From an uncultured Gammaproteobacteria bacterium (lineage in GTDB: Bacteria > Pseudomonadota > Gammaproteobacteria > Nitrosococcales > Methylophagaceae): a DNA stretch of 64,000 bases. The DNA is taken from contig CAJQOM010000006.1 of NCBI GenBank assembly GCA_905479985.1, positions 1-64,000 on the forward strand, in the 5' to 3' direction. This document shows positions 1 to 64,000 of this stretch, one piece after another; within the stretch, counting starts at the first letter, position 1; each line of letters begins with the position of its first letter. The notes below the pieces were generated by a model. That model was not told the DNA's origin, ran no database searches, and worked only from the letters and a program-made list of their open reading frames with translations. A program made the translations under genes and the position numbers.

Positions 1-1
1 A

Positions 2-172
<171 letters not shown>

Positions 173-183
173 CTGAAATGCGA

Positions 184-207
184 CCTCGTTACGCTATCGT
201 GGCGAGG
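184..207 (+). terminator. Hairpin after lpdA, candidate terminator
   Basis: The arms CCTCGTTACG and CGTGGCGAGG form a 10-bp stem with two G-U pairs around a CTAT loop. It lies just past the lpdA stop and before the methyltransferase gene. The downstream T-run is poor (CTTAAAA), so it may be a weak terminator or a processing/stability hairpin. Confidence 0.5.
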
Positions 208-262
208 CTTAAAACCATCTTCACAGGAATGTCAGTCGTTGGTTCAAATTAAGCGTGGGTCA

Positions 263-1054
263 ATGAAGCCAAATCATACTGCACTAAAACCACCGCTCAA
301 GTGGGCAGGGGGCAAACGGTGGCTGATGCCAATGTTAGCGCAGATATGGGCTAAGCACCAACATCGCCGCTTAGTAGAACCCTTTTGCGGAGGCCTATCT
401 GTTGCCCTAGGCTTACAACCTCAAACAGCGCTATTAAATGATGTCAATCCTGCGCTAATTAATTTCTACCAACAATGCCAGAAAGGCTTGAAGGTTGATA
501 TTGACTTAGAAAATGATGAAATCCTTTATTACCAACATCGCACGTTATTTAATGCGTTAAATCAGCAAGGTATTGAGATTAATAAAGCGGCACAATTATT
601 TTATTACCTCAATAGAACAGGCTATAACGGACTATGTCGTTTCAATCAGTCTGGTGGTTATAACGTACCTTTCGGCCGTTATAAAACGATCAATTACCAA
701 CAAGATTTTTTTCACTATCAACAGCAATTAAATCAATGGCAATTTACCCAGCAAGACTTTGCTGAACTCGCGATTGAAGATGATGATTTTATTTATGCTG
801 ATCCACCTTACGATGTGCCATTTCGGCAATATGCCCAAAAAGGATTTGATTGGGAAGATCAAGAGCGCTTGGCTGTCTGGCTAGCACAGCATAAAGGGCC
901 AGTTCTAGTTTCAAATCAAGCAACCCCAAGAATTAAAGAATTATATAAAGATTTAGGCTTTAAATTAAAATACATTGATGCACCAAGGCGTATAAGCTGC
1001 AAAGGGAATGGCCGGCAAGATGCGAAAGAAGTATTGGCATCACATGGACTTTGA
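263..1054 (+). CDS. dam: Dam-type DNA adenine-N6 methyltransferase
   Basis: D12-class N6-adenine methyltransferase, predicted to transfer a methyl group from SAM to adenine in a short DNA site (GATC in Dam). The N-terminal LKWAGGK motif binds SAM. The internal YLNRTGYNGLCRFN and NVPFGRYK blocks match E. coli Dam closely, and the catalytic DPPY motif is at residues 180-183. The 263 residues compare with 278 in E. coli. I chose the ATG at 263. A TTG at 239 in the same frame adds eight residues and sits behind an AGGA stretch, so the start is uncertain. No restriction gene is adjacent, which makes this an orphan methyltransferase between lpdA and argG. GATC specificity is inferred from similarity. 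Confidence 0.85.
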   Translation: MKPNHTALKPPLKWAGGKRWLMPMLAQIWAKHQHRRLVEPFCGGLSVALGLQPQTALLNDVNPALINFYQQCQKGLKVDIDLENDEILYYQHRTLFNALNQQGIEINKAAQLFYYLNRTGYNGLCRFNQSGGYNVPFGRYKTINYQQDFFHYQQQLNQWQFTQQDFAELAIEDDDFIYADPPYDVPFRQYAQKGFDWEDQERLAVWLAQHKGPVLVSNQATPRIKELYKDLGFKLKYIDAPRRISCKGNGRQDAKEVLASHGL

Positions 1055-1104
1055 TACAATAGCAGCCTATTTAAAAATCACGTTTTTACAGGAATACACA
1101 GCGC

Positions 1105-2325
1105 ATGTCTGAACAGCCATCTCAAATCAAAAAAGTCGTCCTTGCATACTCAGGCGGCCTTGATACGTCAGTTATCTTAAAGTGGCTTCAAGATGTGTAC
1201 GATTGTGAAGTCGTCACGTTTACAGCCGATATTGGTCAAGGTGAAGAGGTTGAGCCCGCGCGTGAAAAGGCCAAATCATTAGGCATTAAAGAAGTCTATG
1301 TTGAAGATTTACGCGAAGAGTTTGCGAGAGAGTATGTTTTCCCAATGTTCCGCGCCAATGCGATTTACGAAGGCGAGTATTTGTTAGGAACATCAATCGC
1401 TAGGCCGTTGATTGCAAAGCGTTTAATTGAGATCGCTAAAGAAACGGGTGCTGAAGCAGTTTCACATGGTGCCACCGGTAAAGGCAACGACCAAGTGCGT
1501 TTTGAGCTAGGTGCGTATGCTCTAAACCCAGATATTAAAGTGATCGCACCTTGGCGTGAATGGGGTTTGAATTCTCGTCAAAAGCTACTCGATTATGCTG
1601 AAAAACACAGTATTCCAGTTGAAATGAAGCGGGGGACTAAATCACCTTATTCTATGGATGCTAACTTACTCCATATTTCCTATGAAGGGGATATTTTAGA
1701 AGACCCATGGAATGAACCTGAAGACGGTATGTGGCGTTGGAGTGTTTCTCCTGAAGAAGCACCTGATACAGCAACCTATATGGAGCTGACTTATCACCAA
1801 GGTGATATTGTCGCGATTGATGGTGAAGCAATGTCGCCAGCAACCGTGATGACATATCTTAATAAAGTGGGCGGAGAAAACGGGATTGGCCGCCTAGATA
1901 TCGTTGAAAACCGCTATGTCGGGATGAAATCTAGAGGCTGTTACGAAACACCAGCTGGCACAATTATGTTGCCTGGACATCGCGCGATTGAGTCACTGAC
2001 ATTAGATCGCGAAGTGGCCCACTTGAAAGACGAATTAATGCCCAAATATGCCAGCCTTGTTTATAACGGCTACTGGTGGTCTCCCGAGCGTGAAATGCTA
2101 CAAAAAATGATTGATGCATCACAGAAAACAGTGAACGGTTTAGTTAGAATGAAGCTATACAAAGGGAATGTAACTGTCGTAGGTCGTTCATCAGAAGAAA
2201 ATAGCTTGTTTGACGAGTCCATTGCTACATTCGAAGAAGATGATGGCGCATATAATCAACAAGATGCAGAAGGCTTCATTAAGTTAAATGCATTGAGATT
2301 GAGGATAGCTGCCAAAAACCGCTAG
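1105..2325 (+). CDS. argG: Argininosuccinate synthase
   Basis: Joins citrulline and aspartate with ATP to make argininosuccinate, the penultimate step of arginine synthesis, in the cytoplasm. The N-terminal [10 protein letters not shown] PPi-loop binds [18 protein letters not shown] and the C-terminal family blocks are intact. The 406-residue length is normal for the type 1 enzyme. An AGGA element about 12 bases before the ATG supports the start. It is the second gene of a plus-strand run after dam, with 50 bases between them, so separate transcription is possible. Confidence 0.97.
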
Positions 2326-2364
2326 CCTGGCCAGTTAATGTTTCCATATTTCAACTGAGAGAAT

Positions 2365-3402
2365 ATGGTGCAACAAGAAGAGAATCAAAAGTCAGCGGAG
2401 TACATGCGTTTAGCGGTGCCTTTAATGACGAAGTATGGCATAGCGATGACGCCACAGAACTATGCCGTTTGGTATGAATATGTCTCTGGCGCCAATATGC
2501 AATTGAGCGAAACGATTGATATCGATTTAGCGGAACTAGGTACCTTCACGAATCAACGTACGACAGAGCTTTATAATCGATTTTTAGGTCCTGAAAAAGA
2601 AGAACTTAATTTGCTCGATCAGCGTGCTGATTTACGCCTTTTATTACAAGAAATTCAAAAGTTTGCTAAAAAAGGGTCAAGTGCCGCTTCAGAATCGACA
2701 GAACAGTTAGCTGAAGCCTTAGCAAAATTGCATCCAGAAATGTCACGTGATCAGATTCATGATGTTATCCAAGATGTTATGGCGGAAACGAAACAAGTAA
2801 TGTCATCTAGCCAACAGTTAACGGATCGTTTAAATGCGGCGATGGCAGATATTGAAGAAATTAAAGCAGATATTAACGATACTAAAAAAGAAGCAAAGAC
2901 AGATCGTTTGACGGGGCTGGCAAATCGCAAAGCCTTTGATGAAAACATTCAGCTTACGGTTGCTGAAGCGGAACAATCAACAGAAAACTTATGCATTATT
3001 TTCTGTGATTTAGATTTATTTAGAGAATTAAATGCCAAGCATGGTCATTTGCTGGGAGATCAAGTATTAAAAATAGTGGCAAATATCATTAAAGCAACCG
3101 TTAAAGGGCGTGATTTTGTTGCGCGCTACGGTGGCGAAGAGTTCACCATTACGTTGAAGAATACGTCGATTGAAGATGCCAAAGTCATTGCTGGCGTCAT
3201 TGGTAAAGAAATAGCCGCAAAACGAATTCAACGTAAAGATAGCAAAGAGCCTTTAGGTCAGATCACAATGTCATTTGGTGTAGCAAGCTATTGTAAGTCA
3301 GAAGGGGTAGATAGTTTCCTTCAACGTGCAGATCGGGCCGTGTACCAGTCTAAACGTAATGGCCGAAATATGACTTCAGAAGCAAACCCACCGATTATTT
3401 AG
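2365..3402 (+). CDS. Cytoplasmic diguanylate cyclase (GGDEF)
   Basis: Predicted to make cyclic di-GMP from two GTP. There is no signal peptide or membrane segment. The N-terminal half (about residues 10-130) is a helical region with YGIAMTPQNYAVWYEY, a pattern seen at the N-terminus of several cytoplasmic cyclases. A coiled coil (about 150-175) and the GGDEF domain (about 180-340) follow. The active-site signature is GGEEF at 256-260, a permitted variant. The inhibitory I-site that normally reads RxxD is KGRD here, so product inhibition may be weak. It lies 39 bases after argG and runs convergent with the nitroreductase gene. Confidence 0.9.
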   Translation: MVQQEENQKSAEYMRLAVPLMTKYGIAMTPQNYAVWYEYVSGANMQLSETIDIDLAELGTFTNQRTTELYNRFLGPEKEELNLLDQRADLRLLLQEIQKFAKKGSSAASESTEQLAEALAKLHPEMSRDQIHDVIQDVMAETKQVMSSSQQLTDRLNAAMADIEEIKADINDTKKEAKTDRLTGLANRKAFDENIQLTVAEAEQSTENLCIIFCDLDLFRELNAKHGHLLGDQVLKIVANIIKATVKGRDFVARYGGEEFTITLKNTSIEDAKVIAGVIGKEIAAKRIQRKDSKEPLGQITMSFGVASYCKSEGVDSFLQRADRAVYQSKRNGRNMTSEANPPII

Positions 3403-3408
3403 TCTGGC

Positions 3409-4011
3409 TTAAAACCCATCTACCATTAAGACCTCATCCAGTGGCAGCTGACCTGAACGGGGGCGTGCATCATCTTTTTTCTTGCCGACAGTAATCATCA
3501 TCGTGATGATATGGTCATGCGGTAAGTCGATAATTTTAGCGACTTTATCAAAATCAAACCCATCCATTGGACAACTGTCGTAGCCCATTTCCTTTGCCAT
3601 TAACATAATGCTCATCGCAGCAATACTGGCAGAACGTAAACACTCATCACGCTGGGCTTGATGGTGGTTGGTATAGTAATCAGCAATTGCGGGTAATAGG
3701 AAGTCTTGAACATCTTGCGGTGCATCGCGCCAGTAGCGTTCAGGTTGTTTTTCCCAAGCATTTAAATCAGCACAGAGTATTAATAACAATGAGGCATCAG
3801 TGACTTGTGCTTGCTCCCAACTGGCTGTTTTAATTTGCTGTCGTCTGGTCGTGTCGACCACTCGCACAAAGCGCCAATGTTGAACATTAAAAGCAGTCGG
3901 GGATAAGATGACATGAGACATTAACTCCTGTATTTCGGCTTCCGTCATTTCATGGTCAGGATCAAAATGTTTGACTGACCGACGACTGACGATCGCTTCT
4001 TTAATGTTCAT
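3409..4011 (-). CDS. Nitroreductase-family flavoprotein
   Basis: FMN-dependent NAD(P)H oxidoreductase of the nitroreductase fold, 200 residues, cytoplasmic. The N-terminal SRRSVKHFDP matches the FMN-phosphate-binding RRS(V/I)R motif. SPTAFNVQHWRFV matches the SP(S/T)xxNxQPW block, and the C-terminal GYDSCPMDGFD matches the family's G-x2-S-x-PM-G region. The physiological substrate is unknown (quinones, nitroaromatics or flavins are typical). It ends 7 bases from the convergent cyclase gene. It may be the last gene of the purB operon, 20 bases beyond the secretin-like gene. Confidence 0.85.
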   Translation of the reverse strand: MNIKEAIVSRRSVKHFDPDHEMTEAEIQELMSHVILSPTAFNVQHWRFVRVVDTTRRQQIKTASWEQAQVTDASLLLILCADLNAWEKQPERYWRDAPQDVQDFLLPAIADYYTNHHQAQRDECLRSASIAAMSIMLMAKEMGYDSCPMDGFDFDKVAKIIDLPHDHIITMMITVGKKKDDARPRSGQLPLDEVLMVDGF

Positions 4012-4031
4012 AAACTCTCTTTGGATAAGGG

Positions 4032-4826
4032 CTAAAGTTGATCTACTTTAATGTAGATATGTTGTTGCTTTTTGACATGGCTATTATATTGCGTAGCGCC
4101 ATATTTTCGAATGTCTTTCTTATTATCAATTTGGCCTAATTCGAGCCAAGTGCCGGCGGGACCAGATAAACTGGTGACAATTTGACTACTGTTAAGAATG
4201 CCACTTTGGTTAGAAAACTCGCTAAAACGAGGATGAATATCGAGTGTGACATGATGATTGGGTAAAATACGGGCAACTGCTCTAAAACCACTGTTGATAT
4301 TCAGATATTGCGTGTCGGTTTGCACGGCCAAATCGCCATCATTACGCAGTACGAGGTATTGTTCAGACTGAGGGATATCTTGGCCCATATCAATAAAAAT
4401 AGGCTTATTGGCTAAGCCTTGCGCTTGGTAATATTGTTCATCATTTTTGCTATCTTGCGTCGACCAACGTTGAATCGAAACTGAGCCGGATAAATCACGG
4501 TCACGTACATCGACGTTGGCAGAAATCTGTTGCTGCTCAGTATCATGCAATACATCATAGGTTTTTAACACGGTAACGCGTAGCCGTTGTGGCGGGGTAT
4601 CGAGTTTTTTGATTAAGGTTTTTATTTGTCTTAAAGCGGCTGCATCAGCTTTCACAATAATAAAATCATTAAACGCCCGTGCCGTGGCTTTCTCAGGCAA
4701 AAATGCTTGGATCTCAGGTAACACTTCAACAGCCAAGCGATGATTAAGTTGAATCGTTTCAATTCGGACATCAGCATAGACAGCACTACTAAAAAGTGCG
4801 AAGAGAGCAAACAAGATATTTTTCAT
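4032..4826 (-). CDS. Periplasmic secretin-N-like protein
   Basis: 264 residues, beginning MKNILFALFALFSSAVYA, a clear signal peptide, so exported. A longer frame from 4871 would bury the signal, and the ATG at 4826 forms an ATGA overlap with the upstream stop. Residues about 20-90 (ETIQLNHRLAVEVLPEIQ, then IKKLDTPPQRLRVTV) resemble the small N-terminal subdomain of type II/IV secretins. The rest has short beta-rich segments recalling the secretin homology region (SLSGPAGTWLELG) but is far too short for a channel. It is therefore not a functional secretin gate. Its partner and role are unknown. Its position behind purB and the DUF7931-like gene suggests co-transcription. Confidence 0.6.
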   Translation of the reverse strand: MKNILFALFALFSSAVYADVRIETIQLNHRLAVEVLPEIQAFLPEKATARAFNDFIIVKADAAALRQIKTLIKKLDTPPQRLRVTVLKTYDVLHDTEQQQISANVDVRDRDLSGSVSIQRWSTQDSKNDEQYYQAQGLANKPIFIDMGQDIPQSEQYLVLRNDGDLAVQTDTQYLNINSGFRAVARILPNHHVTLDIHPRFSEFSNQSGILNSSQIVTSLSGPAGTWLELGQIDNKKDIRKYGATQYNSHVKKQQHIYIKVDQL

Positions 4827-5307
4827 AACGTTAACCGCCTTGTCATCAAATCGGGATTGCCATGATCCCAAACTGTATTAAATAACTGTTGTAATTGCCT
4901 ATTTTTAGAGACATCATCAAAACTGGCATGCCCGAGATAGCGACCTGCAGTCTGACCATACAAATAGGCATCATCATCGATTAATAAAAAGGTCTGTTTT
5001 ATGGCTTTATATTGTTCACTCACCGTTCTGATTTCGATTGAACTAGTCAGCTTTTGTGCTAATGCGATCACGCGATGACCTTGCGAGATAGCCTGTTGAC
5101 TATCATGCACAAGAAAGCGGGCTTGGGCATGGGGTGTACGCCGTGAAAATGCACTGAGGCTAGTGACTACTTCGGCATGATCGAGGAGGACATTATCCAA
5201 CGTCATCCCTAAAAAACAGATACTTCTTTTTGCCTGCTGAATAAGTGATATCGCCAATTCAGCAGCACGCTCCCGACCATCAAAATGAATGGTGGTGTCA
5301 GCGGACA

Positions 5308-5308
<1 letters not shown>
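4823..5308 (-). CDS. DUF7931-like / PLD-like small protein
   Basis: 161-residue cytoplasmic protein. It matches the small domain that often follows a GNAT acetyltransferase beside purB in gammaproteobacteria, now classed around DUF7931 and reminiscent of half a phospholipase-D fold. Visible blocks are AKRSICFLGMTLDNVLLD, ARFLVHD, FLLIDDDAYLYG and the C-terminal TVWDHG. No HKD catalytic motif is present, so nuclease or lipase activity is not supported. Its ATG overlaps the purB stop by one base and its stop overlaps the next start (ATGA), so translation is probably coupled. Confidence 0.55.
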
Positions 5309-6693
<1,385 letters not shown>

Positions 6694-6813
6694 TCAGCTA
6701 AAAACAAGCGACAAATTATATCAGATCCGCGTTTTTGCCACGTTGGATTAAGTGAGATTATGATATTTAAGGTAAAATAGTCTTTTGCTACCCCAATATT
6801 CGGAGACAATTGC

Positions 6814-9348
6814 GTGCTGAAAGCCTATCAAGACCACGTTGAACAACGCGCCCAGGAAGGGTTACCACCGTTACCACTAGATGCAGAACAAGTAACCGCC
6901 TTAATTGCACTGCTCAAACAAGCGAAAAATAAAGACAGTGAACAATGTCTTGAGTTATTGATTCATCGCGTGCCACCTGGTGTTGATCAAGCAGCTTACG
7001 TTAAAGCGGGCTTTTTAACGGATGTCGCTAAAGGTAATGTGAGCTGTGATTTAATTGATGCCGTCAAAGCAACACAATTACTCGGCACAATGATGGGGGG
7101 TTACAACATTGATGCCTTAATTGCATTATTGGACATGCCCGAAACAGCCGATGCTGCCGAAAAAGCGTTGTCTAAGACCTTGCTTATCTATGATGCCTAT
7201 CATGATGTGATTGAAAAAGCCCAAACCAATGATCATGCGAAAAGAGTCGTAGAAGCTTGGGCCAATGCTGATTGGTTTGAAGCACGTCAGCCATTGGCAG
7301 ACAGCATCACCGTCACTGTATTCAAAGTCCCCGGCGAAACCAATACCGATGATTTGTCACCCGCAACAGACGCTTGGAGCCGACCTGATATTCCGCTTCA
7401 CGCCAAAGCGATGCTGGTCAGTAAAATGCCGGATGGTCTTGAGCTCATTGAAACGCTAAAACAAAAAGGACATCCACTCGCCTATGTTGGCGATGTTGTA
7501 GGAACGGGTTCATCTCGTAAATCTGCGATTAACTCAGTGCTTTGGCATATGGGGGATGATATTCCTTATGTCCCGAATAAACGCCAAGGTGGTGTGATTC
7601 TCGGCGGTAACATTGCGCCGATCTTTTTCAACACCGCAGAAGATTCAGGTGCCTTACCAATAGAGTGCGATGTTCAATTGCTTGAAATGGGCGATGTCAT
7701 CACGATTCATCCATTTGAAGGCAAAATCACCAATGAAGCGGGTGAGGTGTTATCAACATTTAAACTCCGCCCAACCACGATCGCCGATGAAGTCAGAGCC
7801 GGGGGGCGCATCCCGTTGATTATTGGTCGCGGCTTAACGGATCGCGCGCGTGAAACATTGAATTTACCCGCATCAGAGGTTTTCGTTCGGCCTGTGGCGC
7901 CAGATGATACTGGAAAAGGTTTCACGCTCGCACAGAAAATGGTCGGTAAAGCGTGTGGTGTTGAGGGTGTTCGCCCTGGCACATATTGTGAGCCTAAGGT
8001 CACAACTGTCGGTTCACAAGACACCACGGGGGCGATGACACGAGATGAGTTGAAAGAATTAGCGTGTCTAGGATTCTCAGCTGATTTAGTGATGCAATCT
8101 TTCTGTCACACAGCCGCTTATCCAAAGCCCGTTGATATCAAGTTACAGCATGAGCTACCTGACTTTATCAGTACCCGTGGCGGCGTATCTTTACGACCGG
8201 GTGATGGCGTGATTCATTCATGGTTAAACCGGATGATTCTGCCTGATACAGTCGGTACTGGTGGTGATTCACATACCCGCTTTCCAATGGGGATTAGTTT
8301 CCCAGCGGGTTCGGGTTTAGTTGCTTTCGCTTCGGCGTTAGGTGTGATGCCAATCGATATGCCAGAGTCTGTATTAGTGCGATTTAAAGGCGAGATGCAG
8401 CCTGGGATTACCTTACGTGATCTGGTTAATGCCATTCCTTATGCCGCAATTCAGAAAGGCTTATTGACGGTTGAGAAGAAGGGCAAGAAAAATATTTTCA
8501 ATGGCCGGGTATTAGAAATAGAAGGCTTACCAGATTTGAAAGTCGAACAAGCGTTTGAATTATCAGATGCCTCAGCAGAACGTTCTGCTAATGGTTGCAC
8601 AGTCCATTTGAATAAAGAACCCGTCATTGAATTCTTAAATTCAAATGTCGCTTTATTAGAATGGATGATTGCCGAAGGCTATGAAGATGCACGCAGTCTT
8701 CAACGTCGTATCGATGGTATGAAAGCGTGGTTAGAGAACCCAGAATTAATGGAACGTGATGCTGATGCAGAATATGCTGAAGTGATCGAAATTGATTTAG
8801 CAACGATTACAGAACCGCTATTGGCTTGCCCGAATGATCCAGATGACATCAAACCGCTATCAGAAGTCGCTGGCGCAGAGATCGATGAAGTCTTTATCGG
8901 TTCATGCATGACCAATATTGGTCATTACCGTGCTGCCGGTAAAGTGTTAGAAGGCTTGGGTAATTTACCGACAAAATTATGGATCGCACCGCCAACGCGA
9001 ATGGATCAACGCCAGTTGACGGAAGAGGGAATATACAGCACCTTTGGCCGTGTTGGTGCACGGACTGAAACACCGGGTTGTTCTTTATGCATGGGTAATC
9101 AGGCGCGGGTAGCAGATGGCGCGACCGTGGTGTCGACTTCAACACGTAACTTCCCAAACCGCTTGGGTAATGGGGCAGATGTCTACCTTTCTTCGGCAGA
9201 GTTAGCGGCTGTCGTAGCAAGTATCGGTCGTCTACCGACACCGGCTGAATATCTAGAAAAGGTCGCGGGTATTGAACCAATGTCTGAAGAGATTTACCGT
9301 TATCTTAATTTCCATGAAATTGCGGAATATAGCGCTGTTTCAGAGTAA
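6814..9348 (+). CDS. acnB: Aconitate hydratase B
   Basis: Bifunctional aconitase and 2-methylisocitrate dehydratase of the citric acid cycle, [4Fe-4S] enzyme, 844 residues (E. coli AcnB 865). Order: N-terminal HEAT-like domain (1-160), swivel domain with [19 protein letters not shown], then the catalytic domains. Cluster ligands are visible in SFCHTAAY and in [27 protein letters not shown] is also conserved. The start is GTG behind a CGGAGA ribosome site; no better ATG lies nearby. It is monocistronic, ending in a strong hairpin terminator. Confidence 0.97.
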
Positions 9349-9371
9349 AAGACGTAGGTCGGAAAGTAATT

Positions 9372-9412
9372 AAAAAAAGGCCGCTTCTGTTATACAAAAG
9401 CGGCCTTTTTTT
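9372..9412. terminator. Bidirectional rho-independent terminator (acnB / hflD)
   Basis: AAGGCCGCTT and AAGCGGCCTT form a 10-bp stem, with an A-run on the left and a T-run on the right. It can stop acnB from the left and the hflD operon from the right. Confidence 0.92.
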
Positions 9413-9434
9413 ATTGAGTTAGATGAGTGATAAC

Positions 9435-10070
9435 TCAAAGTGATGATTGAAGATCATCTGTAATGGCGGATATTTTCTTTGACTGATAAAGGAACTGCCA
9501 GTAGCGTCCGCCTTTTTGCTGCCAAATAATCGCAGAACGAATGCCGGCTAATAATAAAGCACGAATCAAATTAGCGTTGCTACTAATTTCCAAATAACGT
9601 TCCTCACCATACACTTGGATAAAAGGGGTGAGGTTACTGATAGTACGTTTATAAATATCGGCTAAACGGGCGATGACTTGCGGGTGTGCAATATCATCAA
9701 AGTAGTCGATATGTTGAGGCAGTTGATCAATTTCAAGTGTGAGCGAGTTCATTACTGGCCCAGCCTTGGCTAATTTACGCTCTAATCTCAATAAATTAAC
9801 GGCAGTTTGAATTTGAGTAATTTGATGTTTGGTTTTGCGTTCGTTGAGCTGAATACTGAGTTGTTCAAAACCCAGTGTTAAGTTTTCCAGACCACCGTAA
9901 ACGGCTTCAGTAGAATCCGATTCAGTCACTAATATACTATTCAATAACGGCAAAACAGCAGTTGAATCGACACTGCCTGTATTAGCAATATTATGGACTA
10001 AATGGACTGTTTGCATCACCGCGGCAAGGGCAATTGTCCGTTCTCGTTCTTGCTGCTTATAATGAATCAT
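9435..10070 (-). CDS. hflD: HflD, lysogenization-regulator homologue
   Basis: 211-residue, mainly helical protein matching the HflD family. In E. coli HflD binds phage lambda CII, and the gene lies directly after mnmA. Its native cellular role is unclear. Visible family features are the N-terminal [19 protein letters not shown] and the central [14 protein letters not shown]. The start overlaps the mnmA stop by four bases, so it is translationally coupled and is the last gene of the rluE-nudJ-mnmA-hflD operon. The shared terminator lies 20 bases beyond the stop. Confidence 0.9.
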
Positions 10071-11170
10071 GGATGTATGCCCGGCGCGTCAGTTCGGACA
10101 ATAATACCACCGCCAAGACAATTATCATTTTGATAAAACACCACAGACTGGCCTGGCGTCACAGCACGTTGCTCGTCTTCGAAAGTGACATGGAGTTCGC
10201 CCTGCTCGTCTTGTGTAATGACACAAGCTTGATCACTCTGGCGGTAACGTGTTTTAGCGGTTGCATGGCATGGGAAAGCCGGTGGCTCGCCAGCAACCCA
10301 AGACAATTGTTCTGCAACAAGCGATTGGCTATGTAACCAAGGGTGGTCACCTTGAACAACATAAAGTACTTTGTTTTCCATATCTTTACCCGCAACAAAC
10401 CAGGGTTCGCCCGTACTGTCTTTACGACCACCGATGCCTAAGCCTTGTCGTTGCCCTAGTGTGTAATACATTAAGCCATTATGTTGACCGATAGTTTCAC
10501 CCTCAGGTGTGCGCATTTCGCCGGGTTGAGCAGGAATGTAGCGGCTTAAAAACTCACGAAAATGGCGTTCGCCAATAAAACAAATGCCAGTACTGTCTTT
10601 TTTATCATGGGTGATAAACCCCGCTTGTTCAGCAATGCGGCGTACTTCAGGTTTAGGCAGTTCACCTAAAGGAAACAAAGTCCGTGATAGCTGCGATTGG
10701 CCAAGGGTATATAAGAAGTAACTTTGATCTTTATTGTGATCTAAGCCTTTTAATAAGCGATAAGTGTCGCCTTGCTTCTCGACCCGAGCGTAATGGCCGG
10801 TTGCAATAAGGTAACCACCCAATTTCATAGCATGATCGAGAAAGGCTTTAAATTTGATTTCACGATTACATAAAATATCTGGGTTAGGTGTGCGACCCGC
10901 ACGGTATTCATCTAAAAAATGCTTGAAAACATGGTCCCAGTATTCCATGGCAAAATTAGCTTCATTAAAGGGGATACCGACCGTATTTGCAACGGACTGA
11001 GCATCTTTGCGATCATCTTCAATCGTACATTCGCTTTCATCGGCGAAGTCGACCCAGTTTTTCATGAATAAGCCTTCAACATCATGATCTTGTTGATGAA
11101 GCAATAAAGCGGCAACCGAAGAATCAACACCACCGGATAGGCCTACAATGACTTTGTTATTTTCAGACAT
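10067..11170 (-). CDS. mnmA: tRNA-specific 2-thiouridylase
   Basis: Thiolates U34 of tRNA-Lys, -Glu and -Gln in the cytoplasm, using sulphur relayed by the Tus proteins. The N-terminal GLSGGVDSS is the PP-loop ATP site. The two catalytic cysteines lie in ILCNREIKF and [11 protein letters not shown]. The frame is open to 11230, but the ATG at 11170 gives 367 residues (E. coli 368) and starts two bases after the nudJ stop, so it was chosen. A TusA-like protein is encoded far away at 51.3-51.5 kb. Confidence 0.96.
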
Positions 11171-11172
11171 AT

Positions 11173-11610
11173 TTAATTGTGTAATAAAGAAAGAGGATAA
11201 CGTTGACCAGCCAGATAATCCGTTAAACAATCAGCGACTAATGGGCTGCGGATATCAGCGTGTCTGGCCTTGAATTCGGCTTGGCTTAGCCACAATGCCT
11301 GATGAATATCAGGATCTAAAGCTTGGTGTTCGTCGTGCTGAATTAAGTCACCCGAAAAGCAATAGCGAATATAAGTGTCACCTTGTGGCACTTGCCAGCG
11401 GTATATGCCGACAATTTCACGAGGCTCAAATTGCCAGGCTGTTTCTTCTTGGGTTTCTCTGATCACTGCGTCAATCAGGCTTTCGTTGTTTTCGAGGTGA
11501 CCGGCGGGCTGGTTGAGGGTCATTTTGGCGTTGATCATTTCTTCGACGAACAGAAAGCGCTGGTTTTGCTCTATTACGGCGGCGACGGTGGTTCTGGGTG
11601 TCCAAATCAT
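11173..11610 (-). CDS. nudJ: Nudix hydrolase, NudJ-like
   Basis: 145 residues, a phosphatase acting on nucleoside or thiamine-precursor pyrophosphates in E. coli Nud[19 protein letters not shown] and [11 protein letters not shown] match NudJ, and the gene sits beside mnmA as in E. coli. The Nudix box runs from GHLENNE to RETQEETAW: the metal-binding REx2EE core is kept, but the usual final Gly is Ala. The first 140 bases overlap the 3' end of rluE in another frame. The N-terminus aligns with NudJ from residue 1, so the start is sound and the odd partner is the rluE tail. Confidence 0.88.
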
Positions 11611-12169
11611 CGGAAGATTTTACCACGGAAGGGACCGCGATGGCGCGCCATTTTCCGGGGTCTAAATCGGTTAATGTCCAGTCGCCAATAGCGGCGCGGA
11701 CTAAACGCAGAGTAGGGTGGCCTACTGCCGCTGTCATACGCCGGACTTGCCTGTTTTTACCTTCGGTTATTTTGAGTTCAAGCCATTGTGTTGGAATGGT
11801 TTTACGTTCACGAATGGCAGGAATACGCGGCCATAAATCAGGGGGGAAGATTAAACGTGCTTCAGCGGGTTGTGTTAATCCATCCTTTAGCTGAACGCCT
11901 TGTCGTAATTGACTAATCGCATGGTCATCAGGAACCTGTTCTACTTGCACCCAATACGTTTTGGCCAACTTATGTTGTGGATCACTAATGCGATGTTGCA
12001 ATGCGCCAGAGTCCGTCAGGAGCAAGAGTCCTTCACTATCGCGATCTAACCGTCCAGCAGGGTAAACATCAGTAAGCGGTATAAAATCTTTTAATGTCTG
12101 ACGGCCTTCACCATCAGTGAATTGGCTAAGGACATCGTAAGGTTTATTAAATAAAATCAGTTGCGGCAT
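11471..12169 (-). CDS. rluE: 23S rRNA pseudouridine synthase E-like, with Arg-rich C-terminal extension
   Basis: RsuA/RluB/E/F-type enzyme; RluE makes pseudouridine 2457 in E. coli 23S rRNA. The catalytic motif is [17 protein letters not shown], with GKNRQVRRM near the C-terminus of the core. The start at 12169 ([12 protein letters not shown]) fits the family better than the frame's upstream ATG at 12229. The core ends at about residue 187 (DPGKWRAI). The remaining 45 or so residues are Arg-rich and low complexity, and are encoded inside the nudJ gene. This tail is either a real overprinted extension or the result of an indel that removed the original stop. Confidence 0.9.
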
Positions 12170-12279
12170 GAATTTCGGATGTAATAGCAGGCATAGATTA
12201 TGATAAAATATCCCATTTTTATAAGCCACAAGTGCATTTTTATGGCTTTCGGAAAAATCAGAATACCAGAAAATGGCGC

Positions 12280-12285
12280 TATAAT
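12280..12285 (+). promoter_or_regulatory. Candidate -10 element for slyD
   Basis: A perfect TATAAT lies 92 bases before the slyD start in the gap after rluE. No good -35 hexamer is seen 17 bases upstream, so the assignment is tentative. Confidence 0.35.
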
Positions 12286-12377
12286 TCGGTGGAAATGCTG
12301 AAATGGTCGGTGGCGAATCTCGAAACTGTAGTGTTGCCGCTGCGGTCGTTATCCAACAAAATGTTTAAGGAATAGAA

Positions 12378-12860
12378 ATGAAAGTCGCAGAAAATGCAGT
12401 TGTAGTGATTGATTACACATTAAAAGACAATGCCGGTGAAGTGATTGATAGTTCAGAAGGTGCAGGTCCGTTAGCCTATCTACATGGTGCGGGCAATATC
12501 GTTGAAGGACTAGAAGAAGCTTTAGCAGGTAAAGAAGCGGGCGCAGAAGTACAGGCGAGTATTGAGCCTACAAAAGCGTATGGCGAGCGTCATGAAGATA
12601 TGAAGCAAGAAGTACCAAAAGAATTGTTTGGCGGTGTTGAAAATATCGAAGCCGGCATGCAATTCCAGTCTGAAACAGATCAAGGCCCGGTTTTAGTGAC
12701 CGTGGTAGAAGTAACAGATGAAATGGTCACAGTGGATGGTAATCATCCTTTAGCGGGTGTGCATTTGAACTTTGATGTTACGATTCGTGAAGTGCGTGAA
12801 GCAACAGCTGAAGAACTAGAAAATGGCCATGTCCATGGCGAAGGCGGACATCAGCACTAA
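12378..12860 (+). CDS. slyD: FKBP-type peptidyl-prolyl isomerase, SlyD family
   Basis: 160-residue cytoplasmic proline isomerase and chaperone. The FKBP core is split by an insert-in-flap domain, as in SlyD. IDYTLKDNAGEVIDSS and GPLAYLHGAGNIVEGLEEAL are the FKBP half-sites; the flap (about 70-125) contains AYGERHEDM. The C-terminus is a short His cluster (HVHGEGGHQH), much smaller than the metal-binding tail of E. coli SlyD, so nickel storage is less likely. AGGAATAG precedes the ATG. The gene is followed by its own terminator. Confidence 0.92.
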   Translation: MKVAENAVVVIDYTLKDNAGEVIDSSEGAGPLAYLHGAGNIVEGLEEALAGKEAGAEVQASIEPTKAYGERHEDMKQEVPKELFGGVENIEAGMQFQSETDQGPVLVTVVEVTDEMVTVDGNHPLAGVHLNFDVTIREVREATAEELENGHVHGEGGHQH

Positions 12861-12880
12861 GGTTGCTAGACTGCCCAGTT

Positions 12881-12909
12881 AAAAAGGCAGGCTTTAGCCT
12901 GCCTTTTTA
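12881..12909 (+). terminator. Rho-independent terminator after slyD
   Basis: AAAAAGGCAGGC and GCCTGCCTTTTT pair around a TTTA loop and end in a T-run, 20 bases after the slyD stop. Confidence 0.9.
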
Positions 12910-12938
12910 GATCATAGCGAGACATAACGAAAGAAAAT

Positions 12939-13853
12939 ATGACACTAGAACAAACACTTAATACTGAATTTTCGATTCCGGATCACTTACGGTTTGAAAC
13001 AAATGCGTCTGGCATTGTGATGGCGATGATCGAGAATCAATATGCAAAAGTGGTTATATCGACTTATGGTAGTCATATTGTGTCTTACTTACCTAAGGGT
13101 GAAACAGAAGATGTCTTCTATTTAAGTGAACAAGCTATATTTGGTGAAGGTAAAGCGATACGCGGCGGCATACCCATTTGCTGGCCATGGTTTGCAGACG
13201 ATAAATCGGGCCTTGGTAGACAGGCCCACGGTTTTGCACGTAATGTGCAGTGGAAAGTGCTAGCAACACAGGCAGGTGATGATGGCAGTACGGCCATTAA
13301 ATTGGGTTTAAAGCAGACCGAGAGCAGCTTAGCGCTATGGCCGCACTCATTTGAGTTAGTATTTGATATCGTTGTTGGGGAAGCATTAACAGTCAATTTG
13401 ACGACGAAGAATGTGGGCCAACAACCGATCATAATAAATCAAGCTTTACATACTTATTTCAAAACCAGTGATATTGAAGATATCGAAATCCAAGGGCTTA
13501 ATGATGTCACCTACTTGAATAAGTTAACGGCTTTTTCAGCGTCTAAGCAACAGGGTGACATCACCGTTAAGGGAGAGATTGATCGGGTTTATATTGATGT
13601 GCCTAAAACAGTGACGTTAATCGATAAGGGCTATGGCCGAGATATCACCATCAGTGGTCAAGGTAGTAACTCCACCGTTGTTTGGAATCCAGGGCCAGAG
13701 ACAATCAAACCTTTCTCAGATTTACCCAATTCAGCTTATCAGGCCTTTATTTGTATAGAAACAGCCAATGCATTAGATGATATTGTTACCATTGCTGCAG
13801 GTGAGAGCCAGTGCTTAACGGCGAGTTATCAAGTGAACAAACGACCAAATTAA
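12939..13853 (+). CDS. D-hexose-6-phosphate mutarotase (aldose 1-epimerase-like)
   Basis: 304-residue cytoplasmic protein of the YeaD/aldose-epimerase fold. It interconverts the alpha and beta anomers of hexose 6-phosphates. GGIPICWPWF near residue 78 and the following GFARNVQW carry the substrate-binding Arg/His region, and QALHTYFK contains the conserved His. The C-terminal CIETANA fits the family. It is convergent with nudF, the two stop codons overlapping by four bases. Confidence 0.9.
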   Translation: MTLEQTLNTEFSIPDHLRFETNASGIVMAMIENQYAKVVISTYGSHIVSYLPKGETEDVFYLSEQAIFGEGKAIRGGIPICWPWFADDKSGLGRQAHGFARNVQWKVLATQAGDDGSTAIKLGLKQTESSLALWPHSFELVFDIVVGEALTVNLTTKNVGQQPIIINQALHTYFKTSDIEDIEIQGLNDVTYLNKLTAFSASKQQGDITVKGEIDRVYIDVPKTVTLIDKGYGRDITISGQGSNSTVVWNPGPETIKPFSDLPNSAYQAFICIETANALDDIVTIAAGESQCLTASYQVNKRPN

Positions 13854-14461
13854 GACGTTGTTTTCCAGTCTTGGCGTAACTGAGACCGATTAATATAAAG
13901 CCATTGCAAGGCGATAATGGGAATAGCTGACAAGATTTTTCCATCGAGCAATAGTTGATACGCGGCATCAAAAGTCATTGCAGTGACCGAAATATCCTCA
14001 TCTTCAGAAGCCAAACCATGCAAGCCGCCAACATCGCGGGTATCAACTTTGCCGCAGAATAAGGTCAGTAATTCAGACGTACCACCTGGCGATGTGAAAA
14101 ACTCACTGATCTTAATCAATGTTTCAATGTCGCAATTGGCTTCTTCAAGCGATTCACGGTGGGCTACGTTTTCAGCCGTTTCGCCTTCCTCAATCGCACC
14201 CGCTACGATTTCTAACAGCCAAGCTTGTTCTGCCGGCAATTGGAGTGCCCCCATTCGAAACTGTTCAATCATGACCACTTCATCGCGGTCAGGATCATAA
14301 AGTAAAACGGCAACACAATTACGACGGTGAAACACTTCACGGGTGATAGTTTGACTCCAGCCACCTTTGTACAGCGTATGCCTAAGATCAAATTGCTTGA
14401 CGCTAAAAAAACCTTGAAAAGGGGTGGCTTCCTTGAGGATTTCGAACTTTTTTTCCGTCAT
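13850..14461 (-). CDS. nudF: ADP-ribose pyrophosphatase
   Basis: Hydrolyses ADP-ribose to AMP and ribose 5-phosphate in the cytoplasm. At 203 residues it is close to E. coli NudF, with FFSVKQFDLRHTLYKGGWS, EQFRMGAL and FTSPGGTSE all recognisable. The Nudix box runs from GAIEEGE to RESLEEANC, so the usual last Gly is Asn while the catalytic glutamates remain. The E. coli neighbour tolC is absent. The next genes on this strand upstream are a DUF3108 protein and purN. Confidence 0.92.
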   Translation of the reverse strand: MTEKKFEILKEATPFQGFFSVKQFDLRHTLYKGGWSQTITREVFHRRNCVAVLLYDPDRDEVVMIEQFRMGALQLPAEQAWLLEIVAGAIEEGETAENVAHRESLEEANCDIETLIKISEFFTSPGGTSELLTLFCGKVDTRDVGGLHGLASEDEDISVTAMTFDAAYQLLLDGKILSAIPIIALQWLYINRSQLRQDWKTTS

Positions 14462-14488
14462 TTATTTAACCAGTAAAGTAAAAGGTGT

Positions 14489-15247
14489 TTAGTCAGAAAC
14501 TGCAGTTTTATGCGGTTTAAGTGTAAAAGCATTATCGGTATCGATACCAGATAAACGGCGTAAGCTGGCCGTGAAAACAGTGCCATCTTTTTCAATGTGT
14601 TCAAGCATAACGGGTAAGTATTGCAAGCTGGGCGCACACCAAAGCGTTGTTTTACGATCTTTAGGCCGATTACGTTCACGCGTGAGCTTAATGGTCTCAA
14701 TGTCACCCAATGGTGTGGTAATCGTTTCGCGGCTGATCTCAGTAATTTTATACTGCTTTATCTTGCCACCGTCAGCAATGCGGTAATTGAATTGATGCTG
14801 ACCAGCCGCCAAGTCGGACATGAGGGCAAGTTGATAAACGAGTTTATCCAAAGTGCCGATTTCTAAAGCAAGAGACCAAGGCTGTTTTTTATCATCAATG
14901 TGGATTTGTTCAGCAGCCCAGTCAAAATCCAAAGCCATGGTTTTATCTTTTTTACCACCGGTGCGAATATAGCGATACTGTTGGGGGGCAATGGTGTCAT
15001 TATCCATGCGCCACAAACTGGTTTCGACTATTTTTTCAGGCTTAAAGAAGGCAAAGACACCCTTGGCTTGTGTTTCGGATTTAAACAGACGATGGGTATC
15101 TGCTTGTGTCACCAAGCTACGTTTTAGTTCACCGGCTTGGATGCCATTAAGTCGAATAAGGTAATTAGCGGAAAAGTCAGGCAAGCCTTGTGCTAACAGC
15201 GGTGAAGAGAACAGCAAAAATAAGCATGAAATAAGGCATCTGTTCAT
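14489..15247 (-). CDS. Exported DUF3108 protein
   Basis: 252 residues with a cleavable signal peptide (MNRCLISCLFLLFSSPLLAQ), so periplasmic or outer-membrane associated. The body is beta-rich and matches DUF3108: FSANYLIRLNGIQAGELKRSL, GVFAFFKPEKIVETSLW and the LWCAPSLQYLPVMLEH end block. The family's function is unknown. It is commonly found directly downstream of purMN in gammaproteobacteria, as here, with 13 bases between the genes. Confidence 0.8.
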   Translation of the reverse strand: MNRCLISCLFLLFSSPLLAQGLPDFSANYLIRLNGIQAGELKRSLVTQADTHRLFKSETQAKGVFAFFKPEKIVETSLWRMDNDTIAPQQYRYIRTGGKKDKTMALDFDWAAEQIHIDDKKQPWSLALEIGTLDKLVYQLALMSDLAAGQHQFNYRIADGGKIKQYKITEISRETITTPLGDIETIKLTRERNRPKDRKTTLWCAPSLQYLPVMLEHIEKDGTVFTASLRRLSGIDTDNAFTLKPHKTAVSD

Positions 15248-15260
15248 GAATTAATAGCGA

Positions 15261-15854
15261 TTAAAAGGCCCGCTCCTCAATAATTTTCTTGATGGCATTA
15301 GGATACAATTGATGCTCCTGTTCCAAAACCCGTTTCGCTAATGTACTGGCATCATCATTGGCTAAAACAGGCACAGTTGCTTGTAAGACAATGGGACCAC
15401 CATCAAGTTCAGCAGTGACAAAGTGAACAGTTGCACCATGTTCCAATTCATTAGCATCAATAGCACGTTGGTGCGTATCAAGCCCTTTAAACTTAGGTAG
15501 CAAAGAAGGATGAATATTGAGTAGTTTACCATTGAAGTGTGTGACGAAATCAGCCGTTAAGATCCGCATAAATCCTGCTAAAACAACTAAGTCAGGTTTG
15601 AAACGATCAACAGTGTCAGCTAAAACACGATCGAACGCATCTCGGGACTCAAACTCAGTATGATCAACAACGGCAGTGGCAATGCCGTCGGCAGCGGCAG
15701 CGGTTAAACCGGCAGCATCAGCGCGATTACTGATGACGGCAACGATATCGGCATTAAGCCGACCAGTGGCAATCGCCGCCATAATCGACACCATATTACT
15801 ACCACGGCCTGAAATAAGAATAACGAGCTTGGCGCGCGCGTTGATTGTCGCCAT
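15261..15854 (-). CDS. purN: Phosphoribosylglycinamide formyltransferase
   Basis: Transfers a formyl group from 10-formyl-THF to GAR, third step of purine synthesis. ISGRGSNM binds the substrate phosphate and LLNIHPSLLPKFKG contains the catalytic Asn and His. The conserved Asp-containing VTAELDGGPI follows. 197 residues, slightly shorter than E. coli (212). Its ATG is two bases after the purM stop, so the pair forms a tight operon. Confidence 0.96.
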   Translation of the reverse strand: MATINARAKLVILISGRGSNMVSIMAAIATGRLNADIVAVISNRADAAGLTAAAADGIATAVVDHTEFESRDAFDRVLADTVDRFKPDLVVLAGFMRILTADFVTHFNGKLLNIHPSLLPKFKGLDTHQRAIDANELEHGATVHFVTAELDGGPIVLQATVPVLANDDASTLAKRVLEQEHQLYPNAIKKIIEERAF

Positions 15855-15856
15855 GA

Positions 15857-16912
15857 TTATTTAATTAAGACTTGTGGCTCGGCATTGTCGGATTGCACGA
15901 TGCGTCCAATAGGCATGGCGGTTTCACCAGAGGCCGCTAATAAGGCCAATGTTTCATCAACATCCGTTTCGGCAACACAGACAACCATACCGATACCGTT
16001 ATTAAAGGTCCGGTACATTTCTTCATCAATGATATTGCCTTGTTCTTGTAACCAATCAAAAATAATCGGCCGCTGCCAGCTATCAGCGTCAATGACAGCA
16101 TCAACATAGTCAGGCAAAACACGGGGAATATTTTCTAGTAAACCACCGCCAGTGATATGAGACAAAGCATGGATATTCACTTTTTCATGTAACGATAAAA
16201 GTGACTTAACATAAATTTGAGTTGGGGCTAACAACAGCTCTCCGAGTGTTTTATCACCTAAAGGAGCTGATAAAGGTTGACCACTCCGTTCCAATACTTT
16301 GCGAATCAAGGAATAGCCATTTGAATGTGGACCAGAAGAAGCCATCCCGATAAGGACATCGCCGGCTTGGACTTGACTACCATCAATCACACACTCTTTT
16401 TCAACGACACCGACACAAAAACCTGCAAGGTCATAATCGCCATCTTCATACATGCTAGGCATTTCAGCTGTTTCGCCACCCACTAACGCTGCACCGGCTA
16501 ATAAACAGCCATCAGCAATACCTGAAACGACGGATGTGGCAACGTCAATATCAAGCTGACTGGTCGCGTAATAATCTAAGAAGAAAAGCGGTTCAGCACC
16601 TAAGACAATAATGTCATTCACACACATTGCGACCAAATCAATCCCAATGGTGTTATGAATACCTGATTCAATGGCTAAACGGAGTTTGGTACCCACGCCA
16701 TCAGTCCCTGAGACTAAGACAGGTTTCTTATAACGGTCAACCGGTAATTCAAACAAACCGCCGAAGCCGCCCAATCCAGCCATCACACCCGGACGACGGG
16801 TTTTAGCTGCAAAAGGTTTGATACGGTCGACGAGGGCATTACCAGCCTCAATATCGACACCAGCATCACGGTAGCTAAGGGATGAAGAATCCGAGTCGGT
16901 CGCTTTGGTCAT
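15857..16912 (-). CDS. purM: Phosphoribosylformylglycinamidine cyclo-ligase
   Basis: ATP-dependent closure of the imidazole ring to AIR, fifth step of purine synthesis. [19 protein letters not shown] is the family start, and [20 protein letters not shown] and SHITGGGL are conserved nucleotide-binding pieces. The frame continues to 17023, but the ATG at 16912 gives 351 residues (E. coli 345) and follows a CAGGAA element. It is first gene of purMN and divergent from the DUF2066 gene across 64 bases. Confidence 0.96.
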
Positions 16913-16976
16913 TTGCAGTTCCTGAAGAAAAAAGGGGGCATGCACGCCTATAAAAACAGCGTGATAGAATACCATA

Positions 16977-18017
16977 ATGTCCAGATTAATTTTTGTGCTA
17001 ATTTCCTTAATGGGCACAGCCACCTATGCAGTAGAGGTCGATGACCTGTATCAATCGCGCACCGCTATCGTGAGTCAAAACGATCAAGTGCGGGAGCAGG
17101 CGACGGTTAAGATATTGCAGCAAGTTTTATTAAAGGTTGTGGGTAACCAAGCAGCATTAGCGAATAAAGACTTAAGCCCTTTATTAAAACAAGCGGATCA
17201 ATTTGTCGCACAGTATGCCTATCTGCGTGATCCGACCCATTCTGATTCTGGTCTACAGCTACAGTTAACCTTCAACGAAAAGGCACTCAATCAAGCGATT
17301 TCAGCAATGGGCTTACCCATCTGGAAAAAGTCGCGACCCGAGAGTGTTGTTTGGTTAGTGGTTAATGATGCCAATAAACAAAAAATATTGGGCGCTGAAG
17401 ATGAAAGCCAAACAGCTTATAGGCTGATGAAGCAGACGACAGAAAAGCGTGGATTGCCGATCTTTTTGCCGTTAATGGATTTGCAAGACCAACACCAAAT
17501 ACGGTTCGCTCAAACCGCAACGAAACTGACTGAAGACAATGTTTTTGTGCAAGCGTCAAAACGCTATGGCGCAGACATGGTTATTTTGGCAAGACTGAAC
17601 AAAGACAAGGACGATGTATCTGTAGATTGGCAGTGGTTGAAGTCAGGTGAGTTACAACGTTATCAGAGTATAGGAACGATGGACGTTGCAGTCGCGATGG
17701 GCATTAATCATATTGCGGACACCTTAGCGGGCCAATTCGCTATCATTGATCAGCAGGCTTCAAAACGCGATTATCAGTTGGTGATCAGTGATATTAATGA
17801 CTTTACCGATTATTCAAGAGTGCAATCCTATCTGAAGGGCTTGCAGGTTGTGTCCGACGTTAATATTGTCAGCTTAAGAGACAAGCAGCTCGATTTAAGG
17901 TTACGATTAGCATCTGGACTCACTATTTTTAACCATGTAATACAAACTGATGGATTACTCATCGCAGAGACGAAACAGGCAAATCCAGACACCCTTTATT
18001 ATCGGTTGCGCCCTTGA
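16977..18017 (+). CDS. Exported DUF2066 protein
   Basis: 346 residues with a signal peptide ending near TYA, so periplasmic. It matches DUF2066 by the N-terminal [23 protein letters not shown] and the central PESVVWLVV. Function is unknown. The gene is divergent from purM and heads a seven-gene plus-strand run whose members overlap or nearly touch. Synteny of DUF2066 with purM, a permease and hda is common in gammaproteobacteria. Confidence 0.8.
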
Positions 18018-18568
18018 CTAGAAAAGACATTCCGAATTTAATTTCCATTATCCGTGTTTTACTGGTCATTCCAGTTGTTTCGGCGTTATTGGACCATCAG
18101 TTTGGCCTTGCCATGGTGTTATTTGCCATAGCGGGGATATCTGATGCCTTAGATGGCTTTCTAGCCAAACACTACCATTGGGAATCTCGTTTAGGGTCGA
18201 TTCTTGATCCCTTGGCCGACAAATTATTGTTAGTCGCGAGCTTTGCAACGCTCACGTGGCTAGGTTTTATACCTAACTGGTTACTTTGGTTAGTATTAGG
18301 TCGCGATATTATGATTATATCCGGCAGCTTGGCTTATCATTATTTCGTTGGGAAGTTTAAATTACTGCCACTATGGAGTAGTAAAATAAATACTTTTTTT
18401 CAAATCTTATTGGTATTTGCCATCATACTGCAGCATTATGCTGACCTTGCAATCCAATATTGGATAGAAACAGGGATTTCATTGGTGATTATCAGTGTCA
18501 TTATCAGTGGGGCAGAATACATCATCGTATGGGGAAGGCGAGCATGGCAGCACCACCAGAACAACTAG
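18014..18568 (+). CDS. CDP-alcohol phosphatidyltransferase (PgsA-like)
   Basis: 184-residue inner-membrane enzyme with about five hydrophobic segments. The catalytic signature SDALDGFLAKHYHWES...GSILDPLADK supplies the aspartates of the CDP-alcohol phosphotransferase motif; the usual Ala-Arg is Ala-Lys. It probably makes phosphatidylglycerol phosphate or a related phospholipid, but the substrate is not proven and it may be a second paralogue. The start is TTG, overlapping the DUF2066 stop (TTGA), and the 3' end overlaps the permease gene. Confidence 0.8.
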   Translation: MTRKDIPNLISIIRVLLVIPVVSALLDHQFGLAMVLFAIAGISDALDGFLAKHYHWESRLGSILDPLADKLLLVASFATLTWLGFIPNWLLWLVLGRDIMIISGSLAYHYFVGKFKLLPLWSSKINTFFQILLVFAIILQHYADLAIQYWIETGISLVIISVIISGAEYIIVWGRRAWQHHQNN

Positions 18569-19632
18569 TCTCTGACGCACATAAGCTTTTTCTCATTGTG
18601 GCCACTTTGGCATTTGGCTGGGTGTTTTATTTATTAGCGCCGGTATTGATGCCATTTTTCATCGCCGCTTTGTTTGCCTATCTTGGTGACCCGATCGTAG
18701 ATAAACTCGAAGAGAGAAAGTTATCCCGCGCATTATCAGTGTCAATTGTTTACGCGGTGTTATTAACCGGTGGCTTATTGCTGTTTTTAGTTTTAGTGCC
18801 TTTATTAACAGCGCAAGTGGGGGCATTATTTAAACGCTTGCCAGAATATCTCGGTCTTTTCCAATCCAGCACGATTCCATGGTTAGGCTCGATGGGTTTT
18901 CCTGTCGAAATATTTGATATCGAGAGCATTAAACAAAACTTTGTAGAATATTGGACCAATGTCAGTCAAGTCGCGGGTAGTTTGTTCAGCTATATGACGA
19001 GTTCTAGCTTAGCGATATTGCAATGGTTAACCAATCTAATCTTAGTGCCTGTTTTAACCTTTTACCTATTACGAGATTGGGATGATATTGTTGCTAAGTT
19101 TAGAGTGTTACTACCACGCCGCTATGCCAAACAATTCATCGCCTTATCGTTAGAATGCGATGACATGTTGGCGGCATTTATCCGCGGTCAATTAATGGTC
19201 ATGTTGGCCTTGGCGACTATCTATACTATTGGACTCAGCCTTATTGGCCTAGAACTGGCTTTATTATTGGGTGTCATTGCGGGGATAGTGAGCTTTGTCC
19301 CCTATTTAGGGCTAATCGTCGGTATTGGGCTATCGGGCGTGGCCGCATTTTTTCAGTTTCATGAATGGATGCCCGTAATCATGGTCGCGAGTGTATTTGG
19401 TTTTGCCCAGTTGATAGAAGGCATGGTGTTAACCCCACGTTTTGTTGGCGAACGCATTGGCCTTCACCCAGTGGCTGTCTTATTCGCTGTGATGGCAGGA
19501 GCACAATTATTCGGCTTTATTGGTGTGTTGCTGGCATTACCTGTCGCAGCAGTGGTGATGGTGTTATTACGCCATACCCATAAGCGATATCTTGATAGCG
19601 AACTCTATTCAACTGATCAAGAGCAAGTATGA
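18544..19632 (+). CDS. AI-2E family permease (PerM-like)
   Basis: 362 residues with about eight membrane segments arranged as in the AI-2E exporter/PerM family: an N-terminal pair, a soluble middle (about 75-165), then the C-terminal helices. LVPVLTFYLLRDWD and GLHPVAVLFAVMAGAQLFGFIG are typical blocks. The ATG at 18544 follows GGAAGG; the longer frame from 18460 lies inside the previous gene and is not used. Family members export AI-2 or act as Na+/H+ antiporters, but linkage to hda marks the PerM type of unknown substrate. Confidence 0.88.
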   Translation: MAAPPEQLVSDAHKLFLIVATLAFGWVFYLLAPVLMPFFIAALFAYLGDPIVDKLEERKLSRALSVSIVYAVLLTGGLLLFLVLVPLLTAQVGALFKRLPEYLGLFQSSTIPWLGSMGFPVEIFDIESIKQNFVEYWTNVSQVAGSLFSYMTSSSLAILQWLTNLILVPVLTFYLLRDWDDIVAKFRVLLPRRYAKQFIALSLECDDMLAAFIRGQLMVMLALATIYTIGLSLIGLELALLLGVIAGIVSFVPYLGLIVGIGLSGVAAFFQFHEWMPVIMVASVFGFAQLIEGMVLTPRFVGERIGLHPVAVLFAVMAGAQLFGFIGVLLALPVAAVVMVLLRHTHKRYLDSELYSTDQEQV

Positions 19633-20339
19633 CCTTGTCTGCCACACAAATTCCATTGCGGTTGAACCCGCAAGAACTCTATCAAATAGCGAGTTTTCAC
19701 TTTAGTCAGCAAGAGTTAGCGGATGTGGTGTCATCATTTTGCGAACAGAAGACGCCTCGTTTTCTTTATTTATGGGGCGATGCCTCATCAGGTAAAACGC
19801 ATTTATCGTTAGCGATTGCAGAACAAGCACAAGTGAGCCAAAAGAAGACATTATATTTGCCCCTTGCTGAATTAGTTAAAACGGCCTCACCAGAAGTGTT
19901 ACACGCTTTAGAGAATTTAGACTTAGTGTGCTTAGATGAACTAGAGGCAACCGAAGGCAATAAGGAATGGGAAGAGGCCTTGTTTCATTGTTTTAACCGC
20001 TTACAAGATTCAGGCTGCCAACTGTTAGTCGCATCACGTCATAACCCTGCCACGTTGAAAATACAGTTGGCTGATTTACGCTCTCGTTTAGCAACAGGTT
20101 TAATCTATCAACTTGAGAGTTTAGACGACAGTGCCAAGCAACGCGTGATGATAGTACAGTCGCGCGCACGCGGACTGGAGATGCCACTGGAAGTAGCCCA
20201 ATATCTATTACGGCATCATAGCCGAGATTTGGGTGAACTGATGCATTTCCTTCATGCTTTAGACAAAGCCTCGATGGCGGCTAAACGTCGTCTCACCATC
20301 CCATTTGTACGCCAAATATTGCATTATGGCCAAAACTGA
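19629..20339 (+). CDS. hda: DnaA-related regulatory inactivator Hda
   Basis: 236-residue AAA+ protein that, with the sliding clamp, stimulates hydrolysis of DnaA-ATP and prevents re-initiation. Walker A is GDASSGKTHL and Walker B is LVCLDELEA; SRHNPATL and DLRSRLATGL are sensor and Arg-finger regions. The N-terminal TQIPLRL resembles the clamp-binding QL(S/P)LxL peptide that Hda needs. The ATG overlaps the permease stop (ATGA). Its last 14 bases overlap the next gene. Confidence 0.92.
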   Translation: MTLSATQIPLRLNPQELYQIASFHFSQQELADVVSSFCEQKTPRFLYLWGDASSGKTHLSLAIAEQAQVSQKKTLYLPLAELVKTASPEVLHALENLDLVCLDELEATEGNKEWEEALFHCFNRLQDSGCQLLVASRHNPATLKIQLADLRSRLATGLIYQLESLDDSAKQRVMIVQSRARGLEMPLEVAQYLLRHHSRDLGELMHFLHALDKASMAAKRRLTIPFVRQILHYGQN

Positions 20340-21267
20340 ACTTACGATCGTGATGCCTGGTATGGCCGCGATTTTAAGCCAGGACATTAACCGAAGCACA
20401 ATACCACCTTATCTTGCCAAGCTGATCAGTAAAGCGACGCAGATTGAACAACCGATAGGGCTAAGCCGACACTTATTCAACCATTTTAGTGACAGTCCAC
20501 TGACGGGTAGCGATTTACCAATTTGTGATCTGTCTCCGATACCCAAGCCCACACAAGCGATAACGATAAAAGCCGATCCCTGTTATTTGCATGCTGATAG
20601 AGACCGATTATTATTGTTTGCGAAAGGCATCACATTGACCGAGCAAGAAAGTGCAGAATTGATCGGTGAAATTGAGCCCTTACTGTCAGAACTTGGTGAG
20701 CTTAAGCTAATCAACCCAAATAGTTGGCAGCTTGAATTAAAACAAATGCCAGATATCCAATTCAGTGCCTTAGAAGAAGTCGAAGGCAAAGGCGTTGATG
20801 CTTATTTACCGGTGGGTGAAGATCGCCGGCAATGGCTAACGCTGTGGAATGAGATACAAATGCAGCTTTATAATGCGGATTTAAATCAACATAGGATGGC
20901 GAGTCAGCAGGTGCCGGTTAACAGTGTTTGGTTCTGGGGAATGGGTAATTTCGTGCCTACCCAAACAACATGGGCCTCTGTCTCCGGTAACGCTGAGCTA
21001 TTAGCCAAACTAGCAGCGACAAACCCATCAGCGCGTTATCAAAATGAACCAACCAAAAGTTGGTCAAATGGCAAGCATTTGTGGTTACTAGATGAAATCG
21101 ATACCGAATCGGACTGGCAAGCGACATTACAAGATCTGGATAAAATGGTCTTTGAACCGCTATGGCAGCAACTATCAAAAGTCGCGATTGATAAAGTGAT
21201 ATTACAAGTGCCACAATTTGCTGAATATCACATCACGCCTTTAAGCCGCTGGCGGTTCTGGAAATGA
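20326..21267 (+). CDS. RpfE-like protein (phosphoglycerate mutase-related)
   Basis: 313-residue cytoplasmic protein. It resembles the RpfE/COG4255 family, whose Xanthomonas member lies beside recJ and is described as a pathogenicity-factor regulator with weak resemblance to cofactor-independent phosphoglycerate mutase. Visible blocks are MPGMAAIL, YLHADRDRLLLF, EGKGVDAYLPVGEDRRQW and SVWFWGMG. No catalytic Ser or metal cluster of a true mutase is evident, so enzyme activity is doubtful. The ATG at 20326 is preferred over 20305. The 3' end overlaps recJ by ATGA. Confidence 0.65.
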   Translation: MAKTELTIVMPGMAAILSQDINRSTIPPYLAKLISKATQIEQPIGLSRHLFNHFSDSPLTGSDLPICDLSPIPKPTQAITIKADPCYLHADRDRLLLFAKGITLTEQESAELIGEIEPLLSELGELKLINPNSWQLELKQMPDIQFSALEEVEGKGVDAYLPVGEDRRQWLTLWNEIQMQLYNADLNQHRMASQQVPVNSVWFWGMGNFVPTQTTWASVSGNAELLAKLAATNPSARYQNEPTKSWSNGKHLWLLDEIDTESDWQATLQDLDKMVFEPLWQQLSKVAIDKVILQVPQFAEYHITPLSRWRFWK

Positions 21268-23015
21268 CTGATAATGCGATTACTGAAAGATCTTCCACCG
21301 GATGGCAATCCTTGCCGGACACATGGCCGACAGCCATTCGAAAAATATTAGCAGCGAGAGGTATTCAGTACGAGCAGGACTTATGTTATCCGCTAGCGGA
21401 GTTACCTAAACCCCAAGCATTATTGGGCATGGATGACGCGGTGAGTCTGTTAATACAAGCATTAACTGAAAATTGGCGCATTATGATTGTGGCCGATTTT
21501 GATACCGATGGGGCGACGAGTTGTGCGGTTGCCATTCGAGGCTTAAAAGCCATGGGTGTGAGTGAGATTGATTACATCGTGCCGAACCGCTTTGTCCATG
21601 GCTATGGTTTAACGCCCGCCTTATTGGATGAAATACCTCAAGCAGGACAGCCAGACTTATTAATTACGGTAGATAATGGCATCTCGAGTCATGCTGGGGT
21701 CACGGCAGCGCAACAACGGGGGATGAAAGTATTGGTGACCGATCATCATTTGCCCGGTGAGTCTTTACCCTCAGCAGATGCGATTATTAACCCAAATCAA
21801 CACGGTGATAATTTTCCAAGTAAACATTTAGCCGGTGTCGGTGTGTGTTTTTATTTGTTATTAGGCTTACGCCAAAGACTAAGACAATTAGGCTGGTTTG
21901 AACAACAAGCGATAACTGAACCTAATCTCATGCATTTGACCGATTTACTTGCCTTGGGAACGGTTGCCGATGTCGTAAAACTCGATCGCTTAAATCGAAC
22001 TTGGGTGTCATTAGGTATCAAGAGAATAAAAGCGGGTAAAGCCTGCGCGGGTATTAACGCATTAATGACAGTGGCAAAAAGGGACATAACGCAATGCGTT
22101 AGTGGCGATATGGGCTTTGCTGTTGGGCCAAGACTGAATGCTGCTGGCCGTTTAGAGAATATGGGGGTCGGAATTGAGGCTTTACTCACTGATGATGCAG
22201 CGGATGCTTTAGCGTTAGCGACACAGTTAGATGAAATCAATCAGCAACGCCGCGAAGTTGAACAAACGATGCAAGACGATGCTTTGGTGCAATTAGATAG
22301 AATGACGCTCGACAACGAGAAAACGCCTTTAGCCTACTGTCTTTATGATGATTTGTGGCATCAGGGTGTTGTCGGTTTATTGGCTTCTCGCATTAAAGAA
22401 AAGCAGCATCGACCGGTCATTGCTTTTGCGCCCAGTAGCGAGACAGAAATAAAAGGCTCAGCACGCTCCATTCCAGGGATACATATTAGGGATGTATTAG
22501 CGTTAGTCGCGAGTAAAGCGCCCGATATATTAAGCCATTTTGGCGGTCATGCCATGGCGGCTGGCGTGACGATTGCTAAAGCAGATTTGGCTGAGTTTCA
22601 TCGCGTATTTTTAATCGCAATGGAAGAGAGCTTAGATCCAGAAAGTTTAAATAAACAGCGGCTATCCGATGGTGAATTAAGCGAGCAAGAACTGACAGCG
22701 GCATTGGCGGAACAGCTCCCACATATAGCACCTTGGGGCCAAGGTTTTCCAGAGCCACACTTTCACGGGGTTTTTCATATCGAAGCGGTCAAATTAGTGG
22801 GGCAATTACAAAACCACTTGAGGTTAACCTGCCGGTTAGCAGACCAGCGTATTGTCACAGCAATGGCATTTGGCCAAGGGCAACCAGACTGGTTACAAGC
22901 GGGCCAAAAGGCATTATTACGTTACCGCCTGAATATCAATGACTTTAGAAATGTCAGACAATTACAATTATTAGTCGAAGAAGTCTTACCGATTAACCAA
23001 ACGCAAGCCACTTAG
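21264..23015 (+). CDS. recJ: Single-strand DNA exonuclease RecJ
   Basis: 5'-3' single-strand exonuclease of RecFOR recombination, mismatch and base-excision repair. The DHH phosphoesterase metal sites are visible as VADFDTDGATSCA, TVDNGISSH and VTDHHLPGE. LGTVADVVKL and the DHHA1 motif SHFGGHAMAAGVTI follow. 583 residues compare with 577 in E. coli. An ATGA overlap with the RpfE-like gene and the dinG start one base beyond its stop indicate a coupled repair operon. Confidence 0.96.
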   Translation: MTDNAITERSSTGWQSLPDTWPTAIRKILAARGIQYEQDLCYPLAELPKPQALLGMDDAVSLLIQALTENWRIMIVADFDTDGATSCAVAIRGLKAMGVSEIDYIVPNRFVHGYGLTPALLDEIPQAGQPDLLITVDNGISSHAGVTAAQQRGMKVLVTDHHLPGESLPSADAIINPNQHGDNFPSKHLAGVGVCFYLLLGLRQRLRQLGWFEQQAITEPNLMHLTDLLALGTVADVVKLDRLNRTWVSLGIKRIKAGKACAGINALMTVAKRDITQCVSGDMGFAVGPRLNAAGRLENMGVGIEALLTDDAADALALATQLDEINQQRREVEQTMQDDALVQLDRMTLDNEKTPLAYCLYDDLWHQGVVGLLASRIKEKQHRPVIAFAPSSETEIKGSARSIPGIHIRDVLALVASKAPDILSHFGGHAMAAGVTIAKADLAEFHRVFLIAMEESLDPESLNKQRLSDGELSEQELTAALAEQLPHIAPWGQGFPEPHFHGVFHIEAVKLVGQLQNHLRLTCRLADQRIVTAMAFGQGQPDWLQAGQKALLRYRLNINDFRNVRQLQLLVEEVLPINQTQAT

Positions 23016-23016
23016 C

Positions 23017-25095
23017 TTGGTTCAAGAACTATTCAATAGCATTGAGCAATCAATGTCAGACTTTAAGGCGCGCCCACAGCAGACACAGATGAGCGTGTTT
23101 ATCGCCGAGCGTCTGAAACAAGCTACGCATCAACGGATGGCAGTGGTAGAAGCGCCAACAGGGGTTGGGAAAACCTTAGCGTACTTAGCGGGTGTCATCG
23201 ACATCGCGCTAGAACATAAAAAGACATTAGTCATTAGTACCGCAACCGTTAATTTACAACAACAGTTACTCCAAAAAGACTTACCACAGTTTCGAGATGC
23301 CACAGAGTTGCCCTTACGCTTTGTACAAGCAAAAGGCCGCCGCCGTTACATGTGTCCCAGTAAATTAGCCACGGTCAGATTAGGTAAAAGTCAGCAAGAA
23401 TTATCACTCGATCCAGACACTAAATATCAACAGGCCAAACAGCAGAAAAAAGCCGAGCAGCTATACCAAGAATGGCAAGAAAAATGGGACGGCGACCGAG
23501 ACAACTACAGCGGCAGCATTGCGCCAGAACTCTGGCATCACATTTCAACCGATTCAGAAGGCTGTGCCGGTAAAAACTGTTCACAGTACCTCGCCTGCCC
23601 CTATTATCTTGTGCGTAAGGACATGCTGGCGGCGAATGTCATCGTGGCTAATCATGATCTTGTGCTCAGCGATGCCGATTTGGGTGGTGGATTAGTTTTA
23701 CCTAATCCAGAAGAAGTGTTATTTGTGTTTGATGAAGCACATAACTTACCTCAGAAAGCCCTAGACCATGCCGCTAAGGCATTAAATTTTGTCCAGTTAG
23801 CCCAAACCACTGAAACAGCAGACAGCGTCTTAAAAAAGATACCTAAGGCATTGGCCTTTCGGCAGCATGATTTTGGTTATATGTTGTCTGAACTACGTCG
23901 AGATCTACCGGCTGTCATTACGATTTTACAACAAATGAAAACGTTATTAGAAAGCGATGACTTGGCAAAAGAGGTCATTGCAGGTCGGTTAAAGGATCCA
24001 AGAATCTACTGGCAAAGTCCATTAGTATCTGCGTTGGCCTTACCATGTCAGAACTTGCTACAACGCGCTAACGCAATCTACAAACACTATGTTGTTTTTG
24101 CTAAATGGCTCAAAGACGGCCTAGAAACCAAGGAAGTACCGAACGCGGTGGCAGAGGCCTTATTGCCTCAAGTAGGCACCGTTCAAAACATTTTTGGGTA
24201 TCTAATTGATTTTATGGGCCTCTTTTTAGACGAAGACGTTGAGGGTAGGCCACCCAATGTACGTTGGTTATCCTATGAAAAATTTGCTAAAGAAAACACC
24301 TTAGTCGTCCATGCTGGACCCATGACGGCGGCCTATTTTTTAGAAAAGAGTCTATGGAATAGGGCGTATGGCGCGGTATTAACGTCAGCGACGTTAAGAG
24401 GAATGGGCTTATTTAGTCGGTTTAGAACAGATTGTGGTTTAAGACGTTTCGGTGAGTCCCATTTCTTAGCCGTTCAATCACCATTCGATTATCAAGAACA
24501 AGCGACATTGTCTTTACCTAATATGACGTCGCTGCCGAATGAGAACAATGACCTTTGGCAACAAGAAGTAGCCGAGAAATTAGTCGGTGTCATTAATAAT
24601 GATGAAGCGACGCTGGTCTTGTTTACCTCTAAACGAGTGATGGACTTTGTCTATCAACAATTAAAAGCACATTTTGGTGAATTGATTCTATTGCAAGGAG
24701 ACAGTCTGTCACCAAAGAATATGGTGTTAGAACATATTCGGCGGATAGAACAAGGCGAGGGCAGTATTATCTTTGGTATGGACAGGTTCGCTGAAGGCGT
24801 CGATTTACCAGGCGATTTATGCAGTCATGTTGTCATCACCAAATTGCCATTTCCCGTTTTTACGCGTCCGATTGAACAAGCAAAACAAGAATGGGTGTTA
24901 CGCAGTGGCGGGCAACCCTTTATTGCCTTATCACTCCCCGCAGTGAGTATGAAGCTGATTCAAGCGTGTGGTCGCTTATTACGCAAAGAAACAGATTCAG
25001 GCCGGATAACGATCTTAGATCGCCGCCTATTAACTAAAGGTTATGGCAAACAATTATTAGCCCATTTACCCAATTATCGTTTAATAGAAAATTAA
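23017..25095 (+). CDS. dinG: ATP-dependent DNA helicase DinG
   Basis: XPD-like superfamily 2 helicase that unwinds R-loops, D-loops and forked DNA 5' to 3'. Walker A is VEAPTGVGKT, Walker B is VFDEAHNLP (DEAH; E. coli has DEGH), and the C-terminal QACGRLLRKETDSGR is motif VI. Four cysteines for the [4Fe-4S] cluster are in RRYMCPSK and GCAGKNCSQYLACPYY. The start is TTG one base after recJ; an internal ATG (23053) would cut conserved N-terminal residues. 692 residues compare with about 715. It is the last gene of the operon, before a strong hairpin. Confidence 0.92.
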   Translation: MVQELFNSIEQSMSDFKARPQQTQMSVFIAERLKQATHQRMAVVEAPTGVGKTLAYLAGVIDIALEHKKTLVISTATVNLQQQLLQKDLPQFRDATELPLRFVQAKGRRRYMCPSKLATVRLGKSQQELSLDPDTKYQQAKQQKKAEQLYQEWQEKWDGDRDNYSGSIAPELWHHISTDSEGCAGKNCSQYLACPYYLVRKDMLAANVIVANHDLVLSDADLGGGLVLPNPEEVLFVFDEAHNLPQKALDHAAKALNFVQLAQTTETADSVLKKIPKALAFRQHDFGYMLSELRRDLPAVITILQQMKTLLESDDLAKEVIAGRLKDPRIYWQSPLVSALALPCQNLLQRANAIYKHYVVFAKWLKDGLETKEVPNAVAEALLPQVGTVQNIFGYLIDFMGLFLDEDVEGRPPNVRWLSYEKFAKENTLVVHAGPMTAAYFLEKSLWNRAYGAVLTSATLRGMGLFSRFRTDCGLRRFGESHFLAVQSPFDYQEQATLSLPNMTSLPNENNDLWQQEVAEKLVGVINNDEATLVLFTSKRVMDFVYQQLKAHFGELILLQGDSLSPKNMVLEHIRRIEQGEGSIIFGMDRFAEGVDLPGDLCSHVVITKLPFPVFTRPIEQAKQEWVLRSGGQPFIALSLPAVSMKLIQACGRLLRKETDSGRITILDRRLLTKGYGKQLLAHLPNYRLIEN

Positions 25096-25116
25096 TAGAA
25101 GATTAAAAGCAGAGGC

Positions 25117-25150
25117 AAAAAAAGCCCTATACCGAGATAGGGCTTTCCTA
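25117..25150. terminator. Bidirectional terminator between dinG and a parvulin gene
   Basis: AAAGCCCTAT and ATAGGGCTTT form a perfect 10-bp stem around ACCGAG, flanked by an A-run on the left. It suits both converging genes. Confidence 0.9.
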
Positions 25151-25171
25151 TTTGACGCTTTTAAAGAAGGT

Positions 25172-25453
25172 TTAATCTTCGCGACTAGTGACTTCTAGTA
25201 AGTGATAGCCAAATTGTGTTTGTACAGGACCTTGTACGGTATTAAGCGGTGCTGAAAAAACAACTTTATCAAATTCAGGCACCATCATTCCCGGACCAAA
25301 AGAACCAAGATCACCACCTTGTGCACTTGATGGGCAAGATGAGTTGTCTTTTGCAACAGCCGCAAAATCTGCACCTTGTTCGATTTCTTTTTTCAGTTCT
25401 AAACAGATTTCTTCGCTATCAACTAAAATATGTCTTGCTGTTGCTTCGGCCAT
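25172..25453 (-). CDS. Parvulin-type peptidyl-prolyl isomerase (PpiC-like)
   Basis: 93 residues, a single parvulin domain without signal peptide, so cytoplasmic. ARHILVDSEE, the middle SSCPSSAQGGDLGSFGPG and the C-terminal VQTQFGYHLLEV are the classic parvulin blocks, with the two active-site His residues. Length and motifs match PpiC (E. coli 93). A second, more basic copy lies at 42.9-43.1 kb. It stands alone between a terminator and its own upstream region. Confidence 0.93.
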   Translation of the reverse strand: MAEATARHILVDSEEICLELKKEIEQGADFAAVAKDNSSCPSSAQGGDLGSFGPGMMVPEFDKVVFSAPLNTVQGPVQTQFGYHLLEVTSRED

Positions 25454-25593
25454 GGTCTTGATTCCTAAATTGAAAAGTTAATCCGCTATTATACCAACTC
25501 TGTTTATTTTCTGGAATCGGGAATTTTTTGCGTCAGAATGACATCTGATAAGCTACCTTCTAAAGATTTTAATTCATGGTCAGGTCATTAAAT

Positions 25594-26244
25594 ATGCAGA
25601 ATCTCAATCTCGACTTTTCACAATCGCTGGCGATTGATACAGAAAAAATGACTTGGACTGGCAGTCCAGCTCAGGGAGTGATACGTAAACCACTTGCTCG
25701 TGCTGAACAAGAAAGAGGTCATGCGACCAGCATTGTTCGTTATGAAGCAGGGGCAAGGTTTAAGCGGCACCTCCATCCTTTAGGCGAAGAGGTTCTAGTA
25801 TTAGAGGGGCTGTTTTCAGATGAACAGGGTGATTATGGCCCGGGTAGCTATATGCGAAACCCACCGGGAACAGGTCACGCACCCTTCAGTCAACAAGGCT
25901 GCACTTTATTTGTAAAACTACATCAGTTCGCAGCACAAGATAACAAACAGTTTGTATTAAATACTCACGGTGGGAAATGGCAATATAAGCGAGAAGGGCA
26001 ACAAGTCATGTCGTTGCACCATTATGGCGAAGAGCAAGTCATGCTAATAAAAATAATGGCTGGCGGTATTATCGAGGTACCCGAACATGTCGGTGGTGAA
26101 GAAATATTGATTTTATCTGGTGAGCTGGGTGATAAGGATGCTCTGTATTCAGCAGGAACATGGTTGAGAAGACCAAATCATGAAGTGCTGTCAGCAAGAG
26201 AAGATAGCCTAATTTGGCTAAAAACAGGCCATTTCACTGGGTGA
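25594..26244 (+). CDS. ChrR-like double-cupin protein
   Basis: 216 residues, two cupin domains. The first has HLHPLGEEVLVLEG with GHAPF, a typical metal-binding His-x-His...Glu...His set. The second has VPEHVGGEEILILSGEL and HEVL. This is the cupin_7 arrangement found in the C-terminal half of ChrR anti-sigma factors, but the N-terminal zinc anti-sigma domain and a neighbouring sigma factor are both missing. It may be a metal-dependent oxygenase-like or sensing protein. The start at 25594 was chosen over an ATG at 25576. Confidence 0.75.
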   Translation: MQNLNLDFSQSLAIDTEKMTWTGSPAQGVIRKPLARAEQERGHATSIVRYEAGARFKRHLHPLGEEVLVLEGLFSDEQGDYGPGSYMRNPPGTGHAPFSQQGCTLFVKLHQFAAQDNKQFVLNTHGGKWQYKREGQQVMSLHHYGEEQVMLIKIMAGGIIEVPEHVGGEEILILSGELGDKDALYSAGTWLRRPNHEVLSAREDSLIWLKTGHFTG

Positions 26245-26247
26245 AAC

Positions 26248-27144
26248 TTATGCTCTAAGACGTAACGTCATGAAATAATAACGGCCAACAATGACACATA
26301 AAATACCACCAAGAATAAGCGTACTGGCAATAACCAACCGGGTTGATAAATGTTCAGATAAAAATAGAATACCCCCGATAGCCGTGATCACTGGGACTAA
26401 TAACTGAACAACAGCGGCTTGTGTTGACGTCAAATCACGTAAGGCGCGATACCAGATAACATAACCGAGTGCCGAAGTGATACCGCCAGATGCAACGGCC
26501 AAGAGAATACCTTCACTAGTGTAATGGGCGGTCTCGAAATTCAATAACATTAAAAGCGCCACAAAAGGTAAAGTCCGTAAGAAATTGTAGGCAGTATCCA
26601 TCAGAGCCTGTGACGATTTTTGTCCTTTTAAACTATAGATAGCCCAAGCGACACCTGATAACATCATCAATATCACGCCGAATAACGGCGGTGCAGTGAG
26701 ACCAGGAAAGATCAAATAAACGAAACCAGCAAAAGCGACTAATAAGCCCGCCCATTCTGACAAATGGAGCTGATTACCAGAAACAGAAGACATCGCAATC
26801 ATCGATATTTGGACAACGCCGAATAATATCAAGGCGCCCATTGCGGTGCCCAGCAGGGTATAAGCGAACGAAAAGGTACAAGCATAGCTAAAGAGCATAA
26901 AGCCCGCTAACCAACTACCTTTTGAGCGTTCTGAGTCCGCTTGCCGGTGTAAAGTAATCAGTAATAATAAAACAAGGGCACCGGATGCTAAGCGTAGACC
27001 GGTAAAACTACCGGCATCAATCGCACCATGTTCCAAAGCATAACGGCATAACACCGAATTGGCAGCAAAGGCAGTGAGCGCTAGTAGGGTGATGCTAACG
27101 GTTTTGATTAGTGAACGGGTGGAGCCGTGAATGAAAGACGTCAT
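26248..27144 (-). CDS. DMT/EamA-family exporter
   Basis: 298-residue inner-membrane protein with ten hydrophobic helices in two EamA repeats. The first repeat starts ALTAFAANSVLCRYAL, the second is GVAWAIYSLKGQ, and LVPVITAIGGILFLSEHLS is the typical last-but-one hairpin. Such proteins export amino acids or small metabolites; the substrate is not readable. It is convergent with the cupin gene and lies 10 bases downstream of the S4 gene. Confidence 0.85.
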   Translation of the reverse strand: MTSFIHGSTRSLIKTVSITLLALTAFAANSVLCRYALEHGAIDAGSFTGLRLASGALVLLLLITLHRQADSERSKGSWLAGFMLFSYACTFSFAYTLLGTAMGALILFGVVQISMIAMSSVSGNQLHLSEWAGLLVAFAGFVYLIFPGLTAPPLFGVILMMLSGVAWAIYSLKGQKSSQALMDTAYNFLRTLPFVALLMLLNFETAHYTSEGILLAVASGGITSALGYVIWYRALRDLTSTQAAVVQLLVPVITAIGGILFLSEHLSTRLVIASTLILGGILCVIVGRYYFMTLRLRA

Positions 27145-27154
27145 TACCGGTCGA

Positions 27155-27373
27155 TTAACTAATGGCTAACACAGTGTCTAAAAACTGGATTTGATCACCT
27201 GCGATAATCTTTTTGCGTTTTCTAGTTTCAGTTTCACCGTTGACCAAGACTAAGCCGTCAGCAATCGCTTGCTTGGCTTGGGCGCCACTTGCGACAAGGC
27301 CCTCGAATTTTAAAATTTTATACAGTTCAGTAGGGGACTGTGTTAATTCGACACTAACAACATCATGCGACAT
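27155..27373 (-). CDS. S4-domain RNA-binding protein (YbcJ-like)
   Basis: 72 residues, one S4 domain: LYKILKFEGLVASGAQAKQ, then GLVLVNGETETRKRKKI, closely like YbcJ. It is predicted to bind structured RNA, possibly ribosomal. The open frame extends to a TTG at 27385; the ATG at 27373 is preferred because a GGA lies about ten bases before it. Confidence 0.85.
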   Translation of the reverse strand: MSHDVVSVELTQSPTELYKILKFEGLVASGAQAKQAIADGLVLVNGETETRKRKKIIAGDQIQFLDTVLAIS

Positions 27374-27475
27374 GGTGGAGTCCAAATTGAGTCAGCAGAA
27401 CTAACTGCTTGACGATAAAGGAAGATTACTTAATTATATAGTGCATTTTAGATAAACACGACTGGTAAAGTATTG

Positions 27476-27835
27476 ATGAGCTCAGATAAAAATAAACGGT
27501 TAGATGATATCGTGGCACAGTCCAAGAAATATCAGGCCGAACGAGAAGGTACTTATCGTGAACGGGCCTTGAAATTATACCCATGGATTTGCGGCCGTTG
27601 CTCACGCGAATTTACGCGCGCTAATTTGCCAGAATTAACGGTGCATCACCGTGACCATAATCATGATAATAATCCTGCAAATGGCAGTAACTGGGAGTTA
27701 TTGTGTTTGTATTGTCATGATAATGAACACTCACGTTATATTGATCAGGTACGATACGGCGGCAGTGTTGATGAAAGCCAAGCAAAATCCACGCACAATC
27801 CGTTTTCTGATCTGGCTGATTTATTAAAAAAATGA
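27476..27835 (+). CDS. yajD: HNH nuclease-family protein YajD
   Basis: 119 residues with an HNH fold: CGRCSREF is the first Zn pair, TVHHRDHNHDNNP carries the HH catalytic pair, and NWELLCLYCHDNEHS gives the Asn and second Zn pair. This matches E. coli YajD (115 residues). No restriction or phage gene is adjacent, so a housekeeping role is likely though unknown. A TTG precedes the ATG by one codon; the ATG is taken as the start. Confidence 0.88.
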   Translation: MSSDKNKRLDDIVAQSKKYQAEREGTYRERALKLYPWICGRCSREFTRANLPELTVHHRDHNHDNNPANGSNWELLCLYCHDNEHSRYIDQVRYGGSVDESQAKSTHNPFSDLADLLKK

Positions 27836-27837
27836 AC

Positions 27838-27862
27838 GATGGCCCAGGGCTGCCATTTTATT
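27838..27862 (+). terminator. Possible terminator after yajD
   Basis: ATGGC and GCCAT arms flank a GC-rich CCAGGGCT, followed by TTTTATT, immediately after the yajD stop. The stem is short. Confidence 0.4.
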
Positions 27863-27945
27863 AAGGTCGAAATGTGAGCTGTCACACAGTTCTGATAAAG
27901 CTATCTTATACAATAAAGGCCACTTAAATAGCTTGGAATAAGCCA

Positions 27946-28284
27946 ATGAAACTCTTGGTCAACATGATCCAATTGGCTATTGTCGCAGCGATAATTTTGC
28001 CTATTTTATATATTTGGGAAACCGATAAAGTCGATAAGTTTTGTCAGAAAATAACACCAGGTATGTCACAAGAGACTTATCTTGGTTTAGTTGAACAAGA
28101 TAACGTTAAGTTAGTTGAAGTCGTGGGTGACGACGTACTCGGCGGCCAGTGGCATGCCATTGTAAAAACGCATCTGCCATGGCTAGATTATCAGTGCCAG
28201 ACCAATGGCGTTAGCAAATTGGTCGTGACAGCCGATATTGTTAAATCAGAAAAAGTCGAAAATGATGAACAGCTAACGGACTAA
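27946..28284 (+). CDS. Small membrane-anchored protein, unknown family
   Basis: 112 residues. An N-terminal hydrophobic segment (about 6-25, ending LPILYIW) looks like an uncleaved signal anchor, leaving an 85-residue periplasmic part. Two Cys (FCQK, DYQCQ) could form a disulphide. [16 protein letters not shown] resembles a start seen in small periplasmic binding modules, but I do not recognise a family. An ATG with GGAATAAG upstream gives a good start. Its stop overlaps the oadB stop by four bases, convergent. Confidence 0.6.
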
Positions 28285-29417
28285 CCACCAGTCACATAGT
28301 TAATCATAATACCGGCCGCAACCGCAGAGCCAATAACACCAGCGACATTGGGTCCCATTGCATGCATCAGTAAGAAGTTATGTGGATCTGCTTCTAAACC
28401 CAGTTTGTTCGATACGCGTGCCGCCATTGGTACCGCAGATACACCGGATGAACCAATTAATGGGTTAATGCCACCACCACAGAATTTATTAAGCAATTTT
28501 GCCATCAAGATGCCAGAAGCGGTACCAATTGAGAAAGCAACCATACCCAGTAATAAAATACCTAGAGTCGTAAAATCAAGAAATTGTTCGGCACTGAGCT
28601 TTGAGCCCACAGCCAAACCTAAAAAGATAGTGACAGTATTGATTAAAGAGTTTTGTGTGGTATTACTTAAGCGATCGACCACAGCACATTCTTTCATTAA
28701 GTTACCGAAACAGAACATCCCTAATAAAGGGGCTGCATCAGGTAGTAAGAAGGCGACCAAAAGTAATAATAATAACGGGAAAACAATCTTTTCACGCTGA
28801 GAAACATGACGCTGTTGTACCATTTTTATTTTACGTTCAGTTTCTGTCGTTAAGGCACGCATGATAGGCGGTTGAATCAATGGCACTAACGCCATATAAG
28901 AGTATGAAGCAACGGCAATCGCACCTAAGAGATCTGGCGCCAGTTTACTGGCAACGTAAATGGAGGTTGGCCCATCTGCACCACCGATGATACCAATAGC
29001 AGCGGCATCAGCAAGACTAAAATCAAAAACACCAAAAGTTGATAACAGTACCGCACCCATCAGGGTAGCGAAGATACCAAATTGGGCTGCAGCCCCTAAG
29101 AATAAGGTTTTAGGGTTAGCGAGTAGGGGGCCAAAGTCGGTCATTGCTCCGACGCCCATAAAGATAATCAGTGGAAAAGCACCACTTTCAATACCGATGG
29201 TGTAGAACAGATATAAAATGCCACCCGGATCGGCTAAACCAGCGCCAGGAATATTGGCTAATACACCTCCAAAGCCAATTGGTACCAGTAATAAAGGTTC
29301 AAAGTTTTTATTAATGGCAAGGTATAGCAGTAACATGCCAATGATGATCATGAAACCTTGACCGGACGTAATTTGATAAAGCCCAGTATTTTCCCAAAGA
29401 TGTAATAATTTTTCCAT
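28281..29417 (-). CDS. oadB: Oxaloacetate decarboxylase, beta subunit (Na+ pump)
   Basis: 378-residue inner-membrane subunit with about nine helices that couples decarboxylation of carboxybiotin to Na+ export. [14 protein letters not shown] contains the Asp essential for Na+ binding in the family. [17 protein letters not shown] is the second conserved region. Family members run 375-435 residues. It is last in oadG-oadA-oadB, starting 10 bases after oadA. Confidence 0.93.
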
Positions 29418-29427
29418 AGCTTAACCC

Positions 29428-31239
29428 TTACGCGACGGCAACAAGAAGATCACCGACTTGCACGGCATCGCCAGGTTTGACAGAAACAGAGGCGATGACG
29501 CCACTTTTTTCTGCCACAATTTGTGTTTCCATTTTCATCGCCTCAAGAATAAGCAGCACATCACCTTCTTGCACGGTTTGACCGGCATTAACTTCTACTT
29601 TCCAGATTGTACCGGCTAACGGCGCAGTAACAGGGTCACCAGCACCGACAGGCACGTGTGCTACTGGGGCTGCAACCGGCGCAGATGTAGAATTAACAGC
29701 CGCATTTTCGTAATGGGTGATTTCGCCGCCTTCATCGACTTCGACGACATAGCTTTCGCCATTAACATTGACGGTGTAGGTTTCAGGGCCTGATGGAGTG
29801 ACTATTACAGGAGCAGCTTCAGCTTGTGCACTTTCCATCGTTGGTACAGGTTCAAATGCCTCTGGGTTATTCCGGTTAGCTAAGAATTTCAAGCCAACCT
29901 GTGGAAACAGCGCATAGGTTAAGACATCATCAACTTCACGCTCACCGGCTTCCAGTTCAATATTATCGTTGACAACATGTTCTTGTAACCCAGCGGTTAA
30001 CTTGTCCATTTCAGATTCAATCAAATCAGCAGGGCGACAAGTAATGACATCAGCGCCTTCCAAAACACGCGCTTGCAACTCGGCGTTAAACGGTGCAGGT
30101 GCCGCACCATATTCACCTTTTAATACACCTGCAGTTTCATTGGTAATGCTCTTATAGCGTTCGCCGGTTAAAACGTTCAATACAGCCTGTGTGCCGACAA
30201 TTTGCGATGTGGGTGTGACGAGCGGAATATAACCCAAGTCTTCACGAACACGTGGAATCTCATCTAAAACTTCATCTAATCTATCGCCCGCACTTTGCTC
30301 ACGCAATTGGCTTTCCATATTCGTCAACATGCCGCCCGGGACTTGGGCAACGAGGATACGAGAATCAACCCCTTTTAAGGCGCCTTCCCATTTGGCATAT
30401 TTTTTACGGACATCTCGGAAGTAAGCCGCGATTTCCTCTAGCAACTCGATATTCAGTCCGGTATCGCGCTCGGTACCTTCGGTCATAGCCACAACGGTTT
30501 CTGTCGGTGAGTGACCATAAGTCATCGACATCGATGAAATTGACGTATCAACAGTGTCAATCCCAGCTTCAATAGATTTCAATATTGTGGCGGTTGATAG
30601 GCCAGTTGTTGCGTGGGAATGTAATTGAATCGGGATATCAATGGTTTGCTTAAGACGGGTCACTAACTCAAAAGCAGTGTAAGGCTTAAGCAAACCAGCC
30701 ATATCTTTAATACATAAGGAATGGGCGCCCATATCTTCAATACGTTTTGCCTGGTCGAGCCACATCGATAAATCATGAACCGGGCTTAAGGTGTAAGAGA
30801 GTGTGCCTTGTGCATGACGGTCGTTTTCTAGCACGGCTTTAATGGCGGTTTCAAGATTTCGCGTGTCATTCATCGCATCAAAAACACGGAACACGTCAAC
30901 GCCATTAATGGCAGCACGTTCAACAAACTTGTTCACTACGTCATCGGCATAATGACGATAGCCTAATAAATTCTGGCCGCGGAGTAACATTTGCTGACGG
31001 GTATTAGGCATTGCTGCTTTAAGGGTACGAATGCGGTGCCAAGGATCTTCACCGAGATAACGGATACAAGAGTCGAAGGTAGCGCCACCCCAAGTTTCGA
31101 CAGACCAGTAACCGACTTGATCAAGTTTATCGGCAATCGGCAACATATCGTCTAAACGAAGACGGGTTGCAAATAAAGATTGGTGTGCATCTCTTAAGAC
31201 AACGTCGGTAATGTTCAATGCGTTATGAGAGTCGGTCAT
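29428..31239 (-). CDS. oadA: Oxaloacetate decarboxylase, alpha subunit (biotin carrier)
   Basis: 603 residues. The N-terminal carboxyltransferase TIM barrel (1-300; [19 protein letters not shown] metal site) is followed by the PYC-OADA conserved region (about 320-470). A Pro/Ala-rich linker and a biotinyl domain complete it. The biotin Lys is in EAMKMET near the C-terminus. It transfers CO2 from oxaloacetate to biotin for the beta subunit to release while pumping Na+. The gene set suggests a sodium-motive energy economy, fitting a marine habitat. Confidence 0.94.
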
Positions 31240-31284
31240 AGTGATGGCCTTTGAATAGCGATATTTAAAAGTAAAGCAGTGGTG

Positions 31285-31575
31285 TTATTTATGGCGTTGT
31301 CGGTATTCATGCACAGCGGCAGATAAAACTGACAACAAATTGTCGGGTTCTTGTTTGGCTTGAGCGACCGGCCTGACTGGGCCATGTTGAGGAATTACTG
31401 CTGTGGGCGAAGGGACGCCACCGGCAGGAAGAACGCCGACACTCTTTTCATATTGCGTGACCAGTTTCGACATTAAGCCTGTCACAAAAACCAACAGCGT
31501 TAAAAAGATAAAGACGAATCCCATGCCATACAGCATCAGCGTCAAACCTTCATTTAATAAGCTAGATGCTTCCAT
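31285..31575 (-). CDS. oadG: Oxaloacetate decarboxylase, gamma subunit
   Basis: 96 residues: one membrane helix (about 13-33, GMGFVFIFLTLLVFVTGLM) and a short soluble tail rich in Pro, as in OadG. The subunit holds alpha and beta together and binds Zn in studied members through C-terminal His; only one terminal His is obvious here (RQRHK). It is first gene of the oad operon, 45 bases before oadA. Confidence 0.85.
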   Translation of the reverse strand: MEASSLLNEGLTLMLYGMGFVFIFLTLLVFVTGLMSKLVTQYEKSVGVLPAGGVPSPTAVIPQHGPVRPVAQAKQEPDNLLSVLSAAVHEYRQRHK

Positions 31576-31769
31576 CTACCAAGATCCTCAAGACATTTAT
31601 TAATGTTTAACTGGGTCAAAATGACCGACAGTTACAGCTCAAACAGTCGGGCATTATAGCACTGTTAGACAGCGTCGCATTATTTGGCTGTTTAACCCCG
31701 TTGTGATTTGTCTACAAGCATCCTTTCTTTACTGCATAATAAACTGTTTACCCCTTAATTTTAATAAAA

Positions 31770-33155
31770 ATGACACCAGAACAGCAAGACTTTTGGTTTC
31801 TCCCTTTAGGCGGAACGGGCGAAATCGGCATGAATATGAACCTCTACGGCCATGATGGACAATGGTTAATGGTCGATTGCGGTGTGATCTTCGATAAAAA
31901 TAATGATGTTGATGGCGAAGTCATTGAAAATAATCTGAGCGAGCGGCCGCATATCCAAATGGCGGATCCGCAATTCATCGTTGAACGTCGGCAAAAATTG
32001 GCTGGCATAGTGATTACCCATGCCCATGAAGATCATATTGGGGCAGTGCCATATCTTTGGAAAAAATTGAAATGTCCAATTTATACGACCAAGTTCACCG
32101 CTGAAATTCTACGTAGAAAGTTAGTCGAAGTAGGGCTAGAGGGTAAAGTACCGGTAACCATAGTAGAAGGGCATGAAACCATTGATATTGGTGTCTTTAC
32201 TGTGCAATGGGTCGCGTTAACGCATTCGATTCCAGAACCATATGGCATGGTGATATCAACACCCGTAGGCAAAGTATTTCACACGGCAGATTGGAAACTC
32301 GACAGGGGTCCAGTGATAGGCCAGCCTTATGATAAAAAGCACTATCAAGCGCTAGCGCAACAAAATATTGATGCCATGGTGTGTGACTCAACCAATGCCA
32401 ATATACCCGGTTGGTCAGAATCAGAAGCGTCACTGTATAAAGGGCTAAAGCAACATGTAGAAAACGCTAAAGGTCGCGTGGTAGTCACTTGTTTTGGCAG
32501 TAACTTAGCCCGACTGCATACGCTCGCAAAAATAGCCAAAGAGACCAACCGCCATCTGGGACTATTAGGCCGTTCAATGGTCAATATGATGTCAGCTGCC
32601 AAAACAACAGGGTTATGGACAACAGTTGAGACGCATATTGATTCGGCCCATTTAGGTTACTTACCCGCATCAACGGTATTGCTAGTTGCAACGGGTAGTC
32701 AAGGTGAGCCGAGAACGGCATTAAATCGGCTTAGCAGCAATAGCTTTAGAGACATGGCGTTAGAGCCTGGCGATACGGTTATTTTCAGTTCTAAAGTCAT
32801 TCCGGGTAATGAGCTAGCGATTGAACAAATGATCGAGCGTCTTAAAGCGATGAAAGTCGATATTATCACCGACGACAACAGCACATTAAGTATTCATGCT
32901 TCAGGCCACCCGGCAGCAGATGAACTCAAAGCAATGTATCAATGGGTGAAACCGCGTTGTGCGATTCCAGTCCATGGCGAACCACACCATATCAATGCCA
33001 ATGCGGCTGTTGCTAAGACTGCCGATGTATCTCAGCAATTATTAGGCAGTAATGGTGATTTGTATTATATTTCACCAGCCATCGGTATCCGGCGTAAAGC
33101 AGTTAAGACTGGACGTTTAGGCATAAAAAACAATGCCTTAATTAAAATTAGCTAA
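31770..33155 (+). CDS. Ribonuclease J-like beta-CASP metallohydrolase (short form)
   Basis: 461 residues. The metallo-beta-lactamase signature is THAHEDHIGAVPYLW. LGGTGEIGMNMNLYG is the RNase J start block. The beta-CASP part includes VTCFGSNLARL, ATGSQGEPRTAL and ASGHPAADEL, and PVHGEPHH gives the last metal ligand. It should cleave or trim RNA 5' to 3'. Typical RNase J has about 550 residues; the C-terminal domain that helps dimerise is absent. Gammaproteobacteria often lack RNase J, so the gene is notable. Confidence 0.82.
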   Translation: MTPEQQDFWFLPLGGTGEIGMNMNLYGHDGQWLMVDCGVIFDKNNDVDGEVIENNLSERPHIQMADPQFIVERRQKLAGIVITHAHEDHIGAVPYLWKKLKCPIYTTKFTAEILRRKLVEVGLEGKVPVTIVEGHETIDIGVFTVQWVALTHSIPEPYGMVISTPVGKVFHTADWKLDRGPVIGQPYDKKHYQALAQQNIDAMVCDSTNANIPGWSESEASLYKGLKQHVENAKGRVVVTCFGSNLARLHTLAKIAKETNRHLGLLGRSMVNMMSAAKTTGLWTTVETHIDSAHLGYLPASTVLLVATGSQGEPRTALNRLSSNSFRDMALEPGDTVIFSSKVIPGNELAIEQMIERLKAMKVDIITDDNSTLSIHASGHPAADELKAMYQWVKPRCAIPVHGEPHHINANAAVAKTADVSQQLLGSNGDLYYISPAIGIRRKAVKTGRLGIKNNALIKIS

Positions 33156-33278
33156 AGTAGGTGGAGGGTAAAGAGATCCCTGTACATTTATCACTAAGAC
33201 GATTACAGTGACCGGCGACGGTTTACAAGGTTTTGACGACAAAGTGATGATGACTCAAATTGATAAAAGTAAGATTAA

Positions 33279-34346
33279 ATGACTGACGATGTGATAGAAA
33301 TAGCAGGCGCAGGCCCAGCTGGTTTAGCAGCGGCAATTACCTTAGCAAAAGCTGGTAAAGAAGTGATTGTTCACGAAGCTTATAAAGAAGTAGGGTATCG
33401 TTTTGGCAGCTTGTATCAAGACTTCCAAGGGCTGGAAAATTGGACAACAGAACAAAATGTACTTGCGTTATTTGAAGAGCAAGGCTTAACAACAGATTTT
33501 GCATCATTAGCTTGTAAGACGGGCACGGCATATGATTATAAGCAGCGTCGTTATGACATCAGTAGTGACGAACCGCTCTTTTATATGCTTGAGCGCGGCC
33601 CTGGACCGAACACATTAGATACCGCTTTATTAAAACAAGCCCAATCTTTAGGCGTCGAGATTAAGTTTAATAGCCGGCTCCGTGAAATAACGGGGCAAGG
33701 GATTATGGCCGGTGGCCCTAAAGCAGCGGATGCGATTTCGGCAGGCTATCATTTTGCCACTGATATGGCAGATGGCTATTGGGTGATTTGTGATGATAAT
33801 TTAGCACCAAAAGGCTATTCCTATCTATTGATAATGAACGGGGTAGGGACAGTTAAAAGTTGCATGTTCGCTGACTTTAAACAGGAAAAGAAATATGTAG
33901 CACGGACAGTTGCCGCGTTTGAACAGCTAGTCGATCTACAAATGACCAACCCTAAATTTCATGGCGGCATAGGTAATTTCTATATCCCAGAAACTGCCTA
34001 TAACGGTCAATATCCCGTTATTGGTGAACAAGCCGGCTTCCAAGACACACTGTGGGGCTTTGGTATGCGCTTGGTTATCTCATCAGGTTTATTAGCAGCA
34101 CAAAGCTTATTAACAGGTGAAAATTACGATCAACTATGGCGTCAGCAACTCAAACCTCAAATGGATGCTTCAGTGGTTAATCGCTGTATATTTAGCTTGT
34201 TGGGTAATAAAGGCTACGGCTGGTTTTTAAGTAAAAAAATCCAAGGTGACGCCAGAGTGTCGCTACGCAAGGAGTACCAACACACTTTATTGAAAAGGGC
34301 ATTACACCCGTGGGCCAAACGTCGTTATCAGAGCCGCCGCGTTTAA
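33279..34346 (+). CDS. FAD-dependent oxidoreductase (geranylgeranyl-reductase-like)
   Basis: 355 residues. The N-terminal GAGPAGLAAAITLAKAG is a Rossmann FAD-binding motif, followed by the VHEAYKEVGYRFG loop. GFGMRLVISSGLLAAQSLL matches the second FAD-binding block near the C-terminus of group A flavin reductases. Substrate unknown. The ATG overlaps the stop of a tiny upstream frame (ATGA), and its stop overlaps the convergent DUF2007 gene by four bases. Confidence 0.75.
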   Translation: MTDDVIEIAGAGPAGLAAAITLAKAGKEVIVHEAYKEVGYRFGSLYQDFQGLENWTTEQNVLALFEEQGLTTDFASLACKTGTAYDYKQRRYDISSDEPLFYMLERGPGPNTLDTALLKQAQSLGVEIKFNSRLREITGQGIMAGGPKAADAISAGYHFATDMADGYWVICDDNLAPKGYSYLLIMNGVGTVKSCMFADFKQEKKYVARTVAAFEQLVDLQMTNPKFHGGIGNFYIPETAYNGQYPVIGEQAGFQDTLWGFGMRLVISSGLLAAQSLLTGENYDQLWRQQLKPQMDASVVNRCIFSLLGNKGYGWFLSKKIQGDARVSLRKEYQHTLLKRALHPWAKRRYQSRRV

Positions 34347-34651
34347 TCTGGCCGCTCAGCCTGACATTGCCAACAAACATCAAAACTCGCGGTATTACGT
34401 TCTGAACATTGTGGGCAGTCCCAGCCAGATTCGTTTGCTTGTTTAAAAGCGCTATCGATCGCAGCCTTAGCTAAATCATAATCAGCATTGTCGACAACCC
34501 ATAATTCCAACCAAGTTTCATGCGGCACGAGATCGCCAGCTGCCGATGAGGCATATTCATTTTTCAATGTTGTGGTAATACGGGCATTCTCAATAATATT
34601 CTGGATGTTATAAACCAGAAAACGGTTTTCATTGGTATAGATGAGTTTCAT
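34343..34651 (-). CDS. DUF2007 protein with C-terminal zinc ribbon
   Basis: 102 residues. The N-terminal half (KLIYTNENRFLVYNIQNIIE) is a DUF2007 signal-transduction-like domain. The C-terminus WDCPQCSERNTASFDVCWQC is a CxxC...CxxC zinc ribbon resembling the RanBP2 type. Function unknown; possibly an adaptor. It has its own short upstream region and is convergent with the FAD reductase. Confidence 0.75.
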   Translation of the reverse strand: MKLIYTNENRFLVYNIQNIIENARITTTLKNEYASSAAGDLVPHETWLELWVVDNADYDLAKAAIDSAFKQANESGWDCPQCSERNTASFDVCWQCQAERPD

Positions 34652-34777
34652 ATTTTAGAGCTGATGTCGATATCAGGCGTCAGAGAAAATTAAGCAGTGA
34701 AAATAACATAAAACAAGGTTAGGCAACATCACTGAACTTGGTTACACTGAAGATAGATGATTTAACGGGAGTAAAGA

Positions 34778-35314
34778 ATGAGATTATTAGGCCTTTCTGT
34801 ATTAATGGCTTGTTTGACGCTGTTTAATGTTGCACGAGCAGATGTACTAGCTGTTGATAGCCCTGCACCAGTTTTTGAATTACATGATCAAAATGGCGAA
34901 TCTCACACCATTCAGGATTATCAAGGGAAATGGTTAGTACTGTATTTCTACCCCAAAGATGACACTCCCGGCTGTACGACAGAAGCCTGTGCTTTTAGAG
35001 ATGAGTATAAAGTCATTACGGAACTCAATACACAAGTGCTCGGCGTCAGTGTAGATGATCAAGAGAGTCACGCCGCTTTTGCTGAAAAATATAGTTTACC
35101 TTTCCCTTTATTGGCTGACACAGATGGTATTGTCGCTAAGTCTTATGGCGCCTTAGCATCTCTAGGGCCGGTTAAGTTTGCCAAGAGACATACCATCATT
35201 ATTAGTCCTGAAGGCCAAGTGAAAAAAGTCTACCGCAGTGTCAATGCCAGTCGTCACAGTAAAGAAGTCATTGCTGACTTAAAAGCATTAAGGGCAGAGC
35301 AAGCGATATTTTAA
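34778..35314 (+). CDS. Exported peroxiredoxin, BCP/PrxQ type
   Basis: 178 residues with a signal peptide (cleavage near ARA), so unlike the cytoplasmic BCP it acts in the periplasm. DDTPGCTTEACAFRDEY contains the peroxidatic Cys and, five residues on, the resolving Cys of the PrxQ type. FYPKDDTPG and DTDGIVAKSYGA are family blocks. It reduces hydroperoxides; the periplasmic electron donor is unknown. A GGAG ribosome site precedes the ATG. Confidence 0.9.
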   Translation: MRLLGLSVLMACLTLFNVARADVLAVDSPAPVFELHDQNGESHTIQDYQGKWLVLYFYPKDDTPGCTTEACAFRDEYKVITELNTQVLGVSVDDQESHAAFAEKYSLPFPLLADTDGIVAKSYGALASLGPVKFAKRHTIIISPEGQVKKVYRSVNASRHSKEVIADLKALRAEQAIF

Positions 35315-35917
35315 TTAGACACGCTTACTTTTATAAAGAATCAAATTGCTATCAATGTCATCTCTGTGTCGAAGTACATTAGGGACAGCACGACAATAAC
35401 TGGCTGATAAGCCGATGGCATTAACCAAATCAGCAGCATAAATGGGCGCAGGATGACGTTGCAAATACCATTTGATACGGTCAGCGAAAGCATAAGGAAT
35501 CGGTTCAAAGAATTGCGTTAATACCGAGATAGTATCACCCAATTGAATACGACCAGCTTTGGTAATTTGGCTATGATAACCACGCCGATGAACGATTTTT
35601 TTAGGGTTAACAATCGTCTTAATTTTGGAACATGGCTCACAGTGAAATGTCAGCCTCAATTCAACACTGCCAATACGGACTACTGTCCCTGATGCCAAAT
35701 CATGGAAGTCGAATGGCGGATTGATGACCATATCCTCTTTTAACTGACCCGGGCGCAGGTCAAAGTCCCTCAAACTATCTTGCGGTAAAATCAATAATTG
35801 CTTTAGCGGGTGCTCAGTACGGCTATCGGCAATACCACTTAACGACACATCGATTGATTTAACAGAAATAAGCGCCGATAAAGTATCGGCCGGCTTTAAA
35901 AATAGGTGTTCAACCAC
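35315..35917 (-). CDS. MOSC-domain protein
   Basis: 200 residues. The MOSC core runs from about residue 30 to 140: LPQDSLRDFDLRPGQLKEDMVI, VVRIGSVELRLTF and CEPCSKI with the conserved Cys. MOSC proteins handle sulphur for molybdenum-cofactor or related enzymes, or detoxify N-hydroxy compounds. No Moco enzyme lies nearby. The last part is helical and matches no domain I know. Convergent with the peroxiredoxin gene. Confidence 0.75.
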   Translation of the reverse strand: MVEHLFLKPADTLSALISVKSIDVSLSGIADSRTEHPLKQLLILPQDSLRDFDLRPGQLKEDMVINPPFDFHDLASGTVVRIGSVELRLTFHCEPCSKIKTIVNPKKIVHRRGYHSQITKAGRIQLGDTISVLTQFFEPIPYAFADRIKWYLQRHPAPIYAADLVNAIGLSASYCRAVPNVLRHRDDIDSNLILYKSKRV

Positions 35918-35956
35918 GTGTTTTCTTTGATCTATGCATGCTTAAGTAGGCGTAAT

Positions 35957-36427
35957 TTAACGAAAGCCGGGCAACATTGACCCCATGATCTCTTTAGCAG
36001 ATAACTCGCCTTCTTTGGTAAAGGGCACACGGCCGATACTGGTTTGTACATCACCATTAAAGGTATAACTGGCTTTACCTTGTAACAACACACTTTGTGC
36101 AGCATCGAGCAGGGCATCTGGATCCAGAGACAGCGGCAAAGTAATATCTTGTGTGCCATAAGCAGTCAGGTTTTGGTCACTTTTGGCTTCTAGGCTGCCA
36201 ATAGTCAGACTGTTTAACGCAATATCACCGGCTATGGCTGAGATAGGCAATGGGAAGGGGTTAGGGTTATACAAAGACACATTAAAAATAGCCTTTCTAT
36301 CTTGAACAGAAAAGTGCGATAACTGAATATTCTTGATTTCTGGTGTGGCGACTAACTCATTAATATACGAAGAATTACAGCCAAATAAGCTCAAAGAAAG
36401 TAATAAAATAAAAAAACGTCTGGTCAT
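35957..36427 (-). CDS. WHy/LEA-2 domain lipoprotein
   Basis: 156 residues. The signal peptide ends in the lipobox LFGC, so it is lipid-anchored. The rest is one WHy (LEA type 2) beta domain with the signature FNVSLYNPNPFPLPI and a YTFNGDV strand. WHy proteins are linked to desiccation and freezing tolerance. A secreted paralogue lies at 40.5-41.1 kb. It precedes the SanA/DUF218-like gene on the same strand only after a 93-base gap, so it may be monocistronic. Confidence 0.8.
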   Translation of the reverse strand: MTRRFFILLLSLSLFGCNSSYINELVATPEIKNIQLSHFSVQDRKAIFNVSLYNPNPFPLPISAIAGDIALNSLTIGSLEAKSDQNLTAYGTQDITLPLSLDPDALLDAAQSVLLQGKASYTFNGDVQTSIGRVPFTKEGELSAKEIMGSMLPGFR

Positions 36428-36519
36428 AATGTGTCCATTGTTAATAAAATTTAAGTGTTGTTAGCAAGAAGATAAAGTGGCAATAGACTAAGATGAGTCC
36501 GTTTAATAATGGATTGAGG

Positions 36520-37203
36520 TTAATAAACGCCCCATAACTCCTGATGTGAACCGACTTCACCCGGATCAAAACAACAAAAGGTATAGCCCAAACCAACAAC
36601 CTCTGCCAAGACAGACTTTATTCCGTCACTACTGCGCCACCAGTGTTTAAGCGAGTAGCGATCGGGCGCGAGGGCGATAATACCGACTTGCGTCGACTCG
36701 CTGAAGGCCATTTGGTAGAGTTGCTGTGTCCTTCTAGCATGCACGCTCGAGGATAAGATATCGAAAGAGGTCGGTTGCAAAGCTGCTTTTTCAAACCATT
36801 GTCGGACTTTAACAGCACTCAAATAAGTTCGGTTTTGAGCAGAGGCTGGGGCCGGTGCAACATGCAATTTGTTGACATCAAACCCTTGGCTGATTAAAAA
36901 AGCAGCTGCTTTGACGGCATAACTTGGGTGCTCAGGCTTAATTTGATTGGTATTCGGTCCACCAGACGTAATAAGAAGCTGATACTGGCCTTGCTCAAAA
37001 AGGGTCTTAGCATCAAGCAAGGCCTTTTCATTAAGCCAGCCCTCAACAACAAGGTATTTTCCTTGAACAGGTTGGTTTTTAGCTAAGAACGGGCCGAGAT
37101 GTAGGAATAGATAGCTGAGCATTATGGCTAACATTAGCGTCATAAGCAGCCAACCCCAAAGTGTGGGGAACGTGACGAGACGTTGCTTGAAAAGTGCTGG
37201 CAA
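36520..37203 (-). CDS. DUF218/SanA-YdcF-like membrane protein
   Basis: 227 residues with one N-terminal membrane helix (about 15-37) and a Rossmann-like domain. KYLVVEGWLNEKALLDAK, ITSGGP and DILSSSVHARRTQ resemble the DUF218 family that includes SanA, ElyC and YdcF, envelope proteins of partly known function. The assigned start is a TTG; the ATG at 37143 would lose half the helix, so the start is uncertain. It lies 14 bases after the rhodanese gene and is probably co-transcribed with it. Confidence 0.6.
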   Translation of the reverse strand: MPALFKQRLVTFPTLWGWLLMTLMLAIMLSYLFLHLGPFLAKNQPVQGKYLVVEGWLNEKALLDAKTLFEQGQYQLLITSGGPNTNQIKPEHPSYAVKAAAFLISQGFDVNKLHVAPAPASAQNRTYLSAVKVRQWFEKAALQPTSFDILSSSVHARRTQQLYQMAFSESTQVGIIALAPDRYSLKHWWRSSDGIKSVLAEVVGLGYTFCCFDPGEVGSHQELWGVY

Positions 37204-37217
37204 GAGGAGCAGCCGGT

Positions 37218-37634
37218 TTATTTAGGGGCGACAACAGGGTAGTTGGCTCTTGTCCAAGCCTTCATACCACCTTGCATATTATAAGCAGACTTAAAGCCCA
37301 GTTTCTTCATGACTTTAAGCGTTTTGCCACTACGGTTACCACTACGGCAATAGAGTAAATAGGTTTTATCTTTATCGAGCTGTTTCAGCTTTTGAACGAA
37401 GTCTTTGCCATAAAAATCGATAAGGTGGGCATCAGCAATATGGCCAGCATGAAACTCTGGCAGTGTCCTAACATCGATGATTTGGCTATTTTCATCATCA
37501 GCATGCTCAGCGAGTAAATCGGAGAAAACATGGATATCGACGTTTTTAGAGATGACGTCATCAGCTTGCGCCACAGCACCGGTGAAAAGCAGGATAAAAA
37601 AAGCGAAATAGGTCGAAAAAGTTTGCAGGCGCAT
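37218..37634 (-). CDS. Exported single-domain rhodanese
   Basis: 138 residues: a signal peptide (cleavage near AQA), then one rhodanese domain with DVRTLPEFHAGHI and the active-site loop CRSGNRSG holding the catalytic Cys. It moves sulphane sulphur in the periplasm; the partner is unknown. The similar PspE is also a periplasmic single-domain rhodanese but is shorter. Confidence 0.88.
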   Translation of the reverse strand: MRLQTFSTYFAFFILLFTGAVAQADDVISKNVDIHVFSDLLAEHADDENSQIIDVRTLPEFHAGHIADAHLIDFYGKDFVQKLKQLDKDKTYLLYCRSGNRSGKTLKVMKKLGFKSAYNMQGGMKAWTRANYPVVAPK

Positions 37635-37865
37635 AGAAAACCCTTGGTAAAAAATGAAATGATTTAAAGTCAGTTAGGTTAGCGTATTTTTATTTTGAAC
37701 ACTAGTTATAGAGACAAATCATCTCATGCTTTAGTTGCTTGAGCAGACTTAGGCTGTGTTATTTAATATCACTTAAACCCTAGGGGTCACAGAGCACGCT
37801 TACTTACAAATAATGGCCAACTTTTATCAAGGTGATTATCTGCCATACATTTAATTGTAGTGTGC

Positions 37866-38774
37866 TTAAGAACCGAAAGTGTTACAGCTTTTCATATCAC
37901 CAGATTCAAAGCCGGTCTTAAACCAAGTCACCCGTTGATCAGCACTACCATGGGTAAATGAGTCTGGGCTAACATAACCTTGAGACTGTTTTTGCAAGGT
38001 ATCATCACCAATGGCACTGGCAGCACGTAAGCCTTCTTCAATATCACCACTTTCTAATAATTGACGCGAATGCTTAGCATGGAAAGCCCACACACCGGCT
38101 AAACAATCAGCTTGTAATTCCTGCAATACAGAGAGCTTATTACCTTCAGTTTTGCTGACACGACTGCGAGCAGCATGCACCTTAGCAGAAGTACCATTGA
38201 GTGTCTGAATATGGTGCCCAACTTCATGGGCAATGACGTAAGCCTGAGCGAAATCACCCGGGGCTTTAAATTGATTCTTCAATTGGTCATAAAAGCCTAA
38301 GTCGATATAAACTTTTTGATCACCAGGGCAATAAAATGGCCCCATTGCCGATTGCGCCATGCCACAAGCTGATTTAACGACATCGCGAAAAAGCACCAAA
38401 CGCGGTTCCTTATAAGTCAATCCGCGTTTTTCAAATAAAGTGGTCCAGGTCTCTTCAGTATCAGCCAAAACAACAGCAGTAAAATCAGCCAATTCTTTTT
38501 CTGCTTCAGTTTGACGTAGTGGACCTTCTGTTTGTGTCACCGGCGCACTTTGTAAACCCAATCCACCTAAAATAGCACCCAAATTGCCCGTCATTAAGCC
38601 ATAAGCACCAATGCCAACAACTAGAATAGCCGTGCCTTTAAAACCTAAAAAGCGGAAAACCATCGGCAATAGTTTTAGCAGACCACCGCCACCGCCCATG
38701 CCGCCTAAGCTTGAGCGTTTGACATGGCGTTGATCTTCTATATTGTCACTTCGACGGTTCCCTTTCCAGCGCAT
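37866..38774 (-). CDS. Neutral zinc metallopeptidase, YpfJ family
   Basis: 302 residues. MRWKGNRRSDNIEDQR is the family start, so the ATG at 38774 is preferred to 38786. A Gly-rich stretch and one membrane helix (about 45-70) follow, then the peptidase domain with HEVGHH (zincin metal site), ELQADCLAGVWA (third ligand) and SHGSADQR near the end. The catalytic domain probably faces the periplasm. Physiological substrate unknown. Confidence 0.9.
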   Translation of the reverse strand: MRWKGNRRSDNIEDQRHVKRSSLGGMGGGGGLLKLLPMVFRFLGFKGTAILVVGIGAYGLMTGNLGAILGGLGLQSAPVTQTEGPLRQTEAEKELADFTAVVLADTEETWTTLFEKRGLTYKEPRLVLFRDVVKSACGMAQSAMGPFYCPGDQKVYIDLGFYDQLKNQFKAPGDFAQAYVIAHEVGHHIQTLNGTSAKVHAARSRVSKTEGNKLSVLQELQADCLAGVWAFHAKHSRQLLESGDIEEGLRAASAIGDDTLQKQSQGYVSPDSFTHGSADQRVTWFKTGFESGDMKSCNTFGS

Positions 38775-38899
38775 GGTTAACTCCAATTAGTACGGCTTTA
38801 TAGACATAAAGATACAATGATTTCGACTAGGACGACTAGTCTAAATTTGTGCAGGCAGGATGAAAGTACTGGAAGAGAAGGGCTTGAAACAAAAGTTAA

Positions 38900-38946
38900 C
38901 GTTTCACTAGCGCCAGGTAATCGTGGCGATAAGCGCTAGTGAAACG
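38900..38946 (-). terminator. 14-bp perfect inverted repeat after bfr
   Basis: CGTTTCACTAGCGC and GCGCTAGTGAAACG pair perfectly around a 19-base spacer that itself holds CGCCA/TGGCG. It starts 13 bases beyond the bfr stop. No strong T-run follows, so it may be a terminator or an mRNA-stabilising hairpin. Confidence 0.5.
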
Positions 38947-38958
38947 ATGTAAGTGATA

Positions 38959-39438
38959 TTAATCTGCTTTTTTAACGATTTGAGCTTGAATATAGTTTTC
39001 GATGCCCATTTTTTCAATCAAACCTAATTGGCTTTCTAACCAATCGACATGTTCTTCTTCTGATTCTAAAATTGAATTAAATAGATCGCGAGAAACATAA
39101 TCTTTTACTTCTTCGCAATACTGGATGCCAGCACGTAAATCAGGAATCGCATCATGCTCAAGAGCAAGATCACATTCCAACATTTCTTTGGTGTTTTCAC
39201 CAATACGCAAAGCACCCAAATCTTGTAAATTAGGCAGGCCCTCTAAGAATAAAATACGGTCGACAAGAATATCGGCATGTTTCATTTCATCAATAGATTC
39301 ATGGTATTCATATTCGGCCAAATTGGTCATGCCCCAATCTTTATACATTTTGGCATGAAGGAAGTATTGGTTGATAGCAATCAGCTCGTTACCTAATGCT
39401 GTGTTTAATAATGCAATGACTTTTGGATCGCCTTTCAT
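38959..39438 (-). CDS. bfr: Bacterioferritin
   Basis: 159 residues (E. coli 158). Iron-storage 24-mer subunit with haem. The ferroxidase ligands are in [16 protein letters not shown] (Glu), [12 protein letters not shown] (Glu, the haem Met and His) and [13 protein letters not shown] (Glu-x2-His). All are intact, so it should both oxidise and store iron. It lies 274 bases after bfd on the same strand, with no obvious Fur site of its own. Confidence 0.96.
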
Positions 39439-39712
39439 GATATTTCCCTGCTGAGATTAGAGTGAACAATAGAAGCCACAATTTTAAAAAATATCGACAT
39501 GGATGTCAAAACTAAGTGGCTGATTTATATGGTAAATAGGAACGCTTTGTATTTGGCTTTAGCTTCGACGTTTCTGTCGTAAAAACAACAACATTCAACT
39601 AATCAATTTATTACAAACGATATGAAGCACTTAGTGAGTAGTTTGGTATTGAAAGTGGAATAGATAAAACGAATTGAGGTAAAAAAGGGTGGAGCAGAAG
39701 TGAGGTGTTTAT

Positions 39713-39910
39713 TTAGCCTTGACTGGCTTGTTGCGGATAACTGATTTCAGATAACGTATCTTGCACAAGGGCATTAACCTTGAATTGGCACTTACCACAA
39801 CATGATGCAGCACCAGTTGTTTCTTTCACATCATCAACTGAACAAGCACCACGTTTGACGGTGGCTTTGATAGTCGAAGAATTAACATTATTACAAATAC
39901 AAACGATCAT
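39713..39910 (-). CDS. bfd: Bacterioferritin-associated ferredoxin
   Basis: 65-residue [2Fe-2S] protein. Ligands are CIC at residues 4-6 and CCGKC in the middle, the BFD-domain pattern. It reduces ferric iron in bacterioferritin to release it during starvation. A Fur-box-like sequence lies just upstream, fitting induction at low iron, opposite to bfr. The gap to bfr suggests separate promoters. Confidence 0.93.
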   Translation of the reverse strand: MIVCICNNVNSSTIKATVKRGACSVDDVKETTGAASCCGKCQFKVNALVQDTLSEISYPQQASQG

Positions 39911-39944
39911 AATACTGGCTCTGTGAAGTAACGTTAATATTAAT

Positions 39945-39963
39945 AATAATGATTCTCATTTGT
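39945..39963 (-). promoter_or_regulatory. Candidate Fur box upstream of bfd
   Basis: AATAATGATTCTCATTTGT matches the 19-base Fur consensus at 13 positions, including the ATAATGAT...TCATT core. It lies 35 bases before the bfd start, within the expected promoter. Confidence 0.7.
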
Positions 39964-40189
39964 TATGTCAACACTAAAGGCAAAAAAAACTAAAGAGTAC
40001 TTGTCGAGATATCTAACAGGCGTTTATTTTGATTTAAAGTACATCGTAAATCATTGCCAAAATCGAATGTTTTGATCGCCAATACATTGATAAGCTTAAC
40101 AATTCACAGTTTTGTGTTGATTATTAAATTGTAGGGAATTATAACTAGGCTATGTATAGGGATTACAGGGAGCTTTAAAAGTCATGGGG

Positions 40190-40486
40190 TCAGCCAGCTT
40201 GATATCTAGCTATTCCATACACTACAACAGCCACGAAGCTGATATTCAAAGCAACCGTACACCAAAAAATCCGTTTAAAAGGCTGTTTAACTGTTTTATG
40301 TCTCAGCAGTTTCTGCGCCAACAATGCACCCACCCAACCGCCGACCAACGACAGTAAGTGCAAGGTTCTTTCACTGATTCGCCGGTGCCTTTTACGTGCT
40401 GCTGCTTTATCAAAAGCATAAATCAGAAAGGTCAAAAGTGAGATAGCAAAAAAATAGATTAGCGTTGCTGAAAACATAGAAGACAT
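40190..40486 (-). CDS. DUF1294 membrane protein
   Basis: 98 residues, two clear membrane helices (about 8-24 and 76-94) and an amphipathic middle. FDKAAARKRHRRISERTLHLL and GGWVGALLAQKLLRHKT are DUF1294 hallmarks. In larger proteins this domain follows a cold-shock domain, which is absent here. Function unknown. About 280 bases without a gene separate it from bfd; that stretch shows only the Fur box at its left edge. Confidence 0.85.
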   Translation of the reverse strand: MSSMFSATLIYFFAISLLTFLIYAFDKAAARKRHRRISERTLHLLSLVGGWVGALLAQKLLRHKTVKQPFKRIFWCTVALNISFVAVVVYGIARYQAG

Positions 40487-40536
40487 TATATTTTTTAATG
40501 CGTCACATTAACAGCGTGAAACATCGATTAAACGAC

Positions 40537-41052
40537 CTATTGAGCAGAATCTGTTAGTTGTTGGCTTTGCGAAAAGATCACGGCTTGTAACAAGGTTAAA
40601 ATTTGATCGGCCGTTAAACGACCTGACTCATTAATGGGGAGTTCACCGACGGGTGTCATCATATAACCATTAAATTCATAATCAGCAATGCCACTGAGCA
40701 TAATATCGTTGGCTGATTGTAGTGTAGCGTCAACATCCACTTTGACAGGGACAGTAAAGGTTTGTGTGGACAGCGGGGCTAAACTCTTTTTGCTATTGGC
40801 TTCAAGGCTTGAGACGAGACGTTCATTCAAAAAAATATCGCCAGATAACGCTCTGACGGGCAGTTTGTATACATTCGGGTTATAAACGTTAACTTCAAAA
40901 ACAGCACTTTCCTGTTCAGCAGAGAACGACATCAGCTTAATCATTTGTACTTGAGGCATTTCCATTGTTGAGTAATCAATGGCATTGGCAGTATAAAAGG
41001 GCATTAAGCTCAAGAAAAAGAGTAAAATAGCCGCTGTTTTTGTTATTTTCAT
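40537..41052 (-). CDS. WHy/LEA-2 domain exported protein
   Basis: 171 residues. The signal peptide (MKITKTAAILLFFLSLMPFY, cleavage near ANA) lacks a lipobox, so the product is soluble in the periplasm, unlike its paralogue at 36 kb. Shared features are FEVNVYNPNVYKLPV, SGDIFLNE and DYEFNG. The C-terminus carries a Gln-rich extension. The ATG at 41052 follows AGGGTG and is chosen over 41067. Confidence 0.75.
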   Translation of the reverse strand: MKITKTAAILLFFLSLMPFYTANAIDYSTMEMPQVQMIKLMSFSAEQESAVFEVNVYNPNVYKLPVRALSGDIFLNERLVSSLEANSKKSLAPLSTQTFTVPVKVDVDATLQSANDIMLSGIADYEFNGYMMTPVGELPINESGRLTADQILTLLQAVIFSQSQQLTDSAQ

Positions 41053-41160
41053 AGTCACCCTAATCATAATTGTTACGGCTTTGACTTCATCGGTATAGCA
41101 ACAGTTCGATGAACTGATTATTTAATAAGATGGCAACCCATAGAGTAATGGAAGCACAAT

Positions 41161-42804
41161 TTGACTAATTCCTTTTTTACGCCATTAAAGCAGCCATTGG
41201 GTTCAGACTTGCCTGAGTGTTTCACTTATCCTTTCTACTATGAGCCACATGCTGTGTGCCTACAGGCAGCCGAGCAGCTTCAACAACAGTTAAAAACCAA
41301 TTCGAATTTCAATCAAGCTGAACAAGAAGGAAAAATGTTTGGTGTGCTGGTTGTGAAAGATGAATCAGGTGATCTTGGTTATTTAAGTGCTTTTTCAGGC
41401 CAACTATCGTTTGAAAGCAATGACTTCGTGCCAGCACTGTTTGATTTCAATACCGAGACTTCTTTCTTCAACATCGGCCAAGCCGAGATCAATGTTATTA
41501 ATCAAACATTAGATAAGTTGGCGGAAAACCCTGATATTGCAATTTTGAAACAAATGCTCAATGAGCAACAGCAACGCGCTGAATCGGAGATTGCACATTG
41601 CCGGCAGGCTATTATTGCAGGACGCAAGGTGAGAAAAGCGCAACGTGCAGCAGGCTTGGCAAACACGTCAGATGATGAATACCAAACGTTACTAGCGCAA
41701 TTAGCCAAACAAAGTGTGGCCGAAAAAAACCAACTCAAAACGCTCACTGAAGATTGGCGCGTTAAGGTGGGAGAAGGCCAGAAAGCTTTATCTCTGATTA
41801 CAGATGATATTGATGATCTAAAGAACAAAAGAAAGCGATTATCCAATAGCTTGCAGCAACAGCTATTTGAGCAATACCATTTTTTAAATGCCGAAGGCGG
41901 ACAAAATTCCTTACTGTCATTATTTGAGCAAACAACACAAGGTAGGCCGCCCGCAGGAGCAGGGGATTGTGCCGCGCCAAAACTGCTGCAATATGCCTAC
42001 CAACATAAAATGAAGCCATTGGCGATGGCCGAGTTTTGGTGGGGTACCTCGCCTAAATCAGAGATAAGACATCATGGCCAATTTTATGGCGCTTGCCAAG
42101 GTAAATGCAAACCGATATTAACGCATATGTTGCAAGGGTTAACAGTAGAAGTGAACCCTCTACTCAACAACCCAGGACGGGATAAGCAGCTGGAGTTTGT
42201 CTATCAAGATGATGTGATGGCTGTGATTAATAAACCGTCAGGCTTATTATCTGTACCTGGTAAGCAAATTCAAGACTGCGTTGTTAGCCGCCTTAGAATG
42301 CTTTTTCCTGAGGCATCTGGCCCGTTAATTGTCCATCGTCTAGATATGTCGACGTCAGGCTTGATGGTGATAGCATTGAATAAACAAGCCCATAAAAAGC
42401 TACAGCAGCAGTTTGTTCAACGCACAGTGAAAAAAAGGTATGTCGCGATACTAGATGGCGAACTTAAGCAGAAAACTGGGCTGATTGACTTACCTTTAAG
42501 AGTCGACTTAGAGGATAGGCCACGTCAACTCGTTTGCTATGACTATGGCAAACCAGCCCAAACAAAGTGGCAAACTATTGAATATCTTCAAGGAAAAACA
42601 AAGGTCTATTTCTATCCCGTTAGCGGTAGAACGCATCAACTTCGCGTTCATTCTGCACATAATATGGGGTTATCAATGCCAATTTTAGGAGATGACCTCT
42701 ATGGCCAAAAAGCGAACCGACTGCATTTGCATGCCGAGATGCTTGAATTAGAACATCCAAAAAACAAAACACGGATGACTTTTCAAGTTGATGCCGATTT
42801 TTAA
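41161..42804 (+). CDS. RluA-family pseudouridine synthase, long form
   Basis: 547 residues. The N-terminal 330 or so have a PFYYEPHAVC start, a helical coiled-coil region (about 140-240) and a Cys-containing GACQGKCKPIL segment. The C-terminal catalytic domain has IVHRLDMSTSGLMV with the active Asp and the end blocks GRTHQLRVH and LHLHAEML. Substrate is tRNA or rRNA, not determinable. The start is TTG behind GGAAG. The long N-terminal domain sets it apart from RluA/C/D. Confidence 0.85.
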   Translation: MTNSFFTPLKQPLGSDLPECFTYPFYYEPHAVCLQAAEQLQQQLKTNSNFNQAEQEGKMFGVLVVKDESGDLGYLSAFSGQLSFESNDFVPALFDFNTETSFFNIGQAEINVINQTLDKLAENPDIAILKQMLNEQQQRAESEIAHCRQAIIAGRKVRKAQRAAGLANTSDDEYQTLLAQLAKQSVAEKNQLKTLTEDWRVKVGEGQKALSLITDDIDDLKNKRKRLSNSLQQQLFEQYHFLNAEGGQNSLLSLFEQTTQGRPPAGAGDCAAPKLLQYAYQHKMKPLAMAEFWWGTSPKSEIRHHGQFYGACQGKCKPILTHMLQGLTVEVNPLLNNPGRDKQLEFVYQDDVMAVINKPSGLLSVPGKQIQDCVVSRLRMLFPEASGPLIVHRLDMSTSGLMVIALNKQAHKKLQQQFVQRTVKKRYVAILDGELKQKTGLIDLPLRVDLEDRPRQLVCYDYGKPAQTKWQTIEYLQGKTKVYFYPVSGRTHQLRVHSAHNMGLSMPILGDDLYGQKANRLHLHAEMLELEHPKNKTRMTFQVDADF

Positions 42805-42855
42805 AATCGCTTTATCAATGAAATGCCTGATGGCTTGGCATTAAATTGTAAGCAG

Positions 42856-43137
42856 CTAGCGACGATAAATGGGTTCAATCAAATGGTAACCAAATTTCGT
42901 TTTAATCGGTCCATGTACCGTCAACAGTGGCTTTTTAAATACGACATTATCAAATGCTTTTAACATTCGGCCCGGCGGAAACTCGCCCAAGTCTCCGCCT
43001 TTTTTCGCCGACGATTTACATAAAGAATGTTTTTTAGCCAAGCGGTCAAAAGCAGCGCCTTTCACTAACTGCAGCTTAAGATCATCGGCTTGCTCTTTGG
43101 TTTTAACTAGAATATGGCGGGCGTTAGCAATCGGCAT
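42856..43137 (-). CDS. Second PpiC-like parvulin
   Basis: 93 residues, one parvulin domain, cytoplasmic. NARHILVKTKEQAD, SAKKGGDLGEFPPGRM and KTKFGYHLIEP carry the active-site residues. It is markedly more basic than the 25.2-kb copy, so a different client is likely. It begins four bases after the stop of the PLP enzyme upstream and may be co-transcribed with it. Confidence 0.92.
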   Translation of the reverse strand: MPIANARHILVKTKEQADDLKLQLVKGAAFDRLAKKHSLCKSSAKKGGDLGEFPPGRMLKAFDNVVFKKPLLTVHGPIKTKFGYHLIEPIYRR

Positions 43138-43141
43138 CGTG

Positions 43142-44416
43142 TTAATTTAATGCCTGTGCCAAATCAGCAATAATATCGTCGGCATCTTCAATTCCAATTG
43201 AAATCCGGATTAAACCTTCAGTGACACCGATAAACTCACGGCGATCTTTTGGCACGCCTGAATGCGTCATGGCAGCAGGATGCTGCGCCAAACTTTCCGT
43301 CCCACCTAAGCTAACAGCGAGCTTAACTAATTTCAGCTTGTTTAATACGGCAAATGCGCCAGCTTCGCCGCCTTTGACTTCGAATGAAAAAGTTGAGCCA
43401 GCACCTGTGCATTGCTTTTGATAAATAGCATATTGCGGATCGTTTGTTTTCAAGAGGCCAGGGTAGTCAATGCGGGTGACTTTATCGTGGCTTGATAAAA
43501 AATCAACGACTTTACTCGCGCCATCGTTGGCAGCTTGCATGCGAATTTTCAAGGTTTCTAGCGAGCGCAGGATAAGCCAAGCCGTATTAGAATCCATTGT
43601 CGTACCGATACTATTTCTGACTTTACGAACTTTGCTCACTAAGGCTTTGCTACCAGAGCAACTGCCGCCGATGAGATCCGAATGGCCGCCAACATATTTA
43701 GTCAGAGAATAAAGGCATAAATCGGCACCATGGGCTAAAGGCCGTTGCCATAAAGGGCCGAGCATGGTGTTATCAACCGCTAATACTGGTGCAGCCTCTT
43801 GGTCTTGCGTTAACGTGTCTAGTAAGGCCTTGCAGGCAGCAATATCAAGTAAGTTATTGGTCGGATTGTCTGGTGTCTCTAACATCACAACAGAGATATT
43901 ACCTAAGGCACTGGCATCTTTTATTGCACGCTCAAGGCCTGCTGAACCTTCACTGGAAAGATAGCCAACGGATTGAATACCCATTTGTTTTAAGATCACA
44001 TTGATTAGTGTATCCGTACCACCATAAATGGGCTCAGAATAAACAACTACGTCACCGGGTCGAGAGAAGGTGAGAAGGGTCGTTGAAATGGCTGACATAC
44101 CACTGCCAGTCAAAATACAGTCTTCAGCTTGATCCCAAACGGCAATGCGGTTTTCGGCAATTTCAATGGTCGGATTATTAAAACGAGAATAAACCAGACC
44201 AGCTTGTTCACCGGGTTCTAACGGACGACGTCCTGACACAACATTGAAAAAATCTTTGCCTTGCTCAGCCGATTTGAACACAAAAGTTGATGTCTGAAAA
44301 TTAGGGCATTTAATTGAACCTTCAGATAACTGAGGGTCGTAGCCGTAGCCCATCATCAATGACTCAGGCTTTAAAGGGTGTTGACCAATATGGGTTTTTT
44401 TATAATGTGTTGACAA
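43142..44416 (-). CDS. Cystathionine gamma-synthase-family PLP enzyme
   Basis: 424 residues, Cys/Met metabolism fold type I. The PLP lysine is K240 in YSLTKYVGGHSD. VYSRFNNPTIE and GSGMSAISTTLL complete the cofactor site. Candidate activities are cystathionine gamma-synthase, beta-lyase, gamma-lyase or O-acylhomoserine sulphhydrylase; sequence alone does not separate them. The N-terminal HIGQHPLKPESLMMGYGYDP is typical of a proteobacterial subgroup longer than MetB (386). Confidence 0.82.
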   Translation of the reverse strand: MSTHYKKTHIGQHPLKPESLMMGYGYDPQLSEGSIKCPNFQTSTFVFKSAEQGKDFFNVVSGRRPLEPGEQAGLVYSRFNNPTIEIAENRIAVWDQAEDCILTGSGMSAISTTLLTFSRPGDVVVYSEPIYGGTDTLINVILKQMGIQSVGYLSSEGSAGLERAIKDASALGNISVVMLETPDNPTNNLLDIAACKALLDTLTQDQEAAPVLAVDNTMLGPLWQRPLAHGADLCLYSLTKYVGGHSDLIGGSCSGSKALVSKVRKVRNSIGTTMDSNTAWLILRSLETLKIRMQAANDGASKVVDFLSSHDKVTRIDYPGLLKTNDPQYAIYQKQCTGAGSTFSFEVKGGEAGAFAVLNKLKLVKLAVSLGGTESLAQHPAAMTHSGVPKDRREFIGVTEGLIRISIGIEDADDIIADLAQALN

Positions 44417-44568
44417 GGTTGCTCCAGTTTAAAAGAGTAAATCTAATTAAGGACATGACTTAAAACAGTCGGATTTAGAAGTAAAGATGAATTGTTATTT
44501 AATAAAGGATAAATAGTCATCATTATACTTCGTATAAACGTTTTAGCGTGAGTTGGGCTAGATTAAAA

Positions 44569-47145
44569 TCAATCTGAAAATAGTGATAATAAAGAAGATC
44601 GTTGATAACTTTCTATCAAGTCAGCAAGCGTTTGATAATGCGTGGCAAGGTGCTCAACCTCCTGTTCAGAACAGCCTGACTCGGCATGTTGGGATAGGGA
44701 TTTTGCATAATCGAATAAATTATCGTGGGCTTGCCGAAGTAAATCAAACCAAGCAGAATCAAATAGGGCATCTTGCTCAAAACGATTCAGCCATGTACCG
44801 AGGTGACAAGCTTTAAATGTTTCATTAACCGAAGGGTCGTTGCTTTCCAACTGTTGCGATAAATGTTCGAACCAGTGGGCTGTCGTCAGCGTAATCAAGG
44901 TTAATTTCTGTTCTTGGATCGAATGCGTTGTCTGCCGATAATCGAGCCAGGTTTGATTGGGCTGATAGGCGTCAAGCCAAAGCGTAAAGTCTTGGGCTGG
45001 CAGCGGCCGAGCGATACCATATCCTTGAGCTGAATCACAGCCCATCACCATGAGCATCAGTCCATGTTCCGTGGTTTCGACACCTTCGGCAATAATCTCT
45101 CGATCAAAAGCCTCAGCAAGGCTAATAACACCATCGATAATGCTGAAATCATTCGGATCATCCAATAAATCACGCACAAAGGTTTGGTCAATTTTAATGG
45201 TATCGGCAGGGAGGTTTCTAAGGTGGGTTAAGGAAGAATAACCGGTACCAAAATCATCTAATGCAATGCTGAGACCTAATTCAGTTTGGCACTGTTTAAT
45301 TAAATCATGAGTCGTACTAATGTCACCCAAAGCGCTACTTTCTAGTATCTCTAATTGTAAATTGTGGGGCTGAACAGCGGGGTAGCGTGACAGTGCCGTT
45401 TTGAGCTGAACCAAAAAGAGCGGTGACTGTAAGTGATGAGATGAAATATTGATACTGAGCTCTAAATCAATATCTTGTTTAAACCAAATATTTAACTGTT
45501 TAACAGCCTGATTGATAACCCAGCCACCGATGTCTATTTCAAGCTCACTACTTTCAACCAGAGGTAAAAAATCAAGTGGGGGAATCAGGCCATTATCTGG
45601 GTGAATCCAACGAATAAGCGCTTCAGCACCAAATACTTCGCCCGTCTTCATATTAACCTTGGGCTGGTAATAAAGTTGAAACTCATTGTTTATAAGCGCT
45701 TGACGAATTTCTTGAAGATCATTGTGTTGTTGGGCAACCAAATCGTCATTTATATTATCGAAGAGGTAATAGCGATTTTTGCCGGTCAATTTAGCTTGAT
45801 ACATAGCATGGTCAGCATGGCGCAGCAGAGTATCAAGATCAGCATTGTCACGCGGATATACCGTGGCACCGAATGAAAGGTTGATATTCTGAATTCGGCC
45901 TTCAATTAGATAGGGTTTAACCATCGCATGGCGAATACGTTCTAAGGTGAGTTCGAGTTGTTCAATAGAAGGGATCTCATTGAGCAATAAAATAAACTCA
46001 TCACCACCTTGTCGCGATACCGTATCAACATCTCGAATGGTTTTTTTGAGGCGTGCCGCAACGGCCACAAGGAGTTTATCGCCTTCGCCATGCCCAAAAG
46101 TATCATTCACAACTTTAAAGTCATCTAAATCGAGAAAGCAAATAGCCAGCATTTTATGGGTACGTTGGCATTGGGCAACGGCTTGCTTAAAGCGATCAGC
46201 AAACAAGGTTCGGTTGGGTAATTGCGTTAACACATCATAATGTGCCAAAGACGCTAATTCTTTCGTACGTTCAACGACTAAGCTTTCGAGTTCAGCATGC
46301 TCATTTTTTAATCTTACTAGTAGCAAAGCCAAAAAGCTCGACAATAGCGTGAATAGTAAGCCGAAGAGGCCTTTTATAATGAGTGGCGTTAATGCTGTCC
46401 ATGTCGTAACCGGGGTAATACTAAAAGTCCATTGTGCATTAGGGACATCGATATAAAACGACTCGGGATCAGCAATAAGAGGAGCGGTAGAGCTAGCGAT
46501 AATATGAATATCATGGGTGTCAGGATGAATGCGCGACAACTGATAGGCATAACCAGCCTCTGCAAGCGACGGTAAATTAGCAGATGTCAGCACTTCTGGG
46601 AACCGAATCAAAACGGCTGAAAATCCCCAAAAGCTTTCGCCTCGTGGGGTTTCTAAATAAATTGGCAACCGCGCTGCAGCCCCCATACCGCCTTGAATTA
46701 AGTTAAATGGTCCAGCTAAGGTCAGTTTCCCGGTGTCACGAGCCAGCAAAGCTTCTTTATTTCGTTTCGGGTCAGCCAGCACATTATGTCCAATGGCGCC
46801 CTCATTGCTTTTTAACGGCACAATATCGCTAATAATACCATCGGGTTGTAACTGTAAAGAGCCGACCCCAGGATAGAAGCCTATCATCTCTGTTGCTAAA
46901 CCCTCAAACCCAACAGAGCCACCCTTTTGAGTGCGGATTAAAGCTGCAAGAGGATAAGTTGCTGACAGTGCTTGTGAAATATTATTTTCGATCAAACTGA
47001 CGTAGCTACTAGCAATATTTTTAGTGGTTAAACGGCTTTGTTGGTAACTAACTTGTTCTGAGAAATAAATGAAGAGCAGTGACATCAGCAAAGAGATTAA
47101 AAAAGTAGCTTGTATTAATTTGGACGTTCTAAACGCTTTTGGCAC
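44569..47145 (-). CDS. CHASE-GGDEF-EAL-CZB membrane protein
   Basis: 858 residues. Order: helix (about 10-30), periplasmic CHASE sensor (35-250), helix (about 265-290), GGDEF domain with intact GGDEF at 380-384, EAL domain with E508-A-L and DDFGTGYSSL, and a C-terminal region (about 745-858). That region contains HWFEH, CHLGTW and RQAHDNLF, the pattern of a CZB zinc-binding domain. It can in principle make and degrade cyclic di-GMP, with an extracellular ligand on one side and cytoplasmic zinc on the other. Which activity dominates is unknown. It stands alone. Confidence 0.88.
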   Translation of the reverse strand: MPKAFRTSKLIQATFLISLLMSLLFIYFSEQVSYQQSRLTTKNIASSYVSLIENNISQALSATYPLAALIRTQKGGSVGFEGLATEMIGFYPGVGSLQLQPDGIISDIVPLKSNEGAIGHNVLADPKRNKEALLARDTGKLTLAGPFNLIQGGMGAAARLPIYLETPRGESFWGFSAVLIRFPEVLTSANLPSLAEAGYAYQLSRIHPDTHDIHIIASSTAPLIADPESFYIDVPNAQWTFSITPVTTWTALTPLIIKGLFGLLFTLLSSFLALLLVRLKNEHAELESLVVERTKELASLAHYDVLTQLPNRTLFADRFKQAVAQCQRTHKMLAICFLDLDDFKVVNDTFGHGEGDKLLVAVAARLKKTIRDVDTVSRQGGDEFILLLNEIPSIEQLELTLERIRHAMVKPYLIEGRIQNINLSFGATVYPRDNADLDTLLRHADHAMYQAKLTGKNRYYLFDNINDDLVAQQHNDLQEIRQALINNEFQLYYQPKVNMKTGEVFGAEALIRWIHPDNGLIPPLDFLPLVESSELEIDIGGWVINQAVKQLNIWFKQDIDLELSINISSHHLQSPLFLVQLKTALSRYPAVQPHNLQLEILESSALGDISTTHDLIKQCQTELGLSIALDDFGTGYSSLTHLRNLPADTIKIDQTFVRDLLDDPNDFSIIDGVISLAEAFDREIIAEGVETTEHGLMLMVMGCDSAQGYGIARPLPAQDFTLWLDAYQPNQTWLDYRQTTHSIQEQKLTLITLTTAHWFEHLSQQLESNDPSVNETFKACHLGTWLNRFEQDALFDSAWFDLLRQAHDNLFDYAKSLSQHAESGCSEQEVEHLATHYQTLADLIESYQRSSLLSLFSD

Positions 47146-47331
47146 TAGAGGTCTTCCTCAAGCCCATATTTCAGAATAAACACTCGGAAACAAGGACTGT
47201 TAATTATTATTTTTGATTTAAGCAGCCTAGTTATTCGGCCGGCTGCCGTTAATAGTGCAATGATTCTAATAGATAAGGGTAGCAGCGTCCATTAAGGGAA
47301 AATAACGTGTTTTATACCATTAACAAGATCA

Positions 47332-48078
47332 TTAAAAGTATTTCTCAATCGCAATATGACCGGGTTGTTGACGGGAATGACGACGAAGCCCTTTTTGTTC
47401 TAATAAACGGGTCATGTCCGTTATCATTACTGAGCTGCCACATAGCATGATATGACTCGAATCCACATCGAAAGCTATGTCAACAAGATCTTCAAGAGCA
47501 CCCGATTCAAGATAAGTCGTAAACCGTGAATGAATAGCCCCATCAGCAGTTTCACGGGTGATAAACGGCGCAAAACGGAATTGCGTCGGGTGCTGAATTA
47601 ACAAGCGGTTAAGATCGTCACGATAAGCCATATCAGCCGCTGTCTTAGTGGCATAGCACACAACAACTTTGTCAAAACGTTGCCAGATATCAGCCGTATT
47701 CAAAATAGAGAGAAAAGGACCAATTCCCGTGGCGGTGGCACAAAACCAAAGCTCAGTCCTTGTTTCCGGCACTTGATCTAATGTTAATAAACCACCAGCA
47801 CGGTTTGCAACCGAAATAGGGGCATTAACCCCGAGTTCTGCCAGCAAAGGACTAAAGCGACCGTCCTTGACGGTGTTAAAATGGACTTCTAATAGGGCAT
47901 CATCAGGTGAGTTAACAAGTGAATAGGGTCGATAAATCATCTCGTCTTCGCGCTCGATACCGATGTTGGTAAACTGACCCGCTTTAAATGGCAATGGATC
48001 GGCGTCGATTTTTATCGAATATAAATCAGTAGCCCATTGTTTCTTTTCAACGATTTTACCGGCTTGCCATGTGATCAT
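47332..48078 (-). CDS. fpr: Ferredoxin-NADP+ reductase
   Basis: 248 residues (E. coli Fpr 248). FAD site is YRPYSLVNSP; NADP site includes TGIGPFLSIL and CGSSVMITDM. It exchanges electrons between NADPH and ferredoxin or flavodoxin, supporting Fe-S and iron-release systems; Bfd (39.7 kb) is a plausible acceptor in principle. The C-terminal HIAIEKYF agrees with the bacterial Fpr subclass. Confidence 0.92.
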   Translation of the reverse strand: MITWQAGKIVEKKQWATDLYSIKIDADPLPFKAGQFTNIGIEREDEMIYRPYSLVNSPDDALLEVHFNTVKDGRFSPLLAELGVNAPISVANRAGGLLTLDQVPETRTELWFCATATGIGPFLSILNTADIWQRFDKVVVCYATKTAADMAYRDDLNRLLIQHPTQFRFAPFITRETADGAIHSRFTTYLESGALEDLVDIAFDVDSSHIMLCGSSVMITDMTRLLEQKGLRRHSRQQPGHIAIEKYF

Positions 48079-48308
48079 CGGAGCATCCTAAAGCTAAGAA
48101 AGGGGTATTAAGGTCAATCATAGTCTAATTCTATTACAATATGTTAATAGCATAAAGATATCACGATATTTTAATATATTCAGTAATTTAAATATCAATC
48201 TTAATGTTAATTAATTTATAGTGAAACACTGCATGTTCGATATAAATGAACTAGTTGATGAAAAACAGGTCAATGACTTCATGATAGTGTTCAATTGAAG
48301 GTGCGATT

Positions 48309-48635
48309 ATGAACAACCTTAAACCAAGAGGGACCAGAGAAAAGTGTGGCCGGGTAGCAGAACGCCGTAGCGATCGCCGCCGCGTTATTAAACATCCTTT
48401 TGGCAGTGCAAAATGGATTGAAGCCGTTCAAGCAGCTTATCTATTATGGCCAAGAGAAGATAGGCGTCAGCAAGAACGCCGAATTTTTAGTCGTCGTAAA
48501 AGCGAGCGAAGAAGCCAGCTACAAGCATATCGTAGCCGGTCTCGCCAACAAAGAAGATTAGATGTGCCAAGACGAAGTCAGATATTAACGGCAGAAGAAA
48601 GAAATATGCTAAATGACTTGAACAGGCGGTTTTAA
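48309..48635 (+). CDS. Arginine-rich small protein of unknown family
   Basis: 108 residues, roughly 30% Arg plus several Lys, with repeated ERR/DRR pairs (RRSDRRRV, EDRRQQERR, RRKSERR). A central IEAVQAAYLLWP is the only hydrophobic stretch. No membrane segment. Such a charge pattern fits nucleic-acid binding, but no fold is recognised. A ribosome site (GAAGGTG) precedes the ATG. It is divergent from fpr across 230 AT-rich bases, with a possible 21-codon leader frame (48233-48298). Confidence 0.7.
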   Translation: MNNLKPRGTREKCGRVAERRSDRRRVIKHPFGSAKWIEAVQAAYLLWPREDRRQQERRIFSRRKSERRSQLQAYRSRSRQQRRLDVPRRSQILTAEERNMLNDLNRRF

Positions 48636-48647
48636 CAAGAGTAATGT

Positions 48648-49265
48648 TTAAATAGCTTGCTTAAATTGGTGATGATAATGCCATAAAAACAAGCTTCCAG
48701 TGCTGCGCCAAGGTGACCAGTGCTGAATAAGCCCACGGGCAACTTTAGGCGTCGGCCTGTCAGGTAGGTTTTTTAGGTTTTGCAAAGACGTTAGCAAGAT
48801 AAGATCATCAGCAGGGAAAATATCTTCCCGTTGCAAAGAAAACATCATATAAACTTCGGCACTCCAGCGACCAAAGCCTCGTATTTGTGTAATGGTGTCA
48901 ATCGCAGTGTCATCATCCATATCATCTAAGGCACCCGGATTGAACTCATCTGAGGCGATAGCCCTAGCCAATCCTTGCGCATATTCCATTTTACGTTGCG
49001 ACAATCCTGCGCCGCGTAAAGCGCTGTCAGATAAGGCTAACAGTGATGTCGCATCAACCTCAGTCATTAAACTACTGACACGCTGCCAGATAGTAGCTGC
49101 AGCCTGAGTTGAAATTTGTTGTGAGACGATAGTATTCAGAAAAGTCTCAAAACCAGCGGGCCGGATTCGGGGCTCAGGATACCCAAACTGATCCAATGCT
49201 TGGGCAACATCGTCATCAAGTTTGGCAATGGCGTGTAATGATTTTTTAATATGAGCTTTATTCAT
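48648..49265 (-). CDS. DNA-3-methyladenine glycosylase (AlkA-like)
   Basis: 205 residues, HhH-GPD superfamily. TFLNTIVSQQISTQAAATIW is the helix before the hairpin; ITQIRGFGRWSAEVYMMF is the helix-hairpin-helix; FPADDLIL carries the catalytic Asp. It removes alkylated purines from DNA. There is no N-terminal AlkA TBP-like domain and no Fe-S cluster. Convergent with the Arg-rich gene. Confidence 0.88.
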   Translation of the reverse strand: MNKAHIKKSLHAIAKLDDDVAQALDQFGYPEPRIRPAGFETFLNTIVSQQISTQAAATIWQRVSSLMTEVDATSLLALSDSALRGAGLSQRKMEYAQGLARAIASDEFNPGALDDMDDDTAIDTITQIRGFGRWSAEVYMMFSLQREDIFPADDLILLTSLQNLKNLPDRPTPKVARGLIQHWSPWRSTGSLFLWHYHHQFKQAI

Positions 49266-49294
49266 CGAGGATGAGCGTATACCATTGCTGGCCG

Positions 49295-50329
49295 TTAATC
49301 TTTATCTTTACGAAGTCGAGCCCGGTATTGGGTTTTGGCCAATTTCTGTAAATCCTCGACCGTGTCGGTTTCATCAACAATTTCTCGCCCTAACATGGTT
49401 TCAATCGCATCTTCGAGCGTCACAATACCTGCAACCTGCCCATACTGATCTTCGACAAGAAATAAATGCTCACGCTTTTTAATGAACATATCCAATAACT
49501 GTTGAACAGGGAGTTGCTCAGAAACACGGGTGATGGGCTTAGCAAAGTGATGAATAGCCTTTTCAGCATGACCCTCTCGTTCAGCCATTAATAACGCGCG
49601 ATTGGTAACGAGGCCAGTGATATTGTCTTGTTCTTCTTTATAAACCGGGATTCGGCTAAATTGCTGGGTTTCTTCAAATTCCAGTGCTTCGCTGATAGTG
49701 ACATCCTCACTGAGGCTATGCAATACGCTACGCGGTGTTAATATCTGTTCAGTCTTAGTTTCACGTAACTTAAGTACATTCACTAAATAATCATTTTCTT
49801 GGCTTACCAGTGAGCCCATTTTATGGCTCAGTGAGGCGAGGGCGATGATCTCTTCACGGGTAATTTCATCCTGTCCTTCCCTCTTAAAGGGTTTGGTAAT
49901 CAAAGTGGATACCCAAATTAAGGGATAAACCAGTTTAATCAGCCAGTAAATAATGCGTGCCGCTGGCAAAGCAAGTTGACGCCAAAATAGTGCGCCGATC
50001 GTTTTAGGAATAATTTCAGAAAAATACAGAATCGCCAAAGTTAGTAAGACCGCAATCAAAGTTTCCCATTGCGCGCCAAAAATACTGGCAGCTTGGGCGC
50101 CAACACCGGCAGCACCCATGGTGTGGGCAAAGGTATTTAAAATCAGAATGCTAGAGATAGACTGATCAAGCCGTTCTTTCACCTTAACCAGCACTTGGGC
50201 TTTTTCAGGATTTTTGGTGGCGATACTCTCGACATAACTCGGTGTAATAGACAGTAACACTGCCTCTAAGATCGAGCACATAAAAGACACGCCAATGGCG
50301 ATCGTAAGATAAATAATCAATAAGGTCAT
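49295..50329 (-). CDS. CNNM/CorC-type membrane protein with CBS pair
   Basis: 344 residues. DUF21 membrane domain (about 1-140, four helices), then two CBS domains (about 200-325; LTPRSVLHSL, FLVEDQYGQVAGIVTLED). The C-terminal CorC_HlyC domain of longer relatives is absent. Members take part in Mg2+/Co2+ homeostasis. It lies 30 bases upstream of the glycosylase gene on the same strand. Confidence 0.88.
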   Translation of the reverse strand: MTLLIIYLTIAIGVSFMCSILEAVLLSITPSYVESIATKNPEKAQVLVKVKERLDQSISSILILNTFAHTMGAAGVGAQAASIFGAQWETLIAVLLTLAILYFSEIIPKTIGALFWRQLALPAARIIYWLIKLVYPLIWVSTLITKPFKREGQDEITREEIIALASLSHKMGSLVSQENDYLVNVLKLRETKTEQILTPRSVLHSLSEDVTISEALEFEETQQFSRIPVYKEEQDNITGLVTNRALLMAEREGHAEKAIHHFAKPITRVSEQLPVQQLLDMFIKKREHLFLVEDQYGQVAGIVTLEDAIETMLGREIVDETDTVEDLQKLAKTQYRARLRKDKD

Positions 50330-50454
50330 AGCAACGACAAACCGTTACGAAAACCAATAAACAGCATTAAGGCCACATTAATCATAGTTAAACAATACAA
50401 ATAATTCAGTGTCATTACCAGCCCAGTTTACTTGTTATCACTTATCTAATGACC

Positions 50455-51198
50455 TTAACGTAATGTTCTGCTGAATAAATTCAGTGCTAACTGATAGCCT
50501 AATTGTGCCGTTTGGCCATCATAACGCCCATCATCTTCTTCATCACGCATAAAGGCATGTTGGGCATTAAATTCATGCCAAGTAAAGGTAATATCCGTTG
50601 CATTGAGTTCAGTATAAACCTTAGCAAGCCCCGCTTTAGGCACATGGTTATCCTGCTTGCCCCAAATCATCAACAACTCGCCTCCAATATCATTTAGGCG
50701 TTCCATACTATGTTGGCCCGGCACATTAGGAATCACTTGAACATGTAAATCGGTTGCGTAAAAACACGCTGTCCCTTTCACTTCTGGCTGTAATGCAGCA
50801 CGAAAAGCCAAATGGCCACCAATACAAAACCCCATTGCACCAATATGGCCATTACACCAATCTTGTTGCTGAGAGTAGGCGATCAAAACGGCATTGTCAG
50901 AATCATACCCCTGCACATCTTTGGTATGTTTATCGGCGTTGCCTTTTTCACGGCCGGCATCGTCATAACCTAAAATAGTCCCAATAGGGTTAAGTTCGTG
51001 AAACACTTCAGGTACCAACACAACATAGCCATGGCTGGCTATCAGCTTCGCCGCGCGTTCAATGGGGCCAGTTTGTTGAAAAATCTCAGAATAAAACAAA
51101 ATAGTGGGGTACTGGCCTTCAGAAGCAGGGCGATGGATATAAGTACGCATCACACCCGTCGGTGTATTAAGATCAGCAATCTGGCTTTGAATTTTCAT
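50455..51198 (-). CDS. Dienelactone hydrolase-family protein
   Basis: 247 residues, alpha/beta hydrolase. The nucleophile is Cys in GFCIGGHLAF, followed by the Asp (KQDNHVP) and His (NAQHAFMRDE) of the triad, all in the DLH arrangement. True dienelactone hydrolase degrades chlorocatechols; no other catechol gene is near, so the physiological substrate is unknown. Confidence 0.88.
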   Translation of the reverse strand: MKIQSQIADLNTPTGVMRTYIHRPASEGQYPTILFYSEIFQQTGPIERAAKLIASHGYVVLVPEVFHELNPIGTILGYDDAGREKGNADKHTKDVQGYDSDNAVLIAYSQQQDWCNGHIGAMGFCIGGHLAFRAALQPEVKGTACFYATDLHVQVIPNVPGQHSMERLNDIGGELLMIWGKQDNHVPKAGLAKVYTELNATDITFTWHEFNAQHAFMRDEEDDGRYDGQTAQLGYQLALNLFSRTLR

Positions 51199-51265
51199 GT
51201 TGGCTCGTTTTGAAAGGGTAATAAAAGAGATTGTACAGCGCTAAAACACAGTGAGTCCCGCGTAT

Positions 51266-51502
51266 TTAATCACTGCCTTTTTCTAAAATAAAGATAAGTT
51301 TGTTATCAGACTCACTTGATTCAATCAGCTTATGACTAGATATTTCACAATAAACAGGAATATCGATAAAGGCACCGCGATCAGTTGCAATCACACGTAA
51401 CCGCTCTCCTTCGCTCATTGCGGCGAGTGCCTTTTTGGTTTTAAGCAAGGGAAGTGGGCAGTTCAAGCCTGAGGTATCGATTTCGGTATCAAAATTAGAC
51501 AT
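51266..51502 (-). CDS. TusA-family sulphur carrier
   Basis: 78 residues. The CPLPLLKTKKAL motif contains the sulphur-carrying Cys with the CPxP signature. TusA relays sulphur to MnmA for tRNA thiolation, and paralogues serve sulphur oxidation. The C-terminal HKLIESSESDNKLIFILEK is typical of the fold. mnmA is present at 10-11 kb but not linked, so the assigned partner is tentative. Confidence 0.88.
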   Translation of the reverse strand: MSNFDTEIDTSGLNCPLPLLKTKKALAAMSEGERLRVIATDRGAFIDIPVYCEISSHKLIESSESDNKLIFILEKGSD

Positions 51503-51603
51503 AGTGAAGAAAGTAAATCTGGAAAATAAAGGACTATTTTAAACGATATTTGGCTTTATGCTTAAAAGATCATTAAACACAGATAATATTAAAGAGGCTA
51601 ACA

Positions 51604-51635
51604 AGCAAAAAGCCCCATCAAAAGATAGGGCTTTA
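51604..51635 (-). terminator. Terminator after the DUF1326 gene
   Basis: Read on the minus strand, AAAGCCCTATC pairs with GATGGGGCTTT with one mismatch around TTTT, then a T-run. It lies 26 bases beyond the DUF1326 stop and resembles the hairpin at 25.1 kb. Confidence 0.85.
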
Positions 51636-51660
51636 TGCAATGTAATGTTTAGCTTATGGA

Positions 51661-52263
51661 CTACGCAGCGTAAGTAAACGGCGCTGATAAACCCACTTTT
51701 TCTGATTGATGCCAATCATAGCCATTATCTTTATAGATAGCAGCGACAGATTTACTAATAGTAACTGGCTCGCTAGGTGAAACAGCAAGAGGGTGATTAG
51801 AGACGACAACTTTACCGCCATCTTCGCCTTCAAGTTCTTGCATAGTGTTAGAACCAAACTCGCCCACTTTAAGGTAATGAGTTCGGCCTTCTTGAGTAAA
51901 CTCGATAGGCACCTGTTTAACACTCATGATTTCGCCAACTAAACCAGCGATAACGGCTAAATGACCACCGTGGTTACCACTCCAGAGTTCAACAACCGCA
52001 TTTTTTTGTTCTTCAGTAGCGCGATCATCAATATAAAGCGCTAACTTCCAGTTACCATCCGTTAATGAACCGGGTGAATGTAACCATGCAGATACTTTTA
52101 TATCATTGAGCTGAACACCATCTAAATGGCCTTCTTCGATATGCCAGCCGACGAACGCTTCACAAAAGCCCTCAGTAGGTGGTGCTAGAAAAATACAAGG
52201 GCAAACCAGGTCACAGTTGCAAGATTCAAAATATTGACCGGTGATTTTCCAATTGTCAGACAT
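51661..52263 (-). CDS. DUF1326 protein
   Basis: 200 residues, no signal peptide. The N-terminus contains a Cys cluster, YFESCNCDLVCPC, which could bind a metal. WKLALYIDDRAT and ELWSGNHGGHLAVIAG are family blocks. Function unknown. A DUF2182 membrane protein is divergently encoded 95 bases away; the two families are frequently neighbours, so a joint role is plausible. Confidence 0.82.
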   Translation of the reverse strand: MSDNWKITGQYFESCNCDLVCPCIFLAPPTEGFCEAFVGWHIEEGHLDGVQLNDIKVSAWLHSPGSLTDGNWKLALYIDDRATEEQKNAVVELWSGNHGGHLAVIAGLVGEIMSVKQVPIEFTQEGRTHYLKVGEFGSNTMQELEGEDGGKVVVSNHPLAVSPSEPVTISKSVAAIYKDNGYDWHQSEKVGLSAPFTYAA

Positions 52264-52357
52264 GTTAACCTCCGTTAGTTAGCGTAAAATAATAAAACTA
52301 TTATTTCTCAAACTTGATTGTATACCTATTAGACTAAACTATGCTAGATGATTATGT

Positions 52358-53179
52358 ATGTTAAACCAAAATAACTTAAAAACAGCCGCGCCTATTGTTT
52401 TAGGGCCACTATCCTTACGAGATAAAGTGATTATCTACGGCGGCGTGACACTGGTAAGTCTCATTGGCTGGGCCTATATGTTTTATATGGGATGGGCAAT
52501 GGAGAACATGCACCTAGTCGACATGTGGATGCCGCCAATGGGGGGTACACGACCATGGGATGCCTACGATTTTTGGATGTTATTTGTGATGTGGTCCGTC
52601 ATGATGGTCGCGATGATGACACCTTCAGTTGTGCCAATGGTGATGATGTATACCACCATTAACAAAGGAAAACAGAAAAAAGGTCTGCCATATTCTCCAA
52701 CCTTTATCTTTCTTACTGGCTATCTAGTTGCTTGGGCATTATTTAGTATCGTTGCCTCAGCTATTCAATACCCCCTACATGAACTTGGCATGCTTAATCC
52801 AATGATGAACAGCCGTAGCTATCTATTGAGCGGTAGTATTTTGGTGCTAGCAGGTATTTATCAATGGACACCACTTAAAGATGCCTGTTTAACGGAGTGT
52901 CGTAGTCCACTGAGCTTTTTAATGACCTCATGGAGAGATGGTCACGTTGGGGCCTTCAAACTAGGCGTGCATCATGGCTTATATTGTATCGGCTGCTGTT
53001 GGGCATTAATGGCTGTATTATTCGCTGTTGGCGTAATGAATATGCTATGGGTACTACTCATCACCGTTTTTGTATTGTTAGAGAAGATAGGGCCGGTGTC
53101 CTCAAAATATCTACGTGCCGCCACAGGGCTGATGCTGATCGTTTGGGGTGGTTACTGGTTATCGCTATATCCATGGTGA
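52358..53179 (+). CDS. DUF2182 membrane protein
   Basis: 273 residues with about six to seven helices, rich in Met and Trp near the membrane face (MFYMGWAMENMH, WSVMMVAMMTPSVVPMVMMY). HHGLYCIGCCWALM carries His and Cys residues that could bind metal. The Met pattern recalls copper-handling membrane proteins, but no metal is established. It is divergent from the DUF1326 gene. No good ribosome site is seen before the ATG. Confidence 0.85.
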   Translation: MLNQNNLKTAAPIVLGPLSLRDKVIIYGGVTLVSLIGWAYMFYMGWAMENMHLVDMWMPPMGGTRPWDAYDFWMLFVMWSVMMVAMMTPSVVPMVMMYTTINKGKQKKGLPYSPTFIFLTGYLVAWALFSIVASAIQYPLHELGMLNPMMNSRSYLLSGSILVLAGIYQWTPLKDACLTECRSPLSFLMTSWRDGHVGAFKLGVHHGLYCIGCCWALMAVLFAVGVMNMLWVLLITVFVLLEKIGPVSSKYLRAATGLMLIVWGGYWLSLYPW

Positions 53180-53230
53180 TTTTTTTGTTACTCTTGTTCA
53201 GATGAGAAAAGTAAGAAATTTATATTCGAA

Positions 53231-53821
53231 TTACTCTTCTTCGTTTTGAATTTTTTTGCGTAAACCTTCATGTACCTTGGCATATTCTTCGCCTTGGCCA
53301 AAATCAGCAAAATGTGCGTAACGACGATGCGGATCGAGGATTTTACGGGCATGCTTGATCGGGCACCAATATTGTTCTGTTCGCGCAGCAACTTCTCTGG
53401 CATAGGAAAAAACACCGCCACAATAACCACAGTAAATACAATTTATTTTTTCAATAGAATTCAAATACGACAAGCTATGTCTATCGAGAATAATATATCG
53501 AGATCGTTGGACTTTGGGCATTCGGTAGAGGGGAAAACAGATGGCTTGATATAAGGTAACCCATATGTCGAGTATAGCGACAGGAAAAATAACGCTATAA
53601 ATAAAAGGGGCTGTAATAATATTCCGTGGCTGACTTTGTAGAATAAAACTAAAAACCCCAGTTTTCAGCCGTTGCTGCGTTTTACGAATGTTTTTTTCAA
53701 ATAGTATTTTCGTGCCTTCAACTCGATAGTTAAACTCGGCTTGTTGCTCCTGAATGAGTTTATATAATTCGTCTTCCAATTGACTTATCTCTGACAAAAT
53801 CTGTCTTATTTTCTCATTCAT
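53231..53821 (-). CDS. Conserved hypothetical with central membrane segment and zinc-type motif
   Basis: 196 residues. The N-terminal third is a coiled coil (ISQLEDELYKLIQEQQ). A hydrophobic stretch (about 75-98) suggests one or two membrane passes. The C-terminal part has CIYCGYCGGVF and, 20 residues later, EQYWCPIKHARKI, a likely four-Cys zinc site. I recall this C-terminal block from unannotated proteobacterial proteins but know no function. It is convergent with the DUF2182 gene. Confidence 0.6.
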   Translation of the reverse strand: MNEKIRQILSEISQLEDELYKLIQEQQAEFNYRVEGTKILFEKNIRKTQQRLKTGVFSFILQSQPRNIITAPFIYSVIFPVAILDIWVTLYQAICFPLYRMPKVQRSRYIILDRHSLSYLNSIEKINCIYCGYCGGVFSYAREVAARTEQYWCPIKHARKILDPHRRYAHFADFGQGEEYAKVHEGLRKKIQNEEE

Positions 53822-53957
53822 AACTTATCTCATTTTACTTTGTGAATTTAGGTTGTTGGAGCCATATTAACCTGTGGCCAGTTCAGTATCCATTTGTTTT
53901 TATTTGATAAGAAAGTAATAATTAAAGCTATGGCTCGATAATTAAACTTATATTTCT

Positions 53958-54671
53958 ATGGTAAAAGAAACAAACTCGCAAAGAACAACATCAGAAATCA
54001 GCGGCTCGTTGGTAGATCGTATCGATGGATGGATAAGTTTAGTATTAAAAATAATGTTGATTATCGGTGCTGTGCTTGAGGCATTGCAGGGAAATTGGCT
54101 CAATTCTATTATCACCATAGGTATCGTCATATTGGCCTTTACCCCTCTCATGATGGGGTATCAATTCAACGTTCGTATCCCATCTGAGTTTGAGTTACTG
54201 GCAGTTTTATTTATCTACGCTTCACTGGTCTTGGGCGATATCTATGGCTTTTATACTAAATATTGGTGGTGGGATATTTTGTTACATGCGAGTTCAGGTC
54301 TGATCTTAGGTATTTTAGGTTTTTTACTCGTCCACGTACTCAATGAGCATGAGAATCTCAAAATGCATATGAAACCTTCGTTCGTCAGCTTGTTTGCCTT
54401 TATGTTTGCAGTGGGTATGGGTACGTTGTGGGAAGTTGTTGAATTTGCAATGGATCAATTTTTTGGCATGAATACACAAGGTGGGAGTTTGGTCGATACA
54501 ATGGGGGACTTAGTGGTTGACTGTATAGGCGCATTGATTATATCTGTCTATGGTTATCGTTACCTTCTTAGTCCACATACCGACTCTTTTCTCAAGCGTT
54601 GGATACAACACTTTATTCTCCTTAATCGACATTTTTTTTCCCGTAGAAAACATAAAAAGACCAAATATTAG
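53958..54671 (+). CDS. YjdF/DUF2238-like membrane protein
   Basis: 237 residues with about six helices. FELLAVLFIYASLVLGDIYGFY, YWWWDILLHASSGLILG and GTLWEVVEFAMDQFFG match the DUF2238 family, with buried His and Asp/Glu that could form a polar site. Function unknown. The start is an ATG in AT-rich DNA, divergent from the preceding hypothetical gene across 136 bases. Confidence 0.75.
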   Translation: MVKETNSQRTTSEISGSLVDRIDGWISLVLKIMLIIGAVLEALQGNWLNSIITIGIVILAFTPLMMGYQFNVRIPSEFELLAVLFIYASLVLGDIYGFYTKYWWWDILLHASSGLILGILGFLLVHVLNEHENLKMHMKPSFVSLFAFMFAVGMGTLWEVVEFAMDQFFGMNTQGGSLVDTMGDLVVDCIGALIISVYGYRYLLSPHTDSFLKRWIQHFILLNRHFFSRRKHKKTKY

Positions 54672-54727
54672 TTTTGTTGATACGGCGTTAGAGCAATTAT
54701 GAGGATGGATATTTCGTTTACAATTGT

Positions 54728-55075
54728 TTATTTTTTTGTTCTAGCATGAAGTGCTTTTGAGTAAGATCGGTTAGCCCATTCATTCATCGCATCATGCTCC
54801 TCTAGTATTTCTTCCGGTGCCTGAAAATAGGGCAAACTGACAGCCTTATTTTTCTTTTGATAAGTAAAAGTTTCTAAGCCTTTATTTTTGAAGAGGTGTT
54901 CAGTGTTTTTATTGGTCTTCAAGTAGAGCGTGTTATCGGTAATGAGGCCAAACATTAACCCGTCAAGAAAAAGGCCATAAACACCAAGCATGAATTTACG
55001 TTGAACAGGCCCAATAGGTTGCATCATCTCCCCAACATACAAAGCAAATTCCTTTTCTGTTTGATTGCTTGTCAT
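54728..55075 (-). CDS. TfoX/Sxy N-terminal-domain protein
   Basis: 115 residues, only the N-terminal TfoX domain: VQRKFMLGVYGLFLDGLMFGLITDNTLYLK. Full TfoX also has a helical C-terminal domain, missing here, and drives competence genes with CRP. Single-domain versions are common and mostly uncharacterised. The adjacent truncated nuclease gene ends 15 bases upstream on the same strand. Confidence 0.85.
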   Translation of the reverse strand: MTSNQTEKEFALYVGEMMQPIGPVQRKFMLGVYGLFLDGLMFGLITDNTLYLKTNKNTEHLFKNKGLETFTYQKKNKAVSLPYFQAPEEILEEHDAMNEWANRSYSKALHARTKK

Positions 55076-55089
55076 GTCTACATTGCGTA

Positions 55090-55542
55090 TTACAACACTG
55101 TCTTTAAGAATCGCTTTCTACCGATGGTCTTGGTGATAATGTCTTTATTGATATCGAAACCACGAGCAGGGGAGTATTCACGTCCGTAAAAAATAATCTG
55201 CAAGTGCAGTTTATTCCAATATTTCTTAGCAAATAACCGTTTGGCATCCTTCTCTGTTTGTTCAACATTCTTGCCGTTAGTCAGCCCCCAACGCCACATC
55301 AAGCGGTGAATATGAGTGTCGACAGGGAAAGTAGGGATGCCAAAAGCCTGTGACATGACGACAGAGGCGGTTTTATGGCCGACGCCAGACAATGCTTCCA
55401 ACTCCTCAAAGGTCTTTGGCACAACACCTTGATGTTTATCGACTAGCAATTCAGCTGCAGTTTTCAGATTCTTGGCTTTCGTTGTTGATAAACCGATTTC
55501 CCGTATCAAGTGCTTGATTTCAGGCTGCTCTAGTTTAGCCAT
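55090..55542 (-). pseudogene. nth: Endonuclease III-like, 5'-truncated, no Fe-S cluster
   Basis: 150 residues aligning to endonuclease III from about residue 65 on. The helix-hairpin-helix LSGVGHKTASVV, with the catalytic Lys, and FPVDTHIHRL, with the catalytic Asp, are intact. The N-terminal helices are missing: in-frame sequence upstream (L-G-I-L-G-S-S-T-S-F-E before the first Met) runs into a TAG without resembling the family. The C-terminus GREYSPARGF lacks all four cluster cysteines, as in the cluster-free variant I recall from Bacteroidetes. Probably an acquired, decayed copy. Confidence 0.7.
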
Positions 55543-55723
55543 CTCAAACGATGTACTTGACCCAAGTATTCCTAGGCATAAATATTCATTCTTCCCAGTT
55601 AACTACGCTATCTTGTTATGTGAGGAACATAGAACGTTAACGAATAACGTGAACTTTCAAAACAACCTGCTTAATGCATTATTGATACGAGATTAATGAA
55701 GCTGATTGAAAGCAAAGCGACTT

Positions 55724-55855
55724 TTAACTTTTAGACTCTAATTTAGCCCTGTCGGCCTTTGAGACGTACTTTTCTTTCTTACTATTCTGTAGCCGCTTGT
55801 CAGGATTTTTAGATTTTTGTTTTATCCGTTCAATTAACTTCTTTTTACGGTTCAT
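55724..55855 (-). CDS. Small basic DUF2986-like protein
   Basis: 43 residues starting MNRKKKLIERIKQK and ending YVSKADRAKLESKS, the pattern of DUF2986. The frame is open to 55939, but family members start at MNRRKK, so the ATG at 55855 is used. Function unknown; its charge suggests RNA or ribosome contact. Confidence 0.65.
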   Translation of the reverse strand: MNRKKKLIERIKQKSKNPDKRLQNSKKEKYVSKADRAKLESKS

Positions 55856-56120
55856 AAGATCTTTTTTCGTTGAGTGGATACCTAGACTAAAGTTTATACC
55901 ATATAAGCTCAACGCGCTTTTTGTTTCTGGACTTTTCAAGAGCTTCGGCCGAGCGTTTAAATTCAGGTGGTCTTTTCGAGGTCAATGGCCGCTGTAGGCT
56001 GAGAAGTAAATAGAGAAAGTACAACAGGTATTAAGGTCTTTTCTCAGAGTGGTTTCGGTTAAGGGAACGGTGAGAGGAGAGTATAAATTCCCTACAGAAA
56101 AATGACACAATGGGTTTAGG

Positions 56121-57539
56121 CTAAAGTGTCTCTGCAGATGATATTGCTACGGGAAGTGTCAAGGCTATCGTATAACCCTGGCTAGGATCTGAAATAATAT
56201 TCAAGTCTGCAGAGAGTTGTTCAGCACGCCATTTCATATTATTTAGACCATGGCCATTTTTAGTCTTATCTTGCTCTGGTGTACGGCCATTATCTTTTAT
56301 TGTGATCGTGACTAATCCGTCTTCATATAGACCTTGAAGTATGATTTCAGAGGCATTCGAATGTTTCATGATATTGGTAAAAGCCTCCTGTAATATCCTG
56401 AGAATATGTAGGCTTTGCTGGGGATCAATGGTGACTTGCTCAGGCAGTGTTAAGACATTCCAATGTAATTCAATATCCATTTTCTCAAGCTTAGTACCGA
56501 TTAGGTATTTAAAATCTGCTAATAATGCATTCAAGGTATTGGCATGGACATTCAATGAATTAATAATCAACCTAAAGTCATCCAGACACGCTTTCAAGAT
56601 AGCGGCAATATTATTTTTTGTTTCATTATCGGGTTCAAGTTCGAGTAAGGCTAAAGTAGCCACCAATTGTCCACCGATGCCATCGTGCATATCACGCATA
56701 ATCCGGGTACGTTCGTCAGCAATGGCTTTTGATTTTCCAAGATTCACAGCTTCTTGTTTTGTGCGTTCTAACTCATCATTCTTATCTGCCAATGCTTGCA
56801 TAGTGGTTTGTATAGATTGCGTTGCCAAATCAATTTTCGACTGTAAATCTTTCTCATTGAGTGCCAAAGCATTAATCATGTCATTAAACGTTTTTTGAAG
56901 TTCAAGTAATTCCCCCGTGCCATTTTCTTCACAACGGGTGTTGTAATGCCCTTGCTGAACCTGATTAGCAGAATCGACCAAAGCATTGAGAGACAGACTG
57001 AGTTTTTTACTGAAAAGGTGGCTCAAAATGAGTCCGATTAACAGTGATAGAAGCGACACCAAGACAATGAGTACTAAACCGTCCTGTTGCTTTACCGTGA
57101 TGGCTTCTCTTGAAAGGTTTATGTGAATAGAACCCACCGGCTCAGGACTTTCGAGTGATGGGCTGGCGTCAAAATCGCTTAGTTCAATATTAGAGCTCGT
57201 CACTAAACGATAAAATGGTTCGTGTTCAGGGTGTTGGCCTATGGCACCTCTTTCGACTAAAGTTTGGTTGGTGATATCAGCAAAGCGTATGGACTCGACA
57301 CCTTTGATTTTAATCATTAAGTCAGCGAGCGACTCAAGCTTAGGGATGTTGCCGGTATAAAGATAAAAATCTGACATTAAGGCAGCTTGCTCAGTCACAA
57401 GTTGTCCTTGTTCTTTTAGCTGTTCTTCGAGACTGGCTTTAGATTGATAGATAGAAAATGCTGCAATGATGAGCACTAATAAAAGCAAGGGCAAGATAGT
57501 GAGCAACACTAACTGCATTTTTATTTTAGAACCAAGCAT
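56121..57539 (-). CDS. NarL-type sensor histidine kinase
   Basis: 472 residues. Two membrane helices (about 8-30 and 155-175) flank a periplasmic sensor. HAMP (about 175-230) and a coiled coil follow, then HisKA_3 with the phospho-acceptor H285 in MRDMHDGIGGQL. The ATPase domain has EAFTNIMKHSNAS (N box) and NGHGLNNMKWRAE (G box). The start overlaps the stop of the binding-protein gene by one base, so the two are coupled. The likely partner is the regulator at 58.6-59.2 kb. Signal unknown. Confidence 0.9.
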   Translation of the reverse strand: MLGSKIKMQLVLLTILPLLLLVLIIAAFSIYQSKASLEEQLKEQGQLVTEQAALMSDFYLYTGNIPKLESLADLMIKIKGVESIRFADITNQTLVERGAIGQHPEHEPFYRLVTSSNIELSDFDASPSLESPEPVGSIHINLSREAITVKQQDGLVLIVLVSLLSLLIGLILSHLFSKKLSLSLNALVDSANQVQQGHYNTRCEENGTGELLELQKTFNDMINALALNEKDLQSKIDLATQSIQTTMQALADKNDELERTKQEAVNLGKSKAIADERTRIMRDMHDGIGGQLVATLALLELEPDNETKNNIAAILKACLDDFRLIINSLNVHANTLNALLADFKYLIGTKLEKMDIELHWNVLTLPEQVTIDPQQSLHILRILQEAFTNIMKHSNASEIILQGLYEDGLVTITIKDNGRTPEQDKTKNGHGLNNMKWRAEQLSADLNIISDPSQGYTIALTLPVAISSAETL

Positions 57540-58432
57540 TAATTAACTTTCCCTTGAGCATTTAGGCTTTCTGCAGCAGATCGATAAACACGCGCGATGC
57601 TCGGGTTTATTTTTATCGTTGCGTCAGGATAGATAATGGCAAAACTATTTGGTGCTGTTTGGTTAAGCCAAGCATTGATCGATTGAGCTGTGCTAATAGC
57701 CACATCATCAAGTGATGAATAGACGGACGCTAAAGCGCCAGCTTTTAAAAACGATTCTGAGTAACCGACCACGGGGACTTTATAATTAAAGGCCTGTTGT
57801 AATAACCATTTGGCATTTTTGCCCGTCCAGATCTCATTGTCTTGGATTGCGATAAGCGCCGCCGCATCGAATAAGTCAGGCTCGAGTACTTTGGCAGCCA
57901 AAGTCCCCTTAGGGACGATAACGATCTTGAGTTGCCCATGAGTTAAAGGCGCAATGGATTCTAATTCAGATAACAGTGCTTGATTCTGTTCTGATACGGC
58001 AACCAAAAGTGCCTTTTTATACCCTGTTCCTGCAAGCGGATCACTATATGTTAGAAGGCGTTGTGCCGGTTGATTCAGGCTAATAACAGACATGTTGTCA
58101 TGCGGGCGATTAGCATCAATATAAGCGTTGGTCTGTTTATCCGTGAACCCGATTACAGTAGGGTTAGGGAGGCGGAGGTTGATCAAGTCCTTAGCGGCTT
58201 TATTTCCGATGGCAACTAATAAGTCCTCTGACGCAATATCTGCTTTTGAAAACTGGTGGGTTAACGTTGTTTTATAGTGTGTCGCTGTGTCAGGTTTTAT
58301 CAGCTGTGACTGAATGTCATATACAGCTTGCCCAACAACGCGAGACTCACTGGATAAGATAAAGTGGATAGTCTTAGCCTGCACCGTGCCAGATGAGGTC
58401 AAGAACAATAGCAGGAGTAGGAAGTAACGCAT
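57539..58432 (-). CDS. ABC-type periplasmic binding protein (PF04392-like)
   Basis: 297 residues with a signal peptide (cleavage near VQA) and the two-lobed periplasmic-binding fold: VAIGNKAAKDLI, PTVIGFT, PVVGYSESFLKAGALASVYS. This resembles the ABC_sub_bind family, but no permease or ATPase gene is near. With the kinase directly downstream, a sensory role (delivering ligand state to the kinase) is likelier than uptake. The partner is inferred from position only. Confidence 0.78.
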   Translation of the reverse strand: MRYFLLLLLFLTSSGTVQAKTIHFILSSESRVVGQAVYDIQSQLIKPDTATHYKTTLTHQFSKADIASEDLLVAIGNKAAKDLINLRLPNPTVIGFTDKQTNAYIDANRPHDNMSVISLNQPAQRLLTYSDPLAGTGYKKALLVAVSEQNQALLSELESIAPLTHGQLKIVIVPKGTLAAKVLEPDLFDAAALIAIQDNEIWTGKNAKWLLQQAFNYKVPVVGYSESFLKAGALASVYSSLDDVAISTAQSINAWLNQTAPNSFAIIYPDATIKINPSIARVYRSAAESLNAQGKVN

Positions 58433-58588
58433 TATCTTGTGAAGAGGCTACTTAGCTAGGAGGAGCGCAAGGGAGCAAAAAAGCGATCCATGCCAAAAGC
58501 TAAGGTTCATCAATTCACTCATAGCAAAGTGGCTGAGTGAGCCAGTGAAGTAATGAAGCTGAATATAATTCCCTTATCGCCATAACCA

Positions 58589-59245
58589 TTAAATAATCCC
58601 TTGTATTGCTGCTTCATTAACAGCCTGCATCCTATTATTGACTGCGAGTTTCTTGTAAATATTAGACACGTATTCTTTAATCGTGTGGAAAGACAAATCC
58701 AACATCTTAGCGATTTCTTTTGTACTGTATCCTTTGCTTACCAAAATAAGCACTTCATGTTCACGTTTACTTAAAATACCGGCTTTAGGCACGTTTGTGT
58801 CTGCCTTTGGCTTGGTAAATGAGTAATTCAATTCGGTTAATAAATGCCTTGCAATACTTGGGCTCATAGGCGAGCCGCCATTGACCATTTGAGTGATAGC
58901 ATCATTTATTTCAATGAAATCATCGTCTTTAAGTAAGTAGCCAGTTGCGCCAGCTTTAAGTGCTTCAATAACATGCACACCATCACCAAAAATAGAAATG
59001 ACAATAGCGAGCTGATGACTGTCATTCGGCAAGTCCAGCATTTTAATAAGGTCAAGGCCATTGCCATCCGGTAGATCGAGGTCGGTGAGTAAAATATCTG
59101 GCTGGGCAGTTTGGATGACATCGACAGCGTGTTGATAGCTACCAACAGAGGCAATAATGCTAAACCGGTTTTCTTGCGTTATAGCGCGTTCGATACGCGC
59201 CCGAGTGACATCGTTATCCTCTACAATTAACAGTGTTGGTTTCAT
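58589..59245 (-). CDS. NarL/FixJ-family response regulator
   Basis: 218 residues: receiver domain (1-120) with acidic pocket E9/D10 and phospho-acceptor D55 in LLTDLDLPDG, then a LuxR-type helix-turn-helix (about 152-215; LSKREHEVLILVSKGYSTKEI). A DNA-binding activator in this family normally binds inverted repeats. It is separated by 156 bases from the binding-protein gene and by 114 from the unknown gene upstream, so it may have its own promoter. Confidence 0.93.
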   Translation of the reverse strand: MKPTLLIVEDNDVTRARIERAITQENRFSIIASVGSYQHAVDVIQTAQPDILLTDLDLPDGNGLDLIKMLDLPNDSHQLAIVISIFGDGVHVIEALKAGATGYLLKDDDFIEINDAITQMVNGGSPMSPSIARHLLTELNYSFTKPKADTNVPKAGILSKREHEVLILVSKGYSTKEIAKMLDLSFHTIKEYVSNIYKKLAVNNRMQAVNEAAIQGII

Positions 59246-59359
59246 GTCCAGTCTCTCGTAATTAGCCTATTTATAATCCACCTGAATTATAGCTTAGGGT
59301 TAAAGCATCTCACAGTGTAACAAGCTTGTTACGAGCATATTTCACGAGTTGACGATGGT

Positions 59360-59797
59360 TTAGAATCTAACCAAATTAGGGTGGGGGTTATTAGCTTGCG
59401 ACGATAAGGAGCTGACTAAGTTGAGTCGGGGTTGAGAGAGTATTTCATCAACAGCAATGAGCCAGCCAACATGAGACCTGAGTAAAGCAAGCAATAATAC
59501 ACGGGTAGCATGCTCATCGAGGTTTTCACCATTTTCACCAATAATAACGCGATTAATTTCAGCGACGACAGGTGCTGAATGATCAACCTCAATGTGGTAA
59601 ACCGCCAAGTCTGTATTCATCTCTTCAACAGATTTTGTACGCCATAAGAAAGTGATTTCTACATCTCCAGAAACCAACGAAGCGCGACCATGGTCATCAA
59701 AGCCACCAAACCGACTGATACTGTTTTTGTCACGAAATTCAACGGATGTGGTTTCAAAAACGGATTGTTTAAGTGAGGAGTAGCTAATCTTATCCAT
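59360..59797 (-). CDS. Unknown 145-residue protein in the TonB/two-component cluster
   Basis: No family recognised. No signal peptide or membrane segment; moderately acidic. A beta-rich N-terminal half (ASLVSGDVEITFLW, LAVYHIEVDHS) is followed by a helical stretch (ATRVLLLALLRSHVGWLIAVDEIL) and a polar tail. The upstream region carries a TATAAAT -10 and a CCCCC-N5-GGGGG palindrome, so expression looks activator-controlled. Its place between receptor and regulator suggests it belongs to the same response. Confidence 0.6.
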   Translation of the reverse strand: MDKISYSSLKQSVFETTSVEFRDKNSISRFGGFDDHGRASLVSGDVEITFLWRTKSVEEMNTDLAVYHIEVDHSAPVVAEINRVIIGENGENLDEHATRVLLLALLRSHVGWLIAVDEILSQPRLNLVSSLSSQANNPHPNLVRF

Positions 59798-59820
59798 ATA
59801 TCTCTCAGTAAAATAGCATT

Positions 59821-59827
59821 ATTTATA
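59821..59827 (-). promoter_or_regulatory. Candidate -10 element for the unknown gene
   Basis: TATAAAT on the minus strand, 24 bases before the start. It overlaps a TATAC-TG-GTATA palindrome. No consensus -35 lies 17 bases upstream, suggesting activator dependence. Confidence 0.45.
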
Positions 59828-59864
59828 CTGGTATAGATTATGGTAGTGAGACCGGATTTATAAC

Positions 59865-59879
59865 CCCCCAAATAGGGGG
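59865..59879. promoter_or_regulatory. CCCCC-N5-GGGGG palindrome, candidate operator
   Basis: A perfect 5+5 inverted repeat around AAATA, centred about 75 bases before the unknown gene's start. In this AT-rich gap it stands out and is a candidate site for the cluster's NarL-type regulator. Confidence 0.5.
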
Positions 59880-59944
59880 AAGTGCAGATCAGCTTGATGG
59901 CCTATATAAGGATGTTCACTAAGCTAAAGGATTATCGTAACGTA

Positions 59945-62041
59945 CTAGAAGCGAGTAAATGACACGGTTGCATAGTAACGCGGATCAAACTGAAAATCGG
60001 GGTGGAACTCAACATAACGACTGTTGCCAAGGTTTTGTGCTGCCAGTGTCACTGTTATCCTGTTTTTATGGGATAGATTAAAGTGTTTAATGATAGATGC
60101 ATCAACCCGAGTATGGTGTGGTGCGGGTTTGCCTTCGCTAAACCATTCCATATTATCAATATGATAAACCCCGACATTAAACTGCCAGTCATTGATTTTT
60201 TTAGCTGCCAGAATGCCATAGCTGTTTCTAGGAATACCAGATTCAACTTGAGTGTACTCACGTGGTTCAGGCGAGCCAATAGTATTTATTCTGCTTAAAA
60301 AGGCACCGTCTCCATGGCCTAAGTTAAAGTGGAAGCGTAAAAAGCTATGCTGTTCAGGGCGGTAAGTCACTTCCCCCTCAAATCCATAAGTATCAAACCA
60401 ACCCGTATTCATTATCTGGAGTATTCGACTATCGAAATCAATACCATTGGCCACATTGACATTATCATTCCTAACGAACTCGATGATATTGTCATATTGT
60501 TCTTTGTAGAGTTTAAATTCCCAAGATAATGGGAACTGAGAAAGTGAACCGAGATAACCAATATCATAGCTAGTGATTGACTCAGATTTTAAGTTATCTG
60601 TTGTTTCTAATTCACGGTTAATCACAAAGCCATTGCTCAAAGCTAAATCGAAGCGAGCATGCTTTTCTAATAAAGAAGGCAACCGATAGGCGCGGGCGAC
60701 GGAAAAACGTAAAGATTGTGATGGGTGAACTTGCCAATTCAGGCTTAAACGTGGCGAGAGCCTGGTTTTATCAACTCGGCTTTTTTCAACCAAAGCACCA
60801 AGGTTGGCTGTGAGTTTTGGCAAAATCGGTATTTCGACATTACCGAATAAGCGTAGCTGGGTATCAGAAACAGCCTCATCATCAACATAAAATAAACCAC
60901 TGTCCATCGTGTCATAACGTGCACCCATACCGACGACATATTGGATATCATTACTCAGTAATTCGCTAAACTGCACTTCGATATCAGAGCGATTCGAGCG
61001 ATAAGTCCGTGCTCCTGCCTCAACAAACTGGTCAGGCGCACCTGAAACGCCTAATAAGAAAGGTCCTACAGGATTCCCATCTTCATCGAAGAGTGATGAC
61101 AGAGGAGAGGTCGTCTTAGTTAAATCATTTTCATTACGATAGTTATGGTAGGCGTTAAGCTCTAACGCCTGTGTGGGAGAGAGAATATGGCTCCATTGTA
61201 GTTGAGCAGAGATTGCTTTTGCTTTGGTATCTCGGTCCTCAAAAATTTCGTCGATTGGATTTTCACCAGAATAGCCATTGGTATAGGACAGTCGCGTCGA
61301 AACAGTATTGGCCTGATCAACAGCCATTTTTGCAGAGAAAGACAAGTCATGAACATTACGTGAGTCAACCACATTGTTAAACCCAAAATCATCGAAGACA
61401 TCATCAAAGCCATCATTATCACGGGTGTTAGCCGTAAAACGATAATCCACATTATCAAGGCTACCGCTATGCCTTAATGATAATGAACGTTCGCCTTTGT
61501 TGCCTGATCGGATGTGTCCATAGAAACTATCATCAAGGGCAATATCGCGTGTGATGATATTAATCACACCCGCAAAAGAATTTGAACTAAAGGCTGAAGG
61601 GGCAGGGCCACGTACCACCTCAATCTTCTCAATATCTTCAATCTGTACACCTAAACTATCCCAATCAATGGTAGACACCGCTGAAATATAGCTTGAACGG
61701 CCGTTGATTAAGACCTGCATGCGGTTGGTGAGCTCACTACCATAGCCATGCGAGACGACAGAGAACCGGTTACCACCGGTATGTCCCACATAAAAACCCG
61801 GTACCAAACGCATAATGTCAGCAATCTCGATAAACCCTGTTGCTTCGATCATCGCACGGTCGATTACCGTCACAGCAGAAGGGCTCTTAAGGACTGATTG
61901 GTTTAAACGACTCGCACTAACAACAGAAGGTAACTCAGAAAAAGAGTTAGCCTCATCATTAAAGTCTTCAGCGATTAACTGCTGAGAAAAGAGCAGTGTC
62001 AACATCGCAGAAGCGAAAAAGGGATTTAAAGCTTTAGCCAT
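59945..62041 (-). CDS. TonB-dependent outer-membrane receptor
   Basis: 698 residues. Signal peptide (about 1-24), plug domain (about 40-165; SPSAVTVIDRAMIEATGF, EKIEVVRGPAPSAFSSNSFAGVINIIT), then a 22-strand-type barrel ending in the required aromatic residue (YYATVSFTRF). Plug motifs are of the general siderophore/vitamin class, and a ligand cannot be assigned. No TonB, ExbB or ExbD gene is in the window. The downstream unknown gene, regulator, binding protein and kinase share the strand, so co-regulation by the ligand is plausible. Confidence 0.92.
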   Translation of the reverse strand: MAKALNPFFASAMLTLLFSQQLIAEDFNDEANSFSELPSVVSASRLNQSVLKSPSAVTVIDRAMIEATGFIEIADIMRLVPGFYVGHTGGNRFSVVSHGYGSELTNRMQVLINGRSSYISAVSTIDWDSLGVQIEDIEKIEVVRGPAPSAFSSNSFAGVINIITRDIALDDSFYGHIRSGNKGERSLSLRHSGSLDNVDYRFTANTRDNDGFDDVFDDFGFNNVVDSRNVHDLSFSAKMAVDQANTVSTRLSYTNGYSGENPIDEIFEDRDTKAKAISAQLQWSHILSPTQALELNAYHNYRNENDLTKTTSPLSSLFDEDGNPVGPFLLGVSGAPDQFVEAGARTYRSNRSDIEVQFSELLSNDIQYVVGMGARYDTMDSGLFYVDDEAVSDTQLRLFGNVEIPILPKLTANLGALVEKSRVDKTRLSPRLSLNWQVHPSQSLRFSVARAYRLPSLLEKHARFDLALSNGFVINRELETTDNLKSESITSYDIGYLGSLSQFPLSWEFKLYKEQYDNIIEFVRNDNVNVANGIDFDSRILQIMNTGWFDTYGFEGEVTYRPEQHSFLRFHFNLGHGDGAFLSRINTIGSPEPREYTQVESGIPRNSYGILAAKKINDWQFNVGVYHIDNMEWFSEGKPAPHHTRVDASIIKHFNLSHKNRITVTLAAQNLGNSRYVEFHPDFQFDPRYYATVSFTRF

Positions 62042-62169
62042 CTTATTATAAACAGTCGCTTTTATGCCGGGTCAGTGAATACAAAAAGCTGATTATACAG
62101 GACAATGAAAAAGCATATGAACGAACGCCAATCAGGGGTGTTAAACCAGAATAATTTACATTTAGGGCA

Positions 62170-62781
62170 TTAACAATCACCGGCTAGGCGAAAAGGGTTG
62201 AGCGGGGTGAGCCCCCACCAGCCTTGAGGGGTGTGAATATTACCTTGTCGTACCTCAAAATGTAGATGGACACCATTCGCACCGGCACCCGTTTGACCCA
62301 TGATGCCAAGGTATTGACCTTGCTTTATCTCCATACCTACCCGTAGATGAGGACTAGTCCTAGCAAGATGACCATAAGCGGTATAAACATTTGCTCCGTG
62401 ACTGATAATGATCCAATTACCAAAGTCTTTTTTGCGATAAGTAATGGTTTTAATAACGCCATCACCAGCAGCAATCACATTACCGGCTGGACGTTTATGA
62501 TAATCAATCCCTCGATGATTTCGTCCTAGTGTACCGAAACCAGAGGACAAACACGAATCCGGGGCAGGGTTAATTAATAATTCAATGTCATTTAAACACG
62601 CTAATGCAGACTGTCTTTGTACTTTTCCAGCAGATGTTTTGGGCGCATTGGACACTTTCATTGGGCATAAGGCCAAATCTAACGGTGTAGATGCACCAGT
62701 AGGGATTGAAGCTATTCTAGGCGTAGTACTACTACAAGCAGATAAGAATAAAACGACAATAATAACGAGCAACTGTTTCAT
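62170..62781 (-). CDS. M23-family peptidase lipoprotein
   Basis: 203 residues. Lipobox LSAC at the signal peptide end, so lipid-anchored. The LytM domain has HRGIDYHK (first His and Asp ligands) and GVHLHFEV (HxH), the complete zinc set of the M23 family. Likely a murein endopeptidase or an activator of cell-wall amidases. 129 bases separate it from the TonB receptor. Confidence 0.87.
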   Translation of the reverse strand: MKQLLVIIVVLFLSACSSTTPRIASIPTGASTPLDLALCPMKVSNAPKTSAGKVQRQSALACLNDIELLINPAPDSCLSSGFGTLGRNHRGIDYHKRPAGNVIAAGDGVIKTITYRKKDFGNWIIISHGANVYTAYGHLARTSPHLRVGMEIKQGQYLGIMGQTGAGANGVHLHFEVRQGNIHTPQGWWGLTPLNPFRLAGDC

Positions 62782-62812
62782 TATAATAGTGGGTACTTCC
62801 GGCTAATTGAGC

Positions 62813-63589
62813 TTATGAATCATAAGCTTTCATCGTACGACATTTTGGAAATGTCGAACATCCCCAAAACTGCTTACCTTTATGGTCGCCTTTTTTAGTT
62901 TCCCTTATGACCATTTCACTGCCACACTTCGGACAAATTTGTTTATTTTCTTTTTCGGCAATAATGTCTTTAACGTGGCTGACATGCTCGCGATGTGTTT
63001 TGAATGAGGCTTTTAAGCGACCATCTTGAATGGTACGGATAATAGTGTCTTTTTCTAATTTAGAAATCACCGGTTCAGTTTTGGATTTAATCAGTCGGAT
63101 ATATCCCATGCCATAAGTGACATTATCAGGCAGGGGAGTCTTAAACGTACTATCACCAATAAAAACAATAACGGAATGGATTTGTGACTCTTTAAGCTCT
63201 AACAAGGTTTCCAATGTCTTTGTGTGTTTATAGTTTTGATGTAAGGGGTTTTGAAACTTGTTTTTGTGTTTATAGATTTGCTGTGTCCACATTTTTTGCT
63301 TAGGACTACCAAATATCCAACCTTTCATGTTTTTGGTTTCAACAACAAAAACACCATAAATTGAAACGATAATGTGATCAATTTGTGTTGTGCCATTCTC
63401 AGTTGGCAAGGTGACATTCTTTATTAAATGATAGGTATCTTTATCTAGCTGCCATTGAGCAAGGGCATTAACAATAAACTCTCCCATTACCCCTTTAAAC
63501 CATGCCGTCTGAACGATGGTGGCAATGATAAAAAGGGGAATGAGATACCAAAGCGAGAAGAGTGCTTGGTAGATTGGTGAAAAGTCCAT
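62813..63589 (-). CDS. NERD-domain protein with C-terminal zinc finger
   Basis: 258 residues. N-terminal membrane helix (about 12-30), then a NERD domain (GVMGEFIVNAL, QIDHIIVSIYGVFVVETKN with the nuclease-like acidic and Lys residues). The end is a topoisomerase-type four-Cys zinc finger (CPKCGSEM, FWGCSTFPKC). NERD proteins are predicted nucleases of uncertain role, often near mobile DNA. A repeat-rich stretch follows upstream of its start. Confidence 0.85.
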   Translation of the reverse strand: MDFSPIYQALFSLWYLIPLFIIATIVQTAWFKGVMGEFIVNALAQWQLDKDTYHLIKNVTLPTENGTTQIDHIIVSIYGVFVVETKNMKGWIFGSPKQKMWTQQIYKHKNKFQNPLHQNYKHTKTLETLLELKESQIHSVIVFIGDSTFKTPLPDNVTYGMGYIRLIKSKTEPVISKLEKDTIIRTIQDGRLKASFKTHREHVSHVKDIIAEKENKQICPKCGSEMVIRETKKGDHKGKQFWGCSTFPKCRTMKAYDS

Positions 63590-63634
63590 TTTTCAGATCC
63601 TTAAGTTTTTATGTAGCGTTACATTTGTATTCGC

Positions 63635-63832
63635 TGCCGCGAGGGCGTTCATTTCTTTTGCGTGCCCAAAAGAAACGAACCAAAGAAAAAGGCACCCGAC
63701 ATTATCGCTGGTCACTAAAAACTCCATTTTATGCAGCGTGGATAAAAACTCGCTAAGCTCAAACACTTATCCACTTTTGCTGCAAAAAATAAACTTTTTA
63801 GTGGCGATAAAAACGGGGTGGCGGGCATCATA
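63635..63832. repeat. Nested-palindrome intergenic repeat
   Basis: About 200 bases with several inverted repeats. TTTCTTTTG/CAAAAGAAA are at 63652-63675. TATCGC(TGGT)CACTAAAAA and TTTTTAGTGGCGATA are at 63703-63721 and 63795-63809. Within them, TGCAGCGTGGATAA (63732-63745) pairs with TTATCCAC-tttt-GCTGCA (63767-63784). The block starting CTGCCGCGAGGGCGTTCATT recalls intergenic repeats I know from other gammaproteobacteria. Only one copy is visible here. Confidence 0.65.
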
Positions 63833-63850
63833 GCTTAGATTGGTTATATT

Positions 63851-64000
63851 TTAAAATAGCCTATCCAGCAGGGCACGAAAGATACTACGAGAAGCTTGTT
63901 CTAGTAGATGTCCATTAGCACTATTGACTTGGCTTTGACGTGGGAACAGGGCTACAAAGACTAAATAAGAGCCAAAGCCAAACATGAAGGCCATAATTAA
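63851..64000 (-). CDS. Partial membrane protein, C-terminal end
   Basis: The minus-strand frame is open from the window edge and encodes 49 residues before TAA. It begins with a hydrophobic segment (FMFGFGSYLVFVALF), followed by a polar tail ending FRALLDRLF. It is a membrane protein C-terminus of unknown family; the start lies beyond the window. Confidence 0.5.
   Translation of the reverse strand, partial: LIMAFMFGFGSYLVFVALFPRQSQVNSANGHLLEQASRSIFRALLDRLF

Follow-up and report, generated by a model that had tools for sequence, protein, structure and literature searches.

A TonB-dependent receptor, a TrpX-like binding protein and a BarA/GacS-type sensor encoded together in Gammaproteobacteria: a proposed ligand-sensing module

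Genes and sequence features of the locus

The window analysed here is a stretch of 64,000 nucleotides from a genome of the Methylophaga family (2.2 Mb, 99.85% complete). Between positions 56121 and 62041 its minus strand carries five ORFs in a row, placed as in the initial annotation, which had also reported the overlap of the binding protein and kinase genes that we located at exactly one base, position 57539. The genes and features are as follows.

59945..62041, minus strand: TonB-dependent receptor, 698 aa (Pfam Plug 7e-18, barrel 6e-29)
59864..59879, no strand assigned: CCCC-N8-GGGG palindrome, 66 bp before the 145-aa ORF; candidate operator
59360..59797, minus strand: 145-aa ORF between receptor and regulator; no Pfam or NCBIfam match
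58589..59245, minus strand: NarL/LuxR-type response regulator, 218 aa (Response_reg 1e-18, GerE 9e-18)
57539..58432, minus strand: periplasmic binding protein (SBP) of the ABC_sub_bind/TrpX family, 297 aa (PF04392 2.7e-7, over the cut-off)
56121..57539, minus strand: membrane histidine kinase, 472 aa, with BarA/GacS-type Cache sensor, HAMP and NarX-type HisKA_3/HATPase
57096..57428, minus strand: periplasmic sensor domain of the kinase, about residues 38-148
57348..57374, minus strand: sensor motif SDFYLYTGN, kinase residues 56-64

The Plug domain of the receptor spans residues 51 to 159, and Pfam detected nothing beyond plug and barrel, an N-terminal signalling domain included; the nearest NCBIfam model, that of the TOL_0244 family, scored under its cut-off. 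The SBP starts with a hydrophobic leader (MRYFLLLLLFLTSSGTVQA), and its predicted structure (pLDDT 87) was nearest to PDB entries 3lkv, 3lft and CD0873. Further down the fold matches came entries including LuxP-LuxQ, with TorT-TorS lower still, and the score against NF041285 was 28 bits, where the cut-off is 390. Entry 3lft holds bound L-Trp. From the TrpX-type fold, an amino acid or a small aromatic compound may be guessed as the ligand.

Although the SBP shares its family with that of the TrpXYZ importer, the window module has neither permease nor ATPase, and its binding protein is coupled to a kinase. PF02653, the LivH-type family that includes the permease of TrpX-type SBPs, had no match, linked or unlinked, in the whole window genome. 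Near 83 loci, a search for LivH-type permeases with short query fragments, of moderate sensitivity, also returned no match. The initial claim that no ABC permease or ExbBD gene lies nearby was thus confirmed; ExbD genes are found on two other contigs of the genome (C13 and C7), which makes energisation of the receptor plausible.

Pfam recognised HAMP and HATPase_c in the kinase, with HisKA_3 under the cut-off, and by NCBIfam its transmitter is NarX/NarQ-like. In alignments with relatives, H285/D286 and N389 of the kinase and the phospho-acceptor D55 and K106 of the regulator were invariant, and the catalytic residues of both proteins look intact. No RNA elements were detected in positions 54000-64000, and promoter-like sites were not commoner than in shuffled sequence.

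Conservation of the module in Methylophagaceae and beyond

The SBP was present in 9 of 57 genomes of the family. Six Methylophagaceae relatives had the order regulator-receptor-SBP-kinase on a single strand, with the receptor immediately upstream of the SBP at a gap of 0-4 bp and with overlapping SBP and kinase genes, and the Osedax symbiont Rs1 showed the same order. One carrier of this order is Methylophaga thiooxydans DMS010 (L028). Judged from this comparison, the order in the window (receptor, 145-aa ORF, regulator, SBP, kinase) is a rearrangement of the usual one. The window receptor lies 1.5 kb away from the SBP, and one further genome (G049, L017) had regulator, SBP and kinase with no receptor beside the SBP; both cases suggest that the receptor may be dispensable.

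The 145-aa ORF, which had been proposed as a module member, did not hold that place. It gave no match in PDB, and the sole homologue among the 57 family genomes was weak (34% over 83 aa, in G028), with neither receptor nor kinase beside it (L122). On these sequence comparisons we judged the ORF to be outside the conserved module, and it is probably a recent insertion. Four of the five genes originally grouped together (receptor, regulator, SBP and kinase) are therefore the conserved ones.

In Methylophaga, the module is placed between astE and speA. Eight genomes that do not carry the module have astE and speA adjacent, so the module was cleanly gained or lost at this site. A polyamine ligand was considered because the Methylophaga module sits beside speA, the carboxynorspermidine synthase gene and nspC. 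This candidate was rejected: the astE-speA adjacency is retained in the eight genomes without the module, no speA above the cut-off was detected in the window genome, and the neighbourhood is chromosomal context only.

The same comparison brought out a recurring palindrome. CCCC-N8-GGGG occurs once in the 64-kb window against 0.33 expected, and there it could be an operator or the terminator of the receptor gene. Four Methylophaga modules carry it 119-156 bp upstream of the regulator gene, and in three of them (L013, L014, L015) a further copy overlaps the kinase stop codon, so that both module ends are marked; no copy was found at the astE-speA junction of genomes without the module. By their position, these copies are candidate regulatory sites or insertion marks. 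Separately, a perfect 16-bp palindrome, GTAACAAGCTTGTTAC, lies upstream of the regulator gene at window positions 59317-59332 and is a possible operator.

To look beyond the family, a profile was built from the SBP alone, so that neighbouring genes imposed no condition on the matches. Evenly drawn across the class, 369 gammaproteobacterial genomes from 271 genera yielded matches in 69 genomes and 55 genera, and a phylum-wide draw yielded matches in 9 of 399 genomes, each gammaproteobacterial. Among the 74 distant loci, a membrane sensor gene started within 250 bp downstream of the SBP on the same strand in 67 of the 72 with enough sequence, and 33 of the sensor genes had a 4-bp overlap onto the SBP gene. 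A receptor gene ended within 250 bp upstream of the SBP in 49 of 66 loci; the adjacent upstream receptor was missing in the remaining 17. With the same partners recurring in dozens of families when the SBP alone is the query, chance falls far short of accounting for the arrangement, and the module is far more widespread than the window alone could reveal. The initial annotation had named recurrence of the gene order in unrelated genomes without a permease as its check, and these counts bear it out for receptor, SBP and kinase. The regulator fared less uniformly: it belongs to the module in Methylophagaceae, in Rs1 and on a Massilia plasmid, whereas most distant loci have a BarA-like hybrid as their kinase, usually with no adjacent regulator.

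The Massilia case is the conjugative plasmid of Massilia sp. WG5 (L173), which at positions 4015-10224 encodes a response regulator, a CPBP-family protease, a receptor, an SBP and a HisKA_3 kinase. A module with its own regulator on a conjugative plasmid can move between species. A Teredinibacter plasmid carries an SBP and a response-regulator-bearing sensor gene, with no receptor adjoining the SBP. The module was found in several genomic surroundings: the astE/speA site in Methylophaga, the Massilia conjugative plasmid and a cysM/rlmD/acpS/pdxJ locus. A literature search, with subscription papers outside its scope, found no unit of TonB-dependent receptor, PF04392 protein and kinase and no gacS with such partners, which is weak evidence of absence.

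Relation of the kinases to BarA/GacS

The distant SBP-linked kinases mostly had the Pfam architecture sCache_4-HAMP-HisKA-HATPase-REC-Hpt, and the hybrids among them matched the BarA model NF008318 over the full length with 530-730 bits (cut-off 890). At least one neighbour among cysM, rlmD, pdxJ, acpS, recO and era, names that we assign from the sequences, was present at 38 of the 74 distant loci. BarA/GacS-type genes without an SBP are flanked by cysM, rlmD, acpS and pdxJ too, and the common neighbours indicate one and the same locus. Looking from the kinase side, 37 of 66 full-length BarA/GacS-like kinases scoring at least 500 bits had an SBP within 700 bp, and inspection added two further cases among the 66, one missed through distance (G107) and one through a divergent SBP (G342); in G144, a divergent SBP lies beside a kinase that is not in the set of 66. 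A second BarA-like copy in G187 (L200, G187:C1:2329500-2341500) follows directly on a receptor gene. No SBP was recognised there, the reading frame of the kinase contains a stop, and the copy is possibly decaying.

The window kinase shares the input side of this group. Its sensor is flanked by two membrane helices and continues into HAMP, and in hhalign comparisons it matched SBP-linked BarA-type sensors with 99.8% probability (E 8e-28) and, more weakly, SBP-less ones (99.3%, E 2e-20), while a control of YfiR-linked CHASE8 sensors reached 2.5%. The Pfam sCache_4 score was 20.9 bits, under the cut-off. For the predicted model of the sensor (pLDDT 78), the best match was a LapD orthologue in its periplasmic output domain, and the structure matches of the two predicted models support, short of proving contact, a binding-protein-on-Cache arrangement. 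SBP-linked hybrid kinases share both architecture and the cysM/rlmD/acpS/pdxJ site with SBP-less BarA/GacS. The window kinase differs in its transmitter, which is of the NarX type, and in its NarL-type regulator; its HisKA_3/HATPase core has neither REC nor Hpt, and we did not file it as BarA/GacS because it is not built on the HisKA-HATPase-REC-Hpt hybrid core. By sequence comparison it joins a BarA/GacS-type sensor to a NarX-type core. An E. coli-like BarA (L193), in contrast, has no receptor or SBP alongside.

Three outputs were found by Pfam behind the same input block: hybrid kinases, HisKA_3 kinases with a separate regulator, and PAS-GGDEF-EAL proteins. Pairwise distances were compared over the 41 loci with HisKA kinases, and the correlations, uncorrected for a species tree, were 0.73 for SBP and receptor, 0.65 for sensor and receptor and 0.53 for SBP and sensor. 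The transmitter (the kinase core) correlated with the SBP at 0.37, with the receptor at 0.41 and with the sensor at 0.42, so that part of the co-variation is due to common descent. Partial correlations given the transmitter were 0.68, 0.58 and 0.45, respectively, which fits receptor, SBP and sensor evolving together.

The SBP-linked sensors also shared a motif where the first sensor helix ends, E[YF]xxxxGN or, in a broader form, [ED][YFW]...G[ND], of which SDFYLYTGN is the window version. The [ED][YFW] pair was present in 66 of 73 SBP-linked versus 4 of 20 SBP-less kinases (Fisher p 2e-9, uncorrected). At position 122, D was conserved with a frequency of 0.74 versus 0.15. A kinase-core tree shows 12 changes in SBP linkage; the motif tracks linkage in about 3 of 5 supported independent contrasts and almost never in reverse (about 3:0), a difference that is not significant. 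The motif may be a candidate docking site for the SBP or may belong to another Cache pocket.

Proposed relay and competing explanations

Taken together, we consider it fairly probable that the module is a ligand-sensing relay across the envelope, running from ligand entry at the receptor, through the SBP as reporter, to a response of the kinase/NarL pair. The TonB-dependent receptor would import a small molecule into the periplasm, where the SBP, having no permease to serve, would capture it; the SBP would then dock on the Cache sensor of the kinase encoded by the adjacent gene, altering the activity of that kinase and, in turn, how far the NarL-type regulator is phosphorylated. Elsewhere among bacteria, the output would pass through either a GGDEF-EAL protein or a hybrid kinase of the BarA/GacS type. 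We infer the contact between SBP and sensor, on which the SBP-sensor correlation of 0.53 bears indirectly, and the import of a ligand by the window receptor, and with them the direction of regulation and the genes that would be regulated.

Known systems resemble the module in part. As in LuxP-LuxQ and TorT-TorS, a periplasmic binding protein of matching fold is encoded with a membrane kinase, of which it would likewise be the sensor partner in the module, and has no permease to serve; the window SBP differs in being PF04392/TrpX-like, the module adds an outer-membrane receptor, and the sensor is of the BarA/GacS sort. FecA-FecR-FecI likewise ties a TonB-dependent receptor to a cytoplasmic response. 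However, the plug of the window receptor begins at residue 51 with no N-terminal signalling domain before it, and no sigma or anti-sigma gene is among the five genes, their place being taken by binding protein and kinase. If the relay is real, it would be an outer-membrane-to-cytoplasm signalling layout distinct from the FecA type.

A broader version, which we rate at somewhat less than even odds, is that in many Gammaproteobacteria a TonB-dependent receptor and a TrpX-like SBP, co-operonic with GacS/BarA, gather and report the signal of that kinase. The window's NarX-type version would then be an offshoot with the same sensing block on another core, and receptor, SBP and sensor would form a portable input block with at least three kinds of output. 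This connection, which was not part of the initial annotation, suggests a concrete route for a signal to reach GacS/BarA. A review states that the ligands of GacS "remain unknown" (PMC7695008), and two BarA/GacS papers describe direct ligand sensing only (PMC8639471, PMC5595915), one of them assigning GacS a Cache-type detector domain (PMC5595915). Term searches within the three sources turned up neither TonB nor any receptor or binding-protein gene accompanying that of the kinase (PMC7695008, PMC8639471, PMC5595915). Work on the GacS ligand looks for a molecule with direct binding to the kinase. If the signal instead reaches many GacS/BarA-type kinases via a receptor and a soluble SBP, the SBP, open to purification, screening and crystallisation, would be a convenient handle to find the bound molecule.

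Alternatively, the main role of the SBP could be structural: rather than reporting a ligand, it would regulate or inhibit the kinase, keeping it switched off, and would react to the state of the envelope or to occupancy of the receptor. YfiR proteins act by inhibition, and sets of a TonB-dependent receptor, a YfiR/HmsC-like protein and a kinase or GGDEF-EAL protein (NF053590, NF053592) resemble the module in combining a receptor, a small periplasmic protein and a membrane sensor in a tight operon. NCBIfam models exist for a YfiR-associated sensor kinase and for the TOL_0244 receptor family, and the periplasmic partner looks exchangeable with the YfiR class. The window genome itself has such a parallel set (L121, G000:C18:107000-121579, positions 4383-9456), consisting of a receptor split in two frames, a YfiR/HmsC-like protein (PF13689) and a CHASE8-HAMP-PAS-GGDEF-EAL protein; the receptor and YfiR-like genes overlap by 1 bp, and a 4-bp overlap follows the YfiR-like gene. 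In these sets, however, the periplasmic partner is PF13689 rather than a binding protein and the sensor (in L121) is CHASE8, to which the window-type SBP-linked sensors showed no detectable kinship. The window proteins stayed below the cut-offs of the NF053590/NF053592 models (receptor 172 of 645 bits, kinase 44 of 194 bits), and the predicted SBP retains the full two-lobe fold near ligand-bound TrpX structures. We therefore regard this explanation as unlikely.

Still less probable is that the SBP ferries the ligand of the receptor to an unlinked inner-membrane importer while the kinase regulates expression and senses a ligand of its own directly. ABC transport gave the SBP family its name, and acetate is bound directly by BarA with no SBP (PMC8639471). 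Against this, the PF02653 permease is missing from the window genome, the SBP is translationally coupled to a sensor gene, not a transporter gene, in dozens of families, and SBP and sensor co-vary. A neighbourhood with no joint function, in which receptor and SBP were inherited beside a conserved gacS locus or hitchhiked, is already disfavoured and very improbable, for although about half of the loci lie at one chromosomal site, the order is kept at unrelated sites and on a plasmid, the genes overlap, and outputs are exchanged while receptor, SBP and sensor stay together. Apart from the window SBP, the sole PF04392 match in the genome is a 783-aa protein that combines ABC_sub_bind with an outer membrane efflux (OEP/TolC) domain (L020, G000:C24, positions 934-3285).
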